Positions 1 to 64,000 of a stretch of 64,000 nucleotides of DNA are shown in pieces. Numbering within the stretch: position 1 is the stretch's first letter; each line of letters starts with the position of its first letter. The stretch comes from Methanospirillum hungatei (GTDB lineage Archaea > Halobacteriota > Methanomicrobia > Methanomicrobiales > Methanospirillaceae): contig NZ_CP077107.1 in the NCBI RefSeq assembly GCF_019263745.1, positions 2,542,001 through 2,606,000 of the forward strand, read 5' to 3'. The translations under genes and the position numbers were made by a program. The notes under the pieces are model-generated. The model had not been told where the DNA came from. It made no database searches and saw only the letters and a list, made by a program, of their open reading frames with translations.

Positions 1-1
1 T

Positions 2-178
2 AGTCCAAGATGGATTCTGGGCCTTATGCTTCTGGCGCAGTCATTCCATCCTGAAAAATGTACCTGGAATATGGATGAGGTTGCTGACCAGTTTTACCAG
101 CGATTCTATCATATTTCCTATCGATCGGTTCAACCAACCCGGTCATTTATCAAGGCAACAGCAAAAATTTCAGGATAA
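2..178 (+). CDS. C-terminal end of an ABC transporter substrate-binding protein (partial)
   Basis: This is the last 58 codons of a gene whose start lies outside the window; it is open from base 2 to the TAA at 176-178. The fragment reads SPRWILGLMLLAQSFHPEK and continues with a helix ending QFYQRFYHIS. The same pattern of Trp, a small aliphatic helix, a His/Tyr-Pro-Glu step and a final Phe-Tyr helix closes the protein at 785-1831, which is a FepB/BtuF-type (iron-siderophore or cobalamin) binding protein. It is therefore probably a neighbouring paralogue. The match is short, so the family call rests only on this C-terminal signature. Confidence 0.6.
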   Translation, partial: SPRWILGLMLLAQSFHPEKCTWNMDEVADQFYQRFYHISYRSVQPTRSFIKATAKISG

Positions 179-258
179 TTTTTACCTCCCTTTTTTTCTC
201 ACAGACGTATTTCAAGAGTATATTCTTTGCCCCACAAACCAACCTTCTCTGATCAATT

Positions 259-675
259 GTGAATATTATCAAGGTTCTTCGAAGGCAGGAGTTGAATGAC
301 GGGTACCTGAGTGTGGATTATCTGCTATCAGGTCATGTGACACTCGAAGGACTGGATATCCTCTCTCAGAGGGCATATACCATAACCGGACACCAATACC
401 TCTCTCCATGCTATCAGATTCAAAAACCTGAAAACATTCAGATCACCGGTATTTTACAGAGCAGTGTAATCCAGGTCACATTCCCGGCATACTCCGCAGG
501 ATATATTGAGGAGTATCTGTCAGCTCTTGTCAACCTAATTCCTGAAGAGCAACATGCGAACTCTTTTGTCCAAACCCTGTTCGATGATATAAAAATGATT
601 CTCCGGTCAAAGTTACAACGGAAAAATTCAAAAAATTTAAACGTTGATACGCTCTCGCATATTTTTGTAGAGTGA
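259..675 (+). CDS. Hypothetical protein, 138 aa, between two binding-protein genes
   Basis: I do not recognise this protein. The frame opens with GTG at 259; no ribosome binding site is visible, and a TATA-like stretch (gagtatattc, about 217-226) lies roughly 37 bases upstream, so the start is uncertain. The product is soluble and mixed alpha/beta, with no Cys cluster, signal peptide or membrane segment; the C-terminal 40 residues are basic and helical. It sits in the same direction between two substrate-binding protein genes and upstream of the radical SAM gene, which suggests a shared metal-uptake role by position only. A TTACCTAA/TTAGGTAA inverted repeat follows it (676-724). Confidence 0.5.
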   Translation: MNIIKVLRRQELNDGYLSVDYLLSGHVTLEGLDILSQRAYTITGHQYLSPCYQIQKPENIQITGILQSSVIQVTFPAYSAGYIEEYLSALVNLIPEEQHANSFVQTLFDDIKMILRSKLQRKNSKNLNVDTLSHIFVE

Positions 676-724
676 TTACCTAAGTTAATTAAAAAAGATC
701 AATATCTGCATGTCATTTAGGTAA
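676..724. promoter_or_regulatory. Inverted repeat ahead of the substrate-binding protein gene
   Basis: TTACCTAA at 676-683 is the exact reverse complement of TTAGGTAA at 717-724, with 33 bases between them. It starts directly after the stop codon of the 138-aa gene and ends about 60 bases before the start of the binding protein at 785. It could be an operator for a metal-responsive repressor or an RNA hairpin ending the upstream transcript; there is no clean T-tract, so an operator is slightly favoured. Confidence 0.3.
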
Positions 725-784
725 ATTATTATTGCATAGTTAACATACAGCATTAAGATCATACGATCATCTTTGGAGTGTATT

Positions 785-1831
785 ATGCAGTTATCCTTAA
801 CTCATCTATTCTGCATTCTTGTAGCAGGTTTTTTATTGATTCCTGTCTGCACAATTGCTGATGGTACAGTCTCAATTACTGATATTTCAGGAAATCAGGT
901 AGAAATTCCTGCAGATGTAACCAGAGTTGTAACGGTAGATCCATTTTCCAGCCAGTTTATCTATGTTATCGGAGCGGATGACAGACTGGTTGGAACCTGT
1001 ATCGGACCAGCGAACAGAGATCTGGTGAATAAGACTCAGCCAACACTTGGATCCCTTCCCTCTCCCGGATGTAAGACAAATGTTAATCTCGAGGAATTGA
1101 TGAAACTGAAACCTGAGCTTGTTATTTCCTCCATTGATTATACGTCAATCAATAATGATATTGAGAGAGTTTCCATCCCACTGGTACAAATCGATCTTGA
1201 AGAGGCTGAAAATCTGGTAAAAAGTTATGAAATAGTCGGAAAAATTTTTGGAAAGGAGAAAGAAGCCCAGGAGTTTATTGATTATTACAACCAGAAGATG
1301 AATTCCGTACAGGAGACCGGAGAGAGTATTTCTGAAGATCAAAGAAAGAGTATTTACTTTGGTCAACGATCCCCACTCCAGACACTTGGCGACGATTATT
1401 ATGAAGCTGAAATTGCCCGGATTATCGGAGCATCAAACGCAGCAAAGGGCCTTTCTGGTGGAGATAATACGGTTACCATGGAGCAGGTATACGAATGGAA
1501 CCCAAGTTCTGTCGTCCTTCTTCCCTATTGCCCGGCTAGTGTAGAAGATATTCTGGCTGACCCTGCCTGGCAGTCTCTTTCAGCGGTCAAGGAGAAGCAG
1601 GTTTTCAGGATGCCGAAGTACCTCATGAGCTGGGAACTTCCGGTACCTGAGTCAATTCTCGGAACTCTCTGGCTCCAGAGTGTCATATATCCGGAATCGG
1701 TTTCCTTTGATATCAAAGATGAAATTAAGAGCTTTTATAAAAAGTTCTATCGGATTGACCTGACTGATAAAGATGTTGAGAACATTTTTTCAGACACCAC
1801 GAAGGTCACTCTGAATAAACCGAAACAATAA
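785..1831 (+). CDS. ABC transporter substrate-binding protein, FepB/BtuF type
   Basis: This 348-aa exported protein should capture a metal chelate (siderophore, cobalamin or similar) outside the membrane and pass it to a FecCD-type permease. Residues 1-25 form a signal peptide with a long hydrophobic core ending near CTIADG. The N-lobe has the family opening TDISGNQVEIP followed by the RVV strand; the C-lobe carries the QVFRMP strand and the closing helix WLQSVIYPE. I chose ATG 785, not TTG 773, because GGAGTG (775-780) is well placed before it. No permease gene lies beside it; the only matching permease and ATPase in the window are at 16914-18847. The substrate cannot be told from sequence; iron chelates, corrinoids and, by analogy with MolBC, molybdate or tungstate are possible. 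Confidence 0.85.
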   Translation: MQLSLTHLFCILVAGFLLIPVCTIADGTVSITDISGNQVEIPADVTRVVTVDPFSSQFIYVIGADDRLVGTCIGPANRDLVNKTQPTLGSLPSPGCKTNVNLEELMKLKPELVISSIDYTSINNDIERVSIPLVQIDLEEAENLVKSYEIVGKIFGKEKEAQEFIDYYNQKMNSVQETGESISEDQRKSIYFGQRSPLQTLGDDYYEAEIARIIGASNAAKGLSGGDNTVTMEQVYEWNPSSVVLLPYCPASVEDILADPAWQSLSAVKEKQVFRMPKYLMSWELPVPESILGTLWLQSVIYPESVSFDIKDEIKSFYKKFYRIDLTDKDVENIFSDTTKVTLNKPKQ

Positions 1832-1850
1832 CTTTTTTTTGGTGACCAGA

Positions 1851-3548
1851 ATGGAATGCGAAATGTGTGGTCACCGGTGTAGTATTCAGGAAGGAGGATA
1901 TGGAAGATGCAGGATGTATACCTGCATCAATGGGGAGATTTTAGAACGTTTCCCTAATCGGTACCTGGCTCTCTGGCCGAGTGCAATTGAAACCATTCCT
2001 TTTCTCCATTATACTCCTGGTGGACGTTATCTCCTCCTCTCTACTATCGGTTGTAATCTCTCATGTGAAGGGTGCGTCTCGTATGTTCTGGCAAAGAACC
2101 AGGATTTGCTAACTGATGCTCTTATTCATGCCGAATCATCAGACATTCTTCGCATGGCAAAAGATAACGACTGTATCGGGGCGGTCTTTTGTCTGAATGA
2201 GCCAACAGTCTCACTCGGGACGGTTACCCGTGTTGCCCGGGAGCTGCATACGGCCGGATTATCCATGGGGTGTGCCTCGAATGGATGTATGTCGGAAAAA
2301 GCGCTGGATATTCTTTTAGACCATATGGATTTTATCACCATCGGACTGAAAGGACTGTCAGAACATGGATACCAGGATAACGGGGCGCCTTGTAATGTTG
2401 AACATGTCTTTCAAACCCTGAAGACGATTCATTCCAGAAACATACATCTTGAGGTTGCTGCAGTATGCAAAACATCAGACATGGAAGAGATTGTTTCTAT
2501 TGCGCAGCGGATACAGGAGATATCTGCTGATATTCCTCTCCATGTCATGCGGTTTATTCCCTTTCATGGAGCAGATACTGCGCTTGAACCCTCTGCTACC
2601 GTGGCTGAGGATCTGATCTCAGCCTGCAGGAAATATCTGCCATGGGTATACCTTTTTAACACGCCCTCAACCCGTTATTTGAATTCATACTGTCCGGAAT
2701 GTAATGAATTACTTGTTGAACGATCATTTAATGGACCGATGGGAGCCCGGTTTTCAGGTCACTATACGCCAGTATGCCCTTCCTGTCATTATTCCATCCC
2801 AGTCAGAGGAACATGGTATTCCCAACACTATCCTGAACCCCGATTCAGAGGTGGATACAGGACACCGGTAGCACTTGACATGGTGTATAGTATTCTAAAA
2901 GCGGTGGGAATCTCTGATGATACAACGATAGGATTAATATTAACAAAATTGTTGTCCAACGATTATCTGGAGCAGTTACAGAACCGGTTACAGACTCCGA
3001 AAGGATATATCGAATTTTTACAGGTATTACAACAATGGTCAGGAACTTCATCATTTCATCCGGTTATCAGATTCCTCTCAGAAAGAGTTCAGATAATTGA
3101 GAAAAATTCCGATATGCCAAATAAACCTCGGGTTCTCTCAGTCCTTTCGCATCCGCTCCTCCCCTCATATCCGGATAAAATGGAAAATACACTCATTTCT
3201 TTGGCAGGAGGAGAGGTATTAAATTATAATCTGGGATATGATGAACAATCATCCGAACGATTCACCCGGGATGCATTTCAAAAATTACAACCGGATATCC
3301 TTGTTGTTTCTGGTCCAGGTCATCTGACACACCAGAATTTTGTTGATTTATGTATAAGAGAAAACCTTACCGCTCCTGCTCTAGAGGAAAATAATATTTT
3401 CATAGTATCTGGAGCACATATGAGAACCGGCCCATCATGGATTCTGACCTTAGAATCATTAGCGAATTATCTTCATCCGGATATTTTTGATTTTGACCTG
3501 AAGTATGAAAAAGAGGCTCTTCTTAAAACATTACCCGGACTAGAGTGA
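1851..3548 (+). CDS. Radical SAM enzyme fused to a substrate-binding-protein-like domain
   Basis: This 565-aa protein begins with a Cys-rich segment (C3, C6, C10, C20) and a radical SAM core with the CX3CX2C motif CNLSCEGC at residues 68-75, which binds the [4Fe-4S] cluster that cleaves SAM. The layout resembles the PflA-like enzymes of the AmmeMemoRadiSam group. After about residue 280 come two CxxC pairs (CPEC, CPSC), likely a zinc ribbon, then a helical segment, and from about residue 420 a region that resembles the C-lobe of FepB/BtuF proteins: SGPGHLT, then NNIFIVSGAHMRTGPSWIL, then LHPDIF. No signal peptide is present, so this domain would be cytoplasmic. ATG 1851 is preferred over TTG 1839 because GGTGA lies 5 bases before it. 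It starts 19 bases after the binding-protein gene and probably shares its transcript. Substrate unknown. Confidence 0.75.
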   Translation: MECEMCGHRCSIQEGGYGRCRMYTCINGEILERFPNRYLALWPSAIETIPFLHYTPGGRYLLLSTIGCNLSCEGCVSYVLAKNQDLLTDALIHAESSDILRMAKDNDCIGAVFCLNEPTVSLGTVTRVARELHTAGLSMGCASNGCMSEKALDILLDHMDFITIGLKGLSEHGYQDNGAPCNVEHVFQTLKTIHSRNIHLEVAAVCKTSDMEEIVSIAQRIQEISADIPLHVMRFIPFHGADTALEPSATVAEDLISACRKYLPWVYLFNTPSTRYLNSYCPECNELLVERSFNGPMGARFSGHYTPVCPSCHYSIPVRGTWYSQHYPEPRFRGGYRTPVALDMVYSILKAVGISDDTTIGLILTKLLSNDYLEQLQNRLQTPKGYIEFLQVLQQWSGTSSFHPVIRFLSERVQIIEKNSDMPNKPRVLSVLSHPLLPSYPDKMENTLISLAGGEVLNYNLGYDEQSSERFTRDAFQKLQPDILVVSGPGHLTHQNFVDLCIRENLTAPALEENNIFIVSGAHMRTGPSWILTLESLANYLHPDIFDFDLKYEKEALLKTLPGLE

Positions 3549-3563
3549 ACAGGGATATCTAAT

Positions 3564-3585
3564 AGGACAAAACAAAGTCCTTTTT
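3564..3585 (+). terminator. Possible transcription terminator after the radical SAM gene
   Basis: AGGAC (3564-3568) and GTCCT (3577-3581) form a short stem with an A-rich loop of 8 bases, followed by a run of five T. It lies 16 bases after the radical SAM stop codon. The stem is only 5 bp, so the T-run carries most of the weight, as is usual for archaeal termination. Confidence 0.4.
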
Positions 3586-3608
3586 AATTGATGTCTCTGG
3601 CAGGTGAA

Positions 3609-3651
3609 GGTTTTGGAATAAAAACCGTTGAAATCAGGTAATCCCAAAACC
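3609..3651. repeat. Inverted repeat GGTTTTGG / CCAAAACC
   Basis: An exact 8-bp inverted repeat (3609-3616 with 3644-3651) lies in the gap between the convergent radical SAM gene and the 87-aa gene. It may be a second terminator hairpin read from either strand. Confidence 0.3.
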
Positions 3652-3709
3652 AAAGGATTTGCATATATGAATCGAAGATGAATGACCACTAAATCACGGT
3701 GAATCTGTA

Positions 3710-3973
3710 TCAGGATGCAGTTTTTTCCCGATTTTCCTGTTCCTTTATTATTCCCGTAATTTGTACTTTTATTTTTTGTTTCAAAGGTACATCTGGTTTT
3801 TTTGCTCCATTCCAGGAATACCCCATAACCTCACAAGTTACGCGGTTTCCCCCGATTATTCTTTCTATTTTCGTAGCTTCTCCTTTATTCTGATTGATCT
3901 GAAATTCTTTTACAACTGCATTCCATTCAGATGGATACAGTGCAATTTCATATAATTCATTAACTTTAACCAT
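3710..3973 (-). CDS. Small hypothetical protein, 87 aa
   Basis: I do not recognise this protein. It is likely to be real: on the minus strand GAGGT is spaced 6 bases before the ATG at 3973 and the upstream 60 bases are AT-rich. The product is small and basic, with a central beta-rich core (IERIIGGNRVTCEVMGYSWNG) and a charged C-terminus; no membrane segment or Cys cluster is seen. It is convergent with the radical SAM gene and is followed on its upstream side by about 450 bases without a gene. Confidence 0.5.
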   Translation of the reverse strand: MVKVNELYEIALYPSEWNAVVKEFQINQNKGEATKIERIIGGNRVTCEVMGYSWNGAKKPDVPLKQKIKVQITGIIKEQENREKTAS

Positions 3974-4424
3974 AAGTTAACCTCTTGAATTGCAATACAA
4001 GATATGTCATCACCTTATATATCTGTTCCCATCTGTGAATTGCTCAATGTAAAAAACATGGTCAATGGGTATATGGTACAAAAAAATATGAGTTCAGACA
4101 GAATGACGATTTCACCTTTAAAAGAAGATGGTGGTTAGGATGGTAACCAAGTTTGACTGTAGTAGAGTATTTCCGGTACTCAGAAACGGCATGATCGGAT
4201 TGTATTTAAGTACCGGTAAGGAGTGCTCTTGGAGTTGTCTATGGTTTATTCTTCAATGTGCTGGAAGTACTAACCACCATAAATTAATTTGAACTAAAAG
4301 TTAATAAATTTATTTAATTACGCTGCCATGAACAATTTTGTAAACTATATTTGATCACTTAGAGAGGTTGTTTGTATTGTATTTGATAAAATACGGTATT
4401 GATGAGATTAACCTGTTTCCTGTA
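3974..4424. other. Intergenic region with a 153-bp element bounded by an 11-bp inverted repeat
   Basis: No convincing gene is present in these 451 bases. ATGGTGGTTAG at 4128-4138 and CTAACCACCAT at 4270-4280 are exact inverted repeats bounding 153 bp, the build of a MITE-like remnant or a large hairpin. A 50-codon open frame (ATG 4140 to TGA 4290) lies inside it but has no ribosome binding site and no recognisable content. No flanking target duplication was found. Confidence 0.3.
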
Positions 4425-5291
4425 TCAACATTTATTTTTCTCTACAGACCAGATCATCATCCCTTTGAATATTTCCGAATGGGTACGGTATAATCCATCA
4501 ATAGAAGCATTTTTGTAGTATTCTCTGATCTTTTCTTTAATCTCCAAAGTAAGTTCCTGACGAAGCGAGATAAAATCAATTGCCTTTTCACATGCTTCTT
4601 CCCAATTCTGGTTGCGATCCTCTGATTTATGAGTTACCTTCACAATCGGGTGAAATCCCTGAGTGTATACATACATAAACGGGTACATAAATCCAGATGC
4701 AAAGATGTTATCCTGGGGAATCGTTTCCAAAATTCGCGTATAAATTTCACAAGGAATTTTTGCAGGATCTTTTCTGATGAAATTGCTATAATAACAGAAT
4801 CTCTTGGAACAAGCAATCATCCGATCAAAGGTATCAACATCTTTGATACCTGGAGTAAATGATGCAATTACCAGATCAAATGAGTTCCGAAATCCTAACG
4901 CATCAATATCTGCAGTCCACCAGGAACATTCAACCGGAGTAATCGAAAGATGCTCACGATCTGCGATCTCTTTCATTCTGTCAAGCATACCTGAGGCAAT
5001 ATCCAGCGAAGTGACATGTGCTCCAGCCTGTGCCAGGGGAATGGATAACGTTCCCGGACCACACCCGATATCGAGAATTCGTGCACCTGCTGGGTTGAAT
5101 CCCGCTTCCTCTAAAAGATTAAAAAAATCTTCATTCTTTTTCCTTTGTCTCTCTTCTTCCACATCTTTACCAAAATGTTCCGCACGTTTATTCCAACTGG
5201 CAGCCTGTTGTTCATCAGATGTATAATAATCTTCATCGATTGAAGATTTCCAGCAATTAATCCAGTTATGTACCGTTTCATTCAGAACCAT
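4425..5291 (-). CDS. Class I SAM-dependent methyltransferase
   Basis: This 288-aa Rossmann-fold methyltransferase carries the SAM-binding motif LDIGCGPGTL about 85 residues in and the acidic strand-2 end SLDIASGM. It is a paralogue of the protein at 15806-16657: both share the N-terminal WK helix, the motif I and post-I sequences, and a long C-terminal helical substrate cap. I start it at the Met at 5291, which follows GGGGA by 5 bases and aligns with the paralogue's start; an ATG at 5315 lies about 28 bases after a TATA box (TTTATACT) and could be a leaderless start instead. The substrate is unknown; both paralogues lie among metal-uptake and cofactor genes, so a small-molecule ligand is possible. 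Confidence 0.75.
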   Translation of the reverse strand: MVLNETVHNWINCWKSSIDEDYYTSDEQQAASWNKRAEHFGKDVEEERQRKKNEDFFNLLEEAGFNPAGARILDIGCGPGTLSIPLAQAGAHVTSLDIASGMLDRMKEIADREHLSITPVECSWWTADIDALGFRNSFDLVIASFTPGIKDVDTFDRMIACSKRFCYYSNFIRKDPAKIPCEIYTRILETIPQDNIFASGFMYPFMYVYTQGFHPIVKVTHKSEDRNQNWEEACEKAIDFISLRQELTLEIKEKIREYYKNASIDGLYRTHSEIFKGMMIWSVEKNKC

Positions 5292-5566
5292 GAGTTCCCC
5301 GTGATGAGAATGCATTAGTACTAGAAGGTTGCCTGTATTGTAGTATAAATGAATTGATTGTTTCCTGACATTGTCAATTATTTTTTATTGATGAGAGATG
5401 TCGATGGATAATTCAAGGAACATCCTGGAAATATCATTAACCACTTTTTCTAACGAGTGATGTGATACTGTTATGTACTTTTTGTTAATTAGAGGATCCA
5501 TTAAACAATTTTATGTGTATGTATCGCCAACACTGATAATCATAAATCAATTATTCTGGAGGTAAC

Positions 5567-5776
5567 ATGAGAATCAGTGCTCGTAATTCAATCAAAGGAA
5601 CCATTAAGTCCATAACGAAAGGTCCGGTAAATTCAGAAGTTGTTCTTGATATTGGAAATGGTGTTCTTCTTACATCAGTTATTACAACTCATGCTGTCGA
5701 GAACCTAGGGCTAAAAGAAGGAAATACTGCATGGGCATTGATCAAGTCTTCTGAAGTAATGATCGCCGTTGATTAA
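5567..5776 (+). CDS. Molbindin, single Mop/TOBE domain
   Basis: This 69-aa protein is one Mop domain, the small beta-barrel that binds molybdate or tungstate oxyanions as oligomers in the cytoplasm. The family opening MRISARNSIKGTI and the following VVLDIGNG and LGLKEGNTAWALIKSSEVMI segments are all present. It starts with ATG after a strong CTGGAGGTAAC site, and a TATA-like ATTTTATG lies about 55 bases upstream. It probably buffers oxyanion for the cofactor pathway that serves the formate dehydrogenases of this window. The length is that of a complete single-domain molbindin. Confidence 0.85.
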   Translation: MRISARNSIKGTIKSITKGPVNSEVVLDIGNGVLLTSVITTHAVENLGLKEGNTAWALIKSSEVMIAVD

Positions 5777-5879
5777 CGAACAAAGGAAACCCGAAAAGGT
5801 CGAAAGGGTATTAAACCGATATTTGAGGAAGATTTGCCTTTCTAATTGTAACCCGTTTTATGTACATTTTTCAGATATT

Positions 5880-6431
5880 ATGAGTGACTTTGAGACATTA
5901 CTCGAAAAAGCTAAAGCATTTCATGGTGATGTTTGTCCGGGGATCGTCATGGGGACCCGGATGACGATTGCCGGTATGCGTGAACTGAGTATGAACCCCA
6001 TGGAAAAAAACCATGACCTTATTGTTTATGTTGAGATTGACCGGTGTGCAACCGATGCAATTCAGGCAATAACTGGTGTAACACTGGGACACCGAACGCT
6101 GAAACACCGGGATTATGGTAAGTTTGCTGCAACCTTTGTAGATAGTAAATCAGGAAAAGCAGTACGAGTCGCAGCCATTCCTAAAAAGGGAGAACAAGAA
6201 CAGGACTTTCGCGCGATTGCTCAGAAATTAGCTACCGTTCCAGAATCTGACCTATTTACCATCCAGAAAGTAAGGGTGAATATTCCAGATGAAGACATGC
6301 CAGGACTGCCTACCCACAAGGAATTTTGTTCAACGTGCGGAGAGCAGATCCTGGATAGCAGGGAAGTAAACACCAATGGTTTGATCCAATGTAAAGATTG
6401 TGCATTCGGGTCGTATTACTCTGTTACTTAA
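5880..6431 (+). CDS. FmdE family protein (formylmethanofuran dehydrogenase subunit E-like)
   Basis: This 183-aa protein has the FmdE domain: FHGDVCPGIVMGTRM near residue 20 supplies the metal-binding His and Cys, and a C-terminal zinc ribbon carries CSTC and CKDC pairs. FmdE is found with the Mo/W formylmethanofuran dehydrogenase, which makes the first C1 intermediate of methanogenesis, but many FmdE copies lie apart from it and their exact job is unclear. The frame is open upstream to 5769, yet ATG 5880 matches the family start; TTTTATGTAC at about 5856 is 25 bases upstream, so the transcript is probably leaderless. It follows the molbindin gene. Confidence 0.8.
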   Translation: MSDFETLLEKAKAFHGDVCPGIVMGTRMTIAGMRELSMNPMEKNHDLIVYVEIDRCATDAIQAITGVTLGHRTLKHRDYGKFAATFVDSKSGKAVRVAAIPKKGEQEQDFRAIAQKLATVPESDLFTIQKVRVNIPDEDMPGLPTHKEFCSTCGEQILDSREVNTNGLIQCKDCAFGSYYSVT

Positions 6432-6472
6432 TAATTTTCCCTTTTGAATCAGGCAGAAAGGAGTAAAAAATC

Positions 6473-6828
6473 ATAGACCAGACAACAGAAAAACAAATGG
6501 CCATCCTTTCCGATGCGGTTGATATCCTGAAAACGAGGATACCAGTACCTTTTTCAGAGATACCACTAGATTCAGTTGTCGTGGGAGTATTTTTTACCAG
6601 CGTAAAACTCATATCCGGATATGAAGGGATTTGTTTTACCCCTGTTGCTCTCATTCCTGATGCTGTCTGTTGTTCAACTGCTACAAGTACAATGCCAAAT
6701 TGTGGAAAGATACAAGGGGTTATGGTTGAGGATATGCTGACCCACTTGTCAATTCTCCGACACCCCTGGTCAGGGCTCTCATCGTCAGTGTGGTGAATGC
6801 CCTGTCTGTATTAAAATCCCATGGATAA
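6473..6828 (+). pseudogene. Decayed DUF4213/DUF364 gene
   Basis: The frame from 6497 resembles the N-terminal DUF4213 domain of DUF364 (putative heavy-metal chelation) proteins: a strand reading VVVGVFFTSVKLISGYEGICF, then IPDAVCC and GVMVEDML. After about codon 88 the match continues one frame over, as PLVRALIVSVVNALSVLKSHG ending at 6828, which is the family's conserved ALNAL-type helix; the original frame ends at 6796. The C-terminal DUF364 domain (about 150 residues) is missing. AAAGGAGT at 6457-6464 is correctly spaced not for ATG 6497 but for an ATA codon at 6473, as if ATG had become ATA. Three independent lesions point to a dying copy; the intact relative is at 13482-14309. Confidence 0.65.
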
Positions 6829-6831
6829 TCA

Positions 6832-7620
6832 ATGAACGAGTCAAGGCAGGGTCAGAAATACGAGCCACTTATTATTTACCCACAGTATTATGATCGGATC
6901 TGCCAGGCAGAAAAATATGCCTCGTCTCTTCTCCCCTTTATTCCCCGAGGGTTACCGGTTTTTCAATCACATGGCATCTGTCACTCTGAAGCCCTTATTC
7001 GGTTTATTCATCAAATGCTTAGAACTTTGCCGATATCTTTAGGCAATGAGGAGATTTTTCTTTTATTCCTGGGAGCATGGTTCCATGATATAGGATACAT
7101 CCATCCCATTTCTATACATGACAGGAGCAGACATGCCGAACTCTCTTCTGTAATAATCCGGACTGATCCATTTCTATCAGAACTACTTACAGAAAATGAA
7201 CGCAGTGATCTGGCATTTCTGGTTGAGTGTCATGACAGCAGGATAGATCTTATGACGAAGAGGAGTACATCTCTCCTTCGATTGCATCTTGTCACAGCAC
7301 TCTTCCGTCTTATAGATGCTCTTGATCTTGGCACTGATCGGTGTCCATCTGAGGTTTTTTCATTGATAGAGGATGGGCTTGATGAACACAGCAGACGACA
7401 CTGGAAAGCCCACCAGAATGTTCAATCATGTTTTTTCAAGTATCCATCCCTGATCATACGGGTGTACGATCCTGAAGATCCATTTTTCAGGTTGCGGATA
7501 GTCCCTCACCTGGAAGATGATTGCACATCCTGCAGTCCGATATTCGGAAAAAGCGGATTAGAACCATGTTACCTGGCAATAGAAACCAGTGATGGGAAAA
7601 TGCCAGATATTTCTCCATGA
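6832..7620 (+). CDS. HD-domain phosphohydrolase
   Basis: This 262-aa protein has the HD superfamily pattern: His near residues 47-51 (SHGICHSEAL), the paired HD at residues 85-86 (WFHDIGY), a conserved His in ECHDSR and an Asp in DALDLG. These residues bind two metals, and the family hydrolyses phosphate esters of nucleotides or cyclic nucleotides. The C-terminal 60 residues hold four Cys (CTSCSPIFGKSGLEPC), unusual for the family. It begins 4 bases after the decayed DUF4213 gene. Its 3' end overlaps the convergent hydrolase gene by 52 bases. The substrate is unknown. Confidence 0.7.
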   Translation: MNESRQGQKYEPLIIYPQYYDRICQAEKYASSLLPFIPRGLPVFQSHGICHSEALIRFIHQMLRTLPISLGNEEIFLLFLGAWFHDIGYIHPISIHDRSRHAELSSVIIRTDPFLSELLTENERSDLAFLVECHDSRIDLMTKRSTSLLRLHLVTALFRLIDALDLGTDRCPSEVFSLIEDGLDEHSRRHWKAHQNVQSCFFKYPSLIIRVYDPEDPFFRLRIVPHLEDDCTSCSPIFGKSGLEPCYLAIETSDGKMPDISP

Positions 7621-8387
7621 AGAAGAGAAAAAAAGGTATCGCTAGCTCCAGCCTCTTCCCATGGGCAATGACCACAATTTGGAATAATGATACTCGTAAA
7701 CCTGGAAAGATTCCGGGATAGTGGTTCAATGATTCCCTGAACCGGATGAGGATCATAATCACCATGAATCGCCGTTACTGGACAGGATATCTGCTGAAAG
7801 CAAGATAGAAGTTCTCCTGTTTGTCGCATTTTTGCTGCTTCAGCCCATACTCGTGAAAATATTTCAGGATCACTGGAGAAAGTATCGTTTTCTTCTTTAT
7901 TTTTCTGAATTGGACAAAATGTATCTGCTTTATGCATCAATCTTCCGAATGTTTCCAATATCTGATCCTTGCCAGGACAGATAGGATTCTGAATCTGTAC
8001 TATGAGATCATGCACTTTTTCACGTTCATCCGGAGTGAGCCGTTGCATCCTGTTCTCCCATACCGTGGCATATCGTTCCTCTAATGGGCCTGCAGAGATG
8101 AGAATGAGATGGTATACAAGTTCGGGATATCTGCCTGCAACCATCCCTGAAAGCCAAGCACCCCAAGAATATCCAACCAGGATAACTGGAAATTCTGCAG
8201 ATGAACGAAGGATCTCTGCCAGTTCTTCGACCTGATCTTGGACTGATAGTCCTGTCTGAAATGGCTCGATAATTGAAAAATAATCTGACAGATATCGTGC
8301 AACCGGACCCATTTCTCCAGGTGCACCTGGACCCCCGTGTATAAGAGCAATTCTCTTTGGATCTGAACCATACGATCGAAATTTCAT
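7569..8387 (-). CDS. Alpha/beta hydrolase
   Basis: This 272-aa protein has the catalytic triad of the alpha/beta hydrolase fold: Ser74 in GYSWG, Asp212 in GDYDPH and His240 in NCGHCPW. HGGPG near residues 17-21 forms the oxyanion hole and is typical of the proline-iminopeptidase/epoxide-hydrolase branch. There is no signal peptide, so it acts in the cytoplasm. The last 52 bases are antisense to the end of the HD-domain gene, so the two convergent messages can pair. The downstream gene on the same strand would be none; the modABC operon lies upstream. The substrate cannot be inferred. Confidence 0.75.
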   Translation of the reverse strand: MKFRSYGSDPKRIALIHGGPGAPGEMGPVARYLSDYFSIIEPFQTGLSVQDQVEELAEILRSSAEFPVILVGYSWGAWLSGMVAGRYPELVYHLILISAGPLEERYATVWENRMQRLTPDEREKVHDLIVQIQNPICPGKDQILETFGRLMHKADTFCPIQKNKEENDTFSSDPEIFSRVWAEAAKMRQTGELLSCFQQISCPVTAIHGDYDPHPVQGIIEPLSRNLSRFTSIIIPNCGHCPWEEAGASDTFFSLLHGEISGIFPSLVSIAR

Positions 8388-8434
8388 TCTTTTTTCCTAT
8401 AATATGAAATAATCATGAGTGGGTACAGAACCAC

Positions 8435-9178
8435 CTAGTCAATGGCTATCGCTGAAAAACTTATGTATTCGTCAGAGATGTACTCAACGTGCGATACCCC
8501 AGTATGGGCCTGAAGTTCATTTGGTCGTCCGGTCCAGATTACTTTTCCTTCTGCAAGGATGATAACCTGATCACCCATGATTTTGGCATCTTTAAGTGAA
8601 TGAGTCACAATTATGGAGGGTTTATTACTTTTAACCAGGTCTTCCCTGAGTTCCTGCCGGATTTTTTCTCTCGCCTGCCGATCCAGCGCAGTCAGTGGTT
8701 CGTCAAGGAGCAGAAGATCAGGCTGAATAACCATTGCACGTGCCAGAGCTACCCGCTGCCGCTGTCCGCCGGAAAGGTTGGTAACACGTTCATTGGTAAG
8801 ATGACCAATACCAAGGTCTTTTAATATCTGATTCACGGATTTTTTAATCTCCCCTGATCCGATTTTTCGTCTCCGTAATCCGAATGCTACATTCTCGAAA
8901 GCTGACATGTGTGGAAACAGGGCGTAATTTTGAAATACATATCCGATATTCCGATCTTCCGGGGGATGTGCTTCAAAGTCACTACCAGAATACAATATCC
9001 TCTTATTTAGCGAGATGGATCCATCATCAGGAATCAGAAGTCCTGCTAGGAGGTTTAATATAGTGGATTTTCCGGATCCATTCTCCCCGAGCAGAACAAG
9101 TACTTCACCAGGTCTCACATTGAAAGAAACATCAAGGTCAAAATCCCGTAGTTTCTTTTTCATATGAACTTCAAGCAT
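8435..9178 (-). CDS. modC: Molybdate ABC transporter ATP-binding protein
   Basis: This 247-aa ATPase powers molybdate (or tungstate) import. It has Walker A GENGSGKS at 31-38, Q-loop VFQNYALFP at 81-89, signature LSGGQ at 135-139 and Walker B LLLLDE at 155-160 followed by the D-loop TALD. It lacks the C-terminal Mop domain of many bacterial ModC proteins; that role may fall to the separate molbindin at 5567. Its ATG overlaps the modB stop codon (TAATG), so the two are translationally coupled. It is the last gene of a modA-modB-modC operon read on the minus strand. Confidence 0.85.
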   Translation of the reverse strand: MLEVHMKKKLRDFDLDVSFNVRPGEVLVLLGENGSGKSTILNLLAGLLIPDDGSISLNKRILYSGSDFEAHPPEDRNIGYVFQNYALFPHMSAFENVAFGLRRRKIGSGEIKKSVNQILKDLGIGHLTNERVTNLSGGQRQRVALARAMVIQPDLLLLDEPLTALDRQAREKIRQELREDLVKSNKPSIIVTHSLKDAKIMGDQVIILAEGKVIWTGRPNELQAHTGVSHVEYISDEYISFSAIAID

Positions 9179-9993
9179 TAAGCTGACCTCCCTGAGAGGA
9201 AGCGGATAATAATCAGAATGACAAAAGATATCGCAATCAGAACGATTGAGAGAGCAATCGATGCGGTCAGATCGCTTTGCATAAATCCATAAATCGCAAG
9301 TGGCATTGTCTGTGTTTTGCCAGGTAAATTTCCTGCAACCATGATAGTTGCCCCGAATTCGCCGATTGCCCGTGCAAAACTGAGGATAATCCCTGAAATT
9401 AATCCGGTTCGGGCAAGAGGCGCTGTCACTTTCAAGAAGGTCATAAAGGGACTTGCACCAAGGGTTCGAGCTGCTGACTCATATACTGGATCCACCATGG
9501 CAAAGGCACTTTTTGCCTGCCTGATATAAAGAGGACCTGCAACAAAAATCTGGGCAATAATGACTGCAAGTGCTGTAAATATAATGGTTATACCCATGTC
9601 ATTAAGCGAGCTTCCAATTAGGCCACGTCTTCCGAATAAAACCAGAAGAGCAAGACCTGCTACTGAAGGAGGGAGAACTATCGGGACATCTATCAGAGTT
9701 TCTACAAATTTTCTGCCAGGATAATCAACTCGTGCATTCATGAAAGCCAAAGGGGTTCCAAGCAAAACAATAACTGCAGTAGCGGTGGTGGCCGTAATAA
9801 GTGATAAAAAAATGGCACTTTGGACATTTGAATCAAAAATTGCAACAAAAAACTCGTGAGGAGTTATCCTCAGAAAGAGTGAAAGAAGTGGCAATGTATA
9901 GAAAAGGATGGTAATAAAGACTATCAGGCCAAAAAGGAGGAGAATTAATATTTTCCCCCCCTTTCGGAGAGAAGAGATAGAGCCTGATTTCAT
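9178..9993 (-). CDS. modB: Molybdate ABC transporter permease
   Basis: This 271-aa inner-membrane protein forms the oxyanion channel as a dimer. A first membrane segment lies at residues 15-40, five more hydrophobic segments follow, and the coupling motif RTLGASPFMTFLKVTAPLA near residue 180 contacts ModC; RAIGEFGATIMVAGN is the ModB-type sequence near residue 205. It starts 12 bases after modA and ends in a one-base overlap with modC. Molybdate versus tungstate preference cannot be read from the permease. Confidence 0.88.
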   Translation of the reverse strand: MKSGSISSLRKGGKILILLLFGLIVFITILFYTLPLLSLFLRITPHEFFVAIFDSNVQSAIFLSLITATTATAVIVLLGTPLAFMNARVDYPGRKFVETLIDVPIVLPPSVAGLALLVLFGRRGLIGSSLNDMGITIIFTALAVIIAQIFVAGPLYIRQAKSAFAMVDPVYESAARTLGASPFMTFLKVTAPLARTGLISGIILSFARAIGEFGATIMVAGNLPGKTQTMPLAIYGFMQSDLTASIALSIVLIAISFVILIIIRFLSGRSA

Positions 9994-10005
9994 ACCCCTA
10001 CACTA

Positions 10006-10812
10006 TTATGCGGGAAGGAAGTTGTAGTTTTTCAGGACAGTCTTTCCTTCGTCTGAGCTAAGGAGATCAATATATTCCTTTGCAAGTTCCTTTTCAGTTG
10101 ATTCTGTGAGAATTCCAGCTTCATACGTTGCTACCACATTGAATTCTTGTGGTATGTCAATAATGGTAATCTTATCTGCAAAGTCTTTGGTAACATCAGA
10201 ATAATAGGTGATCCCTACATCTACTTCTCCAAGAGCTACCTTTGCAGTTGCAGTCGCAACATTTGTTTCTTCTGAAACAACGTTTGCTCTGAATGCATCA
10301 ACAAAAGCCTTTCCATACTCAGTACTGTTTAATGTTTTGTTGAGTACTTGTTCGGTATACTTTCGTACCGGGACTTCTGCAGTTTCGCTGACGATCTTGA
10401 CACCTGGTTTTGCAAGATCTGCAAAGCCAGTAATTCCAGCTGGATTGTCAACCGGGACAATGATTGCAAGTTTGTTGGTTGCATATTTCGTAACGCTGTC
10501 TTTGTCAGCCAGTTCTTCCTTGATCAGGTTGTCCATGTTCTTCGTACTTGCCGGTAGAAAGAGATCTGCATATGCTCCTTCCTTGATCTGAGTTTCAAGG
10601 GTAGCAGAACTGTCTAAATTAGTAGTTACGTTAACACCTGGATGTCCAGCTTCAAAGATCGGATCAAGATCCCCCACTACGCCGGTTAAGGATGCAGCGG
10701 CAAAGACGATCAGTTCTTTATCATCAGTTTCAGCAGCAGATACTGCACCAAACAGAACGAAGAGCAGCAAAAATGCCAGCCCGAATGATACATACGAGTG
10801 AGTAGTTTTCAT
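10006..10812 (-). CDS. modA: Molybdate ABC transporter substrate-binding protein
   Basis: This 268-aa exported protein binds molybdate or tungstate for ModBC. After a signal peptide (residues 1-27, ending near VSAAE) comes the ModA hallmark VFAAASLTGV, whose Ser and Thr contact the oxyanion, then a second ligand segment DSSATLETQIKEGAYADLF. The frame is open to 10875, but ATG 10812 has GGAGTG spaced 5 bases before it and gives a normal signal peptide. The AT-rich block upstream (about 10840-10920) holds the operon promoter. It heads modABC, which would feed the Mo/W formate dehydrogenases of the window. Confidence 0.88.
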   Translation of the reverse strand: MKTTHSYVSFGLAFLLLFVLFGAVSAAETDDKELIVFAAASLTGVVGDLDPIFEAGHPGVNVTTNLDSSATLETQIKEGAYADLFLPASTKNMDNLIKEELADKDSVTKYATNKLAIIVPVDNPAGITGFADLAKPGVKIVSETAEVPVRKYTEQVLNKTLNSTEYGKAFVDAFRANVVSEETNVATATAKVALGEVDVGITYYSDVTKDFADKITIIDIPQEFNVVATYEAGILTESTEKELAKEYIDLLSSDEGKTVLKNYNFLPA

Positions 10813-11051
10813 GAATACACTCCAAACAAATATGGTTCTATTTTCTATTAAATAAATTATTTTATTTATTCGCAAATAATTTAATTCTATTCATTTACTA
10901 AATATATTTATTCTTTCTCCGTTGAATTGAAAAATATATCAAAAACTGAAATAAAAATTAAAGTTGAAAAAAAGGGTTAGATCAATCCACTGCAACCATT
11001 ACACAGGCAATAGTATTCAAAATAAATGATTTTCGTCAATCAATCGGGATC

Positions 11052-11768
11052 TTACTGACCACTTTTTTGTAACCGGACAATACAGATGACTGGCTTTTCC
11101 AAATCATCATCAGATTCTTCATAAAATCCATTAACAATGTATCCAGCCTGAAAACACAGATTAAAAATATCCTGGAGCGAACGGTGATAATAGTAATTTT
11201 TTACCGGTTGTCCGACTATTGCTTCACCTTCATGAGAACACGATGTGAGATATTGTGGTTCCGGTCGGATAAAACAGGGATGAAGCATCGAAAAAACAAA
11301 TATCCCATCCGGTTTCAACAAATGATATACACTCTTCAATAACGGCCGGATATCTGATATATCCATGAAAGCCATGTTTGCAACGGCTTTATCAAAAAAT
11401 CGGTTTTGTTTTAGGAGCAGGAGCTGGGTTTCATCTGTTGCATCACATACCTGAAATGAAATTTTATCCCGGAATGAATCATGGCGTTTCATTGCATGGG
11501 AAATAAGTTTTTCAGAAAAATCAAACGCAATAACCTTTGCACCTAGTTCTGCAAGACGCTGCGAAAAGTTACCATTACCACATGCAATATCCAGGATAAA
11601 ATCACCTTTCGTAGGCATGAGGAGTTCTTCGGTTTTGGGCCTAACTATTTTACGATGAAAAAGATTCGAATGATCTCCCATCCTGGAATCCCAGAAATCT
11701 GCAATAGCTTCCCAACGGATTTTGCTCTCCAGGGTTGTTTCAGGATAATTACCGTTTCCATGAACCAT
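11052..11768 (-). CDS. Class I SAM-dependent methyltransferase
   Basis: This 238-aa methyltransferase carries the SAM motif ILDIACGNGNFS about residue 60 and the acidic AFDFSEK loop after strand 2. The closing segment, with MLHPCF near residue 160 and a Tyr-rich stretch, resembles ubiquinone/small-molecule methyltransferases. It is not closely similar to the paralogue pair at 4425 and 15806. It stands alone between modA and the divergent NTPase gene. The substrate is unknown. Confidence 0.7.
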   Translation of the reverse strand: MVHGNGNYPETTLESKIRWEAIADFWDSRMGDHSNLFHRKIVRPKTEELLMPTKGDFILDIACGNGNFSQRLAELGAKVIAFDFSEKLISHAMKRHDSFRDKISFQVCDATDETQLLLLKQNRFFDKAVANMAFMDISDIRPLLKSVYHLLKPDGIFVFSMLHPCFIRPEPQYLTSCSHEGEAIVGQPVKNYYYHRSLQDIFNLCFQAGYIVNGFYEESDDDLEKPVICIVRLQKSGQ

Positions 11769-12077
11769 GATTTCTTATATTACGATGAGAGAAAGAACAT
11801 ATGTTTCCATTCTCCAGAAATAGCCATATAAATAAGAAGAAGCACTCACCTGAACTTCAAATATTCTGAGTGATTCTGTAAAAATCAGGCAATAACATCA
11901 TCTTCACCAATTCATGGGTTGATAGTGAAATAATCCAAATTCAGGTAAACAGATTAGCGAACCAAACGGTTCAAAATCTCCTGATTCCTATATTGTTATG
12001 GATTTTCTGACATACATTCATCAGAATACCGATTGAAATATCTGGAATGAAAATTATGAGAAGGAGTCAACAAGAAT
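11769..12077. other. Divergent intergenic region, promoters only
   Basis: These 309 bases separate the methyltransferase gene from the NTPase gene. The sequence is AT-rich; CCATATAAATAAG at about 11823 is a good TATA candidate. No open frame of useful size, strong hairpin or repeat was seen. GGAG about 12 bases before ATG 12078 serves the NTPase. Confidence 0.4.
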
Positions 12078-12662
12078 ATGGTCAATTCAATGTCTAACTG
12101 GAAACCACCACGATTCATCATCACCGGTGAACAAGGGGAGGGAAAGACAACACTTCTTCTGAAAATCCTTCCAGAACTCACAAATCAGGGAATCAGAATG
12201 CAGGGTATCGCTGCTCCGGGATATTTCAGCGATGGTATCAGATCAGGTTTTGATATTCTGAATGTACATTCCGGGAGAACTGTAGAACTCTGCTCTGCAA
12301 TTCCAACGGCTAATTCCACACAATATGGCAGGTATTACTTTCGATCAGAAGGCCTTACCTTTGGGAAGGAGATATTAAGCCAGGTACCCCTCCCCGGTCA
12401 GGTGGATCTCCTTGTCATCGATGAGGTAGGAAGGTTTGAGATTGCGGGGAAGGTATGGGGAGAGAGTATTGATCATATCATGCAAACACCCCGCCCACCG
12501 ATGATCTGGACGGTCAGGAGATCCTTTGTTGATGCGGTTACGAAGCGATGGCCGGTCCAGAGACAAAGAATCATTGATGTCGGCTCTGAAAATTACGATG
12601 ATTTTATTGATGATATGATGAATGAGATCCGGCTTTATCGGTCTGAAACATTTCACCGATGA
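12078..12662 (+). CDS. THEP1-type nucleoside triphosphatase
   Basis: This 194-aa P-loop protein has Walker A GEQGEGKTT at about residues 17-25 and the Walker B/catalytic segment VIDEVGRFE near residue 112, matching the THEP1 family of archaeal NTPases, which hydrolyse ATP and GTP in vitro. The GFDILNVHSGRTVEL segment is also typical. It is convergent with xdhC and overlaps it by about 10 bases at the 3' end. The placement among molybdenum cofactor genes makes a role in nucleotide handling during cofactor maturation possible, but this is inference from neighbours; the family has other contexts. Confidence 0.75.
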   Translation: MVNSMSNWKPPRFIITGEQGEGKTTLLLKILPELTNQGIRMQGIAAPGYFSDGIRSGFDILNVHSGRTVELCSAIPTANSTQYGRYYFRSEGLTFGKEILSQVPLPGQVDLLVIDEVGRFEIAGKVWGESIDHIMQTPRPPMIWTVRRSFVDAVTKRWPVQRQRIIDVGSENYDDFIDDMMNEIRLYRSETFHR

Positions 12663-13492
12663 GGTATACTTTTGTCTGCTGACCAGTCTACACGCATATG
12701 TTCAGGAATCCCTCCTCTCATAACAAGGATTACCTCGGAAATAACTGATAAGGCAATCTCCTGAGGGAGATTTTTTCCGATGCGAAGACCGATGGGGCAG
12801 TAGACTCGATCATCGATGACTCCACCTCGGCCTTGTATGTTACGAATCAATACTTCAGCCTTTTTTACACTTCCGATCATTCCAATATACGGTATTTTTT
12901 TGATTTTGAGGAGTTGTTCCAGGACGATTTCATCATGTTCATGGCCATAGGTCATAATAACACAATAACTTGTCCCTGAAAGATGAATATGTGAGGATAT
13001 ATCCGTAAAAGATTGACATATGAGAGATCTTGCTCCAGGAAACCGTTCAGGATCTGCAAACTCTCTCCGGTCATCATATACCCGGTATGGAACATTCAGG
13101 ACTTCACATAATTTCCCAAGGGCAAGCCCGACATGACCACCACCAAAAATTACCAGTTCTGATTCCGGAATAAGAGGCTCTATAAAAACGGTGAGAGAAC
13201 CTCCACAAACTCCGAGTTCAGCATCTTCATCTGATGCGTTCCATTCATCCCCATCTCCTTTCGAGACAAATTTACGGGTAATACAGGTCCCCGTTTTCAT
13301 TGCCTCTCTGGCAAGGTGAATACATTGTAACTCTACTCCTCCACCGCCTACCGATCCTGCTGTTTCACCGTTCTGGTTGATGACCATATGTGATCCGGTT
13401 TTCCGGGGAGTAGATCCTGCAGAATCAATTATTGTTACCAGGGCACATGGAATTCCCTTGTTGTACCATGTTGTTATGTTATTAAGCCACAT
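12653..13492 (-). CDS. XdhC/CoxI family molybdoenzyme maturation protein
   Basis: This 279-aa protein has the N-terminal XdhC_CoxI domain (IIDSAGSTPRKTGSHMV, then GSVGGGGVE, then GVCGGSL with its conserved Cys) and a C-terminal Rossmann domain (VIFGGGHVG; MTYGHEHDE; YIGMIGS). XdhC proteins hold the pterin cofactor while its terminal sulfido ligand is added and deliver it to the enzyme. No xanthine or CO dehydrogenase gene is visible here, so it may serve another Mo/W enzyme. ATG 13492 follows GGTGA and is preferred over TTG 13504. It overlaps the end of the DUF364 gene by 11 bases, so the two form an operon. Confidence 0.8.
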   Translation of the reverse strand: MWLNNITTWYNKGIPCALVTIIDSAGSTPRKTGSHMVINQNGETAGSVGGGGVELQCIHLAREAMKTGTCITRKFVSKGDGDEWNASDEDAELGVCGGSLTVFIEPLIPESELVIFGGGHVGLALGKLCEVLNVPYRVYDDRREFADPERFPGARSLICQSFTDISSHIHLSGTSYCVIMTYGHEHDEIVLEQLLKIKKIPYIGMIGSVKKAEVLIRNIQGRGGVIDDRVYCPIGLRIGKNLPQEIALSVISEVILVMRGGIPEHMRVDWSADKSIPHR

Positions 13493-14309
13493 CCGATTCA
13501 CCAATTTCTTTGTTTACCGCGCCTAGGGAGAGTAGTTTCTTTTTAAATGCAGAAATGTCCTTTACCATGTTGATTCGTTCAAGAGCACTAAGAGGGGAAT
13601 GTGAGATACTTCCTCCCCCAAGTTCTGCATAACGAGCCATGAGCTCCATGTTCTGAACAAGAGTTACTCCAATAAGGTCCAGGCCACATTCAAAGAGTGT
13701 AGGACTTGGAGGGACGGTTGGTCCCATCATGACCCTGATTTTCGCATCTGGTGTCCGGCGAATCACTGCCTGGAGGGTCTCATTCACAATAGTCAGACCA
13801 CTCATCAGAACGATCTGTGCCCTGCTGAGCACTTCATCTGCATCATTCCAATGGATATCACCTGGACGGGGAAAAAGTTCGACAATATGAACCGGCCAGC
13901 CCATTTCCCGCCATTCTGCCCCCTCCTTGAAATATCCTACAAAGCAGGTGGGAACATGTGCTGCGGCATTCTTCACCATATCGATGGCATTCCCATGAAT
14001 TATGGTTTGAGGTTCCGGAAGAAGCGACTTTAAACATGCCATTCCTACTGCACGCCGGAGTGTCTCGGTACTGGAGAGAAGCTCTATTGATGATTCTAAT
14101 CCGGGTTTGTGAAGCCAGTCTCCCATCCACGAGTCCATGCCTGCAGGATCAGTCAGGCCCGGCATTCCACGGAAGATTGTGGAAAGTGACCATTTCCCGG
14201 TTTTAACCAGTACCCAGTTTGTATAGATACGGAGATCTTCGATTACCTGGTCCGGAGCTGCTGCCTTGGCAATCTCTCGGATGAGCATTTCATAATGAGG
14301 AATTTCCAT
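13482..14309 (-). CDS. DUF364 protein (putative heavy-metal chelation)
   Basis: This 275-aa protein shows the C-terminal DUF364 domain: VGYFKEGAEWREMGWPVHIVEL, DADEVLSRAQIVLMSGLTIVNET and VMMGPTVPPSPTLFECGLDLIGV are the characteristic segments. The N-terminal 100 residues take the place of DUF4213. The family folds as two Rossmann-like parts around a cleft and is often found near metal-chelate ABC transporters, which gave rise to its name; no activity has been proven. It is co-transcribed with xdhC (11-base overlap), an unusual pairing that ties it to molybdenum cofactor delivery. A decayed relative is at 6473-6828. Confidence 0.75.
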   Translation of the reverse strand: MEIPHYEMLIREIAKAAAPDQVIEDLRIYTNWVLVKTGKWSLSTIFRGMPGLTDPAGMDSWMGDWLHKPGLESSIELLSSTETLRRAVGMACLKSLLPEPQTIIHGNAIDMVKNAAAHVPTCFVGYFKEGAEWREMGWPVHIVELFPRPGDIHWNDADEVLSRAQIVLMSGLTIVNETLQAVIRRTPDAKIRVMMGPTVPPSPTLFECGLDLIGVTLVQNMELMARYAELGGGSISHSPLSALERINMVKDISAFKKKLLSLGAVNKEIGESDVA

Positions 14310-14640
14310 TTTAATATTGCTTAGTTTTACTTTGTTGTAAATTAATTTGATTAATTAGATCGCCTCCAGGCTCTGAAAGAATTATGTCCTTATTCGAAAA
14401 ATAGGTGCATAAAAATTCATTCAAGGAACATCGGGCATATATTCAGGGATTCGGTTTTTCACATTATTCTTATCAGAAAGAAAATATCCGGGGTTTACTA
14501 TTTTAAGTTAATTTTTATAATATCATAAATAATTTACATTATTGGCGTCCTTTATTTAAGCGTATATGTACTCATGAAACAAAGGATTTTCACATATTGT
14601 TGATTTCATGGGAGATATGTTCGCGTGTGGAGAACCCGAA
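14310..14640. promoter_or_regulatory. Divergent promoter region between the DUF364 operon and moeA
   Basis: About 330 bases of AT-rich sequence separate two divergent transcripts. On the minus side the DUF364 gene lacks a ribosome binding site and has TTAATTTAC about 40 bases upstream. On the plus side ATTTAAGCGTATATG (about 14553) is a likely TATA region for moeA. No gene or strong repeat is visible. Confidence 0.35.
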
Positions 14641-15660
14641 ATGGATGTGCTCTCTCTAGCCAATCCAGAAGAACAGGTTCTAAAAAAAATCAGGAATGAT
14701 CCGACAAATGTTCCCCTGTCCGAAGCATTTCAGATAGTCCGGACAATTGCTCATAAGACAGGGTCGGAGACGGTCCTCATTGATGAATCTGAAGGTCGCA
14801 TACTCAGTGAACCGATCCATGCATCGTCAGATCTGCCATGTTTTACTTGTCCAATCGAACCAGGAAAACATATTTCCCGAAATAATGACGATTTCAAGAA
14901 GAATGAACTGATATTTCCTGATGGATGGATGATACGGACCCAGGACATTCCGATTCTGGCATCTTTGGGGAAGATCCGCATAAAGGTCAGGAAAAAACCT
15001 GTCATTGGCATCATCTCAACTGGAAAGGAACTTGTTCCGGCAGAATCAATACCAAAACCCGGGGAGGTCAGAGAGGTAAATTCCCATCTTATTGCAACAT
15101 TTTGCAGACGCCAAGGAGCAATTCCAATGAAATATGGAATTGTACGCGATGATCTTCAGGAACTTGAAAATCTTCTTATGGAAGCATCAGAGGAATGCGA
15201 TGCCATCATTGTAAGCGGTGGAAGTAACCGGGATCAGAATGACATCACCGCTCAAGTCGTCCGCTCCCTGGGTAAGGTTTACACCGAGGGAATCTCTTTT
15301 GCCCCAGATAAACGGACAACAATCGGAAAGATAGGGACGGTCCTGGTAATTGGACTTCCAGGCCATCCCTCGGCCACATTTATGGTGTTAACGCTCGTGG
15401 TCGTTCATCTGTTACGTGCCATGAAAGGAGCACCATGTCAGCGTTTTTATAAAAAAGAAGCACGATTGAGCGATCACCTCTGTTCCAACCCCCAATCTGA
15501 TCGATATATCCGGGTACGTCTGATCGGAGACATGGCCAGTCCTGTGTTTGGAAAGTCAGGCCTTATTCACATGCTATATCATAGTGACGGGATGGTACGA
15601 GTACCAGCTGGTCATCAAGGGTATCGCGAAGGTGAATGGATTGAGGTCATGACCTGGTAA
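14641..15660 (+). CDS. MoeA-like molybdopterin molybdenumtransferase lacking domain II
   Basis: MoeA inserts Mo or W into adenylated molybdopterin. This 339-aa version keeps domain I/III pieces (LSEAFQIV, DESEGRILSEPI), the MPT-binding MoCF domain (IGIISTGKEL, SHLIATFCRRQGA, IIVSGGSNRDQNDIT) and the GLPGHPSATF loop, plus the C-terminal beta domain IV. It passes directly from SSDLPCFTCP to IEPGKHISRNNDD, so the roughly 60-75 residues of domain II, including the usual MDGYAV and TGAPLP motifs, are absent. Standard MoeA is near 400 aa. ATG 14641 follows GTGGAGAA by 6 bases; ATG 14608 is an alternative. The full-length copy at 61498 may do the standard reaction. Confidence 0.75.
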   Translation: MDVLSLANPEEQVLKKIRNDPTNVPLSEAFQIVRTIAHKTGSETVLIDESEGRILSEPIHASSDLPCFTCPIEPGKHISRNNDDFKKNELIFPDGWMIRTQDIPILASLGKIRIKVRKKPVIGIISTGKELVPAESIPKPGEVREVNSHLIATFCRRQGAIPMKYGIVRDDLQELENLLMEASEECDAIIVSGGSNRDQNDITAQVVRSLGKVYTEGISFAPDKRTTIGKIGTVLVIGLPGHPSATFMVLTLVVVHLLRAMKGAPCQRFYKKEARLSDHLCSNPQSDRYIRVRLIGDMASPVFGKSGLIHMLYHSDGMVRVPAGHQGYREGEWIEVMTW

Positions 15661-15805
15661 TATGGCACTCGTTTCTTTTCATATCATTCTATCTATGTTC
15701 CTCATTATTTTCCTTCAACCAATCATATTCCTGAATGATCTAAATATGCCTGAATGAGTGTTGTGTATTGAAAAAAGTTATTGAAAAAATCCTAATGGGC
15801 GGATT

Positions 15806-16657
15806 TCATTGGTCGTTTACATTCCACCAGATCTTTGCCCGGTGTGTCATTTCACGAAGAACAACCTTTCCATTCTCCCGAATCAGTTTATTATCCAGGT
15901 ATTCCCGAAGGATTTCTTCCTGTTCTGGTGTCGTGAGATGTAGTCCATCTTTTTGATCAGATACTGCTTCCTCAACACTTGAATACCGGTGAATACTCTC
16001 CTCTTTGCTGATATCAATATTGGCATATATTCCCATCTGGTGAAGAAGATTGTAGATTATGTTTGGCTTATTCCCTGAAGGACGTGGAATACCATATAAT
16101 TTCTCCCAGATTTCTCCATAATTTCTCTGCCAGGGAGAGAGCATATCTGCAAACCAGAAAATATAGACATATTTGGATGAAGCATTCACCATTTTCAGGA
16201 TTCCTTCCCGGAGATCCGGAAAACCCAGCGAGTATGACGCAACAACCACATCATATGGTGGATTCAAATCATGTGTGACATCCACATCTTCCCATTTTTT
16301 GGGGACAATGTCAATATTGGGCAAACCTGCAAGAGCAATATTTTCACGAAGACAGGAAAGCATCCCCTCAGAAGGCTCAACAGCTGTGACATGTGCAGCA
16401 ATGGATGCAAGAGGAATAGCCAGAGTTCCTGGTCCCGCACCGACATCAAGAATCCGAGAGCCCTCATCTATGTCCATAACACTGATCCGTGCCCTGGATC
16501 CTGCCCAGTTATCTTCTTTCATAGCATCGCTGAACCGTTTACACCGATCAGGATCTGACCATCGTCTCCCACAACTGATAAATCCCTTCTTTTTTCCTTC
16601 CTCACCTTCAGGCTTCTTCCAGGCCTCATTCCAATCAATTGTATTAACATCAATCAT
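15806..16657 (-). CDS. Class I SAM-dependent methyltransferase, paralogue of the 4425-5291 protein
   Basis: This 283-aa methyltransferase has motif I ILDVGAGPGTLAIPLA near residue 70 and VEPSEGML after strand 2, with a C-terminal cap ending HRAKIWWNV. It shares architecture and many residues with the protein at 4425-5291, showing an old duplication within this island. It lies directly upstream of, and divergent from, the FecCD-type transporter genes. The substrate is unknown; a small ligand linked to the imported metal is one possibility. Confidence 0.72.
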   Translation of the reverse strand: MIDVNTIDWNEAWKKPEGEEGKKKGFISCGRRWSDPDRCKRFSDAMKEDNWAGSRARISVMDIDEGSRILDVGAGPGTLAIPLASIAAHVTAVEPSEGMLSCLRENIALAGLPNIDIVPKKWEDVDVTHDLNPPYDVVVASYSLGFPDLREGILKMVNASSKYVYIFWFADMLSPWQRNYGEIWEKLYGIPRPSGNKPNIIYNLLHQMGIYANIDISKEESIHRYSSVEEAVSDQKDGLHLTTPEQEEILREYLDNKLIRENGKVVLREMTHRAKIWWNVNDQ

Positions 16658-16913
16658 GAGTTAATATTTTCATGCGAATTATAAAAATTATTCATTTTTT
16701 TCAGGAAAAAATGATGAGATCCAGTTACCTCCCACACTCCCGAAAAAACATACGACAATATCAACGCGATTTTGACAAAATAGAACGAAATTTTAAGGTT
16801 TATGCTCATGTAAATATAATTAATTTAACATCTCACTTCAAATAACAATCTTTTTTGCATTTGTATACCTATCCTTCTTAACAAGCCGGCAATCTGGTTA
16901 TGATAGGTTTACT

Positions 16914-18023
16914 ATGAATTCATCAGAGCATGTATCTCTCAATACCCGTTCCCTTCCACCCCATGACATTCACATCCCTCCGCCACAATATAACCTTCAG
17001 GCTATTAAAGCAACATTGCACATTGCAACACCAATCCGGATTTTTTTATTCCTTCTTCCATTCGGGGTGATCTTCTGGTCGTTATTCATCGGGAGATATG
17101 AAGTAGAACCACTTACTGTCGTAAAAATGCTTATCTCGCAGGTGTATCCTATAGAACACACCTGGACCAATGCAGATGAAACCATCCTTTTCCAGGTTCG
17201 TCTCCCCCGTGTTATCGCAGCGGTTATAGTCGGGGCAGCTCTTTCCATGGCAGGAGCAGCATACCAGGGATTGTTTAAAAATCCTCTCGTTTCTCCAGAT
17301 ATACTCGGTGTTTCTTCCGGGGCGGGGTTTGGTGCAGCACTTGCAATTCTCTTCTCAACCGCAGCATGGATGATTCAGATATCAGCGTTTATTGGGGGGA
17401 TACTCGCTGTTTTAGCATCGTATTTTCTTTCACGGTTATATAAAAACGGGCAAATACTCGTGCTGGTTCTTTCAGGAGTTATCGTATCAGCATTCTTTGG
17501 AGCACTACTCTCAATCACCAAATATGTTGCAGATCCATACGAGAAACTTCCAACCATCATATTCTGGCTTATGGGAAGTCTTTCATCGGTCAGATACAAT
17601 GACATCCTTGCGATCCTACCGGCAATCATTTTCGGAGGGGGAGTTCTCATCCTCATCAGGTGGAGAATTAACCTCCTTTCATTAAGTCAGGATGAAGCAA
17701 AAACCCTTGGTATTGATTTAAAGAAAATTACTCGGATCATCATCATCTGTGCAACACTTTTAACGGCTGCATCGGTATGTATCAGTGGCATCATCGGGTG
17801 GGTAGGCCTTGTTGTTCCCCATCTTGGAAGGATGATAACCGGTCCTGACTATAAAAAACTCCTGCCACTCACTATTGTGATGGGTGCATCCTACCTTCTC
17901 ATCATGGACGATTTGTCCAGGACAATTATTGCAACAGAGATTCCTCTTGGTATTCTGACCGCTTTACTCGGTGCTCCATTCTTTGCCTACCTGCTCTGGC
18001 GGAGGAAGACCGGATGGGTATAA
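16914..18023 (+). CDS. FecCD/BtuC-type ABC transporter permease
   Basis: This 369-aa membrane protein has about ten hydrophobic segments after a 45-residue cytoplasmic N-terminus. The family sequences RLPRVIAAVIVGAALSMAGA, YQGLFKNPLVSPDILGVSSGA and WVGLVVPHLGRMI are clear. It imports iron-siderophore, haem or cobalamin as a dimer with the ATPase encoded next; molybdate is also moved by members of this class (MolBC). The stop overlaps the ATPase start by 10 bases. No binding-protein gene is adjacent, so it may use those at 1-1831. About 250 AT-rich bases precede it. Confidence 0.88.
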   Translation: MNSSEHVSLNTRSLPPHDIHIPPPQYNLQAIKATLHIATPIRIFLFLLPFGVIFWSLFIGRYEVEPLTVVKMLISQVYPIEHTWTNADETILFQVRLPRVIAAVIVGAALSMAGAAYQGLFKNPLVSPDILGVSSGAGFGAALAILFSTAAWMIQISAFIGGILAVLASYFLSRLYKNGQILVLVLSGVIVSAFFGALLSITKYVADPYEKLPTIIFWLMGSLSSVRYNDILAILPAIIFGGGVLILIRWRINLLSLSQDEAKTLGIDLKKITRIIIICATLLTAASVCISGIIGWVGLVVPHLGRMITGPDYKKLLPLTIVMGASYLLIMDDLSRTIIATEIPLGILTALLGAPFFAYLLWRRKTGWV

Positions 18024-18847
18024 CGTACACAGCTCATAATCTTCAGTTCAGCTGGGATGGAAAACGGGATGTGTTTAAGGATATCAGTTTCTCTCTTCAT
18101 TCAGGGGATATTTTTTGTATTATTGGACCAAATGGAACCGGAAAATCAACTCTTATGAAATGTATGATTGATATTCTTGAATATCAGAATGGAGTTGCCA
18201 TGATTGATGGGACTGATATCAGAAAGATTGACCGGAAAACCCTGGCAAAAAGAATTGCATATGTTCCCCAGGGTTATCAGGTAGCATTTCCCTATTCTGT
18301 CCTTGAATATGTTTTGATGGGTCGGGCTCCCTATATCTCTGCTTTTTCTTCTCCGGATGAGAATGATCTCAAAATTGCTCTTCATGCAATCCAGGAGGCA
18401 GGAATAATGCATATTATGCATAAATCAGTAAATGAAGTCAGCGGTGGAGAGCATCAAATGGCACTAATTGCCCGGGCACTTGCCCAGGAGCCAGAACTCT
18501 TACTCCTAGATGAACCAACATCACATCTGGATTTTGGAAACCAGATGCAGGTTCTCTCTCTTGTTGAGCGACTTAAAGAAAAGGGAATTACCATCGTCAT
18601 GACATCGCATTTTCCGGATCATGCATTTATGGTATCAGACCTTGTCGGAATTATGAAAAATGGATCATTTATCAACATCGGCCCGGCAGAAGAAGTGATC
18701 ACGAATATGACGTTAAAAGAGACCTACATGGTTGATATTCACGTGGAATTCGTTGAAATAGCGGGAAGAAAAGTATGTATTCCGGTAAAGAACATTCCGG
18801 GATGCACCTGCCCAATACACCCTGCATCATCTTTCCAGCAGAATTAA
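18014..18847 (+). CDS. FecE/BtuD-type ABC transporter ATP-binding protein
   Basis: This 277-aa ATPase has Walker A GPNGTGKS near residues 38-45, Q-loop PQGYQV, signature VSGGEHQM near 147-154, Walker B LLLLDEPTSHLDFG and the switch His in MTSHFPDHA. The tail carries CTCPIHP, an extra Cys pair after the usual end that could sense metal. It overlaps the permease by 10 bases and forms one operon with it. It is convergent with fdhD, 45 bases away. Confidence 0.88.
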   Translation: MGITYTAHNLQFSWDGKRDVFKDISFSLHSGDIFCIIGPNGTGKSTLMKCMIDILEYQNGVAMIDGTDIRKIDRKTLAKRIAYVPQGYQVAFPYSVLEYVLMGRAPYISAFSSPDENDLKIALHAIQEAGIMHIMHKSVNEVSGGEHQMALIARALAQEPELLLLDEPTSHLDFGNQMQVLSLVERLKEKGITIVMTSHFPDHAFMVSDLVGIMKNGSFINIGPAEEVITNMTLKETYMVDIHVEFVEIAGRKVCIPVKNIPGCTCPIHPASSFQQN

Positions 18848-18892
18848 TCACCGTATCCGGGAAAAACAATTGGCTTGACTTAAAAATTCGGT

Positions 18893-19678
18893 TCAGGGGA
18901 ATAAAATCCTCTGACCACCGGTATAAATGGTCATATTTGGTGGCCGGACAAAACCTGCAAGGGTCATGTTTGCTTTTTTTGCAAAGTCAATTCCTCCCGC
19001 AAATGCTGCATTATTGCTGACCATCACCGGGATTCCTGCTCGGTATGCCTTCGCAACCATGTCAACCGGAAGTCTTCCTGAACATACCAGATAACACCGG
19101 GAGAGATCAGTCCCTTTTATCAAGGCCATTCCTACTGCTTTATCCACTGTCGTATGTCGACCCATGTCTTCTACACCAGAAATTACCGAGCCATGTTCAT
19201 CAATGATAAGGCTGCAATGCATTCCACCGGTTCGTTTCCAGATGACAGAATAGTCGTTTACCTTATCCATAGAATTCAGAATGGTCTCTGCATAGAGCAC
19301 AAATCCGTCCTGAAGAGGATTCGGAGTGCTACCCGGCAGGAGTTCTCGACATGAACCTCCAGAACTATTTTTAGAAAACTGTCCTGAAGGAACTGCCCCA
19401 GTATTGGTCTTTACAGAAATATCCGGGAGATTAATAGTAATTTCCTTAATCTCTTCCCTGGAACAGATGTATCCTTCACAGATGAGATAGCCGATTGCAA
19501 AAGCTTCAAGATCAAGTGGTGTTATCGAAAGATCCCCTACAATACTACCGTTCAGAGAAAAAATAATCCTGGATTCAGTACACACCTCAACGGTTGCATC
19601 CCTGCATTCAGTCCCGTGAGCCTTAATCACCGGGTATTCTTTTGTAATTCCCAGGGTTAAACTATCTATCTGCGTCAT
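18893..19678 (-). CDS. fdhD: FdhD, formate dehydrogenase accessory sulfurtransferase
   Basis: This 261-aa protein hands sulfur from a cysteine desulfurase to the bis-pterin cofactor of formate dehydrogenase. Family segments are LDLEAFAIGYLICEGYI, RTGGMHCSLI, EDMGRHTTVDKA and CSGRLPVDMVAKA. The mobile loop that usually carries CxxC reads SSGGSC at 105-110, so the first Cys is Gly107 and only Cys110 remains. It lies 86 bases after fdhB1 on the same strand and is probably co-expressed with the formate dehydrogenases it serves. Confidence 0.88.
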   Translation of the reverse strand: MTQIDSLTLGITKEYPVIKAHGTECRDATVEVCTESRIIFSLNGSIVGDLSITPLDLEAFAIGYLICEGYICSREEIKEITINLPDISVKTNTGAVPSGQFSKNSSGGSCRELLPGSTPNPLQDGFVLYAETILNSMDKVNDYSVIWKRTGGMHCSLIIDEHGSVISGVEDMGRHTTVDKAVGMALIKGTDLSRCYLVCSGRLPVDMVAKAYRAGIPVMVSNNAAFAGGIDFAKKANMTLAGFVRPPNMTIYTGGQRILFP

Positions 19679-19764
19679 ATCTGGCCACCTGTCGGAAAAA
19701 GAAGGGAGAGTAAATGCTCAAACCTCTGTGAAATACTGGAAGTTAAAAGAAAAAAAGGTTCGGA

Positions 19765-21009
19765 TTATTCATCCGAAAAGATATTGGTATATATTGAATC
19801 GGTGCCGGTTGCATCGAGACGTGCACGTTCAGCCTTCTCTTCTACAAATGCATGGATTGGCGGAGTCATGTCCTGACCTGGAACATGGTCGAACATCTTC
19901 TGAATCTCAACCTGCTGGGAGTGCATGAAGAGGGCATTCGGGATTTCCATTGGACAGAGTTCCTCACACTGACCACAGTTGATACAGGAGTCTGAAACGT
20001 GTGCAAACCGGATCAGGTGGAACATGAAGCTGGTTGGCAGAACACCCGGAGCAACGTACCAGGGCTTCTTGGTAGAACACTCAACACAGTAACAGATTGG
20101 ACATGCTTCAACACAAGCATAACACTTGACACATTTAGAAGACTCTGACATCATGAGTTTCAGGCGGTCCTTGCCCTGTCCCAGACCTTCAAAGTCACGG
20201 TGTCTCCACTCGTCACCAAGCTTGAGCATTGCCCGCTCGACCTTTCCACGGATTTCGATACCCTTCGGGTCTGCTGCACTGGTCTCAAGAGCACCCTTTG
20301 ACTGGGCACTGTTTACGAGGTTTGCACCCTTCTCTGAGCAGATTTCAAGGAATGTTGCCTTACCTGCCTTGTCTCCGATGACTCCCCAGTTACCGGCGGC
20401 GATATCTGCCTGGCGTGGGACTTTCATCTTACAGCGGCGACAGTTGGAACGACGTCCATATCCTTCCTCTTCAAGTTCATCAATCTTGATGCCCTTGTGT
20501 CCACCCTCGTACTCGATGATGAACTGACCCTTGTCGATCTCTTCCTTGTGAACCTTGTCAGGATCAACTTCGAACTTGTTTGCAATCATCCTCCGGGCTG
20601 CAACCGGGCTTACTGAACCTCCACAGTTGACACCGATCATGATGATGTTATCAAGGTTTATTTGATTCCGCTTTGCCAGCTCATAGAATGCCATGGCATC
20701 ACAGCCCTTACAGGTGACTGCGAGCTTCATGTCCTTTGCCCCGTTCAGGTATTTCTTGATCAGTTTGGGGATAAGGAGGGTACCACAATGCAGAGAACCG
20801 GCGGTCTGGATGATGTCTTCCGGATTGGTAATGACGGTTGGAACTGCATCATAGAGGTCTTTGCCCTTCTTGATAGCAACAACTGCGTCAACCATTTTTG
20901 TTTCCAGTGCATGCTTGAGAAGGGCGGTAACTGCTCCACCACACTCTCCTTTCTTCTGGATTTCTGCATCCTTTGCCCAAGCATATATCATATCGCCTTT
21001 TGCTGCCAT
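19765..21009 (-). CDS. fdhB: F420-dependent formate dehydrogenase beta subunit, copy 1
   Basis: This 414-aa subunit takes electrons from FdhA through Fe-S clusters to FAD and reduces coenzyme F420. It has the FrhB/FdhB fold: GECGGAVTALLKHAL, GSLHCGTL, CKGCDA, the NCRRCK zinc or cluster site and GNWGVIGD. Two [4Fe-4S] motifs follow (CVKCYACVEACP and CINCGQCEELCP). It has a C-terminal extension of about 30 residues absent from copy 2. ATG 21009 lies one base after the fdhA1 stop and within GGAGGT range, so translation is coupled. Confidence 0.92.
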   Translation of the reverse strand: MAAKGDMIYAWAKDAEIQKKGECGGAVTALLKHALETKMVDAVVAIKKGKDLYDAVPTVITNPEDIIQTAGSLHCGTLLIPKLIKKYLNGAKDMKLAVTCKGCDAMAFYELAKRNQINLDNIIMIGVNCGGSVSPVAARRMIANKFEVDPDKVHKEEIDKGQFIIEYEGGHKGIKIDELEEEGYGRRSNCRRCKMKVPRQADIAAGNWGVIGDKAGKATFLEICSEKGANLVNSAQSKGALETSAADPKGIEIRGKVERAMLKLGDEWRHRDFEGLGQGKDRLKLMMSESSKCVKCYACVEACPICYCVECSTKKPWYVAPGVLPTSFMFHLIRFAHVSDSCINCGQCEELCPMEIPNALFMHSQQVEIQKMFDHVPGQDMTPPIHAFVEEKAERARLDATGTDSIYTNIFSDE

Positions 21010-21010
21010 C

Positions 21011-23071
21011 TTAGTTACCTCCAAACTTTTCGATAGATATGGCACAGTGCTTGAGCTCCGGCATCTTGGACATCGGGTCAAGTGCAGTGTTGGTCAGGTT
21101 GTTGACACCCTCAGGGAAGTGCATGGTCATGTAGACAACACCTGGTGCAACTTCATCGGTGACACGTGCAAGTGTTTTAGTCTCTCCACGGCGGCTTTTC
21201 AGCTTGATGTATTCGCCATTCTTGATACCAAGGCGCTTTGCATCTTCAACGTTGATCTGTGCATAGGACTCTGGCACTTCACGGTGCATGTCTGCTGCAC
21301 GACCGGTCTGGCTCCGGGAGTGGTAATGGAAGATAAGACGTCCGGTCATCAGGGTGAATGGATACTCAGCGTCAGCAACTTCTGCCGGTGGGCGGTATTC
21401 AATACCAAAGAGGTTACCCTTTCCGTCAGCGGTTCCGAACTTTTCACGGTGCAGGATCGGAGTTCCGGGGTGTTCCTCGGTTGGACATGGCCAGCAGATG
21501 GATTCTGGTTTCTCCAGTTTCTCGTATGTTGCTCCGAACATGGACGGGGTTACAGCCCGCATATCGTCCCAGACATCCTTTGCAGTCGGGAGTTCAAAGC
21601 CCTTGAGGCCCATCTTGGCTGCAAGTTCTGATATGATGTGAATATCCTCTTTTGCCTGACCTGGTGGATTTACTGCCTTGCGTACCCGGTTAATACGGCG
21701 TTCTCCACTGGTGAACGTTCCATCCTTCTCTGCGAAACAGGCACCTGGCAGGATAACATCTGCATACTGACAGCTTTCGGTAAAGAAGATATCCTGGATA
21801 ACAAGGAAATCAAGTTTCTGGAATTGTGCCTTGACCAGATTTGAATCTGGATAGGTGACTGCAGGGTTCAGACCGAGGATATACATTCCCTTGATCTCTT
21901 CACCACACTGCTTGATCTGCTCAACCAGGGTAGCACCATACCAGTCTGGAAGATCAGTAACTCCCCATGCCTTCTCCATCTTGGCACGGTTGTCTGCAAC
22001 TTCACACTTCTGGTACCCGGAGTATACGTTCGGGTATGCACCCATATCACAGGCACCCTGTACATTGTTCTGACCACGGAGCGGATTGACACCGACACCT
22101 TCACGGCCTACGTTTCCGGTCAGGAGAGCAAGGTTACCCATGGATCTGACGTTGTCAGTACCGGTGGTCAGTTCGGTGATACCAAGACAGTAAATGATGA
22201 CTGCATTTTTTGCCTTTGCATATCTGAATGCCATGTCCTTGACAACATCAAGGGGAACACCGTGGATTGCTTCTGCATCTGCGTAGTTCTCAACCGTCTT
22301 CTTGAGATCCTCTAAGCCGTTTACCCGGTCCTGAATGAATTTTTTGTCTTCCAGGCCTTCCTTGATGATCCAGTACATCATGGAGTTTGCTAAGGCAATG
22401 TGAGTAGATGGATTAAATCGGACGTAGGTATCAGCCAGACGGGCGGTCATGGTATACCGTGGGTCAACGGCAATAATCGGGATACCTTTCTTCTTTGCCT
22501 GTGCAATACGGCGACCTGCAAGGGGGTGAGCTTCTACAGCGTTTGATCCCCAGATAAGAATTAAATCAGAGTTCAGTGCATCTTCAAAGCCGTTTGTGGC
22601 AGCACCTGAACCAAACGAGAGTGACAGACCTGCAACAGAAGGTCCGTGACAGATACGGGCACAGTTATCAACGTTATTGGTTTTGAATCCGATCCGGGCG
22701 AACTTCTGGAATATATAACAGTCTTCATTGACTGTTCTGCATGACGTCTGGAATCCAAGTCCTTTTGGGCCATGTTTGTCGTAGATTGCCTTAAGATTCT
22801 TTGCAACGAGGTCAAGGGCCTCATCCCAGGATGCTTCTACGAATTTTCCGTCCTTTTTGACCAGGGGAGTTGTCAGACGGTCAGGGCTGTGAATGTGCTC
22901 CCAGCAGGTTACTCCTTTTGGACAGAGTTTTCCTTCATTGATAGGAGATCTCTGGTTCGGCTCAACACCGACAACCTTGCCATTGTTCACTACCAGGTTT
23001 AATGTACAACCAACACCACAGTAGGGGCAGGTGGTTGCCACATATTTCATTAGTTCTGTATTTTCACTCAT
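21011..23071 (-). CDS. fdhA: Formate dehydrogenase alpha subunit (molybdopterin), copy 1
   Basis: This 686-aa catalytic subunit oxidises formate to CO2 at a Mo or W bis-pterin centre. The N-terminal [4Fe-4S] ligands are C15, C18, C22 and C50. The active-site residue is Cys141 in ARICHGPSVAGL, where E. coli FdhF has selenocysteine, so this is a Cys enzyme. The cofactor-binding WGSNAVEAHPLAGRRI, NPLRGQNNVQGACDMGA and C-terminal LMTGRLIFHYHSRSQTG segments are intact. GGGTGA precedes the ATG. It is nearly identical over most of its length to copy 2, and heads the fdhA1-fdhB1 pair. Confidence 0.94.
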   Translation of the reverse strand: MSENTELMKYVATTCPYCGVGCTLNLVVNNGKVVGVEPNQRSPINEGKLCPKGVTCWEHIHSPDRLTTPLVKKDGKFVEASWDEALDLVAKNLKAIYDKHGPKGLGFQTSCRTVNEDCYIFQKFARIGFKTNNVDNCARICHGPSVAGLSLSFGSGAATNGFEDALNSDLILIWGSNAVEAHPLAGRRIAQAKKKGIPIIAVDPRYTMTARLADTYVRFNPSTHIALANSMMYWIIKEGLEDKKFIQDRVNGLEDLKKTVENYADAEAIHGVPLDVVKDMAFRYAKAKNAVIIYCLGITELTTGTDNVRSMGNLALLTGNVGREGVGVNPLRGQNNVQGACDMGAYPNVYSGYQKCEVADNRAKMEKAWGVTDLPDWYGATLVEQIKQCGEEIKGMYILGLNPAVTYPDSNLVKAQFQKLDFLVIQDIFFTESCQYADVILPGACFAEKDGTFTSGERRINRVRKAVNPPGQAKEDIHIISELAAKMGLKGFELPTAKDVWDDMRAVTPSMFGATYEKLEKPESICWPCPTEEHPGTPILHREKFGTADGKGNLFGIEYRPPAEVADAEYPFTLMTGRLIFHYHSRSQTGRAADMHREVPESYAQINVEDAKRLGIKNGEYIKLKSRRGETKTLARVTDEVAPGVVYMTMHFPEGVNNLTNTALDPMSKMPELKHCAISIEKFGGN

Positions 23072-23362
23072 ATTTCACCCGAGTTTAGCTGGTGAAAGAT
23101 ACCATTCATTATCGGTAGAGCATACGCTCATCAGCTAATCCATGCTTTTTTGCAACCAGGCCTTAGGAATGGACAACCCGAATATGCCCATGGGTGTAAT
23201 CGGACACCCCCTGATCACATTGCAGAGAAATATTGTAATGAGTACTAATATAAAGCTGGCGAATTAATCCGGAAATATGGTGTTTAGTGGTGGAGGTCTT
23301 GAATGATCACTTTGAATACACGATTACCGGATGAAAAGAAGAGTATGGAAAAAAGAGGATGG
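23072..23362 (-). promoter_or_regulatory. Promoter and leader of fdhA1B1
   Basis: On the minus strand AATTCGCCA (23257-23265 region) is followed by a TATA box CTTTATATTAG (about 23246-23256), giving an untranslated leader near 150 bases. The leader contains a GGGTGT/ACACCC hairpin (23192-23209). TGGCGAATT with the same placement recurs ahead of fdhA2 (26730-26738), which marks it as a shared element. fdhA1 therefore has its own promoter and is not only read through from fdhB2. Confidence 0.5.
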
Positions 23363-24514
23363 TTAGTTTTTGTATGGAGCTGCCCCAAGTTTTGGAACGT
23401 AGGCATTGTCTCCTTCAACCCTGATGGCATGTGAGATGAGAGCCAGTGGGATCTCAACCGGACAGAGTTCTTCACACTGACCACAGTTCACACAACTGTC
23501 AGAGATGGAAGCAAACCGGCGAAGGTGGAACATCGGATCTGACGGGATGTACCCAGGTCTGACCATATATGATTCTGGTCTTCCCTCAAATGGAGTAGAG
23601 ATACATACCGGACATTTCTCAATACAGGAGTAACACTTGATACACCGGGACGTTTCCTTGTTGATGAAGTCCCATAGATTGTCACGAAGTGCGGTAAACT
23701 CCTTCTTGCGCCACTTTTCACCGAGTTTGAGCATGGCTCCTTCGGTCTTGCCTCTGATCTCAATTCCCTTTGGATCAGCAGCACTCGTCTCCAGTTTCTT
23801 TGCTGAGACGGCCTTGGATATGAGGTCAGCACCCTTGTCACTGCAAATCTCTACAAAGGTTGCCTTTCCTGCCTTTTCACCGATAACTCCCCAGTTTCCA
23901 CAGGCGAGGTCTGCCTGGCGGGGGATTTTATACTTGCACCGGCGACAGTTGGAACGGCGTCCGAATCCTTCTTCTTCAAGTTCATCGATCTTGATGCCCT
24001 TGTGTCCACCTTCATATTCGATGATGAACTGGCCTTTGTCAATCTCTTCCTTGGTAACCTTGTCTGGATCAACACCGAACTTCTCCTTGATCATCTTCCG
24101 GCCCTGAATTGGATTTACAGAACCACCACAATTGACACCAATGGTAAGGACATTGTTCATGTTGATTTCATTACGCTTTCCAAGTTCGATAAGGCTCATG
24201 AGGTCGCAACCCTTGACTACGACACCCACTTTCATGTTCTTTGCTCCGTCCAGATATTTCTGGATGAAGGTGGACATGAGGAGGGTACCACAGTGCAGGG
24301 ATCCTGCTGTCTGGTCAAGATCCTTTGCATCGGTTATGGCAACCGGTACGGCGTCATACAGGTCAAATCCCTTCTTCACTGCGACAACGACATCAACGAT
24401 CTTGTTTTCCAGAGCGTATTTCAGCAGGGTAGTGACTGCTCCACCGCACTCTGCTTTTTTAGCAACACCGCTGTCAGTTGTCCAGGCATAGATCATATCG
24501 CCTTTTGCTGCCAT
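23363..24514 (-). CDS. fdhB: F420-dependent formate dehydrogenase beta subunit, copy 2
   Basis: This 383-aa copy has the same domain order as copy 1: ECGGAVTTLLKYAL, GSLHCGTL, VKGCDL, NCRRCKYK, GNWGVIGE and two [4Fe-4S] motifs (CIKCYSCIEKCPVC and CVNCGQCEELCP). It ends soon after the second cluster and lacks the longer tail of copy 1. Divergence from copy 1 is concentrated in the N-terminal third and the tail. ATG 24514 is one base beyond the fdhA2 stop, and GGGAGGGAACTAAG precedes it. F420 reduction is the expected role. Confidence 0.92.
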   Translation of the reverse strand: MAAKGDMIYAWTTDSGVAKKAECGGAVTTLLKYALENKIVDVVVAVKKGFDLYDAVPVAITDAKDLDQTAGSLHCGTLLMSTFIQKYLDGAKNMKVGVVVKGCDLMSLIELGKRNEINMNNVLTIGVNCGGSVNPIQGRKMIKEKFGVDPDKVTKEEIDKGQFIIEYEGGHKGIKIDELEEEGFGRRSNCRRCKYKIPRQADLACGNWGVIGEKAGKATFVEICSDKGADLISKAVSAKKLETSAADPKGIEIRGKTEGAMLKLGEKWRKKEFTALRDNLWDFINKETSRCIKCYSCIEKCPVCISTPFEGRPESYMVRPGYIPSDPMFHLRRFASISDSCVNCGQCEELCPVEIPLALISHAIRVEGDNAYVPKLGAAPYKN

Positions 24515-24515
24515 C

Positions 24516-26573
24516 TTAGTTCCCTCCCATCTTTTCAACTTTCACAGCACAGTGTTTGAGTTCCGGCATCTTGGACATCGGATCGAGTGCAGTGTTGGTG
24601 AGGTTATTGACACCTTCGTTAAAGTGCATGGTCATGTACAGGACACCTGGTCCGATCTCATCGGTTACATGAGCAACGGTTTCTGTTTTTCCACGGCGGC
24701 TGGAGATAAGGATCTTCTCATGCTGTCCGATACCGAGGCGTTTTGCATCCTCGTGGTTGATCTGGACATAAGAGGCAGGCACTTCGTAGTGAAGGGCTGC
24801 ACTTCTGTCAGTCTGTGAACGTGAGTGGTAATGGAAGATGAGACGACCAGTCATCATGGTGAACGGATATTCTGCATCTGCAACTTCTGCCGGTGGGCGG
24901 TATTCAATACCAAAGAGATTACCCTTGCCGTCAGCAGTTGAAAACTTGCCTATGTGCAGAATTGGAGTTCCGGGATGGTCTTCAGTCGGGCATGGCCAGA
25001 CAATGGACTCGGGCTTTTCGAGTTTCTCATACGTTGCACCAAACATGTTCGGGGTGCAGTTCCGCATGTCATCCCAGACCGATTTTGCAGTCGGAAGTTC
25101 AAAGCCCTTAAGGCCCATCTTCTTTGCAAGTTCGGCAATGATCCAGATGTCTTCCTTTGCTTTTCCCGGCGGGTTGACTGCTTTTCTGACCCGGTTGATA
25201 CGGCGTTCACCGCTCGTAAAGGTTCCATCCTTCTCTGCAAAACAGGCTCCCGGAAGAATAACATCCGCATACTGACAGCTTTCGGTAAAGAATATATCCT
25301 GAATAACAAGGAAGTCAAGTTTCTGGAATTGTGCTTTGACCAGGTTTGAGTCCGGATACGTAACGACCGGGTTCAGACCAAGAACGTACATGGCTTTGAT
25401 TTCATTTCCGCATTGCTTGATCTGTTCAACCAGAGTAGCACCATACCAGTCTGGAAGTCCGGATGTTCCCCAGGCCTTCTCCATCTTTGCACGGTTGTCT
25501 GCAACTTCACACTTCTGGTAACCTGAATAGACGTTTGGATATGCACCCATGTCACAGGCACCCTGCACATTGTTCTGACCACGGAGTGGATTGACACCAA
25601 CACCTGGACGTCCGACATTCCCGGTGAGCAGGGCAAGGTTACCCATGGACCGTACATTGTCAGTACCGGTGGTCAGCTCGGTGATTCCAAGACAGTAGAT
25701 GATGACTGCATTCTTGGCTGATGCATACTTGTATGCCAGATCTTTTACTGTTTCAAGTGGCACACCATGGATGTCTTCAGCATCTGCATATTTTTCAACC
25801 ATTGCCTTGAGTTCTTCAAAGCCGTTGACACGCTCTTCGATGAACTTCTTGTCATGTTTTCCTGCCTTGATGATCCAGTACATCATAGAGTTTGCAAGAG
25901 CAATGTGAGTTGACGGATTAAACTGGATCCACTTGTCAGCAATCTTGGCAGTAGTCGAGAGACGTGGATCTACTGCATAAATCGGAATGCCTTTCAGTTT
26001 TGCCTGGACCATCCGGCGACCTGCAAGGGGGTGAGCTTCAAGGGCATTTGAACCCCATACCAGAATAAAATCAGAGTTTAATGCATCTTCAAAACCGTTG
26101 GTTGCCGCACCGGAACCAAATGACAGAGAGAGACCAGCAACAGAGGGACCGTGACAGATACGGGCACAGTTATCCACGTTGTTTGTTTTGAATCCAACCC
26201 GGGCGAATTTCTGGAAAATATAACAGTCTTCGTTTACCGTTCTACAGGATGTCTGGAACCCAAGTCCCTTTGGCCCGTATTTATCGCTTGTTTCTTTCAG
26301 CTTCTTGGCAACAAGATCAAGTGCCTCATCCCATGATGCCTCGACAAACTTCCCATCTTTTTTAATGAGTGGTGTAGTAAGCCGGTCAGGACTGTGAACA
26401 TGTTCCCAGCAGGTAAGACCCTTGGGACAGAGTTTCCCATCGTTAATAGGGCTTCTCTTATACGGTTCTACGCCAACGACCTTTTCGTTTTTTACAACAA
26501 GGTTCAGTGTACACCCGACACCACAATAGGGGCAGGTGGTTTGTACATACTTAATTAAATTGCTATCGCTCAT
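24516..26573 (-). CDS. fdhA: Formate dehydrogenase alpha subunit (molybdopterin), copy 2
   Basis: This 685-aa catalytic subunit has the same N-terminal [4Fe-4S] ligands (TTCPYCGVGCTL and KLCPKG) and a Cys active site in ARICHGPSVAGL. Long blocks are identical to copy 1 at the protein level, for instance the stretch around TELTTGTDNVRSMGNLALL. The frame is open to 26660, but ATG 26573 has GGGTGAAAG before it, as in copy 1, and the extra upstream residues have no match in copy 1. It heads the first of the two pairs and has its own leader. Confidence 0.94.
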   Translation of the reverse strand: MSDSNLIKYVQTTCPYCGVGCTLNLVVKNEKVVGVEPYKRSPINDGKLCPKGLTCWEHVHSPDRLTTPLIKKDGKFVEASWDEALDLVAKKLKETSDKYGPKGLGFQTSCRTVNEDCYIFQKFARVGFKTNNVDNCARICHGPSVAGLSLSFGSGAATNGFEDALNSDFILVWGSNALEAHPLAGRRMVQAKLKGIPIYAVDPRLSTTAKIADKWIQFNPSTHIALANSMMYWIIKAGKHDKKFIEERVNGFEELKAMVEKYADAEDIHGVPLETVKDLAYKYASAKNAVIIYCLGITELTTGTDNVRSMGNLALLTGNVGRPGVGVNPLRGQNNVQGACDMGAYPNVYSGYQKCEVADNRAKMEKAWGTSGLPDWYGATLVEQIKQCGNEIKAMYVLGLNPVVTYPDSNLVKAQFQKLDFLVIQDIFFTESCQYADVILPGACFAEKDGTFTSGERRINRVRKAVNPPGKAKEDIWIIAELAKKMGLKGFELPTAKSVWDDMRNCTPNMFGATYEKLEKPESIVWPCPTEDHPGTPILHIGKFSTADGKGNLFGIEYRPPAEVADAEYPFTMMTGRLIFHYHSRSQTDRSAALHYEVPASYVQINHEDAKRLGIGQHEKILISSRRGKTETVAHVTDEIGPGVLYMTMHFNEGVNNLTNTALDPMSKMPELKHCAVKVEKMGGN

Positions 26574-27248
26574 TCTTTCACCCGAGTTCTCAGGGTGGAA
26601 TAACCCAAAGAGGTCCATTAGAACTGGACCTGTACAGAGGGGTGAGCACAAGGAAACCACACAAACCCAGTGCTGAAAATTCCTTCCTCTCTACCTGAAT
26701 AACAGACTTTGTCTATTCCAACCGGTTTATGGCGAATTTAGTGTGCTCTTATCCGATGATAAGATGGCACTGGCAATTCTCATGCGAAGATAATCAGGAA
26801 ATAATTCTTAAAATCCCGGATTATCCTTATTCAGATACGGTTCGAATCATGATAACGTGATTCATATACTGTGAGGCATTTTGAATCTGCCTAAATACCT
26901 GTCCCTTCAGGTATGTGCATCCTGATTCATGCGTGTACACAGTATATTTCAACTGTTCCTAATCTCATGGCATAAATTTTACGAATTGCAGTTGTTTATA
27001 ATGTGAAATCAATTAAGAGAAAAATAGGGTGTTTTTAAGTGAAATATTGTCATATTTGTCTTTTTAGAAATCTATCCCATATATTATTTTTCGGAGGTAT
27101 GGACGTATGATTAATATTTTTCGTTCAACAATATCTGATATTAATAATAATCGTTAATTCTTTTTACCGATATGTCGGGCGCGATAGAAAAAGATATTCG
27201 CTCAGTTCGAATCCCGTATCTGGACTGATTCTGTTGTATGGTGTTATA
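26574..27248 (-). promoter_or_regulatory. Leader and promoter region of fdhA2
   Basis: No gene is visible in this part. Close to fdhA2 lies a hairpin AGGTCCA (26611-26617) / TGGACCT (26625-26631). TGGCGAATTTA at 26730-26740 matches the element ahead of fdhA1, with CCATAAACC next to it as a weak TATA box. Further out, TACCTG/CAGGTA forms a small hairpin near 26900. At 27196-27212 ATTCG/CGAAT encloses a 7-base loop inside an AGAT/ATCT stem, possibly part of the structured RNA that follows. Confidence 0.4.
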
Positions 27249-27355
27249 TGATGACCCTCAAAGAGGAAAGGTTTGTGATCGAAACCGATCTATTGTGTGT
27301 GGTTGTAGCCTTTCCCGGTTAACCCTGAGAGATCCCGAACCTTTGAGGGTCATTA
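27249..27355 (+). ncRNA. Candidate structured RNA, three-stem fold
   Basis: 27249-27263 pairs with 27341-27355 in a 15-bp closing stem with one G-U pair. Inside it 27265-27273 pairs with 27307-27315 (9 bp, one U-G pair), enclosing a hairpin GATCG/CGATC (27277-27281 with 27286-27290). The remaining arm, 27316-27340, can close weakly through GGTT/AACC, giving a three-way junction of about 107 nt. Both wobble pairs are G-U on the plus strand and would be A-C on the minus strand, so the plus strand is favoured. No open frame spans it. I cannot assign a family: tRNA, SRP, RNase P and standard C/D guide layouts do not fit. Confidence 0.45.
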
Positions 27356-27567
27356 CTCATCCTACCTCACCAGTTGTTTGGTATACATGAGTACAACTTC
27401 GTTGCTCTTGTTTGAATTTAATTGTTCAACTTCAGGTGTCCCATTACAATATCTATATATATTAATTGCAATCTCTCTCAAAAATACAGTTTTAATTGCA
27501 AAATGTCAAATATTAGCCATATTATTTAAAAAAAGCTGAAACCCTGGTTCTGTCGTATTCTCGAAAA
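27356..27567. other. AT-rich intergenic segment
   Basis: No supported gene. A 50-codon frame from ATG 27387 has no ribosome binding site and no recognisable content. TATATATTAATTG near 27450 is a strong TATA-like block that has no gene placed to use it on the plus strand. Confidence 0.3.
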
Positions 27568-28890
27568 TTAGGGAAGGGAATCTTTGATTTCAGGCTCTTT
27601 TGGTGTAATTAGGATTTTATCGATCCTATGACCGTCCATGTCAACAATTTCAAATGAATAATTGTCCCAGACGATAGTTTCTCCTTCTTTTGGTATTGAG
27701 CCAGTCTGGTACAGCATAAATCCCGCCATTGTTTTAAAAAAACCTCGTGCTGAGTCTTCAATGCAAGATATACCTGTCAGTTCGTAGAGTTCTTCAGGAG
27801 TGGTTCGCCCATCGACGAGCCATGATCCATCATGTCTTCTGGTTACCAGTTCAATCTCTTCTTCATTATCAACCTTAGAAAGATCTCCGACCAGAGCTTC
27901 CAGGAGATCATGCAGGGTAATGAGTCCCACGACAGATCCATACTCATCAACAACTATTGCGAGTGGTGATGTTGCATTTCGAAATCGGTGAATAAGGTCT
28001 AGAGCAGTAATCTGGTTCGGGACGACTAATATCTCTTGAATAACCTTGGATAAGTCAATGGTCTGATGTGATTGTGAATATGTCCAAAGGTCCCTGATAG
28101 ATATAATGCCTATGATTGAATCCAGAGTGTCTCTATATACCGGATATCTGGTATGTTTGGAATTTCTCATTATGTCGAGATTTTTTGAAGGTTCATCATC
28201 AATATCAATGGCAATGATATCAGGTCTTGGTATCATCAGATCATCAATCGGCCGGTCACCAAATTCAAAAACACTTTCCATCATGTTGTGTTCGGTTTCG
28301 TCAATTACTCCTGATTCAGCTCCTTCCTCCAAGAGAAGATGAATTTCATCTTCAATGATATCAGGGGTTTTTTGATCGGAAATACCAAATATTTTGACAA
28401 GGAGATGAGTCAGTCCTGATGTAAGGTATGAAAATGGTGCAAATATCCTGGTAATCAATACAAATACCGGAGCTATTGTACAGGCAATTCCTTCCGGGTT
28501 CGCTAGACCAATGCGTTTTGGAACGAGTTCTCCTATTACAATTGAAAAGTAGGTAATAACCAATATAACACCAGTTATACTGATAGCCTGGCTGTAGGTA
28601 CCAATAAATGGGATATTCTCAATGAATGGTTCAAGGACATGCGAAAAGGTTGCGCCACCATATGCACCGGTACAAATACCCACAAGAGTAATTCCTATCT
28701 GGATTGATGAAAGAAAGGATGTCTGATCTTCCATTAGTCCCAATGCTGCGTGTGCTCCGGTTTTTCCCTCTGATGCCAGTTGTTTCAGTTTTATTTTACG
28801 TGACGAGACCAGAGCAAATTCTGCCATGGAAAAAAAACCGTTTACGATTATAAGGAGAAATAAGATGATAATATCAATACTTGTTGTCAT
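27568..28890 (-). CDS. CNNM/CorC-HlyC family membrane protein (DUF21-CBS-CBS)
   Basis: This 440-aa protein has an N-terminal DUF21 domain with four hydrophobic segments (residues 5-190), including FFSMAEFALVSSRKIKLKQLA and the GELVPKRIGLANPE motif. Two CBS domains follow (about 215-335, MIPRPDIIAIDID and VVDEYGSVVGLITLHDLLEALVG), then a C-terminal CorC_HlyC domain (350-430). The family is linked to Mg2+/Co2+ efflux or homeostasis with nucleotide sensing by CBS. It stands alone upstream of the formate dehydrogenase leader, on the same strand. Confidence 0.85.
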   Translation of the reverse strand: MTTSIDIIILFLLIIVNGFFSMAEFALVSSRKIKLKQLASEGKTGAHAALGLMEDQTSFLSSIQIGITLVGICTGAYGGATFSHVLEPFIENIPFIGTYSQAISITGVILVITYFSIVIGELVPKRIGLANPEGIACTIAPVFVLITRIFAPFSYLTSGLTHLLVKIFGISDQKTPDIIEDEIHLLLEEGAESGVIDETEHNMMESVFEFGDRPIDDLMIPRPDIIAIDIDDEPSKNLDIMRNSKHTRYPVYRDTLDSIIGIISIRDLWTYSQSHQTIDLSKVIQEILVVPNQITALDLIHRFRNATSPLAIVVDEYGSVVGLITLHDLLEALVGDLSKVDNEEEIELVTRRHDGSWLVDGRTTPEELYELTGISCIEDSARGFFKTMAGFMLYQTGSIPKEGETIVWDNYSFEIVDMDGHRIDKILITPKEPEIKDSLP

Positions 28891-29140
28891 AGAAGAGTGC
28901 TGAAAAGCTAAGGATATATTGTATCTTTGCTGATAACTCTTTTTTGGTGTTTTTATTATTTCATAAGATCTGTATTTCTTTTCTCAAACGGGTCATTATT
29001 CATAAATAATTCTCATGGATGTAATGCATCGGAGAGGATGTCTGCGAAACACCAAAAAGGAATTAAAACCGCAACCATGAAACAGCATACGTTTTTAGTC
29101 AAACATATTGATTAATCTCATCAATAACCTGATTAGAGAA

Positions 29141-32100
29141 TCATTTAGGTAATTCAATGGATTTTTTCATCCATATTGTCACATGCGTTCCTTTATCCAA
29201 GCCCTCACTGCATATGGTAATTCTCCCTCCGATTGCCTGTAATAATTGTTTCGAAACAGATAATCCCAGACCCGATGAGGATCGGTCATGTCTCGAAGGA
29301 TCAGCTTTAAAGAACGGTTCGAAAACATGTGATAATTCATGGTTGGTAAGTCCGATACCGTTATCCAACACTTGAATCCGAACTTTTTCTGCTCTTTCAC
29401 ATACCAAAACCCATATCTTTCCATCTTGTTTTGAATATTTAACTGCATTTGAGATGACGTTATCTAATACTGAAGTGAGATGGGGTAGAGAGGTCTTGAT
29501 AACAATGTTCGTTGGAATTTTTGTGATAATCGTAATCTTTTTCTTTTCTGCTGCAATTGAATGAACATTGAGTAAATTCTCAATTAATCCATGAACATTC
29601 ACGTCAGAGATATCTTCAATCGAGTTTATTGATCCGAGTTTATTTAAAAAAAGGAGGTTTTCTACAATAGATGCAATTCTTATAGTATTTTTCTCTAGAA
29701 TTCTGATAATCTGCGTCTGTTTGGAACTATCATCTTCATGTTCCAGTACCGGGAGAAGAGCGATAAGTGGGGTGAGGGGAGTTCTGAGATCATGAGCGAT
29801 GGCGGTTATTAAAGAATTTTTCAGTTCTAATAAATAAGAAATTTCACGAGTCCGTGTTTCAACTACTTTTTCAAGAGCCTCATTCTGAATAATGCTCTCA
29901 TTCAACTGGCTAATTAATATCTTTTGCTCGGTAATATCCAGCCCGATGAATCCAATATAGGTTTTATCCTCCTCCTGGATTGGGAAAAACGCAGCCGACA
30001 GTATTTTGTCTCCGCCTTTACCAACAATCGGGCACTCATGAACACATGGTTTTTCCAGTTGAATAACATCTTCGAGAATTGCAGAACATTCTATCTCCCA
30101 TTCTGCTTTAAAAAAGTCCTGAATACGAAATCTTGTTTTTTCGTTATCATAATTGAAGGTGGGTAGTGAAAATGCCTGGTTTGCAAGAACAATAAATCCC
30201 TCTTCATCTAAAAGTGCGATAAAAACAGGTGAATTTTCCGAAATTTTTTGAAACAATCTTGTGATTCGAGATAATTCCTGTTCTGTTCTTTTTCTCGTCG
30301 TAATATCCCGTGCAGTGATCAGAATTCCTTTTATTGCGGGATTATCTATACAATTTACTCCTACCCCTTCCAGAAGAATGTATGATCCATCACGTTTTAA
30401 TGTTCGAAATTCAGCTGTTTCAATGGATGATATATTGTTTGCAAGGTTATCAATATGAAAAATAACTTCTCTGTAGTCATCAGGGTGAATAAAGCGTTCT
30501 ATTGTTCCGGTTGCTTCTTCAGTCAGAAAACCAGTCAGATTGGAATGATTCGGGCTGATATACGTTATTTCATAGGTGGGTGAGATGATTACAAAGATGT
30601 CAGAAGACTGAGTTACAATCATCCGGAACAATTCCTCCCGCCTTTTCAGGTTCTGGAGTAATAAATTATAATCAGTGATATCCTGGATTGATCCAACAAT
30701 TCCTGCAATTTTTCCAGAATGGTCAAAAAAGAGGTTTTTTGATACAATAACGTCGTGAGTTTTTCCAACCCAATCAGTAAGTTTTCTCTGGGAAGAATGA
30801 TTCTTCTCATTTTTTATTAATTCCTGGTCGTGGAGCATCGTCTCAATGGCATCTTTACTATCCGGCCATATCTCATGGATGGCTTTTCCTAACAATTGTT
30901 CACTTGATATACCAAGGAGTCTGCAATAAGCCTGGTTACATCCTAAAATCCTGAAATTTGTATCTTTCCAGAAAACTGGGAGAGGAATCGCGTCGAGAAG
31001 AGTTTCTGTAAATTTTTGTTGGGATATTAATGATTGAAGAAAAGTATCTCTCTCTTCTTCAATTTGTTTTCTTCGGGTAATGTCCCGCAATGTTACGAAT
31101 ATGGCATGTGAATCATGGAATGGAATTTTTCTACCATGGCTCTCAACCCAGATCTCATGGTTTTTTGTGGTGATTAATTTATACTGAGAAATATTTGCGT
31201 CATTTCCCTGTTTAAACAGTTCAATATCCTTTAGTACATCTTCACAAGAGTCAGGATGGACATATTCCATTATATTTTTCCTGGCAAAGGTGTCATCTAA
31301 AGATTCCTCTTCTAGTAACAGTGTTCCAGAGGTGTTATTAAAATAGATAGTACCGTCAAACCCAATGATAATAATTGCGTCACGTGAGAATTCTATAAGG
31401 TTTCTGTATTTTTTTTCACTGTTCTGCAATTTTTTAGCATAATTTTTCAGTTCTGTTATCTCACGTAAAGATTCTATTGATCCGGTTATTTCTCCATTGG
31501 TTGAGTAAAGGGGGCAGGCTTTTCCGTACAAACTAATTTTCCTGCCTTTTTCATTCACATACTCCACTTCCGCCTGGACAGCATCTCCTGATCGTGATAT
31601 ATGGGTATAATACCGGGATAATGTTTCATCAGTTTCATTGATGAGATCAATGAGTATTGGGCGTCGATGACCATAAAGAGGAATTGCATATTCATAATTC
31701 CCCTTTCCAAGCATTTTCCGTGCAGAATGTCCGGTCATCTTTTCAATAGCATGATTCCAGGAGATGATGGTACCCGATTTATCAATAACAAAGGTTGGAT
31801 CAGGCAGAAAATCTATGATGTCACCAAGTTCTTTCTGAGAGTCCTGAAATGATCTCTCAGCCCGTTTTCTTCTGACTGCCTGCTTTATTTTGTGGGAAAG
31901 TTCAGCAAACTGGGATTTAGGATCACCCCCTTTTTGGAGGTAGAAATCTGCCCCGTTATTAATTGCTTCGATGACGACCTCTTCACGACCTTTTCCAGTA
32001 AAAAGTATGAATGGGATGTCTTTATCCTGATCTCTGACTGCCTTGAGAAATTCGATGCCATTCATCCCTGGCATTTGGTAATCAGAAATGATTGCATCAT

Positions 32101-32272
32101 ATGATTGTAAAGATCCAGATTGCAAAACTTCTTGTGCTGATTTGGCAATATCAACTCTAAATTCGCCGGTTCGCTCCAAGAAGAGTTTTGCTATAGTAAG
32201 GAGTTCCTCTTCATCATCAACATACAAAAATGAGATCTGATTTGTATGCTTTAATGGGTTCGAATCAACCAT
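29141..32272 (-). CDS. Hybrid sensor histidine kinase: REC, five PAS, HisKA, HATPase
   Basis: This 1043-aa soluble kinase starts with a receiver domain (residues 12-125; phospho-acceptor Asp64 in SDYQMPGMNG). About five PAS domains follow (near 145-265, 285-400, 418-540, 547-665 and 670-790). The HisKA segment AIAHDLRTPL places the phosphorylated His at 827, and the ATPase has the N box NVISNAVKY, DNGIGL and SSSGLGLSV. The N-terminal receiver suggests it is a phosphorelay intermediate taking signals from another kinase, with PAS domains sensing ligands or redox. No membrane segment is present. No output regulator lies beside it. Confidence 0.88.
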   Translation of the reverse strand: MVDSNPLKHTNQISFLYVDDEEELLTIAKLFLERTGEFRVDIAKSAQEVLQSGSLQSYDAIISDYQMPGMNGIEFLKAVRDQDKDIPFILFTGKGREEVVIEAINNGADFYLQKGGDPKSQFAELSHKIKQAVRRKRAERSFQDSQKELGDIIDFLPDPTFVIDKSGTIISWNHAIEKMTGHSARKMLGKGNYEYAIPLYGHRRPILIDLINETDETLSRYYTHISRSGDAVQAEVEYVNEKGRKISLYGKACPLYSTNGEITGSIESLREITELKNYAKKLQNSEKKYRNLIEFSRDAIIIIGFDGTIYFNNTSGTLLLEEESLDDTFARKNIMEYVHPDSCEDVLKDIELFKQGNDANISQYKLITTKNHEIWVESHGRKIPFHDSHAIFVTLRDITRRKQIEEERDTFLQSLISQQKFTETLLDAIPLPVFWKDTNFRILGCNQAYCRLLGISSEQLLGKAIHEIWPDSKDAIETMLHDQELIKNEKNHSSQRKLTDWVGKTHDVIVSKNLFFDHSGKIAGIVGSIQDITDYNLLLQNLKRREELFRMIVTQSSDIFVIISPTYEITYISPNHSNLTGFLTEEATGTIERFIHPDDYREVIFHIDNLANNISSIETAEFRTLKRDGSYILLEGVGVNCIDNPAIKGILITARDITTRKRTEQELSRITRLFQKISENSPVFIALLDEEGFIVLANQAFSLPTFNYDNEKTRFRIQDFFKAEWEIECSAILEDVIQLEKPCVHECPIVGKGGDKILSAAFFPIQEEDKTYIGFIGLDITEQKILISQLNESIIQNEALEKVVETRTREISYLLELKNSLITAIAHDLRTPLTPLIALLPVLEHEDDSSKQTQIIRILEKNTIRIASIVENLLFLNKLGSINSIEDISDVNVHGLIENLLNVHSIAAEKKKITIITKIPTNIVIKTSLPHLTSVLDNVISNAVKYSKQDGKIWVLVCERAEKVRIQVLDNGIGLTNHELSHVFEPFFKADPSRHDRSSSGLGLSVSKQLLQAIGGRITICSEGLDKGTHVTIWMKKSIELPK

Positions 32273-32505
32273 CTTTGCGAGGAAAAATTTTCTTTATGTA
32301 TACTTTCAGGGTAATAGTTTGTAATGTTTTGATATAATAGTTATGAAATATTCTTGCTTTTTGCTCATTATTCCCTAGAACAACCTGATGTACTGCCGGG
32401 AATAATGGGTAATAATAGGTAATACCAGTATGCTTGGCCCAATAAAAAAATGATGAGTAATACATGATTTTTTGAATTATCACTCATCCGGACCGATTCA
32501 AAAAT

Positions 32506-33354
32506 TTACATTACTGGTACGATTTCTGCCTTGATATCTGCCGGTGGAGCAAAATACATCCATGAGGTAACCAGCACATCAGCACCGGCTTTTGCGTATA
32601 TCGCTGCATTGGTGTCATTAATCGCCCCGGCAGCAATCATACAGATATTTGGGTTTATAGCACGACACTTTCCAGCACAATCGGAAAAAATTTCCTGCTG
32701 ACTTTTATCCATCTGAATAACATCAGCTCCGGAATTGGCAGCAATCAATGCTTCTTCCATACTATGGGCTTCTACAACTATCTTTCGCTCTTTCATCTTT
32801 TCCTTGACTGAACGGATCACATCAGGTAGTTGTTCATACCCTCCGGTAAATAACAGGTGTTCTCGGAAAATGAGTATGGTGTCAGATAGCCCGGTTCGGT
32901 GTGGTACTCCTCCACCAGCCATCAACGCTTTCAATGCCATTTTTTTAACAAAAGGCGGGTGTTTTCGTGTGCCTGCTACTGATATTGATGGGTTTTCTTT
33001 TCTTGCAGCAGTCAGGAGTTGATGTGTCCTGCCTGCAATACCTGACGCAAATTCGATCATCGCACTCCCAGTCCGCCAGATAATGTGGATGGCGGCTGCA
33101 TCTCCATGTGCCTCGATCAGTTTTTCACCAGGTTGCATTCTGGTCCCAGAAGGAACAAAAAATCCAATTTCAAGCCCGACTTTTTTATATAGACGAACTG
33201 CTTCCTCAGTACAACAGGCGATCATCTCATTTCTGGCAATCAATGAGATTGAACCCTTCTTTCCAGCGAGATCTAACAGGAATGTAGTCATATCACCTGC
33301 CGGAAGATCATCTTCTATCAATCGATCGATATCATTATCGGTGAAATAAATCAT
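32506..33354 (-). CDS. modD: ModD, NadC-like pyrophosphorylase of molybdenum gene sets
   Basis: This 282-aa protein resembles quinolinate phosphoribosyltransferase (NadC) but shows the ModD variant: DDLPAGDMTT at the start, the TGSAMIEFASGIAGRTHQLL segment and GTRKHPPFVKKMALKALMAG followed by GGVPHRTGLSDTILIF. ModD genes accompany molybdate transport operons; the reaction has not been established. NadC itself is possible as an alternative name, but HPPFVKK and the PHRTG loop favour ModD. The upstream region carries three TAAC-N5-GTTA repeats, which may control it. Confidence 0.78.
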   Translation of the reverse strand: MIYFTDNDIDRLIEDDLPAGDMTTFLLDLAGKKGSISLIARNEMIACCTEEAVRLYKKVGLEIGFFVPSGTRMQPGEKLIEAHGDAAAIHIIWRTGSAMIEFASGIAGRTHQLLTAARKENPSISVAGTRKHPPFVKKMALKALMAGGGVPHRTGLSDTILIFREHLLFTGGYEQLPDVIRSVKEKMKERKIVVEAHSMEEALIAANSGADVIQMDKSQQEIFSDCAGKCRAINPNICMIAAGAINDTNAAIYAKAGADVLVTSWMYFAPPADIKAEIVPVM

Positions 33355-33365
33355 CGCAAATGTGT

Positions 33366-33470
33366 TAACTTTTGGTTACTATTAAGATTTTTCTTTGTTT
33401 TTTTCATTCCATCTGAATATCAAATGGTTTTTAATATAACTGGTGGTTATTTACTAACTGATAGTTATAT
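33366..33470. promoter_or_regulatory. Three TAAC-N5-GTTA operator-like repeats
   Basis: TAAC-N5-GTTA occurs at 33366-33378, 33437-33449 and 33455-33467; the last two start 18 bp apart and are wrapped in a larger ATATAACT/AGTTATAT inverted repeat (33434-33470). All three lie between the divergent modD (start 33354) and flavodoxin gene (start 33628). The 13-bp dyad with 5-bp centre fits a dimeric repressor, and the first copy lies between modD's likely TATA box and its start codon. Confidence 0.5.
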
Positions 33471-33627
33471 AATAAATGAGGATCAAATAATTACGTATAC
33501 CTCTCCGTCAGTAAAAAAGAGAATCCTTCCCTCATCTTGGAGGATTTTCTGACCCCCCTTGTGTTTATGAAACAAAAACGATCTGTATTATTTGTTTCAT
33601 TCACAGTCACGAAAGGAGTAAAGGAAC

Positions 33628-34428
33628 ATGGAAGCGAAATCAGTAAAATTGGTATATTTCTCTCCAACTGGAACAACAAAAAAAGTACTTTTGAGTATTG
33701 CGAATGGTATCACTTCAGATCGTGTTGAATGTATTGATATCACCAGACCTGAAACAAGAAAAACACCAATGAAGACGTCTGAAGACGAGTTGCTTATTGT
33801 TGGAGTTCCTGTGTACATGGGGAGAGTCCCAGCACTTATCATTGATTGGTTGAATGCAATCCAGGCTCATCACACCCCGACGGTCTGTGTTGTCGTGTAT
33901 GGCAACCGGGTGTATGAGGATGCGTTGCTTGAACTTAAAAAAATAATTCAGCAATGTGGGGGTATTCCTATCGCAGGTGGTGCATATATCGGGGAGCACT
34001 CATTCTCAACAGATGCAACACCAACCGCAGCAGGTCGTCCGGATATAGATGATATTCGTCATGCAGAAGAATTCGGCCGAAAAGTCAAAGAAAAACTGCA
34101 ATCTGTCACGTCGATATCTGAATTATCTGAAATAGAGATTCCAGGCATGTACCCATATCGGGGTGATTCGACATTATGGACCGTTGATTTCATTTCTGTG
34201 AGTGATAAGTGTACACAATGTGGTATATGTGCAGAACTCTGCCCGACCGGTGCAATTGATCCACAAAACAGTTCAAAAATTCAGGTAGAAAAATGTATTA
34301 CCTGTTGTGCATGTATCAAAAACTGTCCGGAACATGCCAGAACAATGAAACCCGGTCTTGTCCAGGATGCTTCAATACGGCTTCATACTCTCTATAGTGA
34401 ACCAAAAAAGCCGGAATATTATGTATAA
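33628..34428 (+). CDS. EFR1-type flavodoxin/ferredoxin fusion protein
   Basis: This 266-aa protein joins an N-terminal flavodoxin-like FMN domain (residues 5-160; FSPTGTTKKVL phosphate loop and GVPVYMGRVP) to a C-terminal two-[4Fe-4S] ferredoxin (CTQCGICAELCP and CITCCACIKNCP). The family moves single or paired electrons in anaerobes. Its strong ribosome site GAAAGGAGT precedes ATG 33628. The three-repeat operator region upstream is shared with modD. The partner enzyme is not identifiable here. Confidence 0.85.
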   Translation: MEAKSVKLVYFSPTGTTKKVLLSIANGITSDRVECIDITRPETRKTPMKTSEDELLIVGVPVYMGRVPALIIDWLNAIQAHHTPTVCVVVYGNRVYEDALLELKKIIQQCGGIPIAGGAYIGEHSFSTDATPTAAGRPDIDDIRHAEEFGRKVKEKLQSVTSISELSEIEIPGMYPYRGDSTLWTVDFISVSDKCTQCGICAELCPTGAIDPQNSSKIQVEKCITCCACIKNCPEHARTMKPGLVQDASIRLHTLYSEPKKPEYYV

Positions 34429-34473
34429 ATATATCGCTCGGGAACAGGGATATCTTTGAGGCAATCTAAGCAA

Positions 34474-35319
34474 ATGATAGCTTCCCGTCCATTCTATGGA
34501 ATCTCCCCCCTCTTTCCTGTATATCCGAAACCTGAGGATATTTCCCCTGCACAGAAGTACTGGATTCTGATCCAGGGCACACAGGTACTCTTTCGTTATC
34601 AATTAGAATCCAAAATCATCATTTTGCAGAATTCACTCCCCACTGATCTGGTATGTAATGATCCTGTCTATGTTGGTATAAAGGGGGATTGTATGTATCA
34701 TGTATGTGAGGTTCCTGTTTCTGCAAGGTTACCGGAGGGATTTGAATCATCATCTGTCAGGGAACTCTATGAAAAGGCACAAGAAAGTGATATGGCGATT
34801 GCGTCGTATGCAGTTAGAATCCTAGAATTCCATCGGTTACATGCATTCTGTGGCAGATGTGGAACAAAAACCCTTCCACTCACAACTGAGCGGGCACAGA
34901 CCTGTCCGGTTTGCAATACTACCGTTTATCCCCGGATCTCCCCTGCTATCATTGTACTGATCAAAAAAGGAGAGGAAATTCTGCTTGCCCGTTCACCTCG
35001 CTCTCCATCCGGATTTTATTCGGTCATTGCCGGATTTAATGAGCCAGGAGAGAATCTCGAACAGACGGTTCACCGTGAAGTAAAAGAAGAGGTGGGCATC
35101 TCTGTCCAAAATCTCCGGTACTTCTGGAGTGAGCCCTGGCCGTTCCCTGATTCACTTATGGTTGGTTTTGTTGCAGATTATGGCGGAGGAGAAATTCAGG
35201 TTGATAACCAGGAGATTGAAGATGCCGGTTGGTTTACCCGAGAAAATCTGCCGCCTTATCCCTCAAAAGCGAGCATATCACGGGAGCTTATAGAAGCGTG
35301 GATCAGTCGTGAGATCTAA
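34474..35319 (+). CDS. nudC: NAD+ diphosphatase (NADH pyrophosphatase), Nudix
   Basis: This 281-aa enzyme cleaves NADH or NAD-capped RNA to NMN(H) and AMP. It carries the NudC zinc ribbon (FCGRCG and CPVC), the Nudix box with its REVKEEVG core, and the SEPWPFP variant of the SQPWPFPxS NudC signature. ATG 34474 follows GAGG by 11 bases; a TTG at 34456 with AGGGA 5 bases before it is the alternative start. It lies 45 bases after the flavodoxin gene and may share its transcript. Confidence 0.85.
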   Translation: MIASRPFYGISPLFPVYPKPEDISPAQKYWILIQGTQVLFRYQLESKIIILQNSLPTDLVCNDPVYVGIKGDCMYHVCEVPVSARLPEGFESSSVRELYEKAQESDMAIASYAVRILEFHRLHAFCGRCGTKTLPLTTERAQTCPVCNTTVYPRISPAIIVLIKKGEEILLARSPRSPSGFYSVIAGFNEPGENLEQTVHREVKEEVGISVQNLRYFWSEPWPFPDSLMVGFVADYGGGEIQVDNQEIEDAGWFTRENLPPYPSKASISRELIEAWISREI

Positions 35320-35374
35320 TAACATACTAAATTACTGTCATTATTAAACAACCATGTATTGGTAGAGAGGCCAT

Positions 35375-36070
35375 ATGGGAATATCTGAAAGAAGACAAAG
35401 AGAAAAGGAACAAAGAAGGACTGAAATACTTGATGCAGCTGAACGTCTGTTTTTTTCCCGGAGCTATGAACAAGTCTCCATGGATGAGATTGCTCGTGAA
35501 GTTGAACTCAACAAAGCCACCATCTATCTTTATTTTAAAAACAAGGAGGCACTCTACGCTTCCATAGTCCTTCGTGGTGTTGAGATCCTGAAAGAAAAAT
35601 ATTCTGAATGCATGAATAAACAGGTTTCGGGTATCGTTAAAGTAATACTGATGGGCCAGGCATATTACACATTTTCACAGGAATACCCGGATTATCTTCG
35701 AATGATTCATTTTTATGGCTCGGAGCGTTTTTCAAAAGAGAATCCATGTACAGCAGATATAGGAAAAGGGTATGGTGCATGTCGTATGATTCTTCGGGAT
35801 GCTATTCAGGAAGGAATCGATGATGGGACCATCCGTGGAGATATCGATCCATTCCTGACATCAATGTACCTCATGATCTCCTTCATGAACATTCTTTCAA
35901 TGGAACAAAAATGGAAACAGGTAATAGTTGGAGAGGGATTCAGTTTTGAGCAGTTTTGCCAAGATTTTTTTCGATTTATCCTGCCGTCCATTGCTTCCGG
36001 TGAAAGTGCCCACATAATGAATCTTAAAGACTTTGAACAATTTGGTTTCAATCTACCTGGGATAATGTAA
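35375..36070 (+). CDS. TetR/AcrR family transcriptional regulator
   Basis: This 231-aa regulator has the TetR DNA-binding domain at residues 12-60: ILDAAERLFFSRSYEQVSMDEIA followed by VELNKATIYLYFKNKEAL. The rest is an all-helical ligand-binding domain with three Cys. GAGAGGCC precedes the ATG. It is convergent with the ABC exporter operon (13 bases apart), which is a likely target together with nearby drug transporters, by analogy only. Confidence 0.85.
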   Translation: MGISERRQREKEQRRTEILDAAERLFFSRSYEQVSMDEIAREVELNKATIYLYFKNKEALYASIVLRGVEILKEKYSECMNKQVSGIVKVILMGQAYYTFSQEYPDYLRMIHFYGSERFSKENPCTADIGKGYGACRMILRDAIQEGIDDGTIRGDIDPFLTSMYLMISFMNILSMEQKWKQVIVGEGFSFEQFCQDFFRFILPSIASGESAHIMNLKDFEQFGFNLPGIM

Positions 36071-36082
36071 TCCTGGCACTTT

Positions 36083-36832
36083 TTATATTTTTATTTTCCT
36101 GAATAGGAATGCACCAATTATGGTCATGACACAGGCAAATCCACCAATTACCATGAAACTTATCACCGGACTAATCTGGCTCGTTCCGGTCAGACCATAC
36201 CTGATTCCTTCCACACCATAAGTCAGGGGATCGATCATTGTTATCGGTGCAAGCCATTCGGGAAGCGAACTAATCGGAAATAATGCTCCTGATAGGCCGA
36301 ATATTGGGAATATGACGAAATTCATGATCAGTTGAAATCCGGTCATATCTTCCATTCTGGAAGCAATTGCAATGCCGAATGCTGTAAACGAGATACCGAT
36401 CAACACCATGAATCCGAGAGCAATCAAAAATCCGGTCACACTCTCTACGTGAAGTCCCACAAAGAGTGAGATTACCATAATAATAATCCCCTGAATGAGT
36501 GCTGTTGTTGCTCCTCCGAACGTCTGTCCAAGCATGATCTCCATTCTAGTTACCGGAGCGACCAGGGTTTCTTTTAAAAACCCGAACTGTTTATCCCATA
36601 TTATCTGAATCCCTGAAAAGACTGAGGTAAAGAGTACACTCATGGCAACCATGCCCGGGATAAGGAACTGAATATAATTCTCCCCAAAACCGGGTATTCT
36701 GACTACTGAATTTAAGCCAAATCCGAGAAAGAGCAGGAAGAACAGGGGCATGCTGATGCTACCGATGATCCTACTTTTTGATCTGACATAGCGAATCATA
36801 CTCCGGAGCCAGATGGTATAGATAATATCCAT
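36083..36832 (-). CDS. ABC-2 type exporter permease (DrrB-like)
   Basis: This 249-aa membrane protein has six hydrophobic segments with the ABC-2 layout: an N-terminal helix after RSKSRIIGSISMPLFF, a second pair around GMVAMSVLFTSVFSG, and the typical ISFTAFGIAIASRMEDMTGFQLIMNF and LPEWLAPITMIDPLTYGVEG sequences. It pairs with the ATPase encoded upstream, whose TAA lies one base before this ATG. The substrate may be a drug, lipid or glycan. Confidence 0.85.
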   Translation of the reverse strand: MDIIYTIWLRSMIRYVRSKSRIIGSISMPLFFLLFLGFGLNSVVRIPGFGENYIQFLIPGMVAMSVLFTSVFSGIQIIWDKQFGFLKETLVAPVTRMEIMLGQTFGGATTALIQGIIIMVISLFVGLHVESVTGFLIALGFMVLIGISFTAFGIAIASRMEDMTGFQLIMNFVIFPIFGLSGALFPISSLPEWLAPITMIDPLTYGVEGIRYGLTGTSQISPVISFMVIGGFACVMTIIGAFLFRKIKI

Positions 36833-36833
36833 A

Positions 36834-37820
36834 TTAATGCCTCATCATTTTGCGGTGCATCCGCATCATTTCTTTTCCGTCTATCTCCTGCTCCCGGATT
36901 GTTTTGCCCGTAAATGAAAGGAACACATCCTCAAGTGTTGGTTTATGAATCGAGACTGAATGAATCGGGATACTGTGCTGATTGAGGAGACTGATAATTT
37001 CACTGATATGCTGCTCTGCATTCTCCAGGTTTATCCGTATCTTATCATGATGCTGCTCGATCCGGTGTATCCATGGTTTGGTGAGTATCTGCACAACGGT
37101 AGCAGGATCCGATGTTGTAATGGTAATAATATCACCACCGATTCCGTTTTTGAGGTTTTGAGGCGTATCAAGCGCAATTATGGTTCCATGATCGATGATC
37201 GCTATCCGATCGCAAAGCCGGTCAGCCTCTTCCATGTAATGGGTAGTAAGAATAATCGTGATATGCTTCTCTTTGCTCAATGATGCAATATACTGCCAGA
37301 GATGATTTCGTGTCTGGGGATCAAGGCCCAGGGTTGGTTCATCAAGGAACAGGACCGAAGGGTGATGAAGAAGTCCACGGGCAATCTCCAGCCTTCGTCT
37401 CATTCCACCGGAAAAAGTCTTTACGATGTCATGTTTCCGGTCATACAGTTCGACCAGGCGGAGAAGTTCATCTGTCCGTTGTGCTCGAACATCTGGTGGA
37501 ATACGGTATAATCTGCCATGAAAATCCATGTTTTCCATAGCCGTGAGTTCTTCATCCAGGCTTTGATCCTGAAAGACTATACCGATTGCCTTCCTGACAT
37601 CATCTTCGTTTTTTTCGACATCTTTACCCTGAACTATTGCGGTTCCCTGTGTCGGTTTTTGCATGGTTGATAACATGGAGAGCGTTGTGGTTTTACCGGC
37701 TCCATTTGGACCGAGAAGACCAAATATCTCACCTTGCTCAATCTCGAAGGATATGTGGTTTACTGCAACAAGATCATTGAACTTTTTTGTCAGATCTTGT
37801 ACCTGAATTGCAGGTGTCAT
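36834..37820 (-). CDS. ABC exporter ATP-binding protein (DrrA-like)
   Basis: This 328-aa ATPase has Walker A GPNGAGKT near residues 37-44, signature SGGMRRRLEIARG, Walker B VLFLDEPTLGLDPQT and the switch His in LTTHYMEEADRL. The C-terminal 90 residues form the DrrA-type extension, and the tail is rich in Met, Arg and His (MMRMHRKMMRH). It is coupled to the permease gene and lies downstream of the padR-like gene on the same strand, which probably regulates it. Confidence 0.88.
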   Translation of the reverse strand: MTPAIQVQDLTKKFNDLVAVNHISFEIEQGEIFGLLGPNGAGKTTTLSMLSTMQKPTQGTAIVQGKDVEKNEDDVRKAIGIVFQDQSLDEELTAMENMDFHGRLYRIPPDVRAQRTDELLRLVELYDRKHDIVKTFSGGMRRRLEIARGLLHHPSVLFLDEPTLGLDPQTRNHLWQYIASLSKEKHITIILTTHYMEEADRLCDRIAIIDHGTIIALDTPQNLKNGIGGDIITITTSDPATVVQILTKPWIHRIEQHHDKIRINLENAEQHISEIISLLNQHSIPIHSVSIHKPTLEDVFLSFTGKTIREQEIDGKEMMRMHRKMMRH

Positions 37821-37952
37821 CGTATTGTTGTCCTCATAATATTGGATAATCTGGTGTGTTTTCAGTGTTCTATAGTATGTGCTGGTCTTATTTCATGAAA
37901 GAGAGTATCTTTATCTTCTGACTTTTTTGCTCATTTTGAATACATTTCGATA

Positions 37953-38432
37953 TTATGTCTCTGGTCCGGAGGAATGAAGTGTTTCATGGAGCCGGATTAC
38001 TTTCTCCCTGATCTCTTCAAGGATAGGAATATGGGGTGTCAGTTTTTCTTTTGTCAAATCTTCAAGATATGAAAGATTGCTGTCTATTTCAGTTAGGATA
38101 TCTTCAACTGTTTCTGCTTTACCAAACGTTCCGGTTTTAAACATATTTATCTCCTCTATACCTGCCTTGGTCAGTTCGTATCTGCGGTCTTCTCTTTTTA
38201 TGATAAAATTTTCTTCGACAGCTTTGCTAAGTAGTGGATACATGGATCCAGGGGATGGTTTCCAGTGTCCATGGCTCATCACATCAATAGCATCCATAAG
38301 TTCAGCTCCATTCTTTGGCCCTTCTCTGAGTATATAGAGGACAAGCACTTTCAGGCCCCCATATCCCCTGAAATGTCGAATCCGGTGGAACCGTCTCATG
38401 AATGATCTCATGTCTTCTCGATTGTCTTGCAT
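37953..38432 (-). CDS. PadR family transcriptional regulator
   Basis: This 159-aa regulator has the PadR winged helix (residues 25-105): VLYILREGPKNGAELMDAI, then PSPGSMYPLLSKAVEENFI and the wing REDRRYELTKAG. A C-terminal helix pair (residues 110-150) should mediate dimerisation. AGGTGA precedes the ATG. Three CGATAT repeats on a 14-bp period lie 19-53 bases upstream and overlap the promoter, so it likely represses itself and the exporter operon downstream. Confidence 0.88.
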   Translation of the reverse strand: MQDNREDMRSFMRRFHRIRHFRGYGGLKVLVLYILREGPKNGAELMDAIDVMSHGHWKPSPGSMYPLLSKAVEENFIIKREDRRYELTKAGIEEINMFKTGTFGKAETVEDILTEIDSNLSYLEDLTKEKLTPHIPILEEIREKVIRLHETLHSSGPET

Positions 38433-38450
38433 AGTATCACCTGGAAAATT

Positions 38451-38485
38451 CGATATCGGTTAATCGATATCGACAATACGATATT
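38451..38485 (-). promoter_or_regulatory. Iterated PadR operator, three CGATAT repeats at 14-bp period
   Basis: CGATATCG at 38451-38458, CGATATCG at 38465-38472 and CGATATT at 38479-38485 begin exactly 14 bp apart. The first two are perfect palindromes. The block ends 19 bases before the PadR start codon and covers the probable TATA region, the position expected for autorepression. Confidence 0.65.
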
Positions 38486-38581
38486 AGGATCACAGAGTAT
38501 ACAAAGCTTTTCATTATCAGCATTCAGAGCCCCTTTTTCGGGTGGGTTTATCTGTGAAAAATTGAGCAAAAATTATGTGAT

Positions 38582-39949
38582 TCAGGTATATCTGATAATT
38601 CGGCTGATGTAAAACCTAACCCAGACATACCCGGTAATTCCACCAAGAATATCACCGATAATGAGTCCCCACCAGATGCCGTGTTCGCCATATCCAAGAA
38701 CAACGCCGAGCAGATATGCTGCAGATGCCATGAATACTATCTCTCTGAGCACATTGAGAAGGAGTGATGATAATCCCCGCCCGGTTCCCTGAAAGACAGA
38801 GGATGACATAATTCCTGGAGATACAAATGGATAAAATATGCACATCGTTGCAAGGAATGCTGCTATTGATGGCGCTAGATGTGCTCCTTCAGCTGAGTAC
38901 GAGAATATATACGAAATCTGATCTGCAAAAAGCCAGGTCAGAATTGCAATGATGGTAGCGATGACAATACCTAAGAAGACAGAAAAGTTATGGATAACCG
39001 GAAACTTTTCAAAATGTCGTCCTCCGAATGCTGCACCGGTAACTGCAACAACAGATGTGGATATTGCAACAAGAGGAATGATCGCGAACATAATTACCCG
39101 CCATCCTGCTGTATATACCGCGACAGCATCAGTATTTGCAACCATGACCAGCAGTATATTGATGAAAACGGCGAGGATTGCCATCAGGAAAAATTCACAA
39201 CTGGCTGGAAGTCCGATTGCCAGAACATCTTTGATGTGCCTGGTTTCACGAATATCCACATGTTTTGAAAGGGTAATATAGGTGTCCTTTTTAATACAGA
39301 ACCAGTATATCTGGACAGATGCGATGAGAACCAGTGATACTATCATACCCCAGGCAGCACCAGCAATACCCCAGTTCATATAGTAGATAAAGATCGGATC
39401 AAGAACGATATTGATGATGGATGCTGCTCCCATGACGTACATCGTCCGTTTGGTATCTCCTTCTCCTCTGAGAATCCCGTATCCGACATTGGTGAAAAGA
39501 ATCAGGATAGTCCCTGCAAATACGATGTTTCCATACTCTACTGCAAGATCTACTGTATTTCCTGCACCAAACAGTATCATCAGTGGTCTGCTGAATGTAA
39601 TAAGCAAAAGGGATATAAGAATCGAGATTGCGATGCTCAGGAGAACTGCCTGAACTGCAGTTGCATGTGCTCCATTTCTGTCTCCTGCGCCGATTCTTCG
39701 GGAAATTACAGACGTAGCTCCGGCTCCAAGTCCATTTGCCAGTCCGATTAGAATCATAAACAGGGGAGTGATAAAACCAACAGCTGCCAAGGCATCTGCC
39801 CCGAGTCCAGCTACCCAGATGGCATTCACCAGGTTATAGGTGGACATGAGCAGCATGGCTACTATCATCGGAATAGAGAGTTTTATAATGGCGATTTTCG
39901 GATCACCTTTCAGAAGGGTGACTCCGGTTGTATCAGATTCATGATCCAT
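38582..39949 (-). CDS. MATE family efflux transporter
   Basis: This 455-aa protein has twelve hydrophobic segments in two similar halves, the MATE layout. Sequence marks include LSIPMIVAMLLMSTYNLVNAIWVAGLGADALAAVG in the first helices and GLGAGATSVISRRIGAG. It extrudes drugs or metabolites by cation antiport. GGAGT precedes the ATG. It lies beside an MFS exporter and the regulated ABC exporter, together an efflux cluster. Confidence 0.85.
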   Translation of the reverse strand: MDHESDTTGVTLLKGDPKIAIIKLSIPMIVAMLLMSTYNLVNAIWVAGLGADALAAVGFITPLFMILIGLANGLGAGATSVISRRIGAGDRNGAHATAVQAVLLSIAISILISLLLITFSRPLMILFGAGNTVDLAVEYGNIVFAGTILILFTNVGYGILRGEGDTKRTMYVMGAASIINIVLDPIFIYYMNWGIAGAAWGMIVSLVLIASVQIYWFCIKKDTYITLSKHVDIRETRHIKDVLAIGLPASCEFFLMAILAVFINILLVMVANTDAVAVYTAGWRVIMFAIIPLVAISTSVVAVTGAAFGGRHFEKFPVIHNFSVFLGIVIATIIAILTWLFADQISYIFSYSAEGAHLAPSIAAFLATMCIFYPFVSPGIMSSSVFQGTGRGLSSLLLNVLREIVFMASAAYLLGVVLGYGEHGIWWGLIIGDILGGITGYVWVRFYISRIIRYT

Positions 39950-39996
39950 GAAAGTACTCCACTATGAAGATGTGATTAGGCTTTATTCTGTCTATT

Positions 39997-41421
39997 TTAA
40001 ATCCGTACTGTGTTTTCTTGGGTTTTCTTTTCCCTGACAATGACCGATAATATGAGTGCCAGAACCGATAGGATAAACCCAGCAGTCATTGAAAGGTGAA
40101 ATCCTCGTAAAAATTTCTCCGGGTCAAGATCAGAGAATGCTGCAATGCCTGTTTCTACACTTCCCAAGGTGAAAAATGTTGCAAACAGAGCGGTACCAAG
40201 GACACTCCCAAGGTACACTGCAGTGACCATGAGTGATGTTCCCGTACCCTCTTCACCAGAAGGAGCATTTTCTACAACCCTGCTGGCAACCGGTCCGCCA
40301 AAACAACCCATAAAGAGACCCATAAACAGAAGACCAAGAACTAGCGGAATAAAGCCGTTTTCAGGGACGATTGTCATAAAAATCCCACAAACTGCAATGG
40401 AGAATATTGCTGCAGCTATTGCAAATGGTCTTCTGCCTATAAGGTCTGACCATCTTCCCATCGGAACGCCGATTATTGCCGTAATAACCGGTGGAATTAG
40501 GAGAAACAGTCCAGCCATTGCCGGGTTATATGTCATCCCTGCCTGAAGGAAGAATGGGAGAAGATAGAAAATGCCCATAGATACACACCCATATATAAGA
40601 AATGCCACCAGTGTTGCGGTAAAGTTCCAGACTGAAAACACGCTGATATGAATAAGGGGTAGATTGCACATCCGCTCACGAATATAAAAGGCAATCAGAC
40701 AGGCAATACTGACACTCCCACAGAGTAAGATCTGCGGGTCAGATATCCCCAGGTGAGAAATGCGTTCAAGACAATACACTCCTGCTGCCATCAGCCCAAA
40801 GAGGAGAATTGCTCCGTACAGGTCAAATGGTTGCTTTTCACGTGGTATGTCCGGAGGAATGATATGCATGGCAAAAGCCAGAATGAGGATACCAACAGGG
40901 ACATTCATGAGAAATGCCCAGTGCCAGGAGAAATATTGGGCTATAAATCCCCCGATGGCCGGTCCGGTTGCTACCCCGACAGAAACAGACATGGAAATTG
41001 CTCCAAAGGCCAACCCGTACATATCCTTTGGAAGGTAGGTGACACAGAGCAATGAGGCGGTTGATGCAAGCATTGCTGCTCCGATTCCCTGAAAAATCCG
41101 GGCAGTCAGAAGAATTTCCAGGTCTGGAGCGATTCCACACGCAGCAGATCCAGCAGTAAAGACACACAAACCCCAGAGAAAAATCTTCCTGATTTGTCCT
41201 CGTTCGGCAACTTTTCCAACAATGAGGATTAATCCTGCCATCATCAGAAGATACGTGATAATGACCCAGGAAGCTGTCCCGGTGTCGGTGCTGAATGACT
41301 CTGAAATCTGTGGGAGAATTATTGTTACAATCGAGCCGTCAAGCCCGTCTAAAAACATTCCGACAGCAGCAGCCGTAAGAAGAAGTCTTTGGTGGAGTTG
41401 ATTGGAGATGATTGGGGACAT
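39997..41421 (-). CDS. MFS drug:H+ antiporter, 14-helix (DHA2) type
   Basis: This transporter of about 474 aa has fourteen hydrophobic segments. The DHA2 marks are MFLDGLDGSIVTIILPQIS in helix 1, the antiporter motif C-like stretch SVGVATGPAIGGFIA and the RIFQGIGAAML segment. The frame is open to 41580, but ATG 41421 gives the normal DHA2 start; AACTATTATC about 28 bases upstream could be the TATA box of a leaderless message. The upstream ATG at 41472 is an alternative. Confidence 0.85.
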   Translation of the reverse strand: MSPIISNQLHQRLLLTAAAVGMFLDGLDGSIVTIILPQISESFSTDTGTASWVIITYLLMMAGLILIVGKVAERGQIRKIFLWGLCVFTAGSAACGIAPDLEILLTARIFQGIGAAMLASTASLLCVTYLPKDMYGLAFGAISMSVSVGVATGPAIGGFIAQYFSWHWAFLMNVPVGILILAFAMHIIPPDIPREKQPFDLYGAILLFGLMAAGVYCLERISHLGISDPQILLCGSVSIACLIAFYIRERMCNLPLIHISVFSVWNFTATLVAFLIYGCVSMGIFYLLPFFLQAGMTYNPAMAGLFLLIPPVITAIIGVPMGRWSDLIGRRPFAIAAAIFSIAVCGIFMTIVPENGFIPLVLGLLFMGLFMGCFGGPVASRVVENAPSGEEGTGTSLMVTAVYLGSVLGTALFATFFTLGSVETGIAAFSDLDPEKFLRGFHLSMTAGFILSVLALILSVIVREKKTQENTVRI

Positions 41422-41758
41422 GGGGTAACAGATTGTGTCAGAGTTCGTGATAATAGTTTTGAATTTAATCATTTCTTTATCCAGGAATAAGACAGAAAAA
41501 ATCAAACTCATTTCCCTCAAATGTTCGATAATTCCTTTATTCTCACAATTAATAGGAGTAATTATCATGCAGATAATCAATGGTTATATCGTGTTTGATT
41601 ACCTGGAACGCACCGTATTCATACTATTCTGAGATATACTTTTAAAAACTCCAGAACATTGATCTCTGTAGTCCTGGGTATCAAAATCAGAAGGTTAAAA
41701 AGGAATGACTTTTTATTTTTATTCAATAGTGTTATGGTAATGTGTTTATTCACATATC

Positions 41759-43565
41759 ATGAACGAAGATAGGTTAGATGAATTGAAACCTGTATATCTT
41801 GCATTCAATGGTTATGATACCTTCAAAGACGGGGTTTTGATTACAAACCCTGATTTATCAATACTCTACTGCAATCCATCGTTTAAGACTCTCTTTTCAT
41901 TATCAAATCATGATGAATTTTTTAATGGTGATGAGATGCTTCGCTTTTTTGTTGACCGGGATCTGCAACATGAAGATATATTATATGTTCTGAACCTGGT
42001 TAGATCCAATCCTGAATGGACTGGTTCACATACTATCCCAGTCCGGGAAGGGGGTTCTTTACTCCTCTATTCAACACCGTTTCCGGAACCTGATTCTGGT
42101 TTGATGGGCAGAATATGGATATTTAAACATTCATCACAAGCTTCGTTACCTGATAATCTGCTTGTTCAACCGGATTCGTTATTCAGAACGATATTTGATC
42201 TTATCCCCGAGGGAATAGCGATATCTGACCTTACAACCGGCAGATTTTATGAAGTGAATGAACATTTTTCAAAATGGTGGGGATTTTCCCGGGAAGAAGT
42301 CATAGGAAAAACCGCAATTGACCTGGACTTCTGGGTAGATATCAACCAGAGAAATGATGTTATCGACAGGTTACGGCAATATGGTTATTTTCATCTCATA
42401 CCTGTAAAGATGAGGGGAAAAGATAAAAAAATAAAAGATATTCTCTTTTCTGGAAGAACCATTACCATTGATGACAAGCCGTACATGATCTCAATTCCTG
42501 TTGATGTAACAAATTTGAGGCAATACGAAGAAAAAATACTCTCATTAGCTTCCTTCATTGAATTAAATCCGAATCCTGTCTTAGAAATTGATGTTTTTGG
42601 AAACATCATAATGAATAACGAAGCCGCCGGAAGTACCTTATTCAATCTGACAGGGAATTATGATCTCTCTCAGTATTTACCAGAGCAACTGGACGAAATT
42701 TTGGATGCCATTGATAACGAGGTTGAAAAGTCATTTGTTCTTGAGATTGCGATTCAGGATCGGATCTTTCTGGAGTATGTATATGTAACAAATCAATCTC
42801 ATACGGCACGTATCTATCTCACTGATATCACCGATAGAAAAAAAAATTGAGATTGAATTATTGCGAAAAAATGAAGAATTAGGATCTGCATATGAGGAGA
42901 TCATCTCTACAGAAGAAGAGCTCAGGCAGAATTATGATAAACTGATTGAACAAGAGAGAAAACTGAACGAAAATGAAAGAAAACTGCGAATGATTGTAGA
43001 TCACATTCCTGGTATTGTATTGACCACTGATACCACTATGCGATTAAAAAGCATTTTTGGTGCAGGTCTTGAAAAAATCGGCCTGTTACCCAATGAGGGT
43101 ATTGGAAAGAGCATTGAAGAAATTATCCCTCATGCTGATAAAGAAATGGTTCATGCTCATCATCTTGCCCTTAAAGGCATGGACTCCTCTATCGAAGCGG
43201 TATATGGAGACAGAAATACGTTATTATATACTTCGCCGATTTATGATGCCCAAAACACGATTACCGGAACAATCGGTATTGCAATTGATATCACCGAACA
43301 AAAAACTTTAGAAAGGGAACGAAAAAACCTCCTGATTCAATTGGAACAAAATCTTATTGAACTCGCAGTTTTAAATGATAAAATCCGAAATCCCCTGACA
43401 GTGATAGCAACTCTCGTTGATATGTATGCCCCTGATATTGAAGTTCCGATAAGCCAATGTATTCGGGAAATTGATGATATTATCTCAAATTTGGATAAAA
43501 GATGGATGGAATCAGAAAAAACCATTAATTTTCTGCAAAAACATTATGGTATCGGGAATCTCTAA
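41759..43565 (+). pseudogene. PAS sensor protein split by a frameshift at a run of nine A
   Basis: Two adjacent frames (41759-42850 and 42861-43565) form one protein. The first ends DITDRKKN at the A-run 42838-42846; dropping one A gives DITDRKKIEIELLRKNEE and continues in the second frame, yielding 601 aa. It would hold about three PAS domains in the first part, a coiled linker, a fourth PAS (about residue 400-520), and a histidine-kinase dimerisation-like helix whose usual SHEIRNPL reads NDKIRNPL, so the phospho-accepting His is gone; no ATPase domain follows. It may be phase-variable, truly broken, or a sequencing error. ATG 41759 has a weak site. Confidence 0.7.
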
Positions 43566-43655
43566 TTAATACACATCAGGATTTCCAACGATTCTTGTCT
43601 GAACTATCCTCTATTGTGAATTCTGATTTAGTCTTAAAGTATCACTCATGATACA

Positions 43656-45575
43656 TTATTCAGAATTATTCCTGAACATGCCTGAGCATACGATATACTG
43701 TTTTCCGTCACTCCCTACGGCGAGTTGATACCTGGTTGTCTTCCAGAAAAGGCCGCTTTCAACCGGATTACTGTAAATATAATCCTCCCATCCAGAGCCA
43801 TTCGTAAGAGCTCCCTGTACAATATTATCTCTGAAGGGTTTTCCGGCAACGTCTGTTTTATTGTGATAATTTGCTCCGACCATTCTGATGTTATCTGCAT
43901 GGGCAACCATGTTGACTGCTGTATCATACATGAACACGTAGAGATCCGGACGTTCTGCATTCCGATATGGTGCAAGACCTGCGTTTATGTTTTTTATAGT
44001 TCCTGGAGCATCACGGGCAAGATCTGTCGCAGTCTGGTTTACCAGGTCAGTCACATCCTGTGGAGTTATAGATGATTCAGAATAGACTGGATCAACATAC
44101 CGGTACATGATATAATCATATGTGCTCACTCCGGTCTGGTCCTTTTCTGTTCGGATAATGTCCAACATATCCTGGAATGCCTGCACAACCTGTGGTGTCG
44201 TATTTTTGTTAAAAGCGATGTAATAGTCATAGGTCTGTAATGAATGAACTGGTACAATAGAATCCGGATCAGAGGCATATTTGTTTATTAACTGATATCC
44301 GGGCATAGAGGCATATGCCCACCCGTCTATCTCACCGCTCTCGAGTTTTTTAATAAGTTCCTTTGGATCAGTAGAATAGATAATGTCTTTTCCTCCGGAG
44401 TTGATGAGGGCAATTGTAGCAATATCATCAGTTATCGCCCCTATCTTCATCTCCTCCAGTGTTTTGTTTTTGAACTCATCTGCAGAATCTTGACGAGAAA
44501 ATACGACATTTGATGTCTTATCAATTGGGCCGGCCCATTGGAACAAGTCTTCTCGTTCCGGAGACCGGGCAATGATGCACAAAGCAGTGTTATTCTGTGT
44601 CAGGGTTTTCTGATATACCTCCTCCCATGTACCAAAGGTAAACCGTTCGGATGGAATCGTGATACCATACCGTGAAAATACTTCATGTAAAATATCAATT
44701 GATATTCCCTTAGGAATTCCATCTTCCATGAACGTGTACGGGTAGTACCCTTCGGTAAGATATTCCAGGTGTTTGAGGTTTTCATCCAGTAACCATGAAG
44801 AAAGTATTCTTTCTGTTTCACTTATCTCTCCGTTATCTGGTGTTTTGTTTAATGTTTCAAATGCATTCTGGAATTTTTTTACTAGGTTCTCCGGGGTTCC
44901 TGCACTGAATCCGATATATATAGGGAATGTCCCTATTTTGGCCGATATTTTATAAAATCCGGGATTTCCAGTTGCATTTTTAATATGGTATTCTGCGGCA
45001 ATATTTCCGTAGGCAAAGAGATCAATTGTGCCATCATCAAGATAATGTATGAGTTCATAGGGGTCAGAGCGTGTGACAATTGAATCCTTACGAACACCAG
45101 CATCAACCAGGAAGTCAATGGTTACATCGTCCGTAATCGTCCCAATAGTATAGTTTGCCAGTTCTTTCCTATCATGGAGGGTGATGTTCCTGTCCCTGGA
45201 GGAATACAAGGCAATATCAGATGAAACCACTGGCCCCACCCATGAAAAGAGGTTCTCTCGTTCCGGTGTCCGGGCAATGGAAAAAATCACGGTCCCAGGT
45301 TTGGTAAGGGCCTTTTGATATGCTTCATTCCAGGGGAGAAAATGATTTGACTGTTTGGGAAGTTCATACCCTGCCTTTCTGGATATAGCAGTAACCATAT
45401 CAACCATCAATCCTGAAGGTGTCCCGTTGTCTATGAATGTATAGGGAGGATATTCTTCAGTCACCCAGGCAAGGCCTTGAAATTCATCATTCGATTCATC
45501 CGCTACTATGGGTATAATAAGTAGAGATACAGTAAAAATCACTAAAATTGAAATATGCAGATATTTACGATGCAT
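43656..45575 (-). CDS. Exported protein: two amino-acid-type binding domains plus a Cache domain
   Basis: This 639-aa protein has a signal peptide (residues 1-25), then two successive SBP_bac_3-type binding domains (about 30-265 and 275-505) that repeat the same plan: EEYPPYTFIDNGTPSGLMVDM versus EGYYPYTFMEDGIPKGISIDI, and IARTPERENLFSWVGP versus IARSPEREDLFQWAGP. A C-terminal domain (515-639) matches single Cache type 2 sensors: DAVNMVAHADN-like helix, then GKPFRDNI and FWKTTRYQLAVG. There is no membrane anchor or kinase, so it may be a free extracytoplasmic sensor or feed a separate receptor. ATG 45575 is preferred over TTG 45581. Confidence 0.8.
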   Translation of the reverse strand: MHRKYLHISILVIFTVSLLIIPIVADESNDEFQGLAWVTEEYPPYTFIDNGTPSGLMVDMVTAISRKAGYELPKQSNHFLPWNEAYQKALTKPGTVIFSIARTPERENLFSWVGPVVSSDIALYSSRDRNITLHDRKELANYTIGTITDDVTIDFLVDAGVRKDSIVTRSDPYELIHYLDDGTIDLFAYGNIAAEYHIKNATGNPGFYKISAKIGTFPIYIGFSAGTPENLVKKFQNAFETLNKTPDNGEISETERILSSWLLDENLKHLEYLTEGYYPYTFMEDGIPKGISIDILHEVFSRYGITIPSERFTFGTWEEVYQKTLTQNNTALCIIARSPEREDLFQWAGPIDKTSNVVFSRQDSADEFKNKTLEEMKIGAITDDIATIALINSGGKDIIYSTDPKELIKKLESGEIDGWAYASMPGYQLINKYASDPDSIVPVHSLQTYDYYIAFNKNTTPQVVQAFQDMLDIIRTEKDQTGVSTYDYIMYRYVDPVYSESSITPQDVTDLVNQTATDLARDAPGTIKNINAGLAPYRNAERPDLYVFMYDTAVNMVAHADNIRMVGANYHNKTDVAGKPFRDNIVQGALTNGSGWEDYIYSNPVESGLFWKTTRYQLAVGSDGKQYIVCSGMFRNNSE

Positions 45576-45688
45576 ACTCAATATGAGAAAATTTATTATT
45601 TATGATTACCGAAATTTCCCATCAGAAACTATGTTAGATCACAATTCGAATTGTTATTTCCATTGATAATTGGTCTTTGTGAGAAGAA

Positions 45689-46138
45689 TTACGCTATTTT
45701 CAGATGGATAAGAGAGACGAGTTCTTTACAAACCCGTAATAAATCTGTTTGTTTCTGAATGAATATAAGCGAATCTGGTATTTGATGACAAAGAGAAATT
45801 TCTTCCCGACTTTTACTTGAGAAAATAATAAATGGGGTGAAATTTTCTTCTAATCGTAAAATTTTATAAAAATCGATGCCGTTTAATTCAGGCATATCAT
45901 AGTCTGATACTATTACGTCATATGAATCTGAGTTTATTTTTTCTAATGCCTCTTTTACTGTTGAAACAGTATTAACCTCGAATCCTTCATATCGCTCAAT
46001 GAACATCTGATTTATATATAGCAGATCTTCATCATCATCGACTAAAAGAATACGATACCTGCGTTTCTGTTTTTTTTCAGAGTTACAAAATTGAATATTT
46101 TGTGATTGAGGTAAGGGGGAATGAATAGAACTACTCAT
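45689..46138 (-). CDS. Single-domain response regulator
   Basis: This 149-aa protein is a receiver domain with a 25-residue leader. It has the acidic pair in LLVDDDEDLL, the phospho-acceptor Asp in VSDYDMPELNG, and a Ser/Lys pair (IIFSSKSREE). No output domain follows, so it probably relays phosphate or acts on a chemotaxis or kinase partner. ATG 46138 follows AGGA by about 9 bases; the frame is open to TTG 46189. It lies 58 bases downstream of the chemoreceptor gene on the same strand and is likely to belong to its pathway. Confidence 0.75.
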   Translation of the reverse strand: MSSSIHSPLPQSQNIQFCNSEKKQKRRYRILLVDDDEDLLYINQMFIERYEGFEVNTVSTVKEALEKINSDSYDVIVSDYDMPELNGIDFYKILRLEENFTPFIIFSSKSREEISLCHQIPDSLIFIQKQTDLLRVCKELVSLIHLKIA

Positions 46139-46196
46139 AAAAAATAAATCCTGGAAATTATTGGTAATCTTGTTGGACAGAATATGCAACTACAAA

Positions 46197-49100
46197 TTAT
46201 ACAACAAAATGTGCAACCGCTTTTGATACCTGATCAGTTCCGGAATTCACCTGCTGTATTATTGATTTTAATTCGTCAATAGATGCCGCTGACTCTTCTG
46301 CAATTCCTGCAATATCCACGGCCTCCTTAGAGTTACCTTCAAGAAGGTTGGATATCTCATTTACACTCGCGGTAACCTCTTCTACCCCGGAAGCCTGTTC
46401 TTCAGTCATCGCAGCAACCTGCTCAACATGCATGGAGATACCACTAACCGATTCGGCTAGTTTCCCAAAGACTTTCAATGTGTCACTCAATGCTACATTA
46501 CCATCTTTTATTGCTTCCGCAGCAGTCTCTGCAGAATTTCCTGCATCCTCGGTTTTTTTCTGGAGTGAAGTAATCATTTCAGCAATATTTTCTGCGGATA
46601 TTCTTGATTCAGTTGCTAAGGCTTTTACTTCTGCAGCAACTACTGCAAATCCCCGTCCTGCTTCACCAGCCCTTGCAGCTTCAATAGCAGCATTTAGTGC
46701 AAGAAGGTTAGTCTGGCTCGCGATATCTGATATCAGGCGGACAATTTTACCAATCTGGCCCATATCCTGCTGAATTTCTCTAATTAACCGGTTCATATCC
46801 TCCGCACTCGTTGTAATAACCTGCATTCCATCTTCAGATTTCTTGGCAAGAGATGCTCCTTCTTTTGCAAGGTCATTGGCATTCCGGGAATATTCTGATA
46901 CTTCTTCAGTCTTTTTGGAAACCTCAGCGACGGTAATAGTCAAATCTTCCATTGCCTTGAGGATCTGCTGAACACCAGAATTCCCTTGTTCTGCATTTGT
47001 AGAAACCTGACTGGCACTATGTGCCATTTGTCCTGCTCCCTGTGCTATCTCACCTACGTTGACATTGGCCTGATCTGCATTTAAAGAAAGATTTTTGACT
47101 TGAGTGTTTATTGTTGAGATCGCTTCTGCTACTTTATCTCCTATTTCGTCAAGTGCTCCTCTGAATGATATCCAGTCTCCCTTGATATCCAGTTTTTTAT
47201 CAAACCGGGCAGAAAAATTATATCCTGCATATTCTTTCGCAATTCGCATAGCTTCCATAACTGGCATTTCTATTGATGCCTGGGTCTGGTTCATCCCTTC
47301 GATAACTTTCCGATAATCTCCCTCGTGAACTGTCTGATCTACACGGAATGAGAGATTACCTGCAAGAGCTGCATCTGCAATATGAGTTGAATCTCTGACA
47401 AGGCGGGCTATTGCATCACGTGCAATATTTACTGCCTGACTAATTTTAACAAATTGTTCTTGTGCTCCTGTAATCTCACGATCTGCATCAAGCACAGTCG
47501 AGGTAAAACTCGTATTTCCATGAGAAAGAGAGGATATATTCTCATACAGGTTGCTGATAGATTTTTCAAGATACACAACCATCTTTTTGATGGTCGTAAT
47601 ATCGATATACATCATGACAATTTTGATTACATTGTTATTGACATCCAGGATGGGGATGTAGGTATAATTCAATATTTTTGTAAAAGATCCGAGATCAACG
47701 GTTATAGTGCCCGTCCCATCTTTCTTTGAAGAAATGACTTCATTAAATGTTGTCCCTTCCCGTTCAATGACATTTATTTCTTTAAGACTCATCGTAGTCA
47801 ATTTTGACTCAGATAATTGAATGATATCCTGAAATGCCTTATTGGATGAGAGAATTTTTCCGTTTAGGTCTGTAGTAATTATTCCGGCAGGACTTTCATG
47901 TACTAGTGTCTCTGATTCATGCAACTGCTCAACAAGATTGGTCTGATCCAAAAATATCTCTATTAACTTGTGAACTTTTCCTCGTGGATCTTTAATCGGT
48001 ATGTAGAAATAATCTACATGTCTGATACCCGCTGGGAATTGTACGATCATATTCCCGCCCTCGAGTTTACCTGAATTTATGGCATCAACTGCACTCGGTC
48101 CTTCTTTTTTTATAACTGTAAAATCCTGAATTTTCATTTTCAAAAGTTGTTCCGTAGAATACCCGCTTAATTTAGAAAATGCCGGATTCACATCTGTTAT
48201 TTGTAAATCCAGATTTAAAGTAAATATGGCATAGGGATTTTCTGAAACAAACGATTTATTTTCTTCAATGAATGTTTTCAGGTCTGTTAAATCATTATAT
48301 ATGCATAATACCTTCTGTATTGTATTGTTTACATCCAGAACCGGGAGGTAGGTATATTCCAGAACTTTTATCCGGTCACCAAAATCTACCACCATCGAAC
48401 CATTTTCTGGGCTTTTCGAAGAAAGAACATCCGAAAACATTGCACCCTCTCTGGATATGAGTTTAAAATCGGCAAGGTTCATCGTCCGTAACCTTTCCTC
48501 TGGAATCATGGTAAGATTCATAAATGCCTTATTGAATTGGAGGAAATTTCCTTTGAGATCGGTGGTAATGATACTGGTGGGATTTTCTGAAATAAGGGTG
48601 TCTGATTCATGCAATTGTTCAACAAGATTGGTCCGATCCAAAAAAATTTCAATAATTTTGTGAATATTTCCTCGTGGATCCTTAATTGGTATGTAGAAAT
48701 AATCTACATGTCTGATACCAATTGGGAACTGTACGACCATACTTCCTCCTTCGAGTTTCCCGGATTTTATTGCATCAGAAACACTCGGCCCTTCTCTTTG
48801 GATGACATTGAAATCCTGGAGTCTCATTTTCAGAAGTTGTTCTGTAGGATACCCGCTTAATTTAGAAAATGCCGGATTTGCATCTGTTATCTGTAAATCA
48901 AGATTTAATGTAAAAATTGCATATGGGTTTTCTGATACAAAAGTTTTATTCTCTTCTATGTATATTTTCAGATCAGTTAAATCATTATATATGCACAATA
49001 CCTTTTGTATTGTATTATTTACATCCAGAACTGGGAGGTATGTATATTCCAGAACTTTGATCCGGTCACCAAAATCCACCACCATTGTACCTTTTTCCGG

Positions 49101-49964
49101 ATTTTTTGAAGTAAGGGCATCAGAAAACGTCGCTCCTTCCCGTGATAAAAGTTTAAAATCGCCAAGGTTCATTGTTCGCAACAGTTCCCCAGACATCATG
49201 GTAAGTTCTAAAAAAGCTTTATTAAATTGGAGGAAATTGCCTTTCATATCAGTCGTGATAATACTCGTCGGATTTTCAGAAATCAGAGTTTCCGATTCAT
49301 GAAGTTTTTCGATGATATCTGTTTGATCTGCAAAAATATCATATACCTTTATTAATTCTCCATTGGCATCAAAAACCGGAATATAGGAATATTCCATATG
49401 CCGGATACCGGTTGGAAATTGGACGATAATTTTCCCTGAAACGGTTTTTTTATCTTTCATAGCTTCATCAACCGCTGGTCCTTCCCGCTTGAGGATAGTA
49501 AAATCGGAAAGATTTTTAGAGATCCATTCTTGACGAACATATCCGGAAATATTAGAAAATGCCGGATTGACATCGGCGATGGTCAAATCAGGATTGAGAA
49601 CTATGAGGGCATAGGGGTTCCCATTTATCAATGCCTCGGTTTCCTCTAGTAAAACATTTCCGGTATTATCAACAACGGTGGCAAGTATGCAGGTTTCTCC
49701 TTCATATATTGATGTTGATAATGTCACTTTTGCTGGAAATATCTCGCCGTTCAACCGTTTATGATCCCAGTAAAATGAAACACTCCCTTTCTGACTTGCG
49801 AAAAGGATCCATTTCTTTATTTCTTCGTTGCTATTTTTTCCATTTCTTTGAAATGGAGGAGAAATAATCTCCGGATTTTTTCCAATTATCTGATCCGGGG
49901 TATCAATTTGAAAGAGAGTTAGAGCAGTTTTACTACACTCGATAAAGATCCCGTTTGAATTTAT
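46197..49964 (-). CDS. Soluble multi-PAS methyl-accepting chemotaxis protein, 5' end cut off by IS66
   Basis: This is the main part of a chemoreceptor. Six PAS domains in alternating type (A-B-A-B-A-B) are followed by two HAMP-like segments and the long coiled-coil signalling hairpin with tip AIEAARAGEAGRGFAVVAAE, which contacts CheA/CheW. No membrane segment is present, so it is cytoplasmic. Reading from the IS edge gives PAS residues NSNGIFIECSKTAL in frame. The original start, ATG 51691, lies beyond the IS66 element; removing it and one copy of the 8-bp duplication restores a 1285-aa gene without a frame change. Residual expression could begin at TTG 49754 or inside the IS. Confidence 0.88.
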   Translation of the reverse strand: MNSNGIFIECSKTALTLFQIDTPDQIIGKNPEIISPPFQRNGKNSNEEIKKWILFASQKGSVSFYWDHKRLNGEIFPAKVTLSTSIYEGETCILATVVDNTGNVLLEETEALINGNPYALIVLNPDLTIADVNPAFSNISGYVRQEWISKNLSDFTILKREGPAVDEAMKDKKTVSGKIIVQFPTGIRHMEYSYIPVFDANGELIKVYDIFADQTDIIEKLHESETLISENPTSIITTDMKGNFLQFNKAFLELTMMSGELLRTMNLGDFKLLSREGATFSDALTSKNPEKGTMVVDFGDRIKVLEYTYLPVLDVNNTIQKVLCIYNDLTDLKIYIEENKTFVSENPYAIFTLNLDLQITDANPAFSKLSGYPTEQLLKMRLQDFNVIQREGPSVSDAIKSGKLEGGSMVVQFPIGIRHVDYFYIPIKDPRGNIHKIIEIFLDRTNLVEQLHESDTLISENPTSIITTDLKGNFLQFNKAFMNLTMIPEERLRTMNLADFKLISREGAMFSDVLSSKSPENGSMVVDFGDRIKVLEYTYLPVLDVNNTIQKVLCIYNDLTDLKTFIEENKSFVSENPYAIFTLNLDLQITDVNPAFSKLSGYSTEQLLKMKIQDFTVIKKEGPSAVDAINSGKLEGGNMIVQFPAGIRHVDYFYIPIKDPRGKVHKLIEIFLDQTNLVEQLHESETLVHESPAGIITTDLNGKILSSNKAFQDIIQLSESKLTTMSLKEINVIEREGTTFNEVISSKKDGTGTITVDLGSFTKILNYTYIPILDVNNNVIKIVMMYIDITTIKKMVVYLEKSISNLYENISSLSHGNTSFTSTVLDADREITGAQEQFVKISQAVNIARDAIARLVRDSTHIADAALAGNLSFRVDQTVHEGDYRKVIEGMNQTQASIEMPVMEAMRIAKEYAGYNFSARFDKKLDIKGDWISFRGALDEIGDKVAEAISTINTQVKNLSLNADQANVNVGEIAQGAGQMAHSASQVSTNAEQGNSGVQQILKAMEDLTITVAEVSKKTEEVSEYSRNANDLAKEGASLAKKSEDGMQVITTSAEDMNRLIREIQQDMGQIGKIVRLISDIASQTNLLALNAAIEAARAGEAGRGFAVVAAEVKALATESRISAENIAEMITSLQKKTEDAGNSAETAAEAIKDGNVALSDTLKVFGKLAESVSGISMHVEQVAAMTEEQASGVEEVTASVNEISNLLEGNSKEAVDIAGIAEESAASIDELKSIIQQVNSGTDQVSKAVAHFVV
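47898..49277 (-). repeat. Two tandem 690-bp repeats encoding a PAS pair
   Basis: Within the chemoreceptor gene, a 230-codon unit (one B-type PAS plus one A-type PAS) occurs twice in tandem, 48588-49277 and 47898-48587. Each begins at ENPTSIITTD and ends at a LHES helix; many stretches are identical, such as GDRIKVLEYTYLPVLDVNN. A third, more divergent pair precedes the HAMP region. Confidence 0.8.
49957..49964. repeat. Left 8-bp target duplication of IS66
   Basis: GAATTTAT at 49957-49964 is repeated exactly at 51594-51601 on the other side of the IS66 element. Eight bases is the length expected for the IS66 family. Confidence 0.9.
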
Positions 49965-51593
49965 GTAACTATTCAGTCGGCTTAGGCTAATGCAAGATTT
50001 TGAGAGAGTAACGACTCTCCACTAATATCTTTGGTTCTATTTGGTGACCATGGAAAATTATGAAATGCTGAAACAATTCCTTCAATAACATTAATTCCAT
50101 TTTTTCTTATAGTTGAGATGTAACTTCTGATCAGAGCAATCGCACTGGCTGTATCGAAGCTTCTAAATCCACCTGATATTTTCATTTTTACCTTCATCAT
50201 ACGAATATCTCTCTCGGCCTGATTATTGTCGAATGGAACGAGAGGATCATTTATAAATCTCAACACACTCTCTCTCCACTCTTTTAGCCTTTCGAGTAAG
50301 TTTCGTACAAATCCCTTTTTCTTCCTGCCCCTTTTTACTTCATCTACAACCGGTGGAGGATTTTCATCCAGTCCTATCTGTATCAATTCATCGTATGACT
50401 CCATCAGACTGGTACGAATGATTGGAGGAATAGGAACCCCAACTCCATGAAATATCTCTTTGTTTTCTTTTGCCCCTAATAATAACTCAATAAGATCATA
50501 AGGCCATTTTTGAGAGGTTTCTTCTTCAACCCGGATGAGTTCTCGGATAATATGAGCACAACAAAAACTGTGTTCGCAGGAATAGGAAAGATAAGGACCC
50601 CAGAAATCATGAACACTAATCCCATGAAATTCAGGAAGGATTCCAATATTATCCATTCCTTCTTTACCTCTTTTTCTCTGAAGGGAATAATGAGTTAGGT
50701 TAGGAGTACAGGTCACATGAAGCCAATGAAGTTTTCCTTCTACTCTGACTCCAGTTTCATCATTATGGATTACGGGCTCATTTTGAAGAACGTTTACAAT
50801 ATCATCCTTAAATGATTGTAATTTCTTCGCTAGATTGTGAGTTAAATTTACGATTGTTCCAGGACTAACAGAAAAACCGAAAAGAACTGAGCAGATTTCA
50901 GTTACTCGTTCATAAGGGATTAATTGATGATGAGAAAAATAGGTCAGATAAGATTTGACTCTGGATCCATATTGAACTGGATGTGTAACATCTTCGGGAA
51001 AATCCCCTGATGTTTTTAAACCACAATGAGGACAGCAGATAGTGAAAGACTGATGTTCTGTTATCTCGATTGTGGGAGGAGGGGGAAGATCAAAAACCTG
51101 TCTTTTTTCAATGCCGAGTATTTTTCCAGAAACAAGGCTATGTCCACATTTGGAGCATTCATGAGGTTTATGATATTCGATATGATCTGGATGAGGACTC
51201 TGCCTTAAGGTTGTCCCTTTATGGCCGGGTTGACCTCCCGGATATTTCTTTCGAGAATCTGATTTATTTCGATTCTTTTTAGCATACCCATCAGAAGATG
51301 GTGGTTTTCCGCTATTTCGACTATTGAGGTTTAGCCTGGATTCGAGTTCTTTGACTCTGGATTCTAATTGATCAATTCTTTCATGTAGGTGAACAATATA
51401 TGCAATTACTTCAGGAGGACATTCAAGTATTTTGGCTTTGAGTTCTTCTGGAAAGTCCATTTGATAATTTAACGTTAATAGTCATTATAAAAAGATCTTT
51501 CGGTAAAAATGAATTTTTAGAAGAAGAGGACTAATATTAGAGTAGGTTTTCAGATGGACGGGATAAGGGCGCTGAGACCGGCTGAATAGTTAC
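49965..51593 (-). mobile_element. IS66 family insertion sequence, 1629 bp
   Basis: The ends are imperfect inverted repeats, GTAACTATTCAGTCGG at 49965-49980 and CCGGCTGAATAGTTAC at 51578-51593 (one mismatch in the 16 bases), flanked by the 8-bp direct repeat GAATTTAT. It carries a single transposase gene without the TnpA/TnpB helper genes of many bacterial IS66 elements. The clean ends and duplication indicate a recent insertion. Confidence 0.92.
49982..51460 (-). CDS. IS66 family transposase (TnpC)
   Basis: This 492-aa DDE transposase has an N-terminal coiled coil (LHERIDQLESRVKELESRL, residues 25-44), a basic linker, an IS66 zinc finger (CSKCGH and CPHCGL), and the catalytic core with Asp in IHNDETG, Asp in VHDFWGPY and Glu in FDNNQAERDIRMMK. 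The stop codon TAA is 17 bases from the left end of the element. It appears intact and may be active. Confidence 0.92.
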   Translation of the reverse strand: MDFPEELKAKILECPPEVIAYIVHLHERIDQLESRVKELESRLNLNSRNSGKPPSSDGYAKKNRNKSDSRKKYPGGQPGHKGTTLRQSPHPDHIEYHKPHECSKCGHSLVSGKILGIEKRQVFDLPPPPTIEITEHQSFTICCPHCGLKTSGDFPEDVTHPVQYGSRVKSYLTYFSHHQLIPYERVTEICSVLFGFSVSPGTIVNLTHNLAKKLQSFKDDIVNVLQNEPVIHNDETGVRVEGKLHWLHVTCTPNLTHYSLQRKRGKEGMDNIGILPEFHGISVHDFWGPYLSYSCEHSFCCAHIIRELIRVEEETSQKWPYDLIELLLGAKENKEIFHGVGVPIPPIIRTSLMESYDELIQIGLDENPPPVVDEVKRGRKKKGFVRNLLERLKEWRESVLRFINDPLVPFDNNQAERDIRMMKVKMKISGGFRSFDTASAIALIRSYISTIRKNGINVIEGIVSAFHNFPWSPNRTKDISGESLLSQNLALA

Positions 51594-51691
51594 GAATTTA
51601 TAATGAATATTGCACAAGGGATCTCGTCAATAATTCTCTGAAGTGTGGAGACATCTTGTGATTGGATCATTGAATGAGTAGTTACTGTCAT
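51594..51691 (-). pseudogene. First 33 codons of the interrupted chemoreceptor gene
   Basis: ATG 51691 opens MTVTTHSMIQSQDVSTLQRI and reads IIDEIPCAIFIINS up to the IS66 edge. AAAAAAGGG lies about 7 bases before the ATG. It joins exactly in frame to the portion at 46197-49956 when the IS and one target copy are removed. The sequence completes the first strand of the N-terminal PAS domain. Confidence 0.85.
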
Positions 51692-51826
51692 TTTTTCAAC
51701 CCTTTTTTCTCTGAATCTGGATATTGGTCAGTTGAGAGAATTATGTACTCAAATATCTTATTTATATCATCACCTGGTGGCGCCAGGATACATAGATTTA
51801 TATGCCCATCTATTTTGTTATTATCT
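51692..51826. promoter_or_regulatory. Divergent promoter with a CCTGG-N5-CCAGG dyad
   Basis: These 135 bases lie between the original chemoreceptor start (minus) and the HTH-PAS gene (plus). TTTATATG at 51797-51804 is a TATA box about 25 bases from ATG 51827, fitting a leaderless message. CCTGGTGGCGCCAGG at 51773-51787, a dyad with a GGCGCC centre, sits just upstream and could be bound by the HTH domain of the plus-strand gene product. Confidence 0.5.
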
Positions 51827-53320
51827 ATGGATATGGAACAGAAAAAAATTCTATCCACCCTGTCTCATACAAAAAAACCATTAAATATCAAAGACATTGC
51901 TGAATTTTGTGGCATTAATAGGCATACTGTTGCAAGAAAACTGGATACGTTAGAGATTCTCGGCAGAGTTAGAAAGATAGAGATAGGGAGTGCAAAAAAA
52001 TATACTCTTGTAGAAGCTGTGCCTGTTTCTAGTTTAATTGATATCAGCAATGATTTAATTATTATTTTGAATGAAAAATGGGAAGTGCAGTATATGAATA
52101 AATCTGCATTAAACTTTTTTCACCTGTCAGATCAACCAGTGATTGGGAAAAGGATTGACTTTCTGCGTTTGGAGATTTTTTCATCGTTTGAAGTCATCCA
52201 AGGGTTAAAAGAGTTTTCTTTCCAGAAGGTCACAAAAATAGAACTTGAAATACAAAAAAATGGGCTTGATCACTGGTATGAAATAACCATTATGAATATA
52301 TCATTAAGACCTGGTTCCCTTTACATCGCTGTAATCGCTTCAAATATTACTGAAAAGGTAATAACTAGAAGAAAATTAATTGAAAATGAGGCAATGTACC
52401 GATCACTTTTTGAAAATGCCCCGATACCTATTAATGAAGCAGATTATTCTCAGGTAAAACAGTTTATTGACATACTAAAAGAATCAGGAATTGATGATAT
52501 CAGGGCTTATTTTGATAAGAATCCTGATGAGATCAAAAAATGCAATCTTCTTGTAAAGGTTCGTAATATAAATAAAAAAAGTCAGGAAGATTATCGGGTC
52601 ATAGATGGTGAGTATACGAAAATAATGGAATATCTGAATCCTCATCTCACAAAAGAAACGATGGAAAATTTTAAGGATCTGTATATTGCTCTCTATGAAG
52701 GTTCAAATTTTTATCATTTCCCATCATCAATTATTACTTCAAAAGGGAAAATCAGACATTTCTCTAATTATGTTTCAGATGCATCACCACAGAATGATCT
52801 GTCAAGAATATATATCTCATATCTGGATGTCACCGAACAAAAAGAGCAACAATTACAGTTACTTCAAAATAATAAAGATCTTATCGGGGTAACCGAAGAA
52901 GTAATTGCCCATGATGCTGAAATTAAGGTTCAGATAGATGAGTTGAATAATCAACGTATTGATGCTGAAAAACGTTCCATCCTGTTCACGCACCTTTTAA
53001 ATGTCACCCATATCCCTATCATCATATTTGATTCATCAATGATAATCACCTGGGTAAGTACTGAAATGATTGATTTTTGTGGTTATTCAGATATTGGCCT
53101 TCATGGAAAAAACATCCGGATATTATTTTCCGACAATCATGGATTTGAACAATTCTGCCAGTTCATTTCACATAGTGAATTGGTTGGAAGACATACCAAA
53201 ACATCTCTCTTACATGTGTCAGGGAAAACCCTATCTGTTCTGTGGCATCATGTGGGAAATATTGACTTATCAGATGGAAAAAGGATCTATGCAACGATGG
53301 TTCAAAAAATTGATTCATAA
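51827..53320 (+). CDS. HTH-PAS regulatory protein
   Basis: This 497-aa protein starts with an archaeal winged helix-turn-helix (residues 1-65, QKKILSTLSHTKKPLNIKDIA and CGINRHTVARKL), followed by a PAS domain (70-185), a variable region (190-350) and a last PAS domain (390-497). It has no kinase or receiver domain, so it is likely a one-component, ligand-sensing transcription factor. ATG 51827 is 25 bases after a TATA box; the frame is open to 51674, but that stretch overlaps the divergent chemoreceptor start. It may control that chemoreceptor. Confidence 0.75.
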   Translation: MDMEQKKILSTLSHTKKPLNIKDIAEFCGINRHTVARKLDTLEILGRVRKIEIGSAKKYTLVEAVPVSSLIDISNDLIIILNEKWEVQYMNKSALNFFHLSDQPVIGKRIDFLRLEIFSSFEVIQGLKEFSFQKVTKIELEIQKNGLDHWYEITIMNISLRPGSLYIAVIASNITEKVITRRKLIENEAMYRSLFENAPIPINEADYSQVKQFIDILKESGIDDIRAYFDKNPDEIKKCNLLVKVRNINKKSQEDYRVIDGEYTKIMEYLNPHLTKETMENFKDLYIALYEGSNFYHFPSSIITSKGKIRHFSNYVSDASPQNDLSRIYISYLDVTEQKEQQLQLLQNNKDLIGVTEEVIAHDAEIKVQIDELNNQRIDAEKRSILFTHLLNVTHIPIIIFDSSMIITWVSTEMIDFCGYSDIGLHGKNIRILFSDNHGFEQFCQFISHSELVGRHTKTSLLHVSGKTLSVLWHHVGNIDLSDGKRIYATMVQKIDS

Positions 53321-53380
53321 CATGATACAACTATACTCGAACAAGATAACTCTGGAGGTCTGATTCTGGCTTTTGAATGT

Positions 53381-53848
53381 ATGCAATGTGGGGAGTGCTG
53401 TGGTCATCTTGGGCTGATGTGGGCTATTGAAAAAGAGATATCCGAATATACCTTTCAGGTCCGGAATGAATACACCGGAGAACGGTACCTGGTTGAAGTC
53501 ACCGAAGGTCATCGCTCTCTTTATGATGACAAGAGTATATTTACTGACCTTCCTGAAGCTTGTCCGTTCTTTCGCAAAGGAAGGGATACGAATCTCTGGT
53601 ATTGTACGGTCCATCTGACCCGCCCGGATGTATGTAGAGAATATGGATGCTGGAGATTTTTAATTCTTGATCCACAGGGGAATCGGGCAGGAAGAGTTAT
53701 GGGATCCCGTCACCTGCATGCAGAAAATCCCGGCCTTCAACAGATCTGGGATGAAAAGGTGCGAAATTTTTCTGAAACTGATGATGTTCTCTGGGACAAA
53801 AAGATGTGTGAGATTATTCGGGCTGCTGGATTTATTGTCCGGGATTAA
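53381..53848 (+). CDS. YkgJ family cysteine cluster protein
   Basis: This 155-aa protein has the YkgJ (CxxCxxCC) cluster at its very start, MQCGECCGH, and further Cys in CPFF, WYCTVHL and CREYGCW, consistent with binding zinc or an Fe-S cluster. The function of the family is unknown. GGAGGT at 53354-53359 is too far from ATG 53381 but well placed for an in-frame CTG (53366) or ATT (53363), which would add AFEC before the Met; relatives usually have a Cys there. The true start may therefore be non-canonical. Confidence 0.75.
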   Translation: MQCGECCGHLGLMWAIEKEISEYTFQVRNEYTGERYLVEVTEGHRSLYDDKSIFTDLPEACPFFRKGRDTNLWYCTVHLTRPDVCREYGCWRFLILDPQGNRAGRVMGSRHLHAENPGLQQIWDEKVRNFSETDDVLWDKKMCEIIRAAGFIVRD

Positions 53849-53892
53849 TCTCATACTCAGAAAATTCGAATAGTTTTCATAAGATAGAAGTA

Positions 53893-56061
53893 CTATTTGG
53901 ATCCGGGAAATATTCGATACCCTCCCCATGGCACCATAATTTCGAATCGTGCTCCTTTTCCTGGCTCTCCGGTTTCATGGATTGTAATACTGGTCTGAGC
54001 AAGAATTTCACGAACTAAAAATAACCCGAGTCCGGTATTTTCTCCAAATCCACGGATGAAAATTTTTTCTTTTTTATCCAAAGAAATACCAATGCCATCA
54101 TCTTCCCAGAGAATGGTGAGTGCATTTTCTGATTCTATTGAAGATACCGTGATGGTTCGTACATGAGTACCATGCCTGAGAGAATTATCAAGGAGATTGA
54201 AAAAAACCTTTTCAAGCATCGGATCTGCAAATAGTTCAATATTGGGGGTGGTGATGTGTATTGTGACATATGGTGGAATCATCGAATATGGCAATACATC
54301 TACCAGTTTTTGCCATTGTGGCATCTGACTTCCTACATCCTGGAAGACTTTGGTAAATGTTATTTGTTCTTTCATTGTATCTGCTGCAAATCTGATCTTT
54401 TGTAAGAACTCATGCAATGATGGACTTTCTGTGTGTAATTCTGCAAGTTCAAGGTTTCCATATATGAGGGCCAGTTGATTATTCAGATCATGACGGGTGA
54501 TATCTGTCATCAGGGTAAGCATTTTATTTGCTTTGTAAAGGAGATCTTCAACTTTTTTTCGTTCAGTAATATCTAATACAAATCCGACACCATGGGTTCG
54601 TTTCTCATCCAACATGGTACCTGCCAGGAAAACCGGAATCCGTGTCCCGTCTTTTCTGATGTATTCCTTCTCATATGGTTTTTTATGAATCCCAGTCTCA
54701 AGAAGTTCTTCTATGGCTGATTTATCAACCGAGGCATATTCCGGAGGTGTCAGATTAAATCCATTAATACGACCTTCTTTCAGATCTTCCTGTGAATATC
54801 CTAACATATTTAGAAATGTATCATTTGCATCGGTTATTTGTCCGTCAAGATTCCAGAACATCACCCCTAATAATCCGGAATCATATACCCACTTGAGTCT
54901 TTTTTCACTCTCCTGGAGTGCAATTTCTGCTTCTTTCCTAGCTGTAATATCCTGACAGATTCCCTCTACAACAACTGTACCATCTTCTTTTCTGGTGATT
55001 TTTGCATTAATTAAACCCCAAATAATCCTGCCGTCCTTTCGGTAAAATCGTGTTTCAAAATTATTGATATATCCTTGTGATGTAAGCATTTGAAGGACTT
55101 TATCCCGATCTCTGGTATCAACATATCTTGAGCCAATGTCTGTGATTGAATTGATAAAATCCTCCTCTGAATCATATCCAAGATACTTAACAGCATATGG
55201 ATTTGCACCAAGGAACCTGCCATCAAGTGAGGATGTAAAGAGGCCTATGCTTGCATTATTGTAGATCGTGCGGTATTTTGCTTCACTCTTTTCCAACGCA
55301 GATTCCTGTTCCCGTTCTTTTGCTACGTTATGCAAAGTTCCGATAACTGCAGGACGATCCTGATATGTTCCGATCCCAACTGACATTCTGACCGGGATGC
55401 GGGTAGTTCTGTCCTTATGAAGCAGGTTGAATTCATACGTCTCTGGGAGAATCTCTCCGGCAAGCCGGTCAAAATGCCTTTTTATGACCCTTTCCTGATC
55501 TTCAGGGGCAATCAGTTCAGAAATGGGCATTCCCATTACCTCATTCTTCTGATACCCAAGCATGGTTGCCTGTACTTCATTGGACAAAAGAAGAATCCCA
55601 TCCTGGGCCAGGAATGCTCCATCCTGGATGTGGTCAATGAGAACCTGAGCCTGTTCTTCAGAATGTTTCAGGGCGATTTTTGCCTGTTTTTTCTCAACGG
55701 CATGCATTATTTTATGTGACAATTCAGCAAAGAGTGGTACAGGATCCCCGTCTTTTTGAAGATAGTAATCCGCTCCTTCATTGAGAGCCTGGATGACCAC
55801 GTCTTCCCTCCCTCGTCCTGTAAAAAGAATGAATGGAATTTCATTTCCCATTTGCCGGAGGTTTTTGAGTAATTCAATCCCGTTCATTCCGGGCATTTCA
55901 TAATCTGATACAATTACTTCATATGGATGGGACTGTGCCATTTCAAGGGCTGATTTAGCAGAAATTGCAGTGTCTACGGTAAAAACACCCTTCATTTCCA
56001 AAAATCCTTTCACGAGGTGCAAAAAGGATGTTTCATCATCGACATAGAGGATAGATATCAT
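53893..56061 (-). CDS. Hybrid sensor histidine kinase: REC, three PAS, HisKA-like, HATPase
   Basis: This 722-aa soluble protein has a receiver domain (residues 1-120; Asp53 in SDYEMPGMNG), PAS domains near 135-250, 260-385 and 395-510, then a kinase core with the His in ITRHDLNNQLALI and an ATPase with FFNLLDNSLRHG, DDGIGI and NTGLGLFLVREIL. It shares the core type with the membrane kinase at 58119-60263 (TRHD and the FRG-like FIRGFGENTGLG stretch). A phosphorelay role is likely. It stands alone between the YkgJ gene and an IS element. Confidence 0.88.
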   Translation of the reverse strand: MISILYVDDETSFLHLVKGFLEMKGVFTVDTAISAKSALEMAQSHPYEVIVSDYEMPGMNGIELLKNLRQMGNEIPFILFTGRGREDVVIQALNEGADYYLQKDGDPVPLFAELSHKIMHAVEKKQAKIALKHSEEQAQVLIDHIQDGAFLAQDGILLLSNEVQATMLGYQKNEVMGMPISELIAPEDQERVIKRHFDRLAGEILPETYEFNLLHKDRTTRIPVRMSVGIGTYQDRPAVIGTLHNVAKEREQESALEKSEAKYRTIYNNASIGLFTSSLDGRFLGANPYAVKYLGYDSEEDFINSITDIGSRYVDTRDRDKVLQMLTSQGYINNFETRFYRKDGRIIWGLINAKITRKEDGTVVVEGICQDITARKEAEIALQESEKRLKWVYDSGLLGVMFWNLDGQITDANDTFLNMLGYSQEDLKEGRINGFNLTPPEYASVDKSAIEELLETGIHKKPYEKEYIRKDGTRIPVFLAGTMLDEKRTHGVGFVLDITERKKVEDLLYKANKMLTLMTDITRHDLNNQLALIYGNLELAELHTESPSLHEFLQKIRFAADTMKEQITFTKVFQDVGSQMPQWQKLVDVLPYSMIPPYVTIHITTPNIELFADPMLEKVFFNLLDNSLRHGTHVRTITVSSIESENALTILWEDDGIGISLDKKEKIFIRGFGENTGLGLFLVREILAQTSITIHETGEPGKGARFEIMVPWGGYRIFPGSK

Positions 56062-56161
56062 GATAGAAGGCCGGGTAGTATTCAGTGATTCACTATTGGA
56101 TGTACCAGGGATAATCTTTTTGTAATATATTCTCCATGTAAAAAATTGAACGATTATTTAA

Positions 56162-57782
56162 CCTGAACTCGGCATTTTAACCCATAGGTATTTGGTCGGT
56201 GAAGAGGCTGAGTATTTTTGTTGCTCTCTTAGGAATCTGTGCAAAACTTTTTGTTCCACGTGCATCATGAATTATCTCAATTTTTGAAAGTTCAAAAAAG
56301 ACTTCTTCTACAGAGATAATCTGATTTAAGTTTAATATGCGAAGTTTTCTTAAAACTGAAAAGTATATCCTCAGTGCCAATAATGATATGAAAAAATAAC
56401 CTCTAACACTTTCTTCCGACTGCAAATACGATTTATCTGAATCTATTGGGTTTTTTAATGCATCAAATGCAAGTTCCACATCTTCCCTCTCTTTATATAA
56501 AAGAAAAATTTCTGCTGGAGGTTTAGCAATGTCAGATAATATTGGAATTATTCCCGAAAATTCGCATTTATTTTGATATTCACCTACATTCAGGCCTCTT
56601 TTAAGTGAATTTTTTAGTAAAGTAGATTCTTTTTCCCCCTTCAATAAGGGATCCATATAAAGGTAGAGGTAACCATATTGATTATTAACACACGTACACA
56701 AAATCCCTCTATTACGATATAAAAACCCTCCATCCCATACTATTTTAGATTTTTGTAAGAATTTTGAATTCTTTTTTAATGGGACAAGGTAGTGAATACC
56801 TCTTTTTTTTAGTTCATTCAACAATGAATACGAAGAGAAGCCCCGATCCAAAATTAATCCAATATCGTTGTCTTTAAATCGATTTAAGAAATTTTTTATT
56901 GTTTTTATATCTCTCATAGATCCATATGAGACATCGCATCCGATTGGAAGACCGGTATTCGATGAGAATGCCATTGAAACCCCAATTTGTTCGTTTTTAT
57001 CATGGTCTGCATTATATCCCTTTTCAGCTAACTTTATTGATTCAGAATAAGTAATAATCGCAGTTAAGTCGTAAAATATCAAATCGTCGTCTGAAGCTAA
57101 TTCTGCAAATAAGTCATACCACCAGCCAACTTCAGAACCGATTTGGTGAAGTACCTCTCCTAAATGTTTAGGCAACAATTTGACATTGATTTGATTGGAT
57201 AAATCTAACTTTTCCCATCGTGATTCAATTAATCTGAGAGGTTTAGGATCTAAGGCTTTTACGATAGCCATAGTGACTAATTCCTTGAAATATGGAGTAT
57301 ATTTTTCTAATAATGATTCAAGATCCTTGATGTATGAATAGGCTAGCATCCCATTAGCATATTCAAATATTTCTCTGTTTGAAACTATTTTTGAGGCTGA
57401 ATTTTTTTTGGGTTTAAACGTACCATCACGAGTTATGGATCCAATATAGTGTGTCGTTTTTTTCGATTTTTTTGTTTGTGGATCATACACACTTGAAGCG
57501 CGATAAACATAAAAACCACCTTTGATTTGATGAATTTCTACGTTATGTTGAAGATTTTTTTTCAAGTTTTGAAGGGTGTGCCGCACCTTATCAGGGATCA
57601 TATTCATATCCTACTACTGGGTTAAAATACACTGTGTTAATTTATTAGTAGAATTATAAATATTTTGCCCTGTTCTAGAAGTTCATTTTTTAAACTCCTT
57701 AAAAATTGAATATTTTTCAAAACAAAGGGTAAAAATATTTGAAGGAAACTTACAATACTGGGTTAACTAAGAAAAGTTAGGG
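56162..57782 (-). mobile_element. IS1634/IS4-type insertion sequence, about 1621 bp
   Basis: TTATTTAA flanks the element on both sides (56154-56161 and 57783-57790), a likely 8-bp target duplication. The ends match imperfectly as inverted repeats: the left reads CCTGAACTCGGCATTTTAACCCA and the right, on the other strand, CCCTAACTT followed by TTAGTTAACCCA; this is weaker than for the IS66 element. A second TGGGTTAAAATAC copy at 57618-57630 is inside. It lies between genes and interrupts nothing obvious. Confidence 0.7.
56177..57607 (-). CDS. IS1634-type transposase (IS4 superfamily)
   Basis: This 476-aa DDE transposase shows the IS4-clan core: first Asp in IFYDLTAIITYSES, second Asp in GLILDRGFSSY, and the final Glu in the YREK-like KEREDVELAFDALKN. 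The N-terminal 75 residues (YVYRASSVYDPQTKKSKK and YIGSI) are typical of IS1634. The frame is complete and starts at ATG 57607 or 57601. The stop codon overlaps the left inverted repeat. Confidence 0.88.
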   Translation of the reverse strand: MNMIPDKVRHTLQNLKKNLQHNVEIHQIKGGFYVYRASSVYDPQTKKSKKTTHYIGSITRDGTFKPKKNSASKIVSNREIFEYANGMLAYSYIKDLESLLEKYTPYFKELVTMAIVKALDPKPLRLIESRWEKLDLSNQINVKLLPKHLGEVLHQIGSEVGWWYDLFAELASDDDLIFYDLTAIITYSESIKLAEKGYNADHDKNEQIGVSMAFSSNTGLPIGCDVSYGSMRDIKTIKNFLNRFKDNDIGLILDRGFSSYSLLNELKKRGIHYLVPLKKNSKFLQKSKIVWDGGFLYRNRGILCTCVNNQYGYLYLYMDPLLKGEKESTLLKNSLKRGLNVGEYQNKCEFSGIIPILSDIAKPPAEIFLLYKEREDVELAFDALKNPIDSDKSYLQSEESVRGYFFISLLALRIYFSVLRKLRILNLNQIISVEEVFFELSKIEIIHDARGTKSFAQIPKRATKILSLFTDQIPMG

Positions 57783-57790
57783 TTATTTAA

Positions 57791-58118
57791 GAAGAACATT
57801 CGTCGTAACTATACCCGGTAATCCAAAGTCAACGAAGAAATTCAGGGTTTGTTACATCTCCAAAAAAGGAGGATTTATGCAAGACCACCAATGGTATCGG
57901 CCCATGTCTCAATTTTCTTGATATGAGGTTTGAGTTAAAGATCTTCACCGCTTCAGCAAATTTGCCGGATTATTGTACTATCCTGAGATGATTCCCTCCT
58001 TCATAATGACCCTGTCCTGAGCAACCTGACCTTGCCGGGGGGTGTCAGAAAAAAGAAGAGGATCGTGTCTGTTCTGGTTATGAGTCACACGGACAAGGCA
58101 CGAAACTCACCAGCCTTT
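57791..58118. other. Intergenic stretch with possible coding relics
   Basis: No intact gene is present in these 328 bases. Short open stretches with protein-like composition, for example FAEAVKIFNSNLISRKL on the minus strand and FSKFAGLLYYPEMIPSFIM on the plus strand, are broken by stops within 25-45 codons. They may be remains of an older mobile element, but no family could be named. Confidence 0.25.
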
Positions 58119-60263
58119 CTACCCATCAATCTTATACTTCCCTTCCGGAATATTGATCTCAAACCGAACACCCTCTCCGGGAATTCCACATTCTCTGATA
58201 GAAAGGCCGGTGATATCCAGGATCTCCCTGATAAAGAATAACCCAAGACCGGTATTCATCCCAAAACCCCGGGTAAATATCTTCTCTTTCTCCTCGTTGG
58301 GAACACCACAGCCGTCATCCTCATAAATCAGTAAGAATTCATCATTCTTCCTCTCAAAGGAGACAGAGATGGATTGAACGGTCTTCCCATGCCGAATAGA
58401 ATTCTCTACCAGGTTGAAAAAAACCTTTTTCAGTAAGGGATCAGCAAAAATAAGGATTTGAACATCTGGAACACGATAGGAAATACCCGATATCATCCGA
58501 ATAATCAGAGGATCGGCACATATCTCTGAAATATCCTGCCATCCAGGTTTTGTCTGTCCAAGTGACTGGTACTCGGCAGTAAACTCAATCAATTCCTGAA
58601 CACCCTTTCCAGCTTCCAGAATCATGGCCATATTCTGTTTAATCTCTTCCTCTGACAACGGATAAGACATATCTGTTAAGAATAAAATAATCTGCACCTG
58701 ATTGAGAATGTCGTGCCTCGTAATGCTTGAGAGCAGATTCAATTTTTTATTCGTCGTTTCAAGAGAATGGGATATCATCTCAAGATCAGCATTCTTCTGC
58801 ATGAGTGTATCTTCAAGCATCTTTCTCTGGGTAATATCAGCAAATGACACAAAATATGCATCATTCCCCAGGTAGGTTATCATCCTGACCGAAGCATATA
58901 CCCAAAGCATTCTCCCGTCATGAGTTTTCATCTCCATCAGAACATCATCGACATGACTCTTCGTCTTCAGTTGCTCAGTTATCATGTTCCGGATAGAAAT
59001 ATCCCCATAAAAACGGTCAGAAGGACTCCCAATCAATTCCTCCGCAGGAATCTGAAACTGTTCAACGGTCCGGTAATTTACAAGCAGAATAATATTGTCA
59101 GAAGAACGGATGATAACAATCGGAAACGGAGCACCATCAATAAGACTTTTCCACCGGCGTTCACTCTCCCTTAGTTCTTCTTCCAGATTCTTCTGCAGGG
59201 TTATATCGGTTAAAAGGATAACTTTGCCTTCTGCCTCACTGGAATCAGAGTATATGGTATCCATTCTGGCTTCGTAAAAGAAATCCTGTTCCTCACCTTT
59301 TCGAATGATCTCCTGTCTGCCACGGAATTGACTGGATGCAAAACTCACAAGTTCAGGCCAGGTGGAAGCACAGGTTTTCAGTGATTTTCCTAGGGTTGAT
59401 TTTGATATATCAAGCAGGCTGGCAGCTGCGGGATTAATATCCACTATCTTCTCTTCATTATTCAGAACAATCATGGGCATTCCCATCCCATCAATAACTG
59501 TGCTCCGGGCAATTGGAATAATGTCAAATAATTTGTATCTGAATAATGCAATGCTGTAGAGAATACCCATAACCCAGAAGAATGCCGGGGCAGGATTGAC
59601 ACCGGGAATGAACCTCAACCCCACATCATATGAAAATGCAATTATAACCGGCAAAAATAATGCAAGGGCTAACATAATCCGTTGTTTCAGATAGATCCTG
59701 TGAGTTTCATCCCTGATAAACACCAGCAGAAAAAACGCCAGGAAAATGAGAATGTAGGAATAAATCAGGTATATCTGAAGAAACGGACCTGGAGCGTACT
59801 TCAGGACAGAAAATTCTCCAGCCTGAATGAGTTCAAAGTTATACCGAAAAAACGAATGAAGCGGACTTGAAAGAGCCAGAAGGGTGGCAAGAGATGGAAT
59901 AATACAGAGAAGACCAAACCTCCATCCTGAAACCCAGTTTTCACGCCGAAGAAACGTAAGAACCAGCCACAATTCAAAAACTGAAAGAAATGGAAGGAAA
60001 ATAAATTTGACATTGTGCAAGAAGATCTTTACCGGAAGAGTAGGAGAAGAGAGTTCCAGGGCATATGTCAAGGACCATCCGGCTGCAAAATACATAAGCA
60101 GCTGGTAGGGTACGGTTGCAGGATTGGTTGTGTAACGTCTGCTATACAACCCAAATCCCAGCATGATCACCGCTGATGTGACAAGCAGGAGAAATAATAT
60201 CTGGCTCACCATGATCGATGATTCGGAAATTTCCTGACCCGATAATATATACCAGAGATCCAT
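58119..60263 (-). CDS. Membrane histidine kinase: 7TM sensor, two PAS, HisKA-like, HATPase
   Basis: This 714-aa kinase has an N-terminal seven-helix membrane sensor (residues 15-240, ending LFRYKLFDIIPIAR, the junction typical of archaeal 7TM kinases). Two PAS domains follow (near 250-365 and 375-495), then the phospho-acceptor His in ITRHDILNQVQIIL and an ATPase with FFNLVENSIRHG, EDDGCGV and NTGLGLFFIREIL. It closely resembles the core of the kinase at 53893. The ATG at 60263 has only a weak site; Met18 is an alternative start. No partner regulator is adjacent. Confidence 0.88.
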   Translation of the reverse strand: MDLWYILSGQEISESSIMVSQILFLLLVTSAVIMLGFGLYSRRYTTNPATVPYQLLMYFAAGWSLTYALELSSPTLPVKIFLHNVKFIFLPFLSVFELWLVLTFLRRENWVSGWRFGLLCIIPSLATLLALSSPLHSFFRYNFELIQAGEFSVLKYAPGPFLQIYLIYSYILIFLAFFLLVFIRDETHRIYLKQRIMLALALFLPVIIAFSYDVGLRFIPGVNPAPAFFWVMGILYSIALFRYKLFDIIPIARSTVIDGMGMPMIVLNNEEKIVDINPAAASLLDISKSTLGKSLKTCASTWPELVSFASSQFRGRQEIIRKGEEQDFFYEARMDTIYSDSSEAEGKVILLTDITLQKNLEEELRESERRWKSLIDGAPFPIVIIRSSDNIILLVNYRTVEQFQIPAEELIGSPSDRFYGDISIRNMITEQLKTKSHVDDVLMEMKTHDGRMLWVYASVRMITYLGNDAYFVSFADITQRKMLEDTLMQKNADLEMISHSLETTNKKLNLLSSITRHDILNQVQIILFLTDMSYPLSEEEIKQNMAMILEAGKGVQELIEFTAEYQSLGQTKPGWQDISEICADPLIIRMISGISYRVPDVQILIFADPLLKKVFFNLVENSIRHGKTVQSISVSFERKNDEFLLIYEDDGCGVPNEEKEKIFTRGFGMNTGLGLFFIREILDITGLSIRECGIPGEGVRFEINIPEGKYKIDG

Positions 60264-60376
60264 CCGGACAGGAACGGAGTATCTGAAGGATCTTTATTCA
60301 GTCATACTATAAAAAGAGGTACGGCGTCATGTAAATAGAAGAGGTGTCATGTGACTGACGAATACTCTGAAAAATT

Positions 60377-60784
60377 TTAATTTATCCGGTAGAACCGGTC
60401 AATTGCAACACTGATTGGATCATTATCTGAAAGATAGGTAAGTTCGAATTCATCAGCACTGATTATCTTCCCGGTTGAATACCCGTTATTCTGTTCTGCG
60501 AGAGAGATTCCAGTCCCATCTGCACTCACTACTCCTGCAAGGTCCACCCGTTCCTCTGTACCATCACTTTTGGAATACGAAGAATATCCGACAATTATCC
60601 GATCCTGCTGCTCAGTAATGTTTATGAAGTAAACTCCCTCTTCCTGTTCAGAAAATCCCTGACCAGCATTGTATTCCACATATGGTCCGGTCCAGTTCCC
60701 AACAAGATCTGGAATATCTGCAGTAGAAATACCAACCATACCCACAAATACACATACAAGCAAGAAAGCCAGAAATCCTTTCAT
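60377..60784 (-). CDS. Secreted hypothetical protein, 135 aa
   Basis: I do not recognise a named family. Residues 1-22 form a signal peptide ending STADI. The rest is beta-rich (NWTGPYVEY, YFINITEQQDRIIVGYSSYS, GKIISADEFELTYL) and may fold as a small barrel. Similar short exported proteins occur in this group of methanogens, but the function is not known to me. It lies alone between the membrane kinase and an HTH gene. Confidence 0.6.
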   Translation of the reverse strand: MKGFLAFLLVCVFVGMVGISTADIPDLVGNWTGPYVEYNAGQGFSEQEEGVYFINITEQQDRIIVGYSSYSKSDGTEERVDLAGVVSADGTGISLAEQNNGYSTGKIISADEFELTYLSDNDPISVAIDRFYRIN

Positions 60785-61035
60785 ACGATATAATCACATC
60801 ACAAAACCTGATAATAATTTCCATATATTACGAAGAATTTGGTATGGATTTTGATATCGTGAATCCAAAAAGAGTGGAAGAATGGTAGTTTTTCACGGAG
60901 AATAATCAACGACAATCGGAGATCTGTTTGGATTAATTTTTTCCCAGACTCCAGAAATTTTCCATACAATGGAGTTTTTTAACTATGGTTTCAAGTGTTC
61001 CTTATCTGATGGGCAAAAATTCTCAGGTAAGTACA

Positions 61036-61401
61036 TTAATCAGCATATATTTCTTTCAGGTATGCCAGTAAGTCCCTCAGCTCATCTTCCCGAATCTTCA
61101 TCTCTTCAAGTTCCTTCTGAATCAGAGCCATTACTTCTGAATGATTGGCATGCCATAAGGGAGTCCCTCTCCGGGGAGATTCTTTGGTTACAAGATCCTT
61201 TGATTCTAATGCTTTCAGATGTGTCTCGACAGAACCATGAAATGAATATTTGAACACATCTTTCATGAAGGTCTTTATTGCCTGTTCTCTGACTCCATCC
61301 GGTGAACCTGATACGTAATACAATATCTCGCGATCAGTCAGGCTTTGAGACAACTCCCGCCATCGGGTTCTATGGGCGTTTTCCTCGTTCTTATCATTCA
61401 T
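61036..61401 (-). CDS. Winged-helix regulator, 121 aa
   Basis: This small protein resembles a winged-helix regulator: REILYYVSGSPDGVREQAIKTF and FKYSFHGSVETHLKALESKDLVTKE give the helix-turn-helix with recognition helix, and SPRRGTPLWHANHSEV the wing. A C-terminal coiled helix (QKELEEMKIREDELRDLLAYL) should dimerise it. The target is unknown; moeA2 lies directly upstream on the same strand. Confidence 0.6.
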   Translation of the reverse strand: MNDKNEENAHRTRWRELSQSLTDREILYYVSGSPDGVREQAIKTFMKDVFKYSFHGSVETHLKALESKDLVTKESPRRGTPLWHANHSEVMALIQKELEEMKIREDELRDLLAYLKEIYAD

Positions 61402-61497
61402 AGTATTCTCAAGGATTAGGATGTATCACTGATTTAAGGGCTCGGTCAGATCCTTCAATCACCAATAATAATGATGGATTGATATAATGGTTTTAGG

Positions 61498-62631
61498 TTA
61501 CCTGAGTAATAACACCTGCACCATCTCTCCCTTTCGAAATCCATTACTCCACTGGGGGAGATGAAGAATCCCATCTGCTGCCATTCCGGTCATGTGGCCG
61601 AACTCCCATGGAATTGGTATAATACGTATTTTTCCATCGGTATACCGGGTTGTTATCAGATGAAACAGGTCAAACTGGTTACAGGGTAGAATATCCTCAG
61701 TTATCTCCCCAAAAACATGTTTCTTCCCTGGTATTGGAACATCCCAAGATTTTAGCAGGGGAAGCACCAGGTTAAAAAAGGCGATTAAACTGGCTATCGC
61801 CTGCCCTGGCATACCAAAAACTGGTTTTTCACTGACAATACCACAAGAGACCGTTGTTCCGGGATGCATTGCTACTCCGTGAAAAAGCACCGAACCGCTC
61901 TTTTTTATGGCATCAAATGTACAATCCTTCGATCCTTTTGATGATCCACCAAAAACCAACACCATATCGCTATTGTCACATGCAGTACTGATCTGTGTGG
62001 CAATCAGATCTGGATCATCAGGAATGATCGGATACAGATCGGTCAATACCTGAAAGTCCCGAAGATATTCAGAGATCATAATAGTATTTGTATCTGCAAT
62101 TTGTCCCGGAAGCGGATCTTTTTTCAGGGGAACAATCTCATCTCCGGTTGCGATAAGACCTATTTTCCACTTTTTAACCTTAACATTCCGAATCCCAAAA
62201 TGTGAGAGTGTTGCGATATCATAGGGGATGAGTCGCTGATCTGATTGAATGACTACCTGTCCTTTTGTTACTTCAGCCCCTTTTTTAATAACCTGATGAT
62301 GTAGTGTAACCGGGGTCAGGATATACCCACGATCCGGGCCGCTCATCCGGACAACATCTTCCGTGACCACAGCATCAAATCCTTCGGGCATGGGAAGACC
62401 AACATTCACCCTGACATATTCAATTTCTCGTGGATCTTCAGGTGATGCCCCCTTTGTCTGTTTACTCCTGACTGCAATTCCATCGATCCCGGCAAGAGGT
62501 ACGGGCGGTATTGTTCGTTGTGAAAGCACTGATTCAGCCAGGACATGCCCCTTGGCATCCTTTACGGGGATAATTTTCGTCTGGGATACATGGTGAAAAG
62601 ATGATAATATGGTCTTTTGAGCTTCTTTCAT
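61498..62631 (-). CDS. moeA: MoeA, molybdopterin molybdenumtransferase, full domain set
   Basis: This 377-aa protein is a complete MoeA: EAQKTILSSF start, PLAGIDGIAVRS (the MDGYAV position, with IDGIAV), GLPMPEGFDAVVTEDVV, GAEVTKGQVV, the MoCF domain with LIATGDEIVPL, FGGSSKGSKDCTFDAI and FGMPGQAIASLIAFF, and domain IV. It inserts Mo or W into molybdopterin-AMP. TGAPLP is replaced by VGLPMP. The frame is open to ATG 62754; the Met at 62631 fits the family start, but there is no clear ribosome site at either. It complements the domain-deleted copy at 14641. Confidence 0.85.
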   Translation of the reverse strand: MKEAQKTILSSFHHVSQTKIIPVKDAKGHVLAESVLSQRTIPPVPLAGIDGIAVRSKQTKGASPEDPREIEYVRVNVGLPMPEGFDAVVTEDVVRMSGPDRGYILTPVTLHHQVIKKGAEVTKGQVVIQSDQRLIPYDIATLSHFGIRNVKVKKWKIGLIATGDEIVPLKKDPLPGQIADTNTIMISEYLRDFQVLTDLYPIIPDDPDLIATQISTACDNSDMVLVFGGSSKGSKDCTFDAIKKSGSVLFHGVAMHPGTTVSCGIVSEKPVFGMPGQAIASLIAFFNLVLPLLKSWDVPIPGKKHVFGEITEDILPCNQFDLFHLITTRYTDGKIRIIPIPWEFGHMTGMAADGILHLPQWSNGFRKGEMVQVLLLR

Positions 62632-62837
62632 GGAAATAAGCGAACCATAGTGGAAAGATAATGGTGGAATCATTTCTGGAGGTTCTACTTTATCGGTTGA
62701 CAAGCATAAAAAAGTAACTATTACTTTACCAAGTATCGGTCGTGAAAGGATCATTTATTATCTGTTTCATCCCTATGGTGAACAAAGATATCAAGGAACA
62801 GATACATCAGAGACGTCAGAATCAATAGAGTGATTGT

Positions 62838-64000
62838 ATGCAGGAGAATGATACCATATTCAAACAATTGTATGAAAAATGCGAACTCGCGACGATTATT
62901 TATAATGACCATGATCACATCCTTGACATAAATCCTGCTGCTCTTGCCTTGTTCAATATTGCATCAGTTACAAAATCCACTGAGCAGTTCATATCAGGTC
63001 TCCTGAATATACCAGATGATATAGTAAACCGGGTGAAATCAGGTGAGACCATTACCTATTCGAAAAAAATCGTCCTTGATGAATCTGATTCTCATGCCTT
63101 TTCTCAAAATATTACTAATCCGGTTCTTTTTGTTGACATATCCTGCATTCCATTTATCCAAACCGGCGGACAGATTTCAGCATATTATGTTCAGGTGACA
63201 GATCACACCGCCCGTCATCTGGCTCAGGAAGAACTGAGAAAAACCCATGAGCAATTTATTCTTGCAATAGATAGTTCCAGAATAGGAATTTGGGAATGGG
63301 ATATTCAAACTGGCGCGACCATTTTCAATGACCGATGGGCTGAAATCGTCGGATATACCCTTGAAGAACTGACCCCTACGACCATTCACACCTGGGAGAT
63401 GCTGACTCATCCTGATGACCTAACGGTTGCTCAGGAGGCAATTCAAAAGCATTTTTCAGGAAAAACTGACTACTATGAGACTGTTTTCAGAATGAAACAC
63501 AAAGATGGATCAATTGTTCATGTCCATGACCGGGGAAAAGTTACTGAATGGGATGCGAATGGTAATCCAATTAAAATGGCCGGGACTCATAGCGATATCA
63601 CTTATCAAAAGAATTTGTTATATGAGTTAAAAGAAAAAACCGAAGAACTCGAGCAGTTCTTTCATGTGACCGTTGAGATGCTCTGTATTGCGAACACCGA
63701 CGGATATTTCCTCCGGCTTAATCCTGCCTGGGAACATGTTCTTGGATGGAGCAAGGATGAACTGTTGGCTAAAAAATTTCTGGATTATGTTCATCCGGAG
63801 GATCTTGAATCCACGTATCAGGCGATATCCCAGTTAGCACAGCAAAATACCGTCATAAATTTTGTTAACCGGTATCAATGCAGGGATGGAACCTATCGCT
63901 GGATTGAATGGCGGTCAGCACCTGTAGGAAATCTGATTTATGGTGCTGCCCAGGATATTACTGACCGGAAAATTACCGAAACACGGTTGGTCAGAAAGAA
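62838..64000 (+). CDS. Multi-PAS sensor protein, truncated by the window end
   Basis: The frame runs without a stop from ATG 62838 past the end of the window (387 codons seen). It starts with a PAS domain (MQENDTIFKQLYEK, residues 5-125), followed by a PAS-PAC pair around GIWEWDIQTGATIFNDRW (140-260) with HPDD, and a third PAS (LCIANTDGYFLRLNPAWE, 275-385) ending in an ITDRK linker. A histidine kinase core is expected downstream. It has no membrane segment in the visible part and is divergent from moeA2. Confidence 0.85.
   Translation, partial: MQENDTIFKQLYEKCELATIIYNDHDHILDINPAALALFNIASVTKSTEQFISGLLNIPDDIVNRVKSGETITYSKKIVLDESDSHAFSQNITNPVLFVDISCIPFIQTGGQISAYYVQVTDHTARHLAQEELRKTHEQFILAIDSSRIGIWEWDIQTGATIFNDRWAEIVGYTLEELTPTTIHTWEMLTHPDDLTVAQEAIQKHFSGKTDYYETVFRMKHKDGSIVHVHDRGKVTEWDANGNPIKMAGTHSDITYQKNLLYELKEKTEELEQFFHVTVEMLCIANTDGYFLRLNPAWEHVLGWSKDELLAKKFLDYVHPEDLESTYQAISQLAQQNTVINFVNRYQCRDGTYRWIEWRSAPVGNLIYGAAQDITDRKITETRLVRK

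Follow-up and report, generated by a model that had tools for sequence, protein, structure and literature searches.

A cytoplasmic radical SAM enzyme with a captured class III binding-protein lobe in a molybdenum/tungsten gene setting

Why would a radical SAM enzyme carry part of a nutrient-binding protein? The question is raised by a gene near the start of the window, a stretch of 64,000 nucleotides from Methanospirillum hungatei (NZ_CP077107.1, positions 2,542,001 to 2,606,000 of the forward strand). An earlier note had read the product of this gene, P0001, as a radical SAM enzyme joined to the C-lobe of a FepB/BtuF-type binding protein. Our analysis bears out this reading and delimits the gene and its parts as follows.

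1851..3548, + strand: radical SAM / class III binding-protein C-lobe fusion, P0001, 565 aa (open reading frame, profile and fold matches)
1851..2675, + strand: radical SAM domain, residues 1-275 (PF04055, invariant Cys, PflAE fold)
2691..2810, + strand: zinc-ribbon-like Cys motif, residues 281-320, with C281, C284 and C312 invariant (alignment)
2859..3101, + strand: helical region, residues 337-417 (AlphaFold2, profile alignment to 4hn9)
3111..3530, + strand: class III binding-protein C-lobe, residues 421-560 (profile and Foldseek)

The open reading frame extends from an ATG at 1851 to a stop codon that ends at 3548 and comprises 565 residues; a TTG at 1839 is a possible alternative start, and the N-termini of homologues favour the ATG. 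The N-terminal half matches PF04055 (E 7.8e-8) and bears both marks of the radical SAM superfamily, a partial TIM barrel and the SAM-cluster motif CxxxCxxC, which reads CNLSCEGC at residues 68-75 (C68, C72 and C75). A further motif, CxxC-x3-C-x9-C, lies at the N-terminus (C3, C6, C10 and C20), and the cysteines of all three motifs of P0001 are invariant in a 17-member alignment of relatives. In a Foldseek search with the AlphaFold2 model, the nearest solved fold to this half is PflAE (E 1.8e-8), while a single-sequence search with the half alone returned no PDB match. The best family match of P0001 is TIGR04337 (AmmeMemoRadiSam, E 2.8e-35), at 121.8 bits against a curated cut-off of 220, and its two paralogues score 97.6 and 71.1 bits, also below the cut-off; membership of that family is thus rejected. 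A plain AmmeMemo-type enzyme in the same genome (locus L007) has a comparable Cys motif on sequence inspection.

Searched as a single sequence, P0001 gives a weak C-terminal match to peripla_PGF_1 (residues 409-550, E 3.7e-4), and its C-lobe on its own gives no Pfam match. Both paralogues in the same genome exceed the Pfam cut-off for Peripla_BP_2, which is matched by 11 of 16 members of the fusion family. A family profile of residues 322-565 aligns with solved class III binding proteins (4hn9, E 6.8e-17) and more weakly with BtuF (E 0.003). The AlphaFold2 model of the same residues (pLDDT 86, pTM 0.85) also retrieves class III binding proteins in Foldseek, with a best E of 2.6e-6, so that the structure prediction and fold search proposed in the earlier note do find the class III relation. 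Specifically, helices 383-397 and 403-417 are the counterpart of the class III inter-lobe helix region in the model and in the profile alignment to 4hn9. The note had taken the lobe to be the C-terminal 150 residues; its identity as a C-lobe holds, its extent does not, since the homology is larger and begins at about residue 383 with the inter-lobe helix. In the model the N-lobe is absent and helices precede the C-lobe instead, so that P0001 keeps one lobe of the class III pair, together with the inter-lobe helix, and not both lobes. Consistent with the model, the PF01497 match of six fusions, drawn from four genomes, begins no earlier than profile position 73-95, whereas in ordinary binding proteins the match mostly starts at position 1-58.

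The AlphaFold2 model of full-length P0001 has a pTM of 0.86, a value otherwise hard to reach, and the orientation of the lobe is therefore likely determined. The listed Foldseek matches are PflAE-like enzymes or binding proteins, never both, and we found no PDB chain that spans the two halves and hence no solved example of this protein build. Judged by eye, the N-terminus (MECEMCGHRC) shows neither an export signal or lipoprotein anchor nor a hydrophobic segment, in agreement with the claim that a signal peptide is missing. P0001 is best described as a PflAE-like radical SAM enzyme of the cytoplasm that carries a captured class III C-lobe and inter-lobe helix. Within the open-access literature, and with a limited set of terms, searches on the fusion itself, on radical SAM enzymes linked to Mo/W metallophores and on radical SAM genes in Moco-riboswitch operons found no description of it.

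What the lobe might hold is suggested by the neighbouring genes, which on the 5′ side are the following.

1..178, + strand: 3′ end of a second fusion of 585 aa, which begins before the window at G000:C1:2540421 and is coupled to a class I methyltransferase
259..675, + strand: 138-aa open reading frame between the two fusions (family F16, conserved in same-genus relatives)
785..1831, + strand: secreted class III substrate-binding protein P0002 (PF01497, E 1.3e-25; PDB search)

The spacing of 19 bases between the P0002 gene and the fusion, given in the earlier note, is exact. The closest solved relatives of P0002 are 4ovk and MolA (3psa, E 4e-32), MolA, which binds molybdate, being the nearest characterised protein by sequence. 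The 138-aa family (p138) occurs only between or beside fusions, in the host genus. In relatives, the core unit is a compact operon of substrate-binding protein, class I methyltransferase, fusion, FecCD permease and ATPase (gaps of 2, 26, -8 and -10 bases in locus L177), which upholds the proposed link to import. From the sequence similarity of its binding protein, the neighbouring importer would be MolABC-like, with molybdate or tungstate as its putative cargo. The class I methyltransferase is found close to the fusion in 31 of 39 genomes, and of the 26 cases in which the two genes adjoin, 21 have it running into the start of the fusion; it is distantly related to CpaM (E 2e-13, below the cut-off for that protein). 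Several methyltransferase families recur around the fusion (MT1, OMT, MT2w and MT13). In diderms, four loci (L139, L120, L122 and L138) have a TonB receptor gene, verified with Pfam and NCBIfam, at a distance of 10-63 bases from the fusion. Archaeal and Bacillota loci showed none, which accords with the lack of an outer membrane in these cells.

Downstream of P0001, the next 12 kb of the window form a Mo/W island.

5567..5776, + strand: Mop / TOBE molybdenum-pterin (oxyanion) binding protein (TIGR00638, E 6e-23, above cut-off; PF03459)
5769..6431, + strand: FmdE family protein with zinc finger (PF02663, E 1.6e-31)
8435..10875, - strand: ModC-ModB-ModA type molybdate/tungstate transporter (TIGR02141 and TIGR01256, above cut-offs; ABC_tran)
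12653..13504, - strand: XdhC-family maturation factor for aldehyde oxidoreductase-type enzymes (PF13478; NF045664 below cut-off)
13482..14309, - strand: DUF4213-DUF364 'putative heavy-metal chelation' protein (PF04016, E 1.5e-31)
14608..15660, + strand: MoeA-type molybdopterin molybdotransferase (PF00994, PF03454, PF03453)

A 99-aa open reading frame beside the FmdE gene (6497-6796) has its match confined to DUF4213, the N-terminal part of DUF364 proteins, and looks like a truncated copy of such a protein. The setting extends to relatives, around whose fusions DUF364, ModAB, FmdE and MoeA recur. A survey of 19 genomes places 17 of their 31 DUF364 genes, and 10 of their 38 ModB genes, no more than 15 kb from a fusion, where about 0.6 of either kind would be expected; the enrichment P values, here and for the riboswitches below, treat genomes as independent and ignore kinship and the correlation between tandem loci.

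Riboswitches tie the bacterial operons to the same metals. In both Bacillota and Desulfobacterota, Rfam detects the Moco/Tuco riboswitch RF01055 upstream of the operon. Of 20 loci taken from 14 genomes with this riboswitch, each encoding a fusion or its unfused sister enzyme, 13 have a copy in the same orientation no more than 6.5 kb upstream, against 0.19 expected (5 of the 8 loci with a fusion and 8 of the 12 with the unfused sister); the 7 loci lacking it include some on short contigs. In L128, for example, it lies at 11357-11494, directly 5′ of methyltransferase and fusion. Such control indicates that the product feeds the Mo/W cofactor. Among the aligned copies, the P3 stem is absent from the riboswitches of L012, L136 and L132 and present in those of L127, L128 and L130. 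Since Moco/Tuco RNAs that lack P3 have been linked to tungsten (PMC2408646) and both kinds occur, both metals may be served. Further copies accompany the unfused enzyme (L132, 4146-4280 and 4725-4841; L144, 1164-1283 and 16709-16830), the L132 pair being those aligned as lacking P3. Positions 1-16000 of the archaeal window gave no Rfam match up to E 1. Taken with the gene neighbourhoods, the riboswitches make it very probable that the fusion works in Mo/W acquisition; the neighbourhoods point to uptake and processing of Mo or W, a role that is reported for no known protein of this build.

The genome survey suggested in the earlier note reveals an old family in archaea and two bacterial phyla, with recurring importer and Mo/W genes. 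The host genome encodes two further full-length fusions (C1:938334-940067 and C1:2540421-2542157), and others occur across much of the class Methanomicrobia, in another family of the host's phylum (again with the compact operon), in about 7 of 297 Desulfobacterota genomes sampled and in 4 of 300 Bacillota genomes sampled; carriers include Methanoculleus chikugoensis, Desulfospira joergensenii and a Geobacter MAG. In a tree with binding proteins, the fused lobes form a single clade (SH-aLRT 100). The family therefore looks like the outcome of one old fusion event, followed by vertical and probably horizontal spread, with support for the position of the clade too weak to name the donor lineage. 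P0001 is a divergent member. Specifically, it is more diverged than the other copies, does not have the PSWDFGSPRW-like motif seen in the other type and, unlike the methyltransferase-coupled type, has no methyltransferase directly adjoining; its function may differ from that of the coupled type.

The family also shows variants of its architecture. Unfused sister radical SAM enzymes of about 338 aa sit in similar operons, with a 400-aa protein instead of the lobe. This 384-400 aa family, found beside the unfused enzyme and a class III importer (L080:10261-11415; also L124, L125, L133-L135, L141 and L143-L146), often under a Moco/Tuco riboswitch, has no Pfam or NCBIfam match and is probably a functional stand-in for the fused lobe. 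At G027:C1:19692-21420, a fusion is split into two overlapping reading frames at the border of radical SAM domain and linker (query 3-318 and 312-578), by true fission or by sequencing error; an intact copy in convergent orientation lies beside it. In L015, L072 and G050:C14, two fusion genes are adjacent on opposite strands, which suggests that the paired proteins may work together.

How might such a protein serve Mo/W acquisition? We tentatively favour, at slightly less than an even chance, that the fusion processes an imported Mo/W chelate held by the borrowed lobe; the cargo, its binding by the lobe and the release of metal are what we infer. In this scheme, the importer, preceded in diderms by the TonB receptor, would transfer to the cytoplasm a complex of Mo/W with a chelator, or else the ligand of such a complex. 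The lobe would keep the cargo above the radical SAM site, at the position that the absent N-lobe would have taken on closure, and the 5′-deoxyadenosyl radical would modify or cleave the ligand. The translationally coupled methyltransferase would act on the same molecule as the radical domain, and the freed metal could then supply cofactor synthesis as well as Mop and MoeA. The presence on a radical enzyme of a lobe from the importer's own binding-protein superfamily, without its partner lobe, suggests that this domain closes over the chelate. The importer, together with the TonB receptor in diderms, argues for a cargo larger than an oxyanion, which is probably a chelate. In archaea a chelate is not required, since MolA, to which P0002 is closest among characterised binding proteins, takes its name from free molybdate. 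The TonB and riboswitch evidence comes from bacterial relatives, not from the archaeal window. It is possible, if on balance doubtful, that the operons make up a dedicated pathway by which anaerobes use molybdophores or tungstophores, with the lobe-bearing enzyme destroying or remodelling the chelator and freeing Mo or W.

The same genes can also be read in the direction of synthesis. The radical SAM domain, the methyltransferases and DUF364 would then build a Mo/W chelator, with the lobe holding the growing molecule and the importer retrieving the loaded chelate. The recurrence of several methyltransferase families and the tight coupling of the class I methyltransferase to the fusion fit this scheme, as does the proposal that DUF364 makes flavin-, pterin- or siderophore-like chelators (PMC2954201), but the minimal operon (L177-L181) contains no obvious scaffold-building enzyme and no exporter, and we consider synthesis rather unlikely. 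The cargo could instead be free oxyanion: the importer would carry molybdate or tungstate as MolABC does, the lobe would bind the oxyanion or a metal intermediate, and the radical SAM enzyme would be a metal chaperone or act in cofactor maturation. The kinship of P0002 with MolA and the Mop, MoeA and XdhC neighbours agree with such a role, but a small oxyanion has no need of the TonB receptors beside diderm fusions, and the methyltransferase is left unexplained; this is unlikely.

Riboswitch control would equally fit a supply of cofactor, and docking on a DUF364 structure suggested flavin or pterin ligands (PMC2954201), so that the cargo could be a Mo/W-pterin or a pterin precursor remodelled by the radical SAM enzyme. 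However, MoaA, and with it de novo pterin synthesis, is kept in all 14 fusion genomes tested, and we reject salvage as very improbable. That the lobe binds no ligand and is a mere docking or dimerisation surface would suit half a binding protein and the divergence of P0001, but five fusion-specific, near-invariant C-lobe residues (E445, N458, C501, W530 and H542) are strongly conserved over archaea and two bacterial phyla, which makes a mere surface highly improbable. Corrinoid processing, to which the distant relation of BtuF to the lobe and the remote one of the methyltransferase to CpaM would lend themselves, is set aside as extremely improbable, since Mo/W riboswitches and genes are found instead and about 400 kb of bacterial loci hold no cobalamin riboswitch; of the two cargoes offered in the earlier note, metal chelate or corrinoid, the putative chelate is thus retained and the corrinoid given up.

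Methanogens, sulfate reducers and syntrophs need Mo/W enzymes such as formylmethanofuran and formate dehydrogenases, and sulfide is expected to make both metals scarce in the waters where they live. To our knowledge, the acquisition of bound Mo/W is poorly understood, with molybdophores described mainly from nitrogen-fixing bacteria, and we know of no enzyme that releases Mo or W inside the cell. If processing of an imported chelate is correct, the fusion would be an oxygen-free counterpart, for Mo/W, of siderophore esterases and haem oxygenases. The conserved operon, with its Moco/Tuco riboswitch and lobe-bearing radical SAM enzyme, offers a genetic and biochemical entry to bound-Mo/W acquisition.

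Compared with known systems, P0001 has the radical SAM core, the N-terminal Cys motif and the zinc-ribbon-like Cys motif in common with AmmeMemoRadiSam enzymes and PflAE; unlike AmmeMemoRadiSam enzymes, it carries a binding-protein lobe, and no Memo/AMMECR1 neighbours were seen. With the class III binding proteins of PF01497 (MolA, FepB, BtuF, CeuE and YiuA) it shares the fold and sequence of inter-lobe helix and C-lobe; in contrast to them, it has neither N-lobe nor hydrophobic N-terminus and is fused to a [4Fe-4S] enzyme, necessarily cytoplasmic. The fusion operons resemble MolABC (HI1470-1472) in having a type II FecCD-like importer with a class III binding protein, and go beyond it with the methyltransferase, the radical SAM fusion and, in diderms, TonB receptors. 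The anaerobic haem-uptake operons of ChuW/HutW/HmuW (PMC10404700, PMC10035031) follow the same proposed logic, namely import of a metal chelate and then radical SAM opening of its ligand in the cytoplasm; HmuW, encoded in such an operon, opens the ring and thereby releases iron (PMC10404700). HmuW is a class C radical SAM methyltransferase that acts on haem, whereas the fusion is PflAE-like, with a binding lobe, a separate methyltransferase and Mo/W as the metal; P0001 has no HemN-type Pfam or NCBIfam match, and the class C (HemN-like) architecture is therefore rejected for it. Anaerobic haem use offers the nearest working analogy to the proposed action of the fusion.

Follow-up and report, generated by a model that had tools for sequence, protein, structure and literature searches.

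Introduction

That an RNA can open an inhibitory structure in a leader is established for bacteria, as set out in the excerpted text of PMC9988348. In archaea, base-pairing RNAs have been reported to mask the ribosome-binding site (RBS) or to stabilise mRNAs, and the excerpts of PMC5867862, PMC11456600 and PMC3510493 hold one statement of translation activation; loop 2 of the M. mazei sRNA154 is said to activate translation of the nrpA mRNA (excerpt of PMC11456600).

Here we consider a locus ahead of the formate dehydrogenase gene fdhA2 of Methanospirillum, contained in a 64-kb stretch of genomic DNA that we refer to as the window. To our knowledge, it is an open question how the cell selects among its formate dehydrogenases. 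Methanospirillum has two main electron donors, of which formate is one, and strain GP1 has six putative formate dehydrogenases (PMC8359780).

A conserved structured RNA ahead of fdhA2

The original prediction placed a structured RNA with long closing arms at 27249-27355, in a gene-free stretch ahead of fdhA2, and could name no RNA family for it. No ORF of at least 60 aa is listed between 26660 and 27568, and the stems lie where they had been drawn: the arms at 27251-27263 and 27341-27353, 13 nt each, are 100% complementary and form a perfect inverted repeat. The segment folds with an energy of -38.4 kcal/mol on the plus strand and -36.8 kcal/mol on the minus strand, compared with dinucleotide shuffle means of -23.3 and -22.4 (z of -4.7 and -4.6, respectively), and none of 200 shuffles per strand was equally stable. 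The stems were thus correctly located within 27249-27355, but the element itself is longer, since a conserved hairpin at 27354-27393 also belongs to it; a further hairpin at 27190-27223, suggested to lie in the same transcript, finds no support, and the sequence there is not conserved. We refer to the full element as D1; its parts, and the predicted promoter ahead of it, are as follows.

27430-27463, minus strand: predicted D1 promoter, with a TATA box at 27454-27461 and a predicted start at ~27430-27440, near GGGAC (27438-27442)
27247-27398, minus strand: D1, the structured RNA element (model R1), matched in 8 of 12 genomes of the genus and showing covariation
27354-27393, minus strand: hairpin H1, TACTCAT/ATGAGTA with an inner ACC/GGT; its outer part is present in all eight carrier genomes, G010 included
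27251-27353, minus strand: closing stem H2 (arms 27251-27263 and 27341-27353), with compensatory changes
27265-27315, minus strand: stem H3 (arms 27265-27271 and 27309-27315); G-C becomes A-U in G009, and G-U occurs in G011
27277-27290, minus strand: hairpin H4, GATCG/CGATC, with other but still paired sequences in relatives
27322-27330, minus strand: site i, UCUCAGGGU, which complements the 5' arm of the SD hairpin
27297-27304, minus strand: site ii, AACCACAC, an unpaired loop complementary to the fdhA2 mRNA leader

All four helices (H1 to H4) are retained in seven genomes, and an extra hairpin near the predicted D1 start, H0, was read in six. In an eight-sequence alignment that was fitted to the structure, and is therefore biased in its favour, 83.1% of cells in D1 pairs are paired (shuffle mean 78.0%), and both sides have changed at 10 of 32 pairs where 3.9 are expected from shuffles; none of 500 shuffles reached either figure. 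When partners are slid by 1-3 columns, pairing falls to 38-54%. The model-fitted alignment misaligns H4 in several rows (42.9% paired there); by hand reading, H4 is paired throughout in all seven genomes, with differing sequences. The covariation in relatives that had been proposed as a check is present, and D1 is a genuine conserved structured RNA fold, larger than first noted.

The absence of a nameable family also held: at the Rfam gathering score there are no matches in the window, and the single chance-level U6 match (E 1.9) falls outside D1. ARAGORN finds no tRNA or tmRNA genes in the window, and the genome's RNase P RNA match lies elsewhere (C1:140338-140636). A C/D-box sRNA, considered on the basis of its box motifs, was set aside, since the box-like sequence at the edge of D1 lacks conservation. 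A search of titles and abstract openings of open-licence PMC papers returned no description of the element.

The fdhA2 leader

An eight-genome alignment reveals a long conserved leader that runs from a promoter-like CGTAARATTTATGC to the start codon and comprises D2, D3, GTGTGGTT and, over the start, CACCCTGAGAACTCGGGTGAAAGAATG, which folds as a predicted hairpin holding the SD. Its features, together with the gene and a motif farther upstream, are as follows.

27178-27185, minus strand: conserved ATCGCGCC-like motif
26970-26983, minus strand: conserved BRE/TATA-like CGTAAAATTTATGC, the predicted promoter of the fdhA2 mRNA (start ~26949; spacing judged by eye)
26839-26950, minus strand: D2, a second structured leader domain (model R2) with a four-way junction and a hairpin, in the same eight genomes as D1
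26731-26781, minus strand: D3, a conserved leader segment, GAGAATTGCC...AATTCGCC
26655-26662, minus strand: site ii', GTGTGGTT, partner of site ii, in 8 of 8 genomes
26611-26631, minus strand: hairpin between ii' and i', AGGTCCA/TGGACCT; its arms differ in several relatives (by eye)
26588-26596, minus strand: site i', ACCCTGAGA, partner of site i, in 7 of 8 genomes
26578-26597, minus strand: predicted SD-sequestering hairpin CACCC..GGGTG, with the SD GGUGA at 26578-26582
24516-26573, minus strand: fdhA2, from the conserved ATG at 26573

The mechanically called ORF of fdhA2 (24516-26660, minus strand) begins at a GTG at 26660, inside the leader; conservation backs the ATG at 26573. D2 is conserved more strongly than D1, has no Rfam match and could be a sensor domain. 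Upstream, 200-202 nt separate the TCGCGC of the ATCGCGCC-like motif from the fdhA2 promoter-like element in seven genomes out of eight (225 in G006), most of the sequence between them is not conserved, and the spaced pair occurs once in the genome; such strict spacing suggests a constraint at the DNA level. The neighbouring paralogue fdhA1 (ATG at 23071) has a hairpin-like sequence of its own that would hide the SD, TTTCACC...GGGTGAAA at 23071-23110 (minus strand), found in most of the other fdhA1-like copies that were read, and its leader is without CCTGAGA, the target site of D1.

Distribution and linkage to fdhA2

We searched 232 genomes of the order with R1, a minus-strand model built from seven genomes. 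It matched 8 of the 12 Methanospirillum genomes and nothing at E<=0.1 in the rest of that set; two weak matches, one in G057 (E 0.26) and one at another position in G008 (E 0.43), were discarded as chance. BLAST of 61 genomes gave six strong matches beyond the window, all in the same genus, the window's copy being the one strong match in its own genome; the others were at chance level except for a weak match in G010 that is real by position. A pattern scan of genome contigs yielded seven records, from four Methanospirillum, one Methanomicrobiales MAG and two bacteria (Hahella and Akkermansiaceae), the last two of which we take as chance because R1 finds no match at either locus. D2 has the same distribution as D1: R2 matches the same eight genomes and nothing credible outside the genus (a second match in G011, E 0.65, was dropped as chance), and the four Methanospirillum genomes that lack D1 (G001, G003, G004 and G007, two of them incomplete at 88% and 67%) lack D2 as well. 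ACCCTGAGA is likewise absent from up to 1.5 kb upstream of the fdhA copies retrieved from those four genomes.

In all eight carrier genomes, 699-741 nt separate the D1 anchor AACCACAC from the start codon of the fdhA2 orthologue, which lies downstream on the same strand. The gene on the other side of D1 varies. In the window it is a 440-aa ORF; G002 and G008 have a kinase-like ORF there, G005 and G011 a 229-aa ORF on the opposite strand, and G009, G006 and G010 have other genes (upstream genes were named by eye). The carriers are not independent samples, G002 and G008 being near-twins. Best matches to FdhA2 have 90-98% identity in G009, G002, G010, G008 and G011 (partial in G011); the figure is 94% for G005, whose copy is partial, and 81% for G006. 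The G008 copy (L054, C135) contains three internal stops (two TGA, one TAA), reflecting draft error or decay.

The perfect 13-nt inverted repeat could also have marked a DNA feature, either a mobile inverted-repeat element or paired operator sites. We consider this very improbable: the element is single-copy in its genome, with other matches at chance level, it occupies one fixed site ahead of one gene in eight genomes, and its stems change in pairs. A mobile inverted-repeat element was accordingly rejected.

The linkage bears more closely on the main rival to a separate small RNA, namely a single read-through leader of ~870 nt extending from ~27440 to fdhA2, of which D1 would be the first domain and would pair with the SD hairpin in cis; control might perhaps come from a ligand, a protein or leader folding, as in a very long riboswitch or RNA thermometer. 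The shared strand and the order and distance fixed in 8 of 8 genomes, though upstream neighbours differ, speak for such a leader, as does the lack (by eye) of a conserved U-tract or terminator after D1. Set against it are the conserved BRE/TATA-like element just ahead of D2 and the poor conservation of the 200 nt before that element (~30-55% identity in most pairs). We regard the long leader as a substantial minority possibility, and lean, weakly, toward D1 as a separate small RNA because that second conserved BRE/TATA-like element stands directly ahead of D2.

Strand of D1

The original prediction favoured a plus-strand transcript, on the grounds that the wobble pairs are G-U only on that strand. 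This is true of the window's own two wobbles but not of the seven genomes with an intact element, whose hand-assigned helices hold seven G-U pairs on the minus strand and four on the plus strand (six versus four when the near-twin G008 is left out), in a count that includes the end pairs with the window's two wobbles. Consensus folding energies are lower on the minus strand for D1 (-26.6 versus -23.5) and for the fdhA2 leader (-74.1 versus -56.2); for D2 the strands are near-equal (-25.7 versus -25.1), and wobble-kept pairs are commoner on the minus strand. Single-sequence energies favour the minus strand in 6 of 7 genomes. Just ahead of D1 on the minus strand, a TATA-like sequence keeps a near-constant distance to a conserved GGAC in the eight aligned genomes (by eye), and only a minus-strand transcript would have the complementarity to the fdhA2 mRNA described below. 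Promoter position and mRNA complementarity carry more weight here than wobbles and energies; taken together, the four outweigh the plus-strand reading, and we lean toward the minus strand, the sense strand of fdhA2, short of proof.

Complementarity between D1 and the fdhA2 leader

We scanned every column pair between D1 (212 nt per genome) and the fdhA2 leader across eight genomes. The exhaustive scan returned only two 8-column complementarities present in at least 7 of 8 genomes: for site ii, AACCACAC, the complement is GUGUGGUU / GTGTGGTT, situated 88-100 nt upstream of the start codon (all eight genomes); for site i, UCUCAGGG(U), it is (A)CCCUGAGA, at -23 or, in G005, -22 (seven genomes). 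These sites are the two most conserved loops of D1, they occur in antiparallel-colinear order relative to their partners, and (A)CCCUGAGA sits in the 5' arm of the SD-hiding hairpin. Three control senses (parallel complement, antiparallel identity and direct repeat) gave none at a looser 7-column setting. Of 2000 runs under a null in which leader columns are redrawn with conservation kept, 17 produced one or more such complementarities and 4 produced two or more, figures that serve as guides and not as strict p-values because the matches were spotted by eye before the scan thresholds were set. Each pairing motif occurs exactly twice in the window, as the two partners, and looser RBS-like matches (three mismatches) number 11 in the genome versus 6 for a backward-read control. 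The two-site target occurs once in the whole genome, at this locus, which would also suit the long read-through leader. That D1 lies ahead of fdhA2 had been noted from the outset; the two conserved complementarities make the link between them stronger than first supposed.

G002, G008, G011 and G005 (L052, L054, L070 = G011 and L071 = G005) show an additional match, in which GGUAAAAC of D1 complements GUUUUACC, located at -28; overlapping site i', it is possibly an alternative register.

G010 keeps site ii, the partner of site ii and H1, and has lost site i (UCUCAGGG), ACCCTGAGA at the RBS and the lower D1 stems of the model. Its RBS hairpin is weaker (-6.2 versus -9.8 to -13.3 kcal/mol in the others), and its SD is still mostly paired (0.006-0.011 unpaired). 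Such a co-loss, a single event, has the look of a lock and key fallen out of use.

These observations also bear on whether D1 might be structured for another purpose, binding a protein or some other target, with its complementarity to the leader a coincidence. D1 and D2 do have further conserved loops outside the pairing sites, and the partner sites are nearly invariant, so that no compensatory change is available between i and i' or between ii and ii'. Coincidence would nevertheless have to accommodate the 4 in 2000 null runs with two conserved complementarities, the position of i' in the SD-hiding arm with a near-top rank for freeing the SD (see below), and the co-loss in G010; we judge it unlikely.

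Predicted energetics of pairing

Site ii counts among the most open segments of D1, ranking between 1 and 5 of 190 in six genomes and 22nd and 23rd in the near-twins (G008 and G002, respectively), and opening site ii' costs 0.3-2.0 kcal/mol; the predicted net gain from their pairing is -8.4 to -10.0 kcal/mol in the eight genomes. For the seven genomes with site i, opening costs are 2.4-4.4 kcal/mol for site i and 3.7-8.4 kcal/mol for site i', leaving a net -3.7 to -7.4 kcal/mol. Both sites together give -12.6 to -16.6 kcal/mol before loop penalties.

Blocking i' in the model raises the chance of an unpaired SD in 7 of 7 genomes. With i' occupied, the unpaired probability of GGUGA in these seven goes from 0.000-0.039 to 0.006-0.473 for a long target and from 0.000-0.002 to 0.063-0.803 for a short one; in G005, with the long target, the SD is freed only to 0.006. 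Among 134 windows, i' ranks 2nd for freeing the SD in five of the seven genomes and 4th and 9th in the others. This result speaks to a repressive role, in which D1 paired near the start codon would block the ribosome, much as M. mazei sRNA162 (excerpt of PMC3510493) and sRNA154 (excerpt of PMC5867862) are reported to mask ribosome sites. Here the predicted partner of D1 is the opposite arm of the hairpin and not the SD itself, and the model frees the SD rather than hiding it, so repression appears distinctly improbable.

In nested folding of the whole 879-921 nt, both long-range pairings have a probability of 0.00 wherever their sites occur, a result that counts against the proposed pairing, also in cis within a long leader, and that fits a coincidental complementarity. 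D1's own stems compete with the long-range pairing, or a pseudoknot would result. Co-folding D1 with the leader gains 2.7-9.3 kcal/mol over the separate RNAs, as a total over all pairs in the complex.

Proposed mechanism

From features read in the sequence, namely conservation, stems, fixed-site complementarity, linkage to fdhA2 and one co-loss, we infer transcription, pairing, its order and activation as follows. D1 would be transcribed on the sense strand of fdhA2 from its own predicted promoter at ~27440, and stems H2-H4 would display its two conserved loops. The first contact would be made by loop ii (AACCACAC) at the accessible GUGUGGUU, ~90 nt upstream of the fdhA2 start codon. Pairing of loop i (UCUCAGGGU) with ACCCUGAGA, the 5' arm of the hairpin over the SD GGUGA, would follow; the hairpin would then open, allowing the formate dehydrogenase to be translated. 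We assign a probability of roughly 0.55 to this reading, on which D1 is a genus-specific regulatory RNA from its own promoter that opens the SD hairpin and switches on translation of fdhA2.

We would give even odds to the broader proposition that D1 represents a new class of archaeal RNA confined to Methanospirillum: a riboregulator with two loops, encoded directly ahead of its only target, that docks on the mRNA by way of an open loop and then unzips the RBS hairpin to turn on a formate dehydrogenase. If true, the locus would offer a clear and testable archaeal case of RNA-driven translational activation, with an SD hairpin opened via two fixed sites, and a switch for formate dehydrogenase in methanogens living on formate supplied by syntrophic partners.

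Comparison with known systems

Considered as an anti-antisense activator, D1 has a conserved paired structure, its target has a structure predicted to hide the SD, and complementarity to the arm opposite the SD is conserved in 7 of 8 genomes; pairing of D1 with the leader is favourable in the site model and absent in nested whole-leader folding. The fdhA2 leader resembles riboswitches and RNA thermometers in being folded and in carrying an SD-hiding hairpin, whereas D1 has no match to an Rfam riboswitch.

Among methanogen RNAs, M. mazei sRNA162 likewise has two pairing domains, but according to the excerpt of PMC3510493 these reach two different mRNAs and mask the RBS, whereas the two loops of D1 reach one leader. 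M. mazei sRNA154, compared here by description, is similar to D1 as a methanogen RNA whose loops pair with leaders and differs in having several targets; it is reported to act mainly by mRNA stabilisation or RBS masking (excerpt of PMC5867862).

RNAIII on hla and DsrA on rpoS are bacterial anti-antisense activators whose hosts and genes are unrelated to those of D1; D1 is archaeal and adjoins its only two-site target, and its activation is a proposal. The model for D1 is nevertheless like theirs: in each, an RNA pairs with a 5' UTR and disrupts a structure that hides the RBS (as excerpted from PMC9988348).
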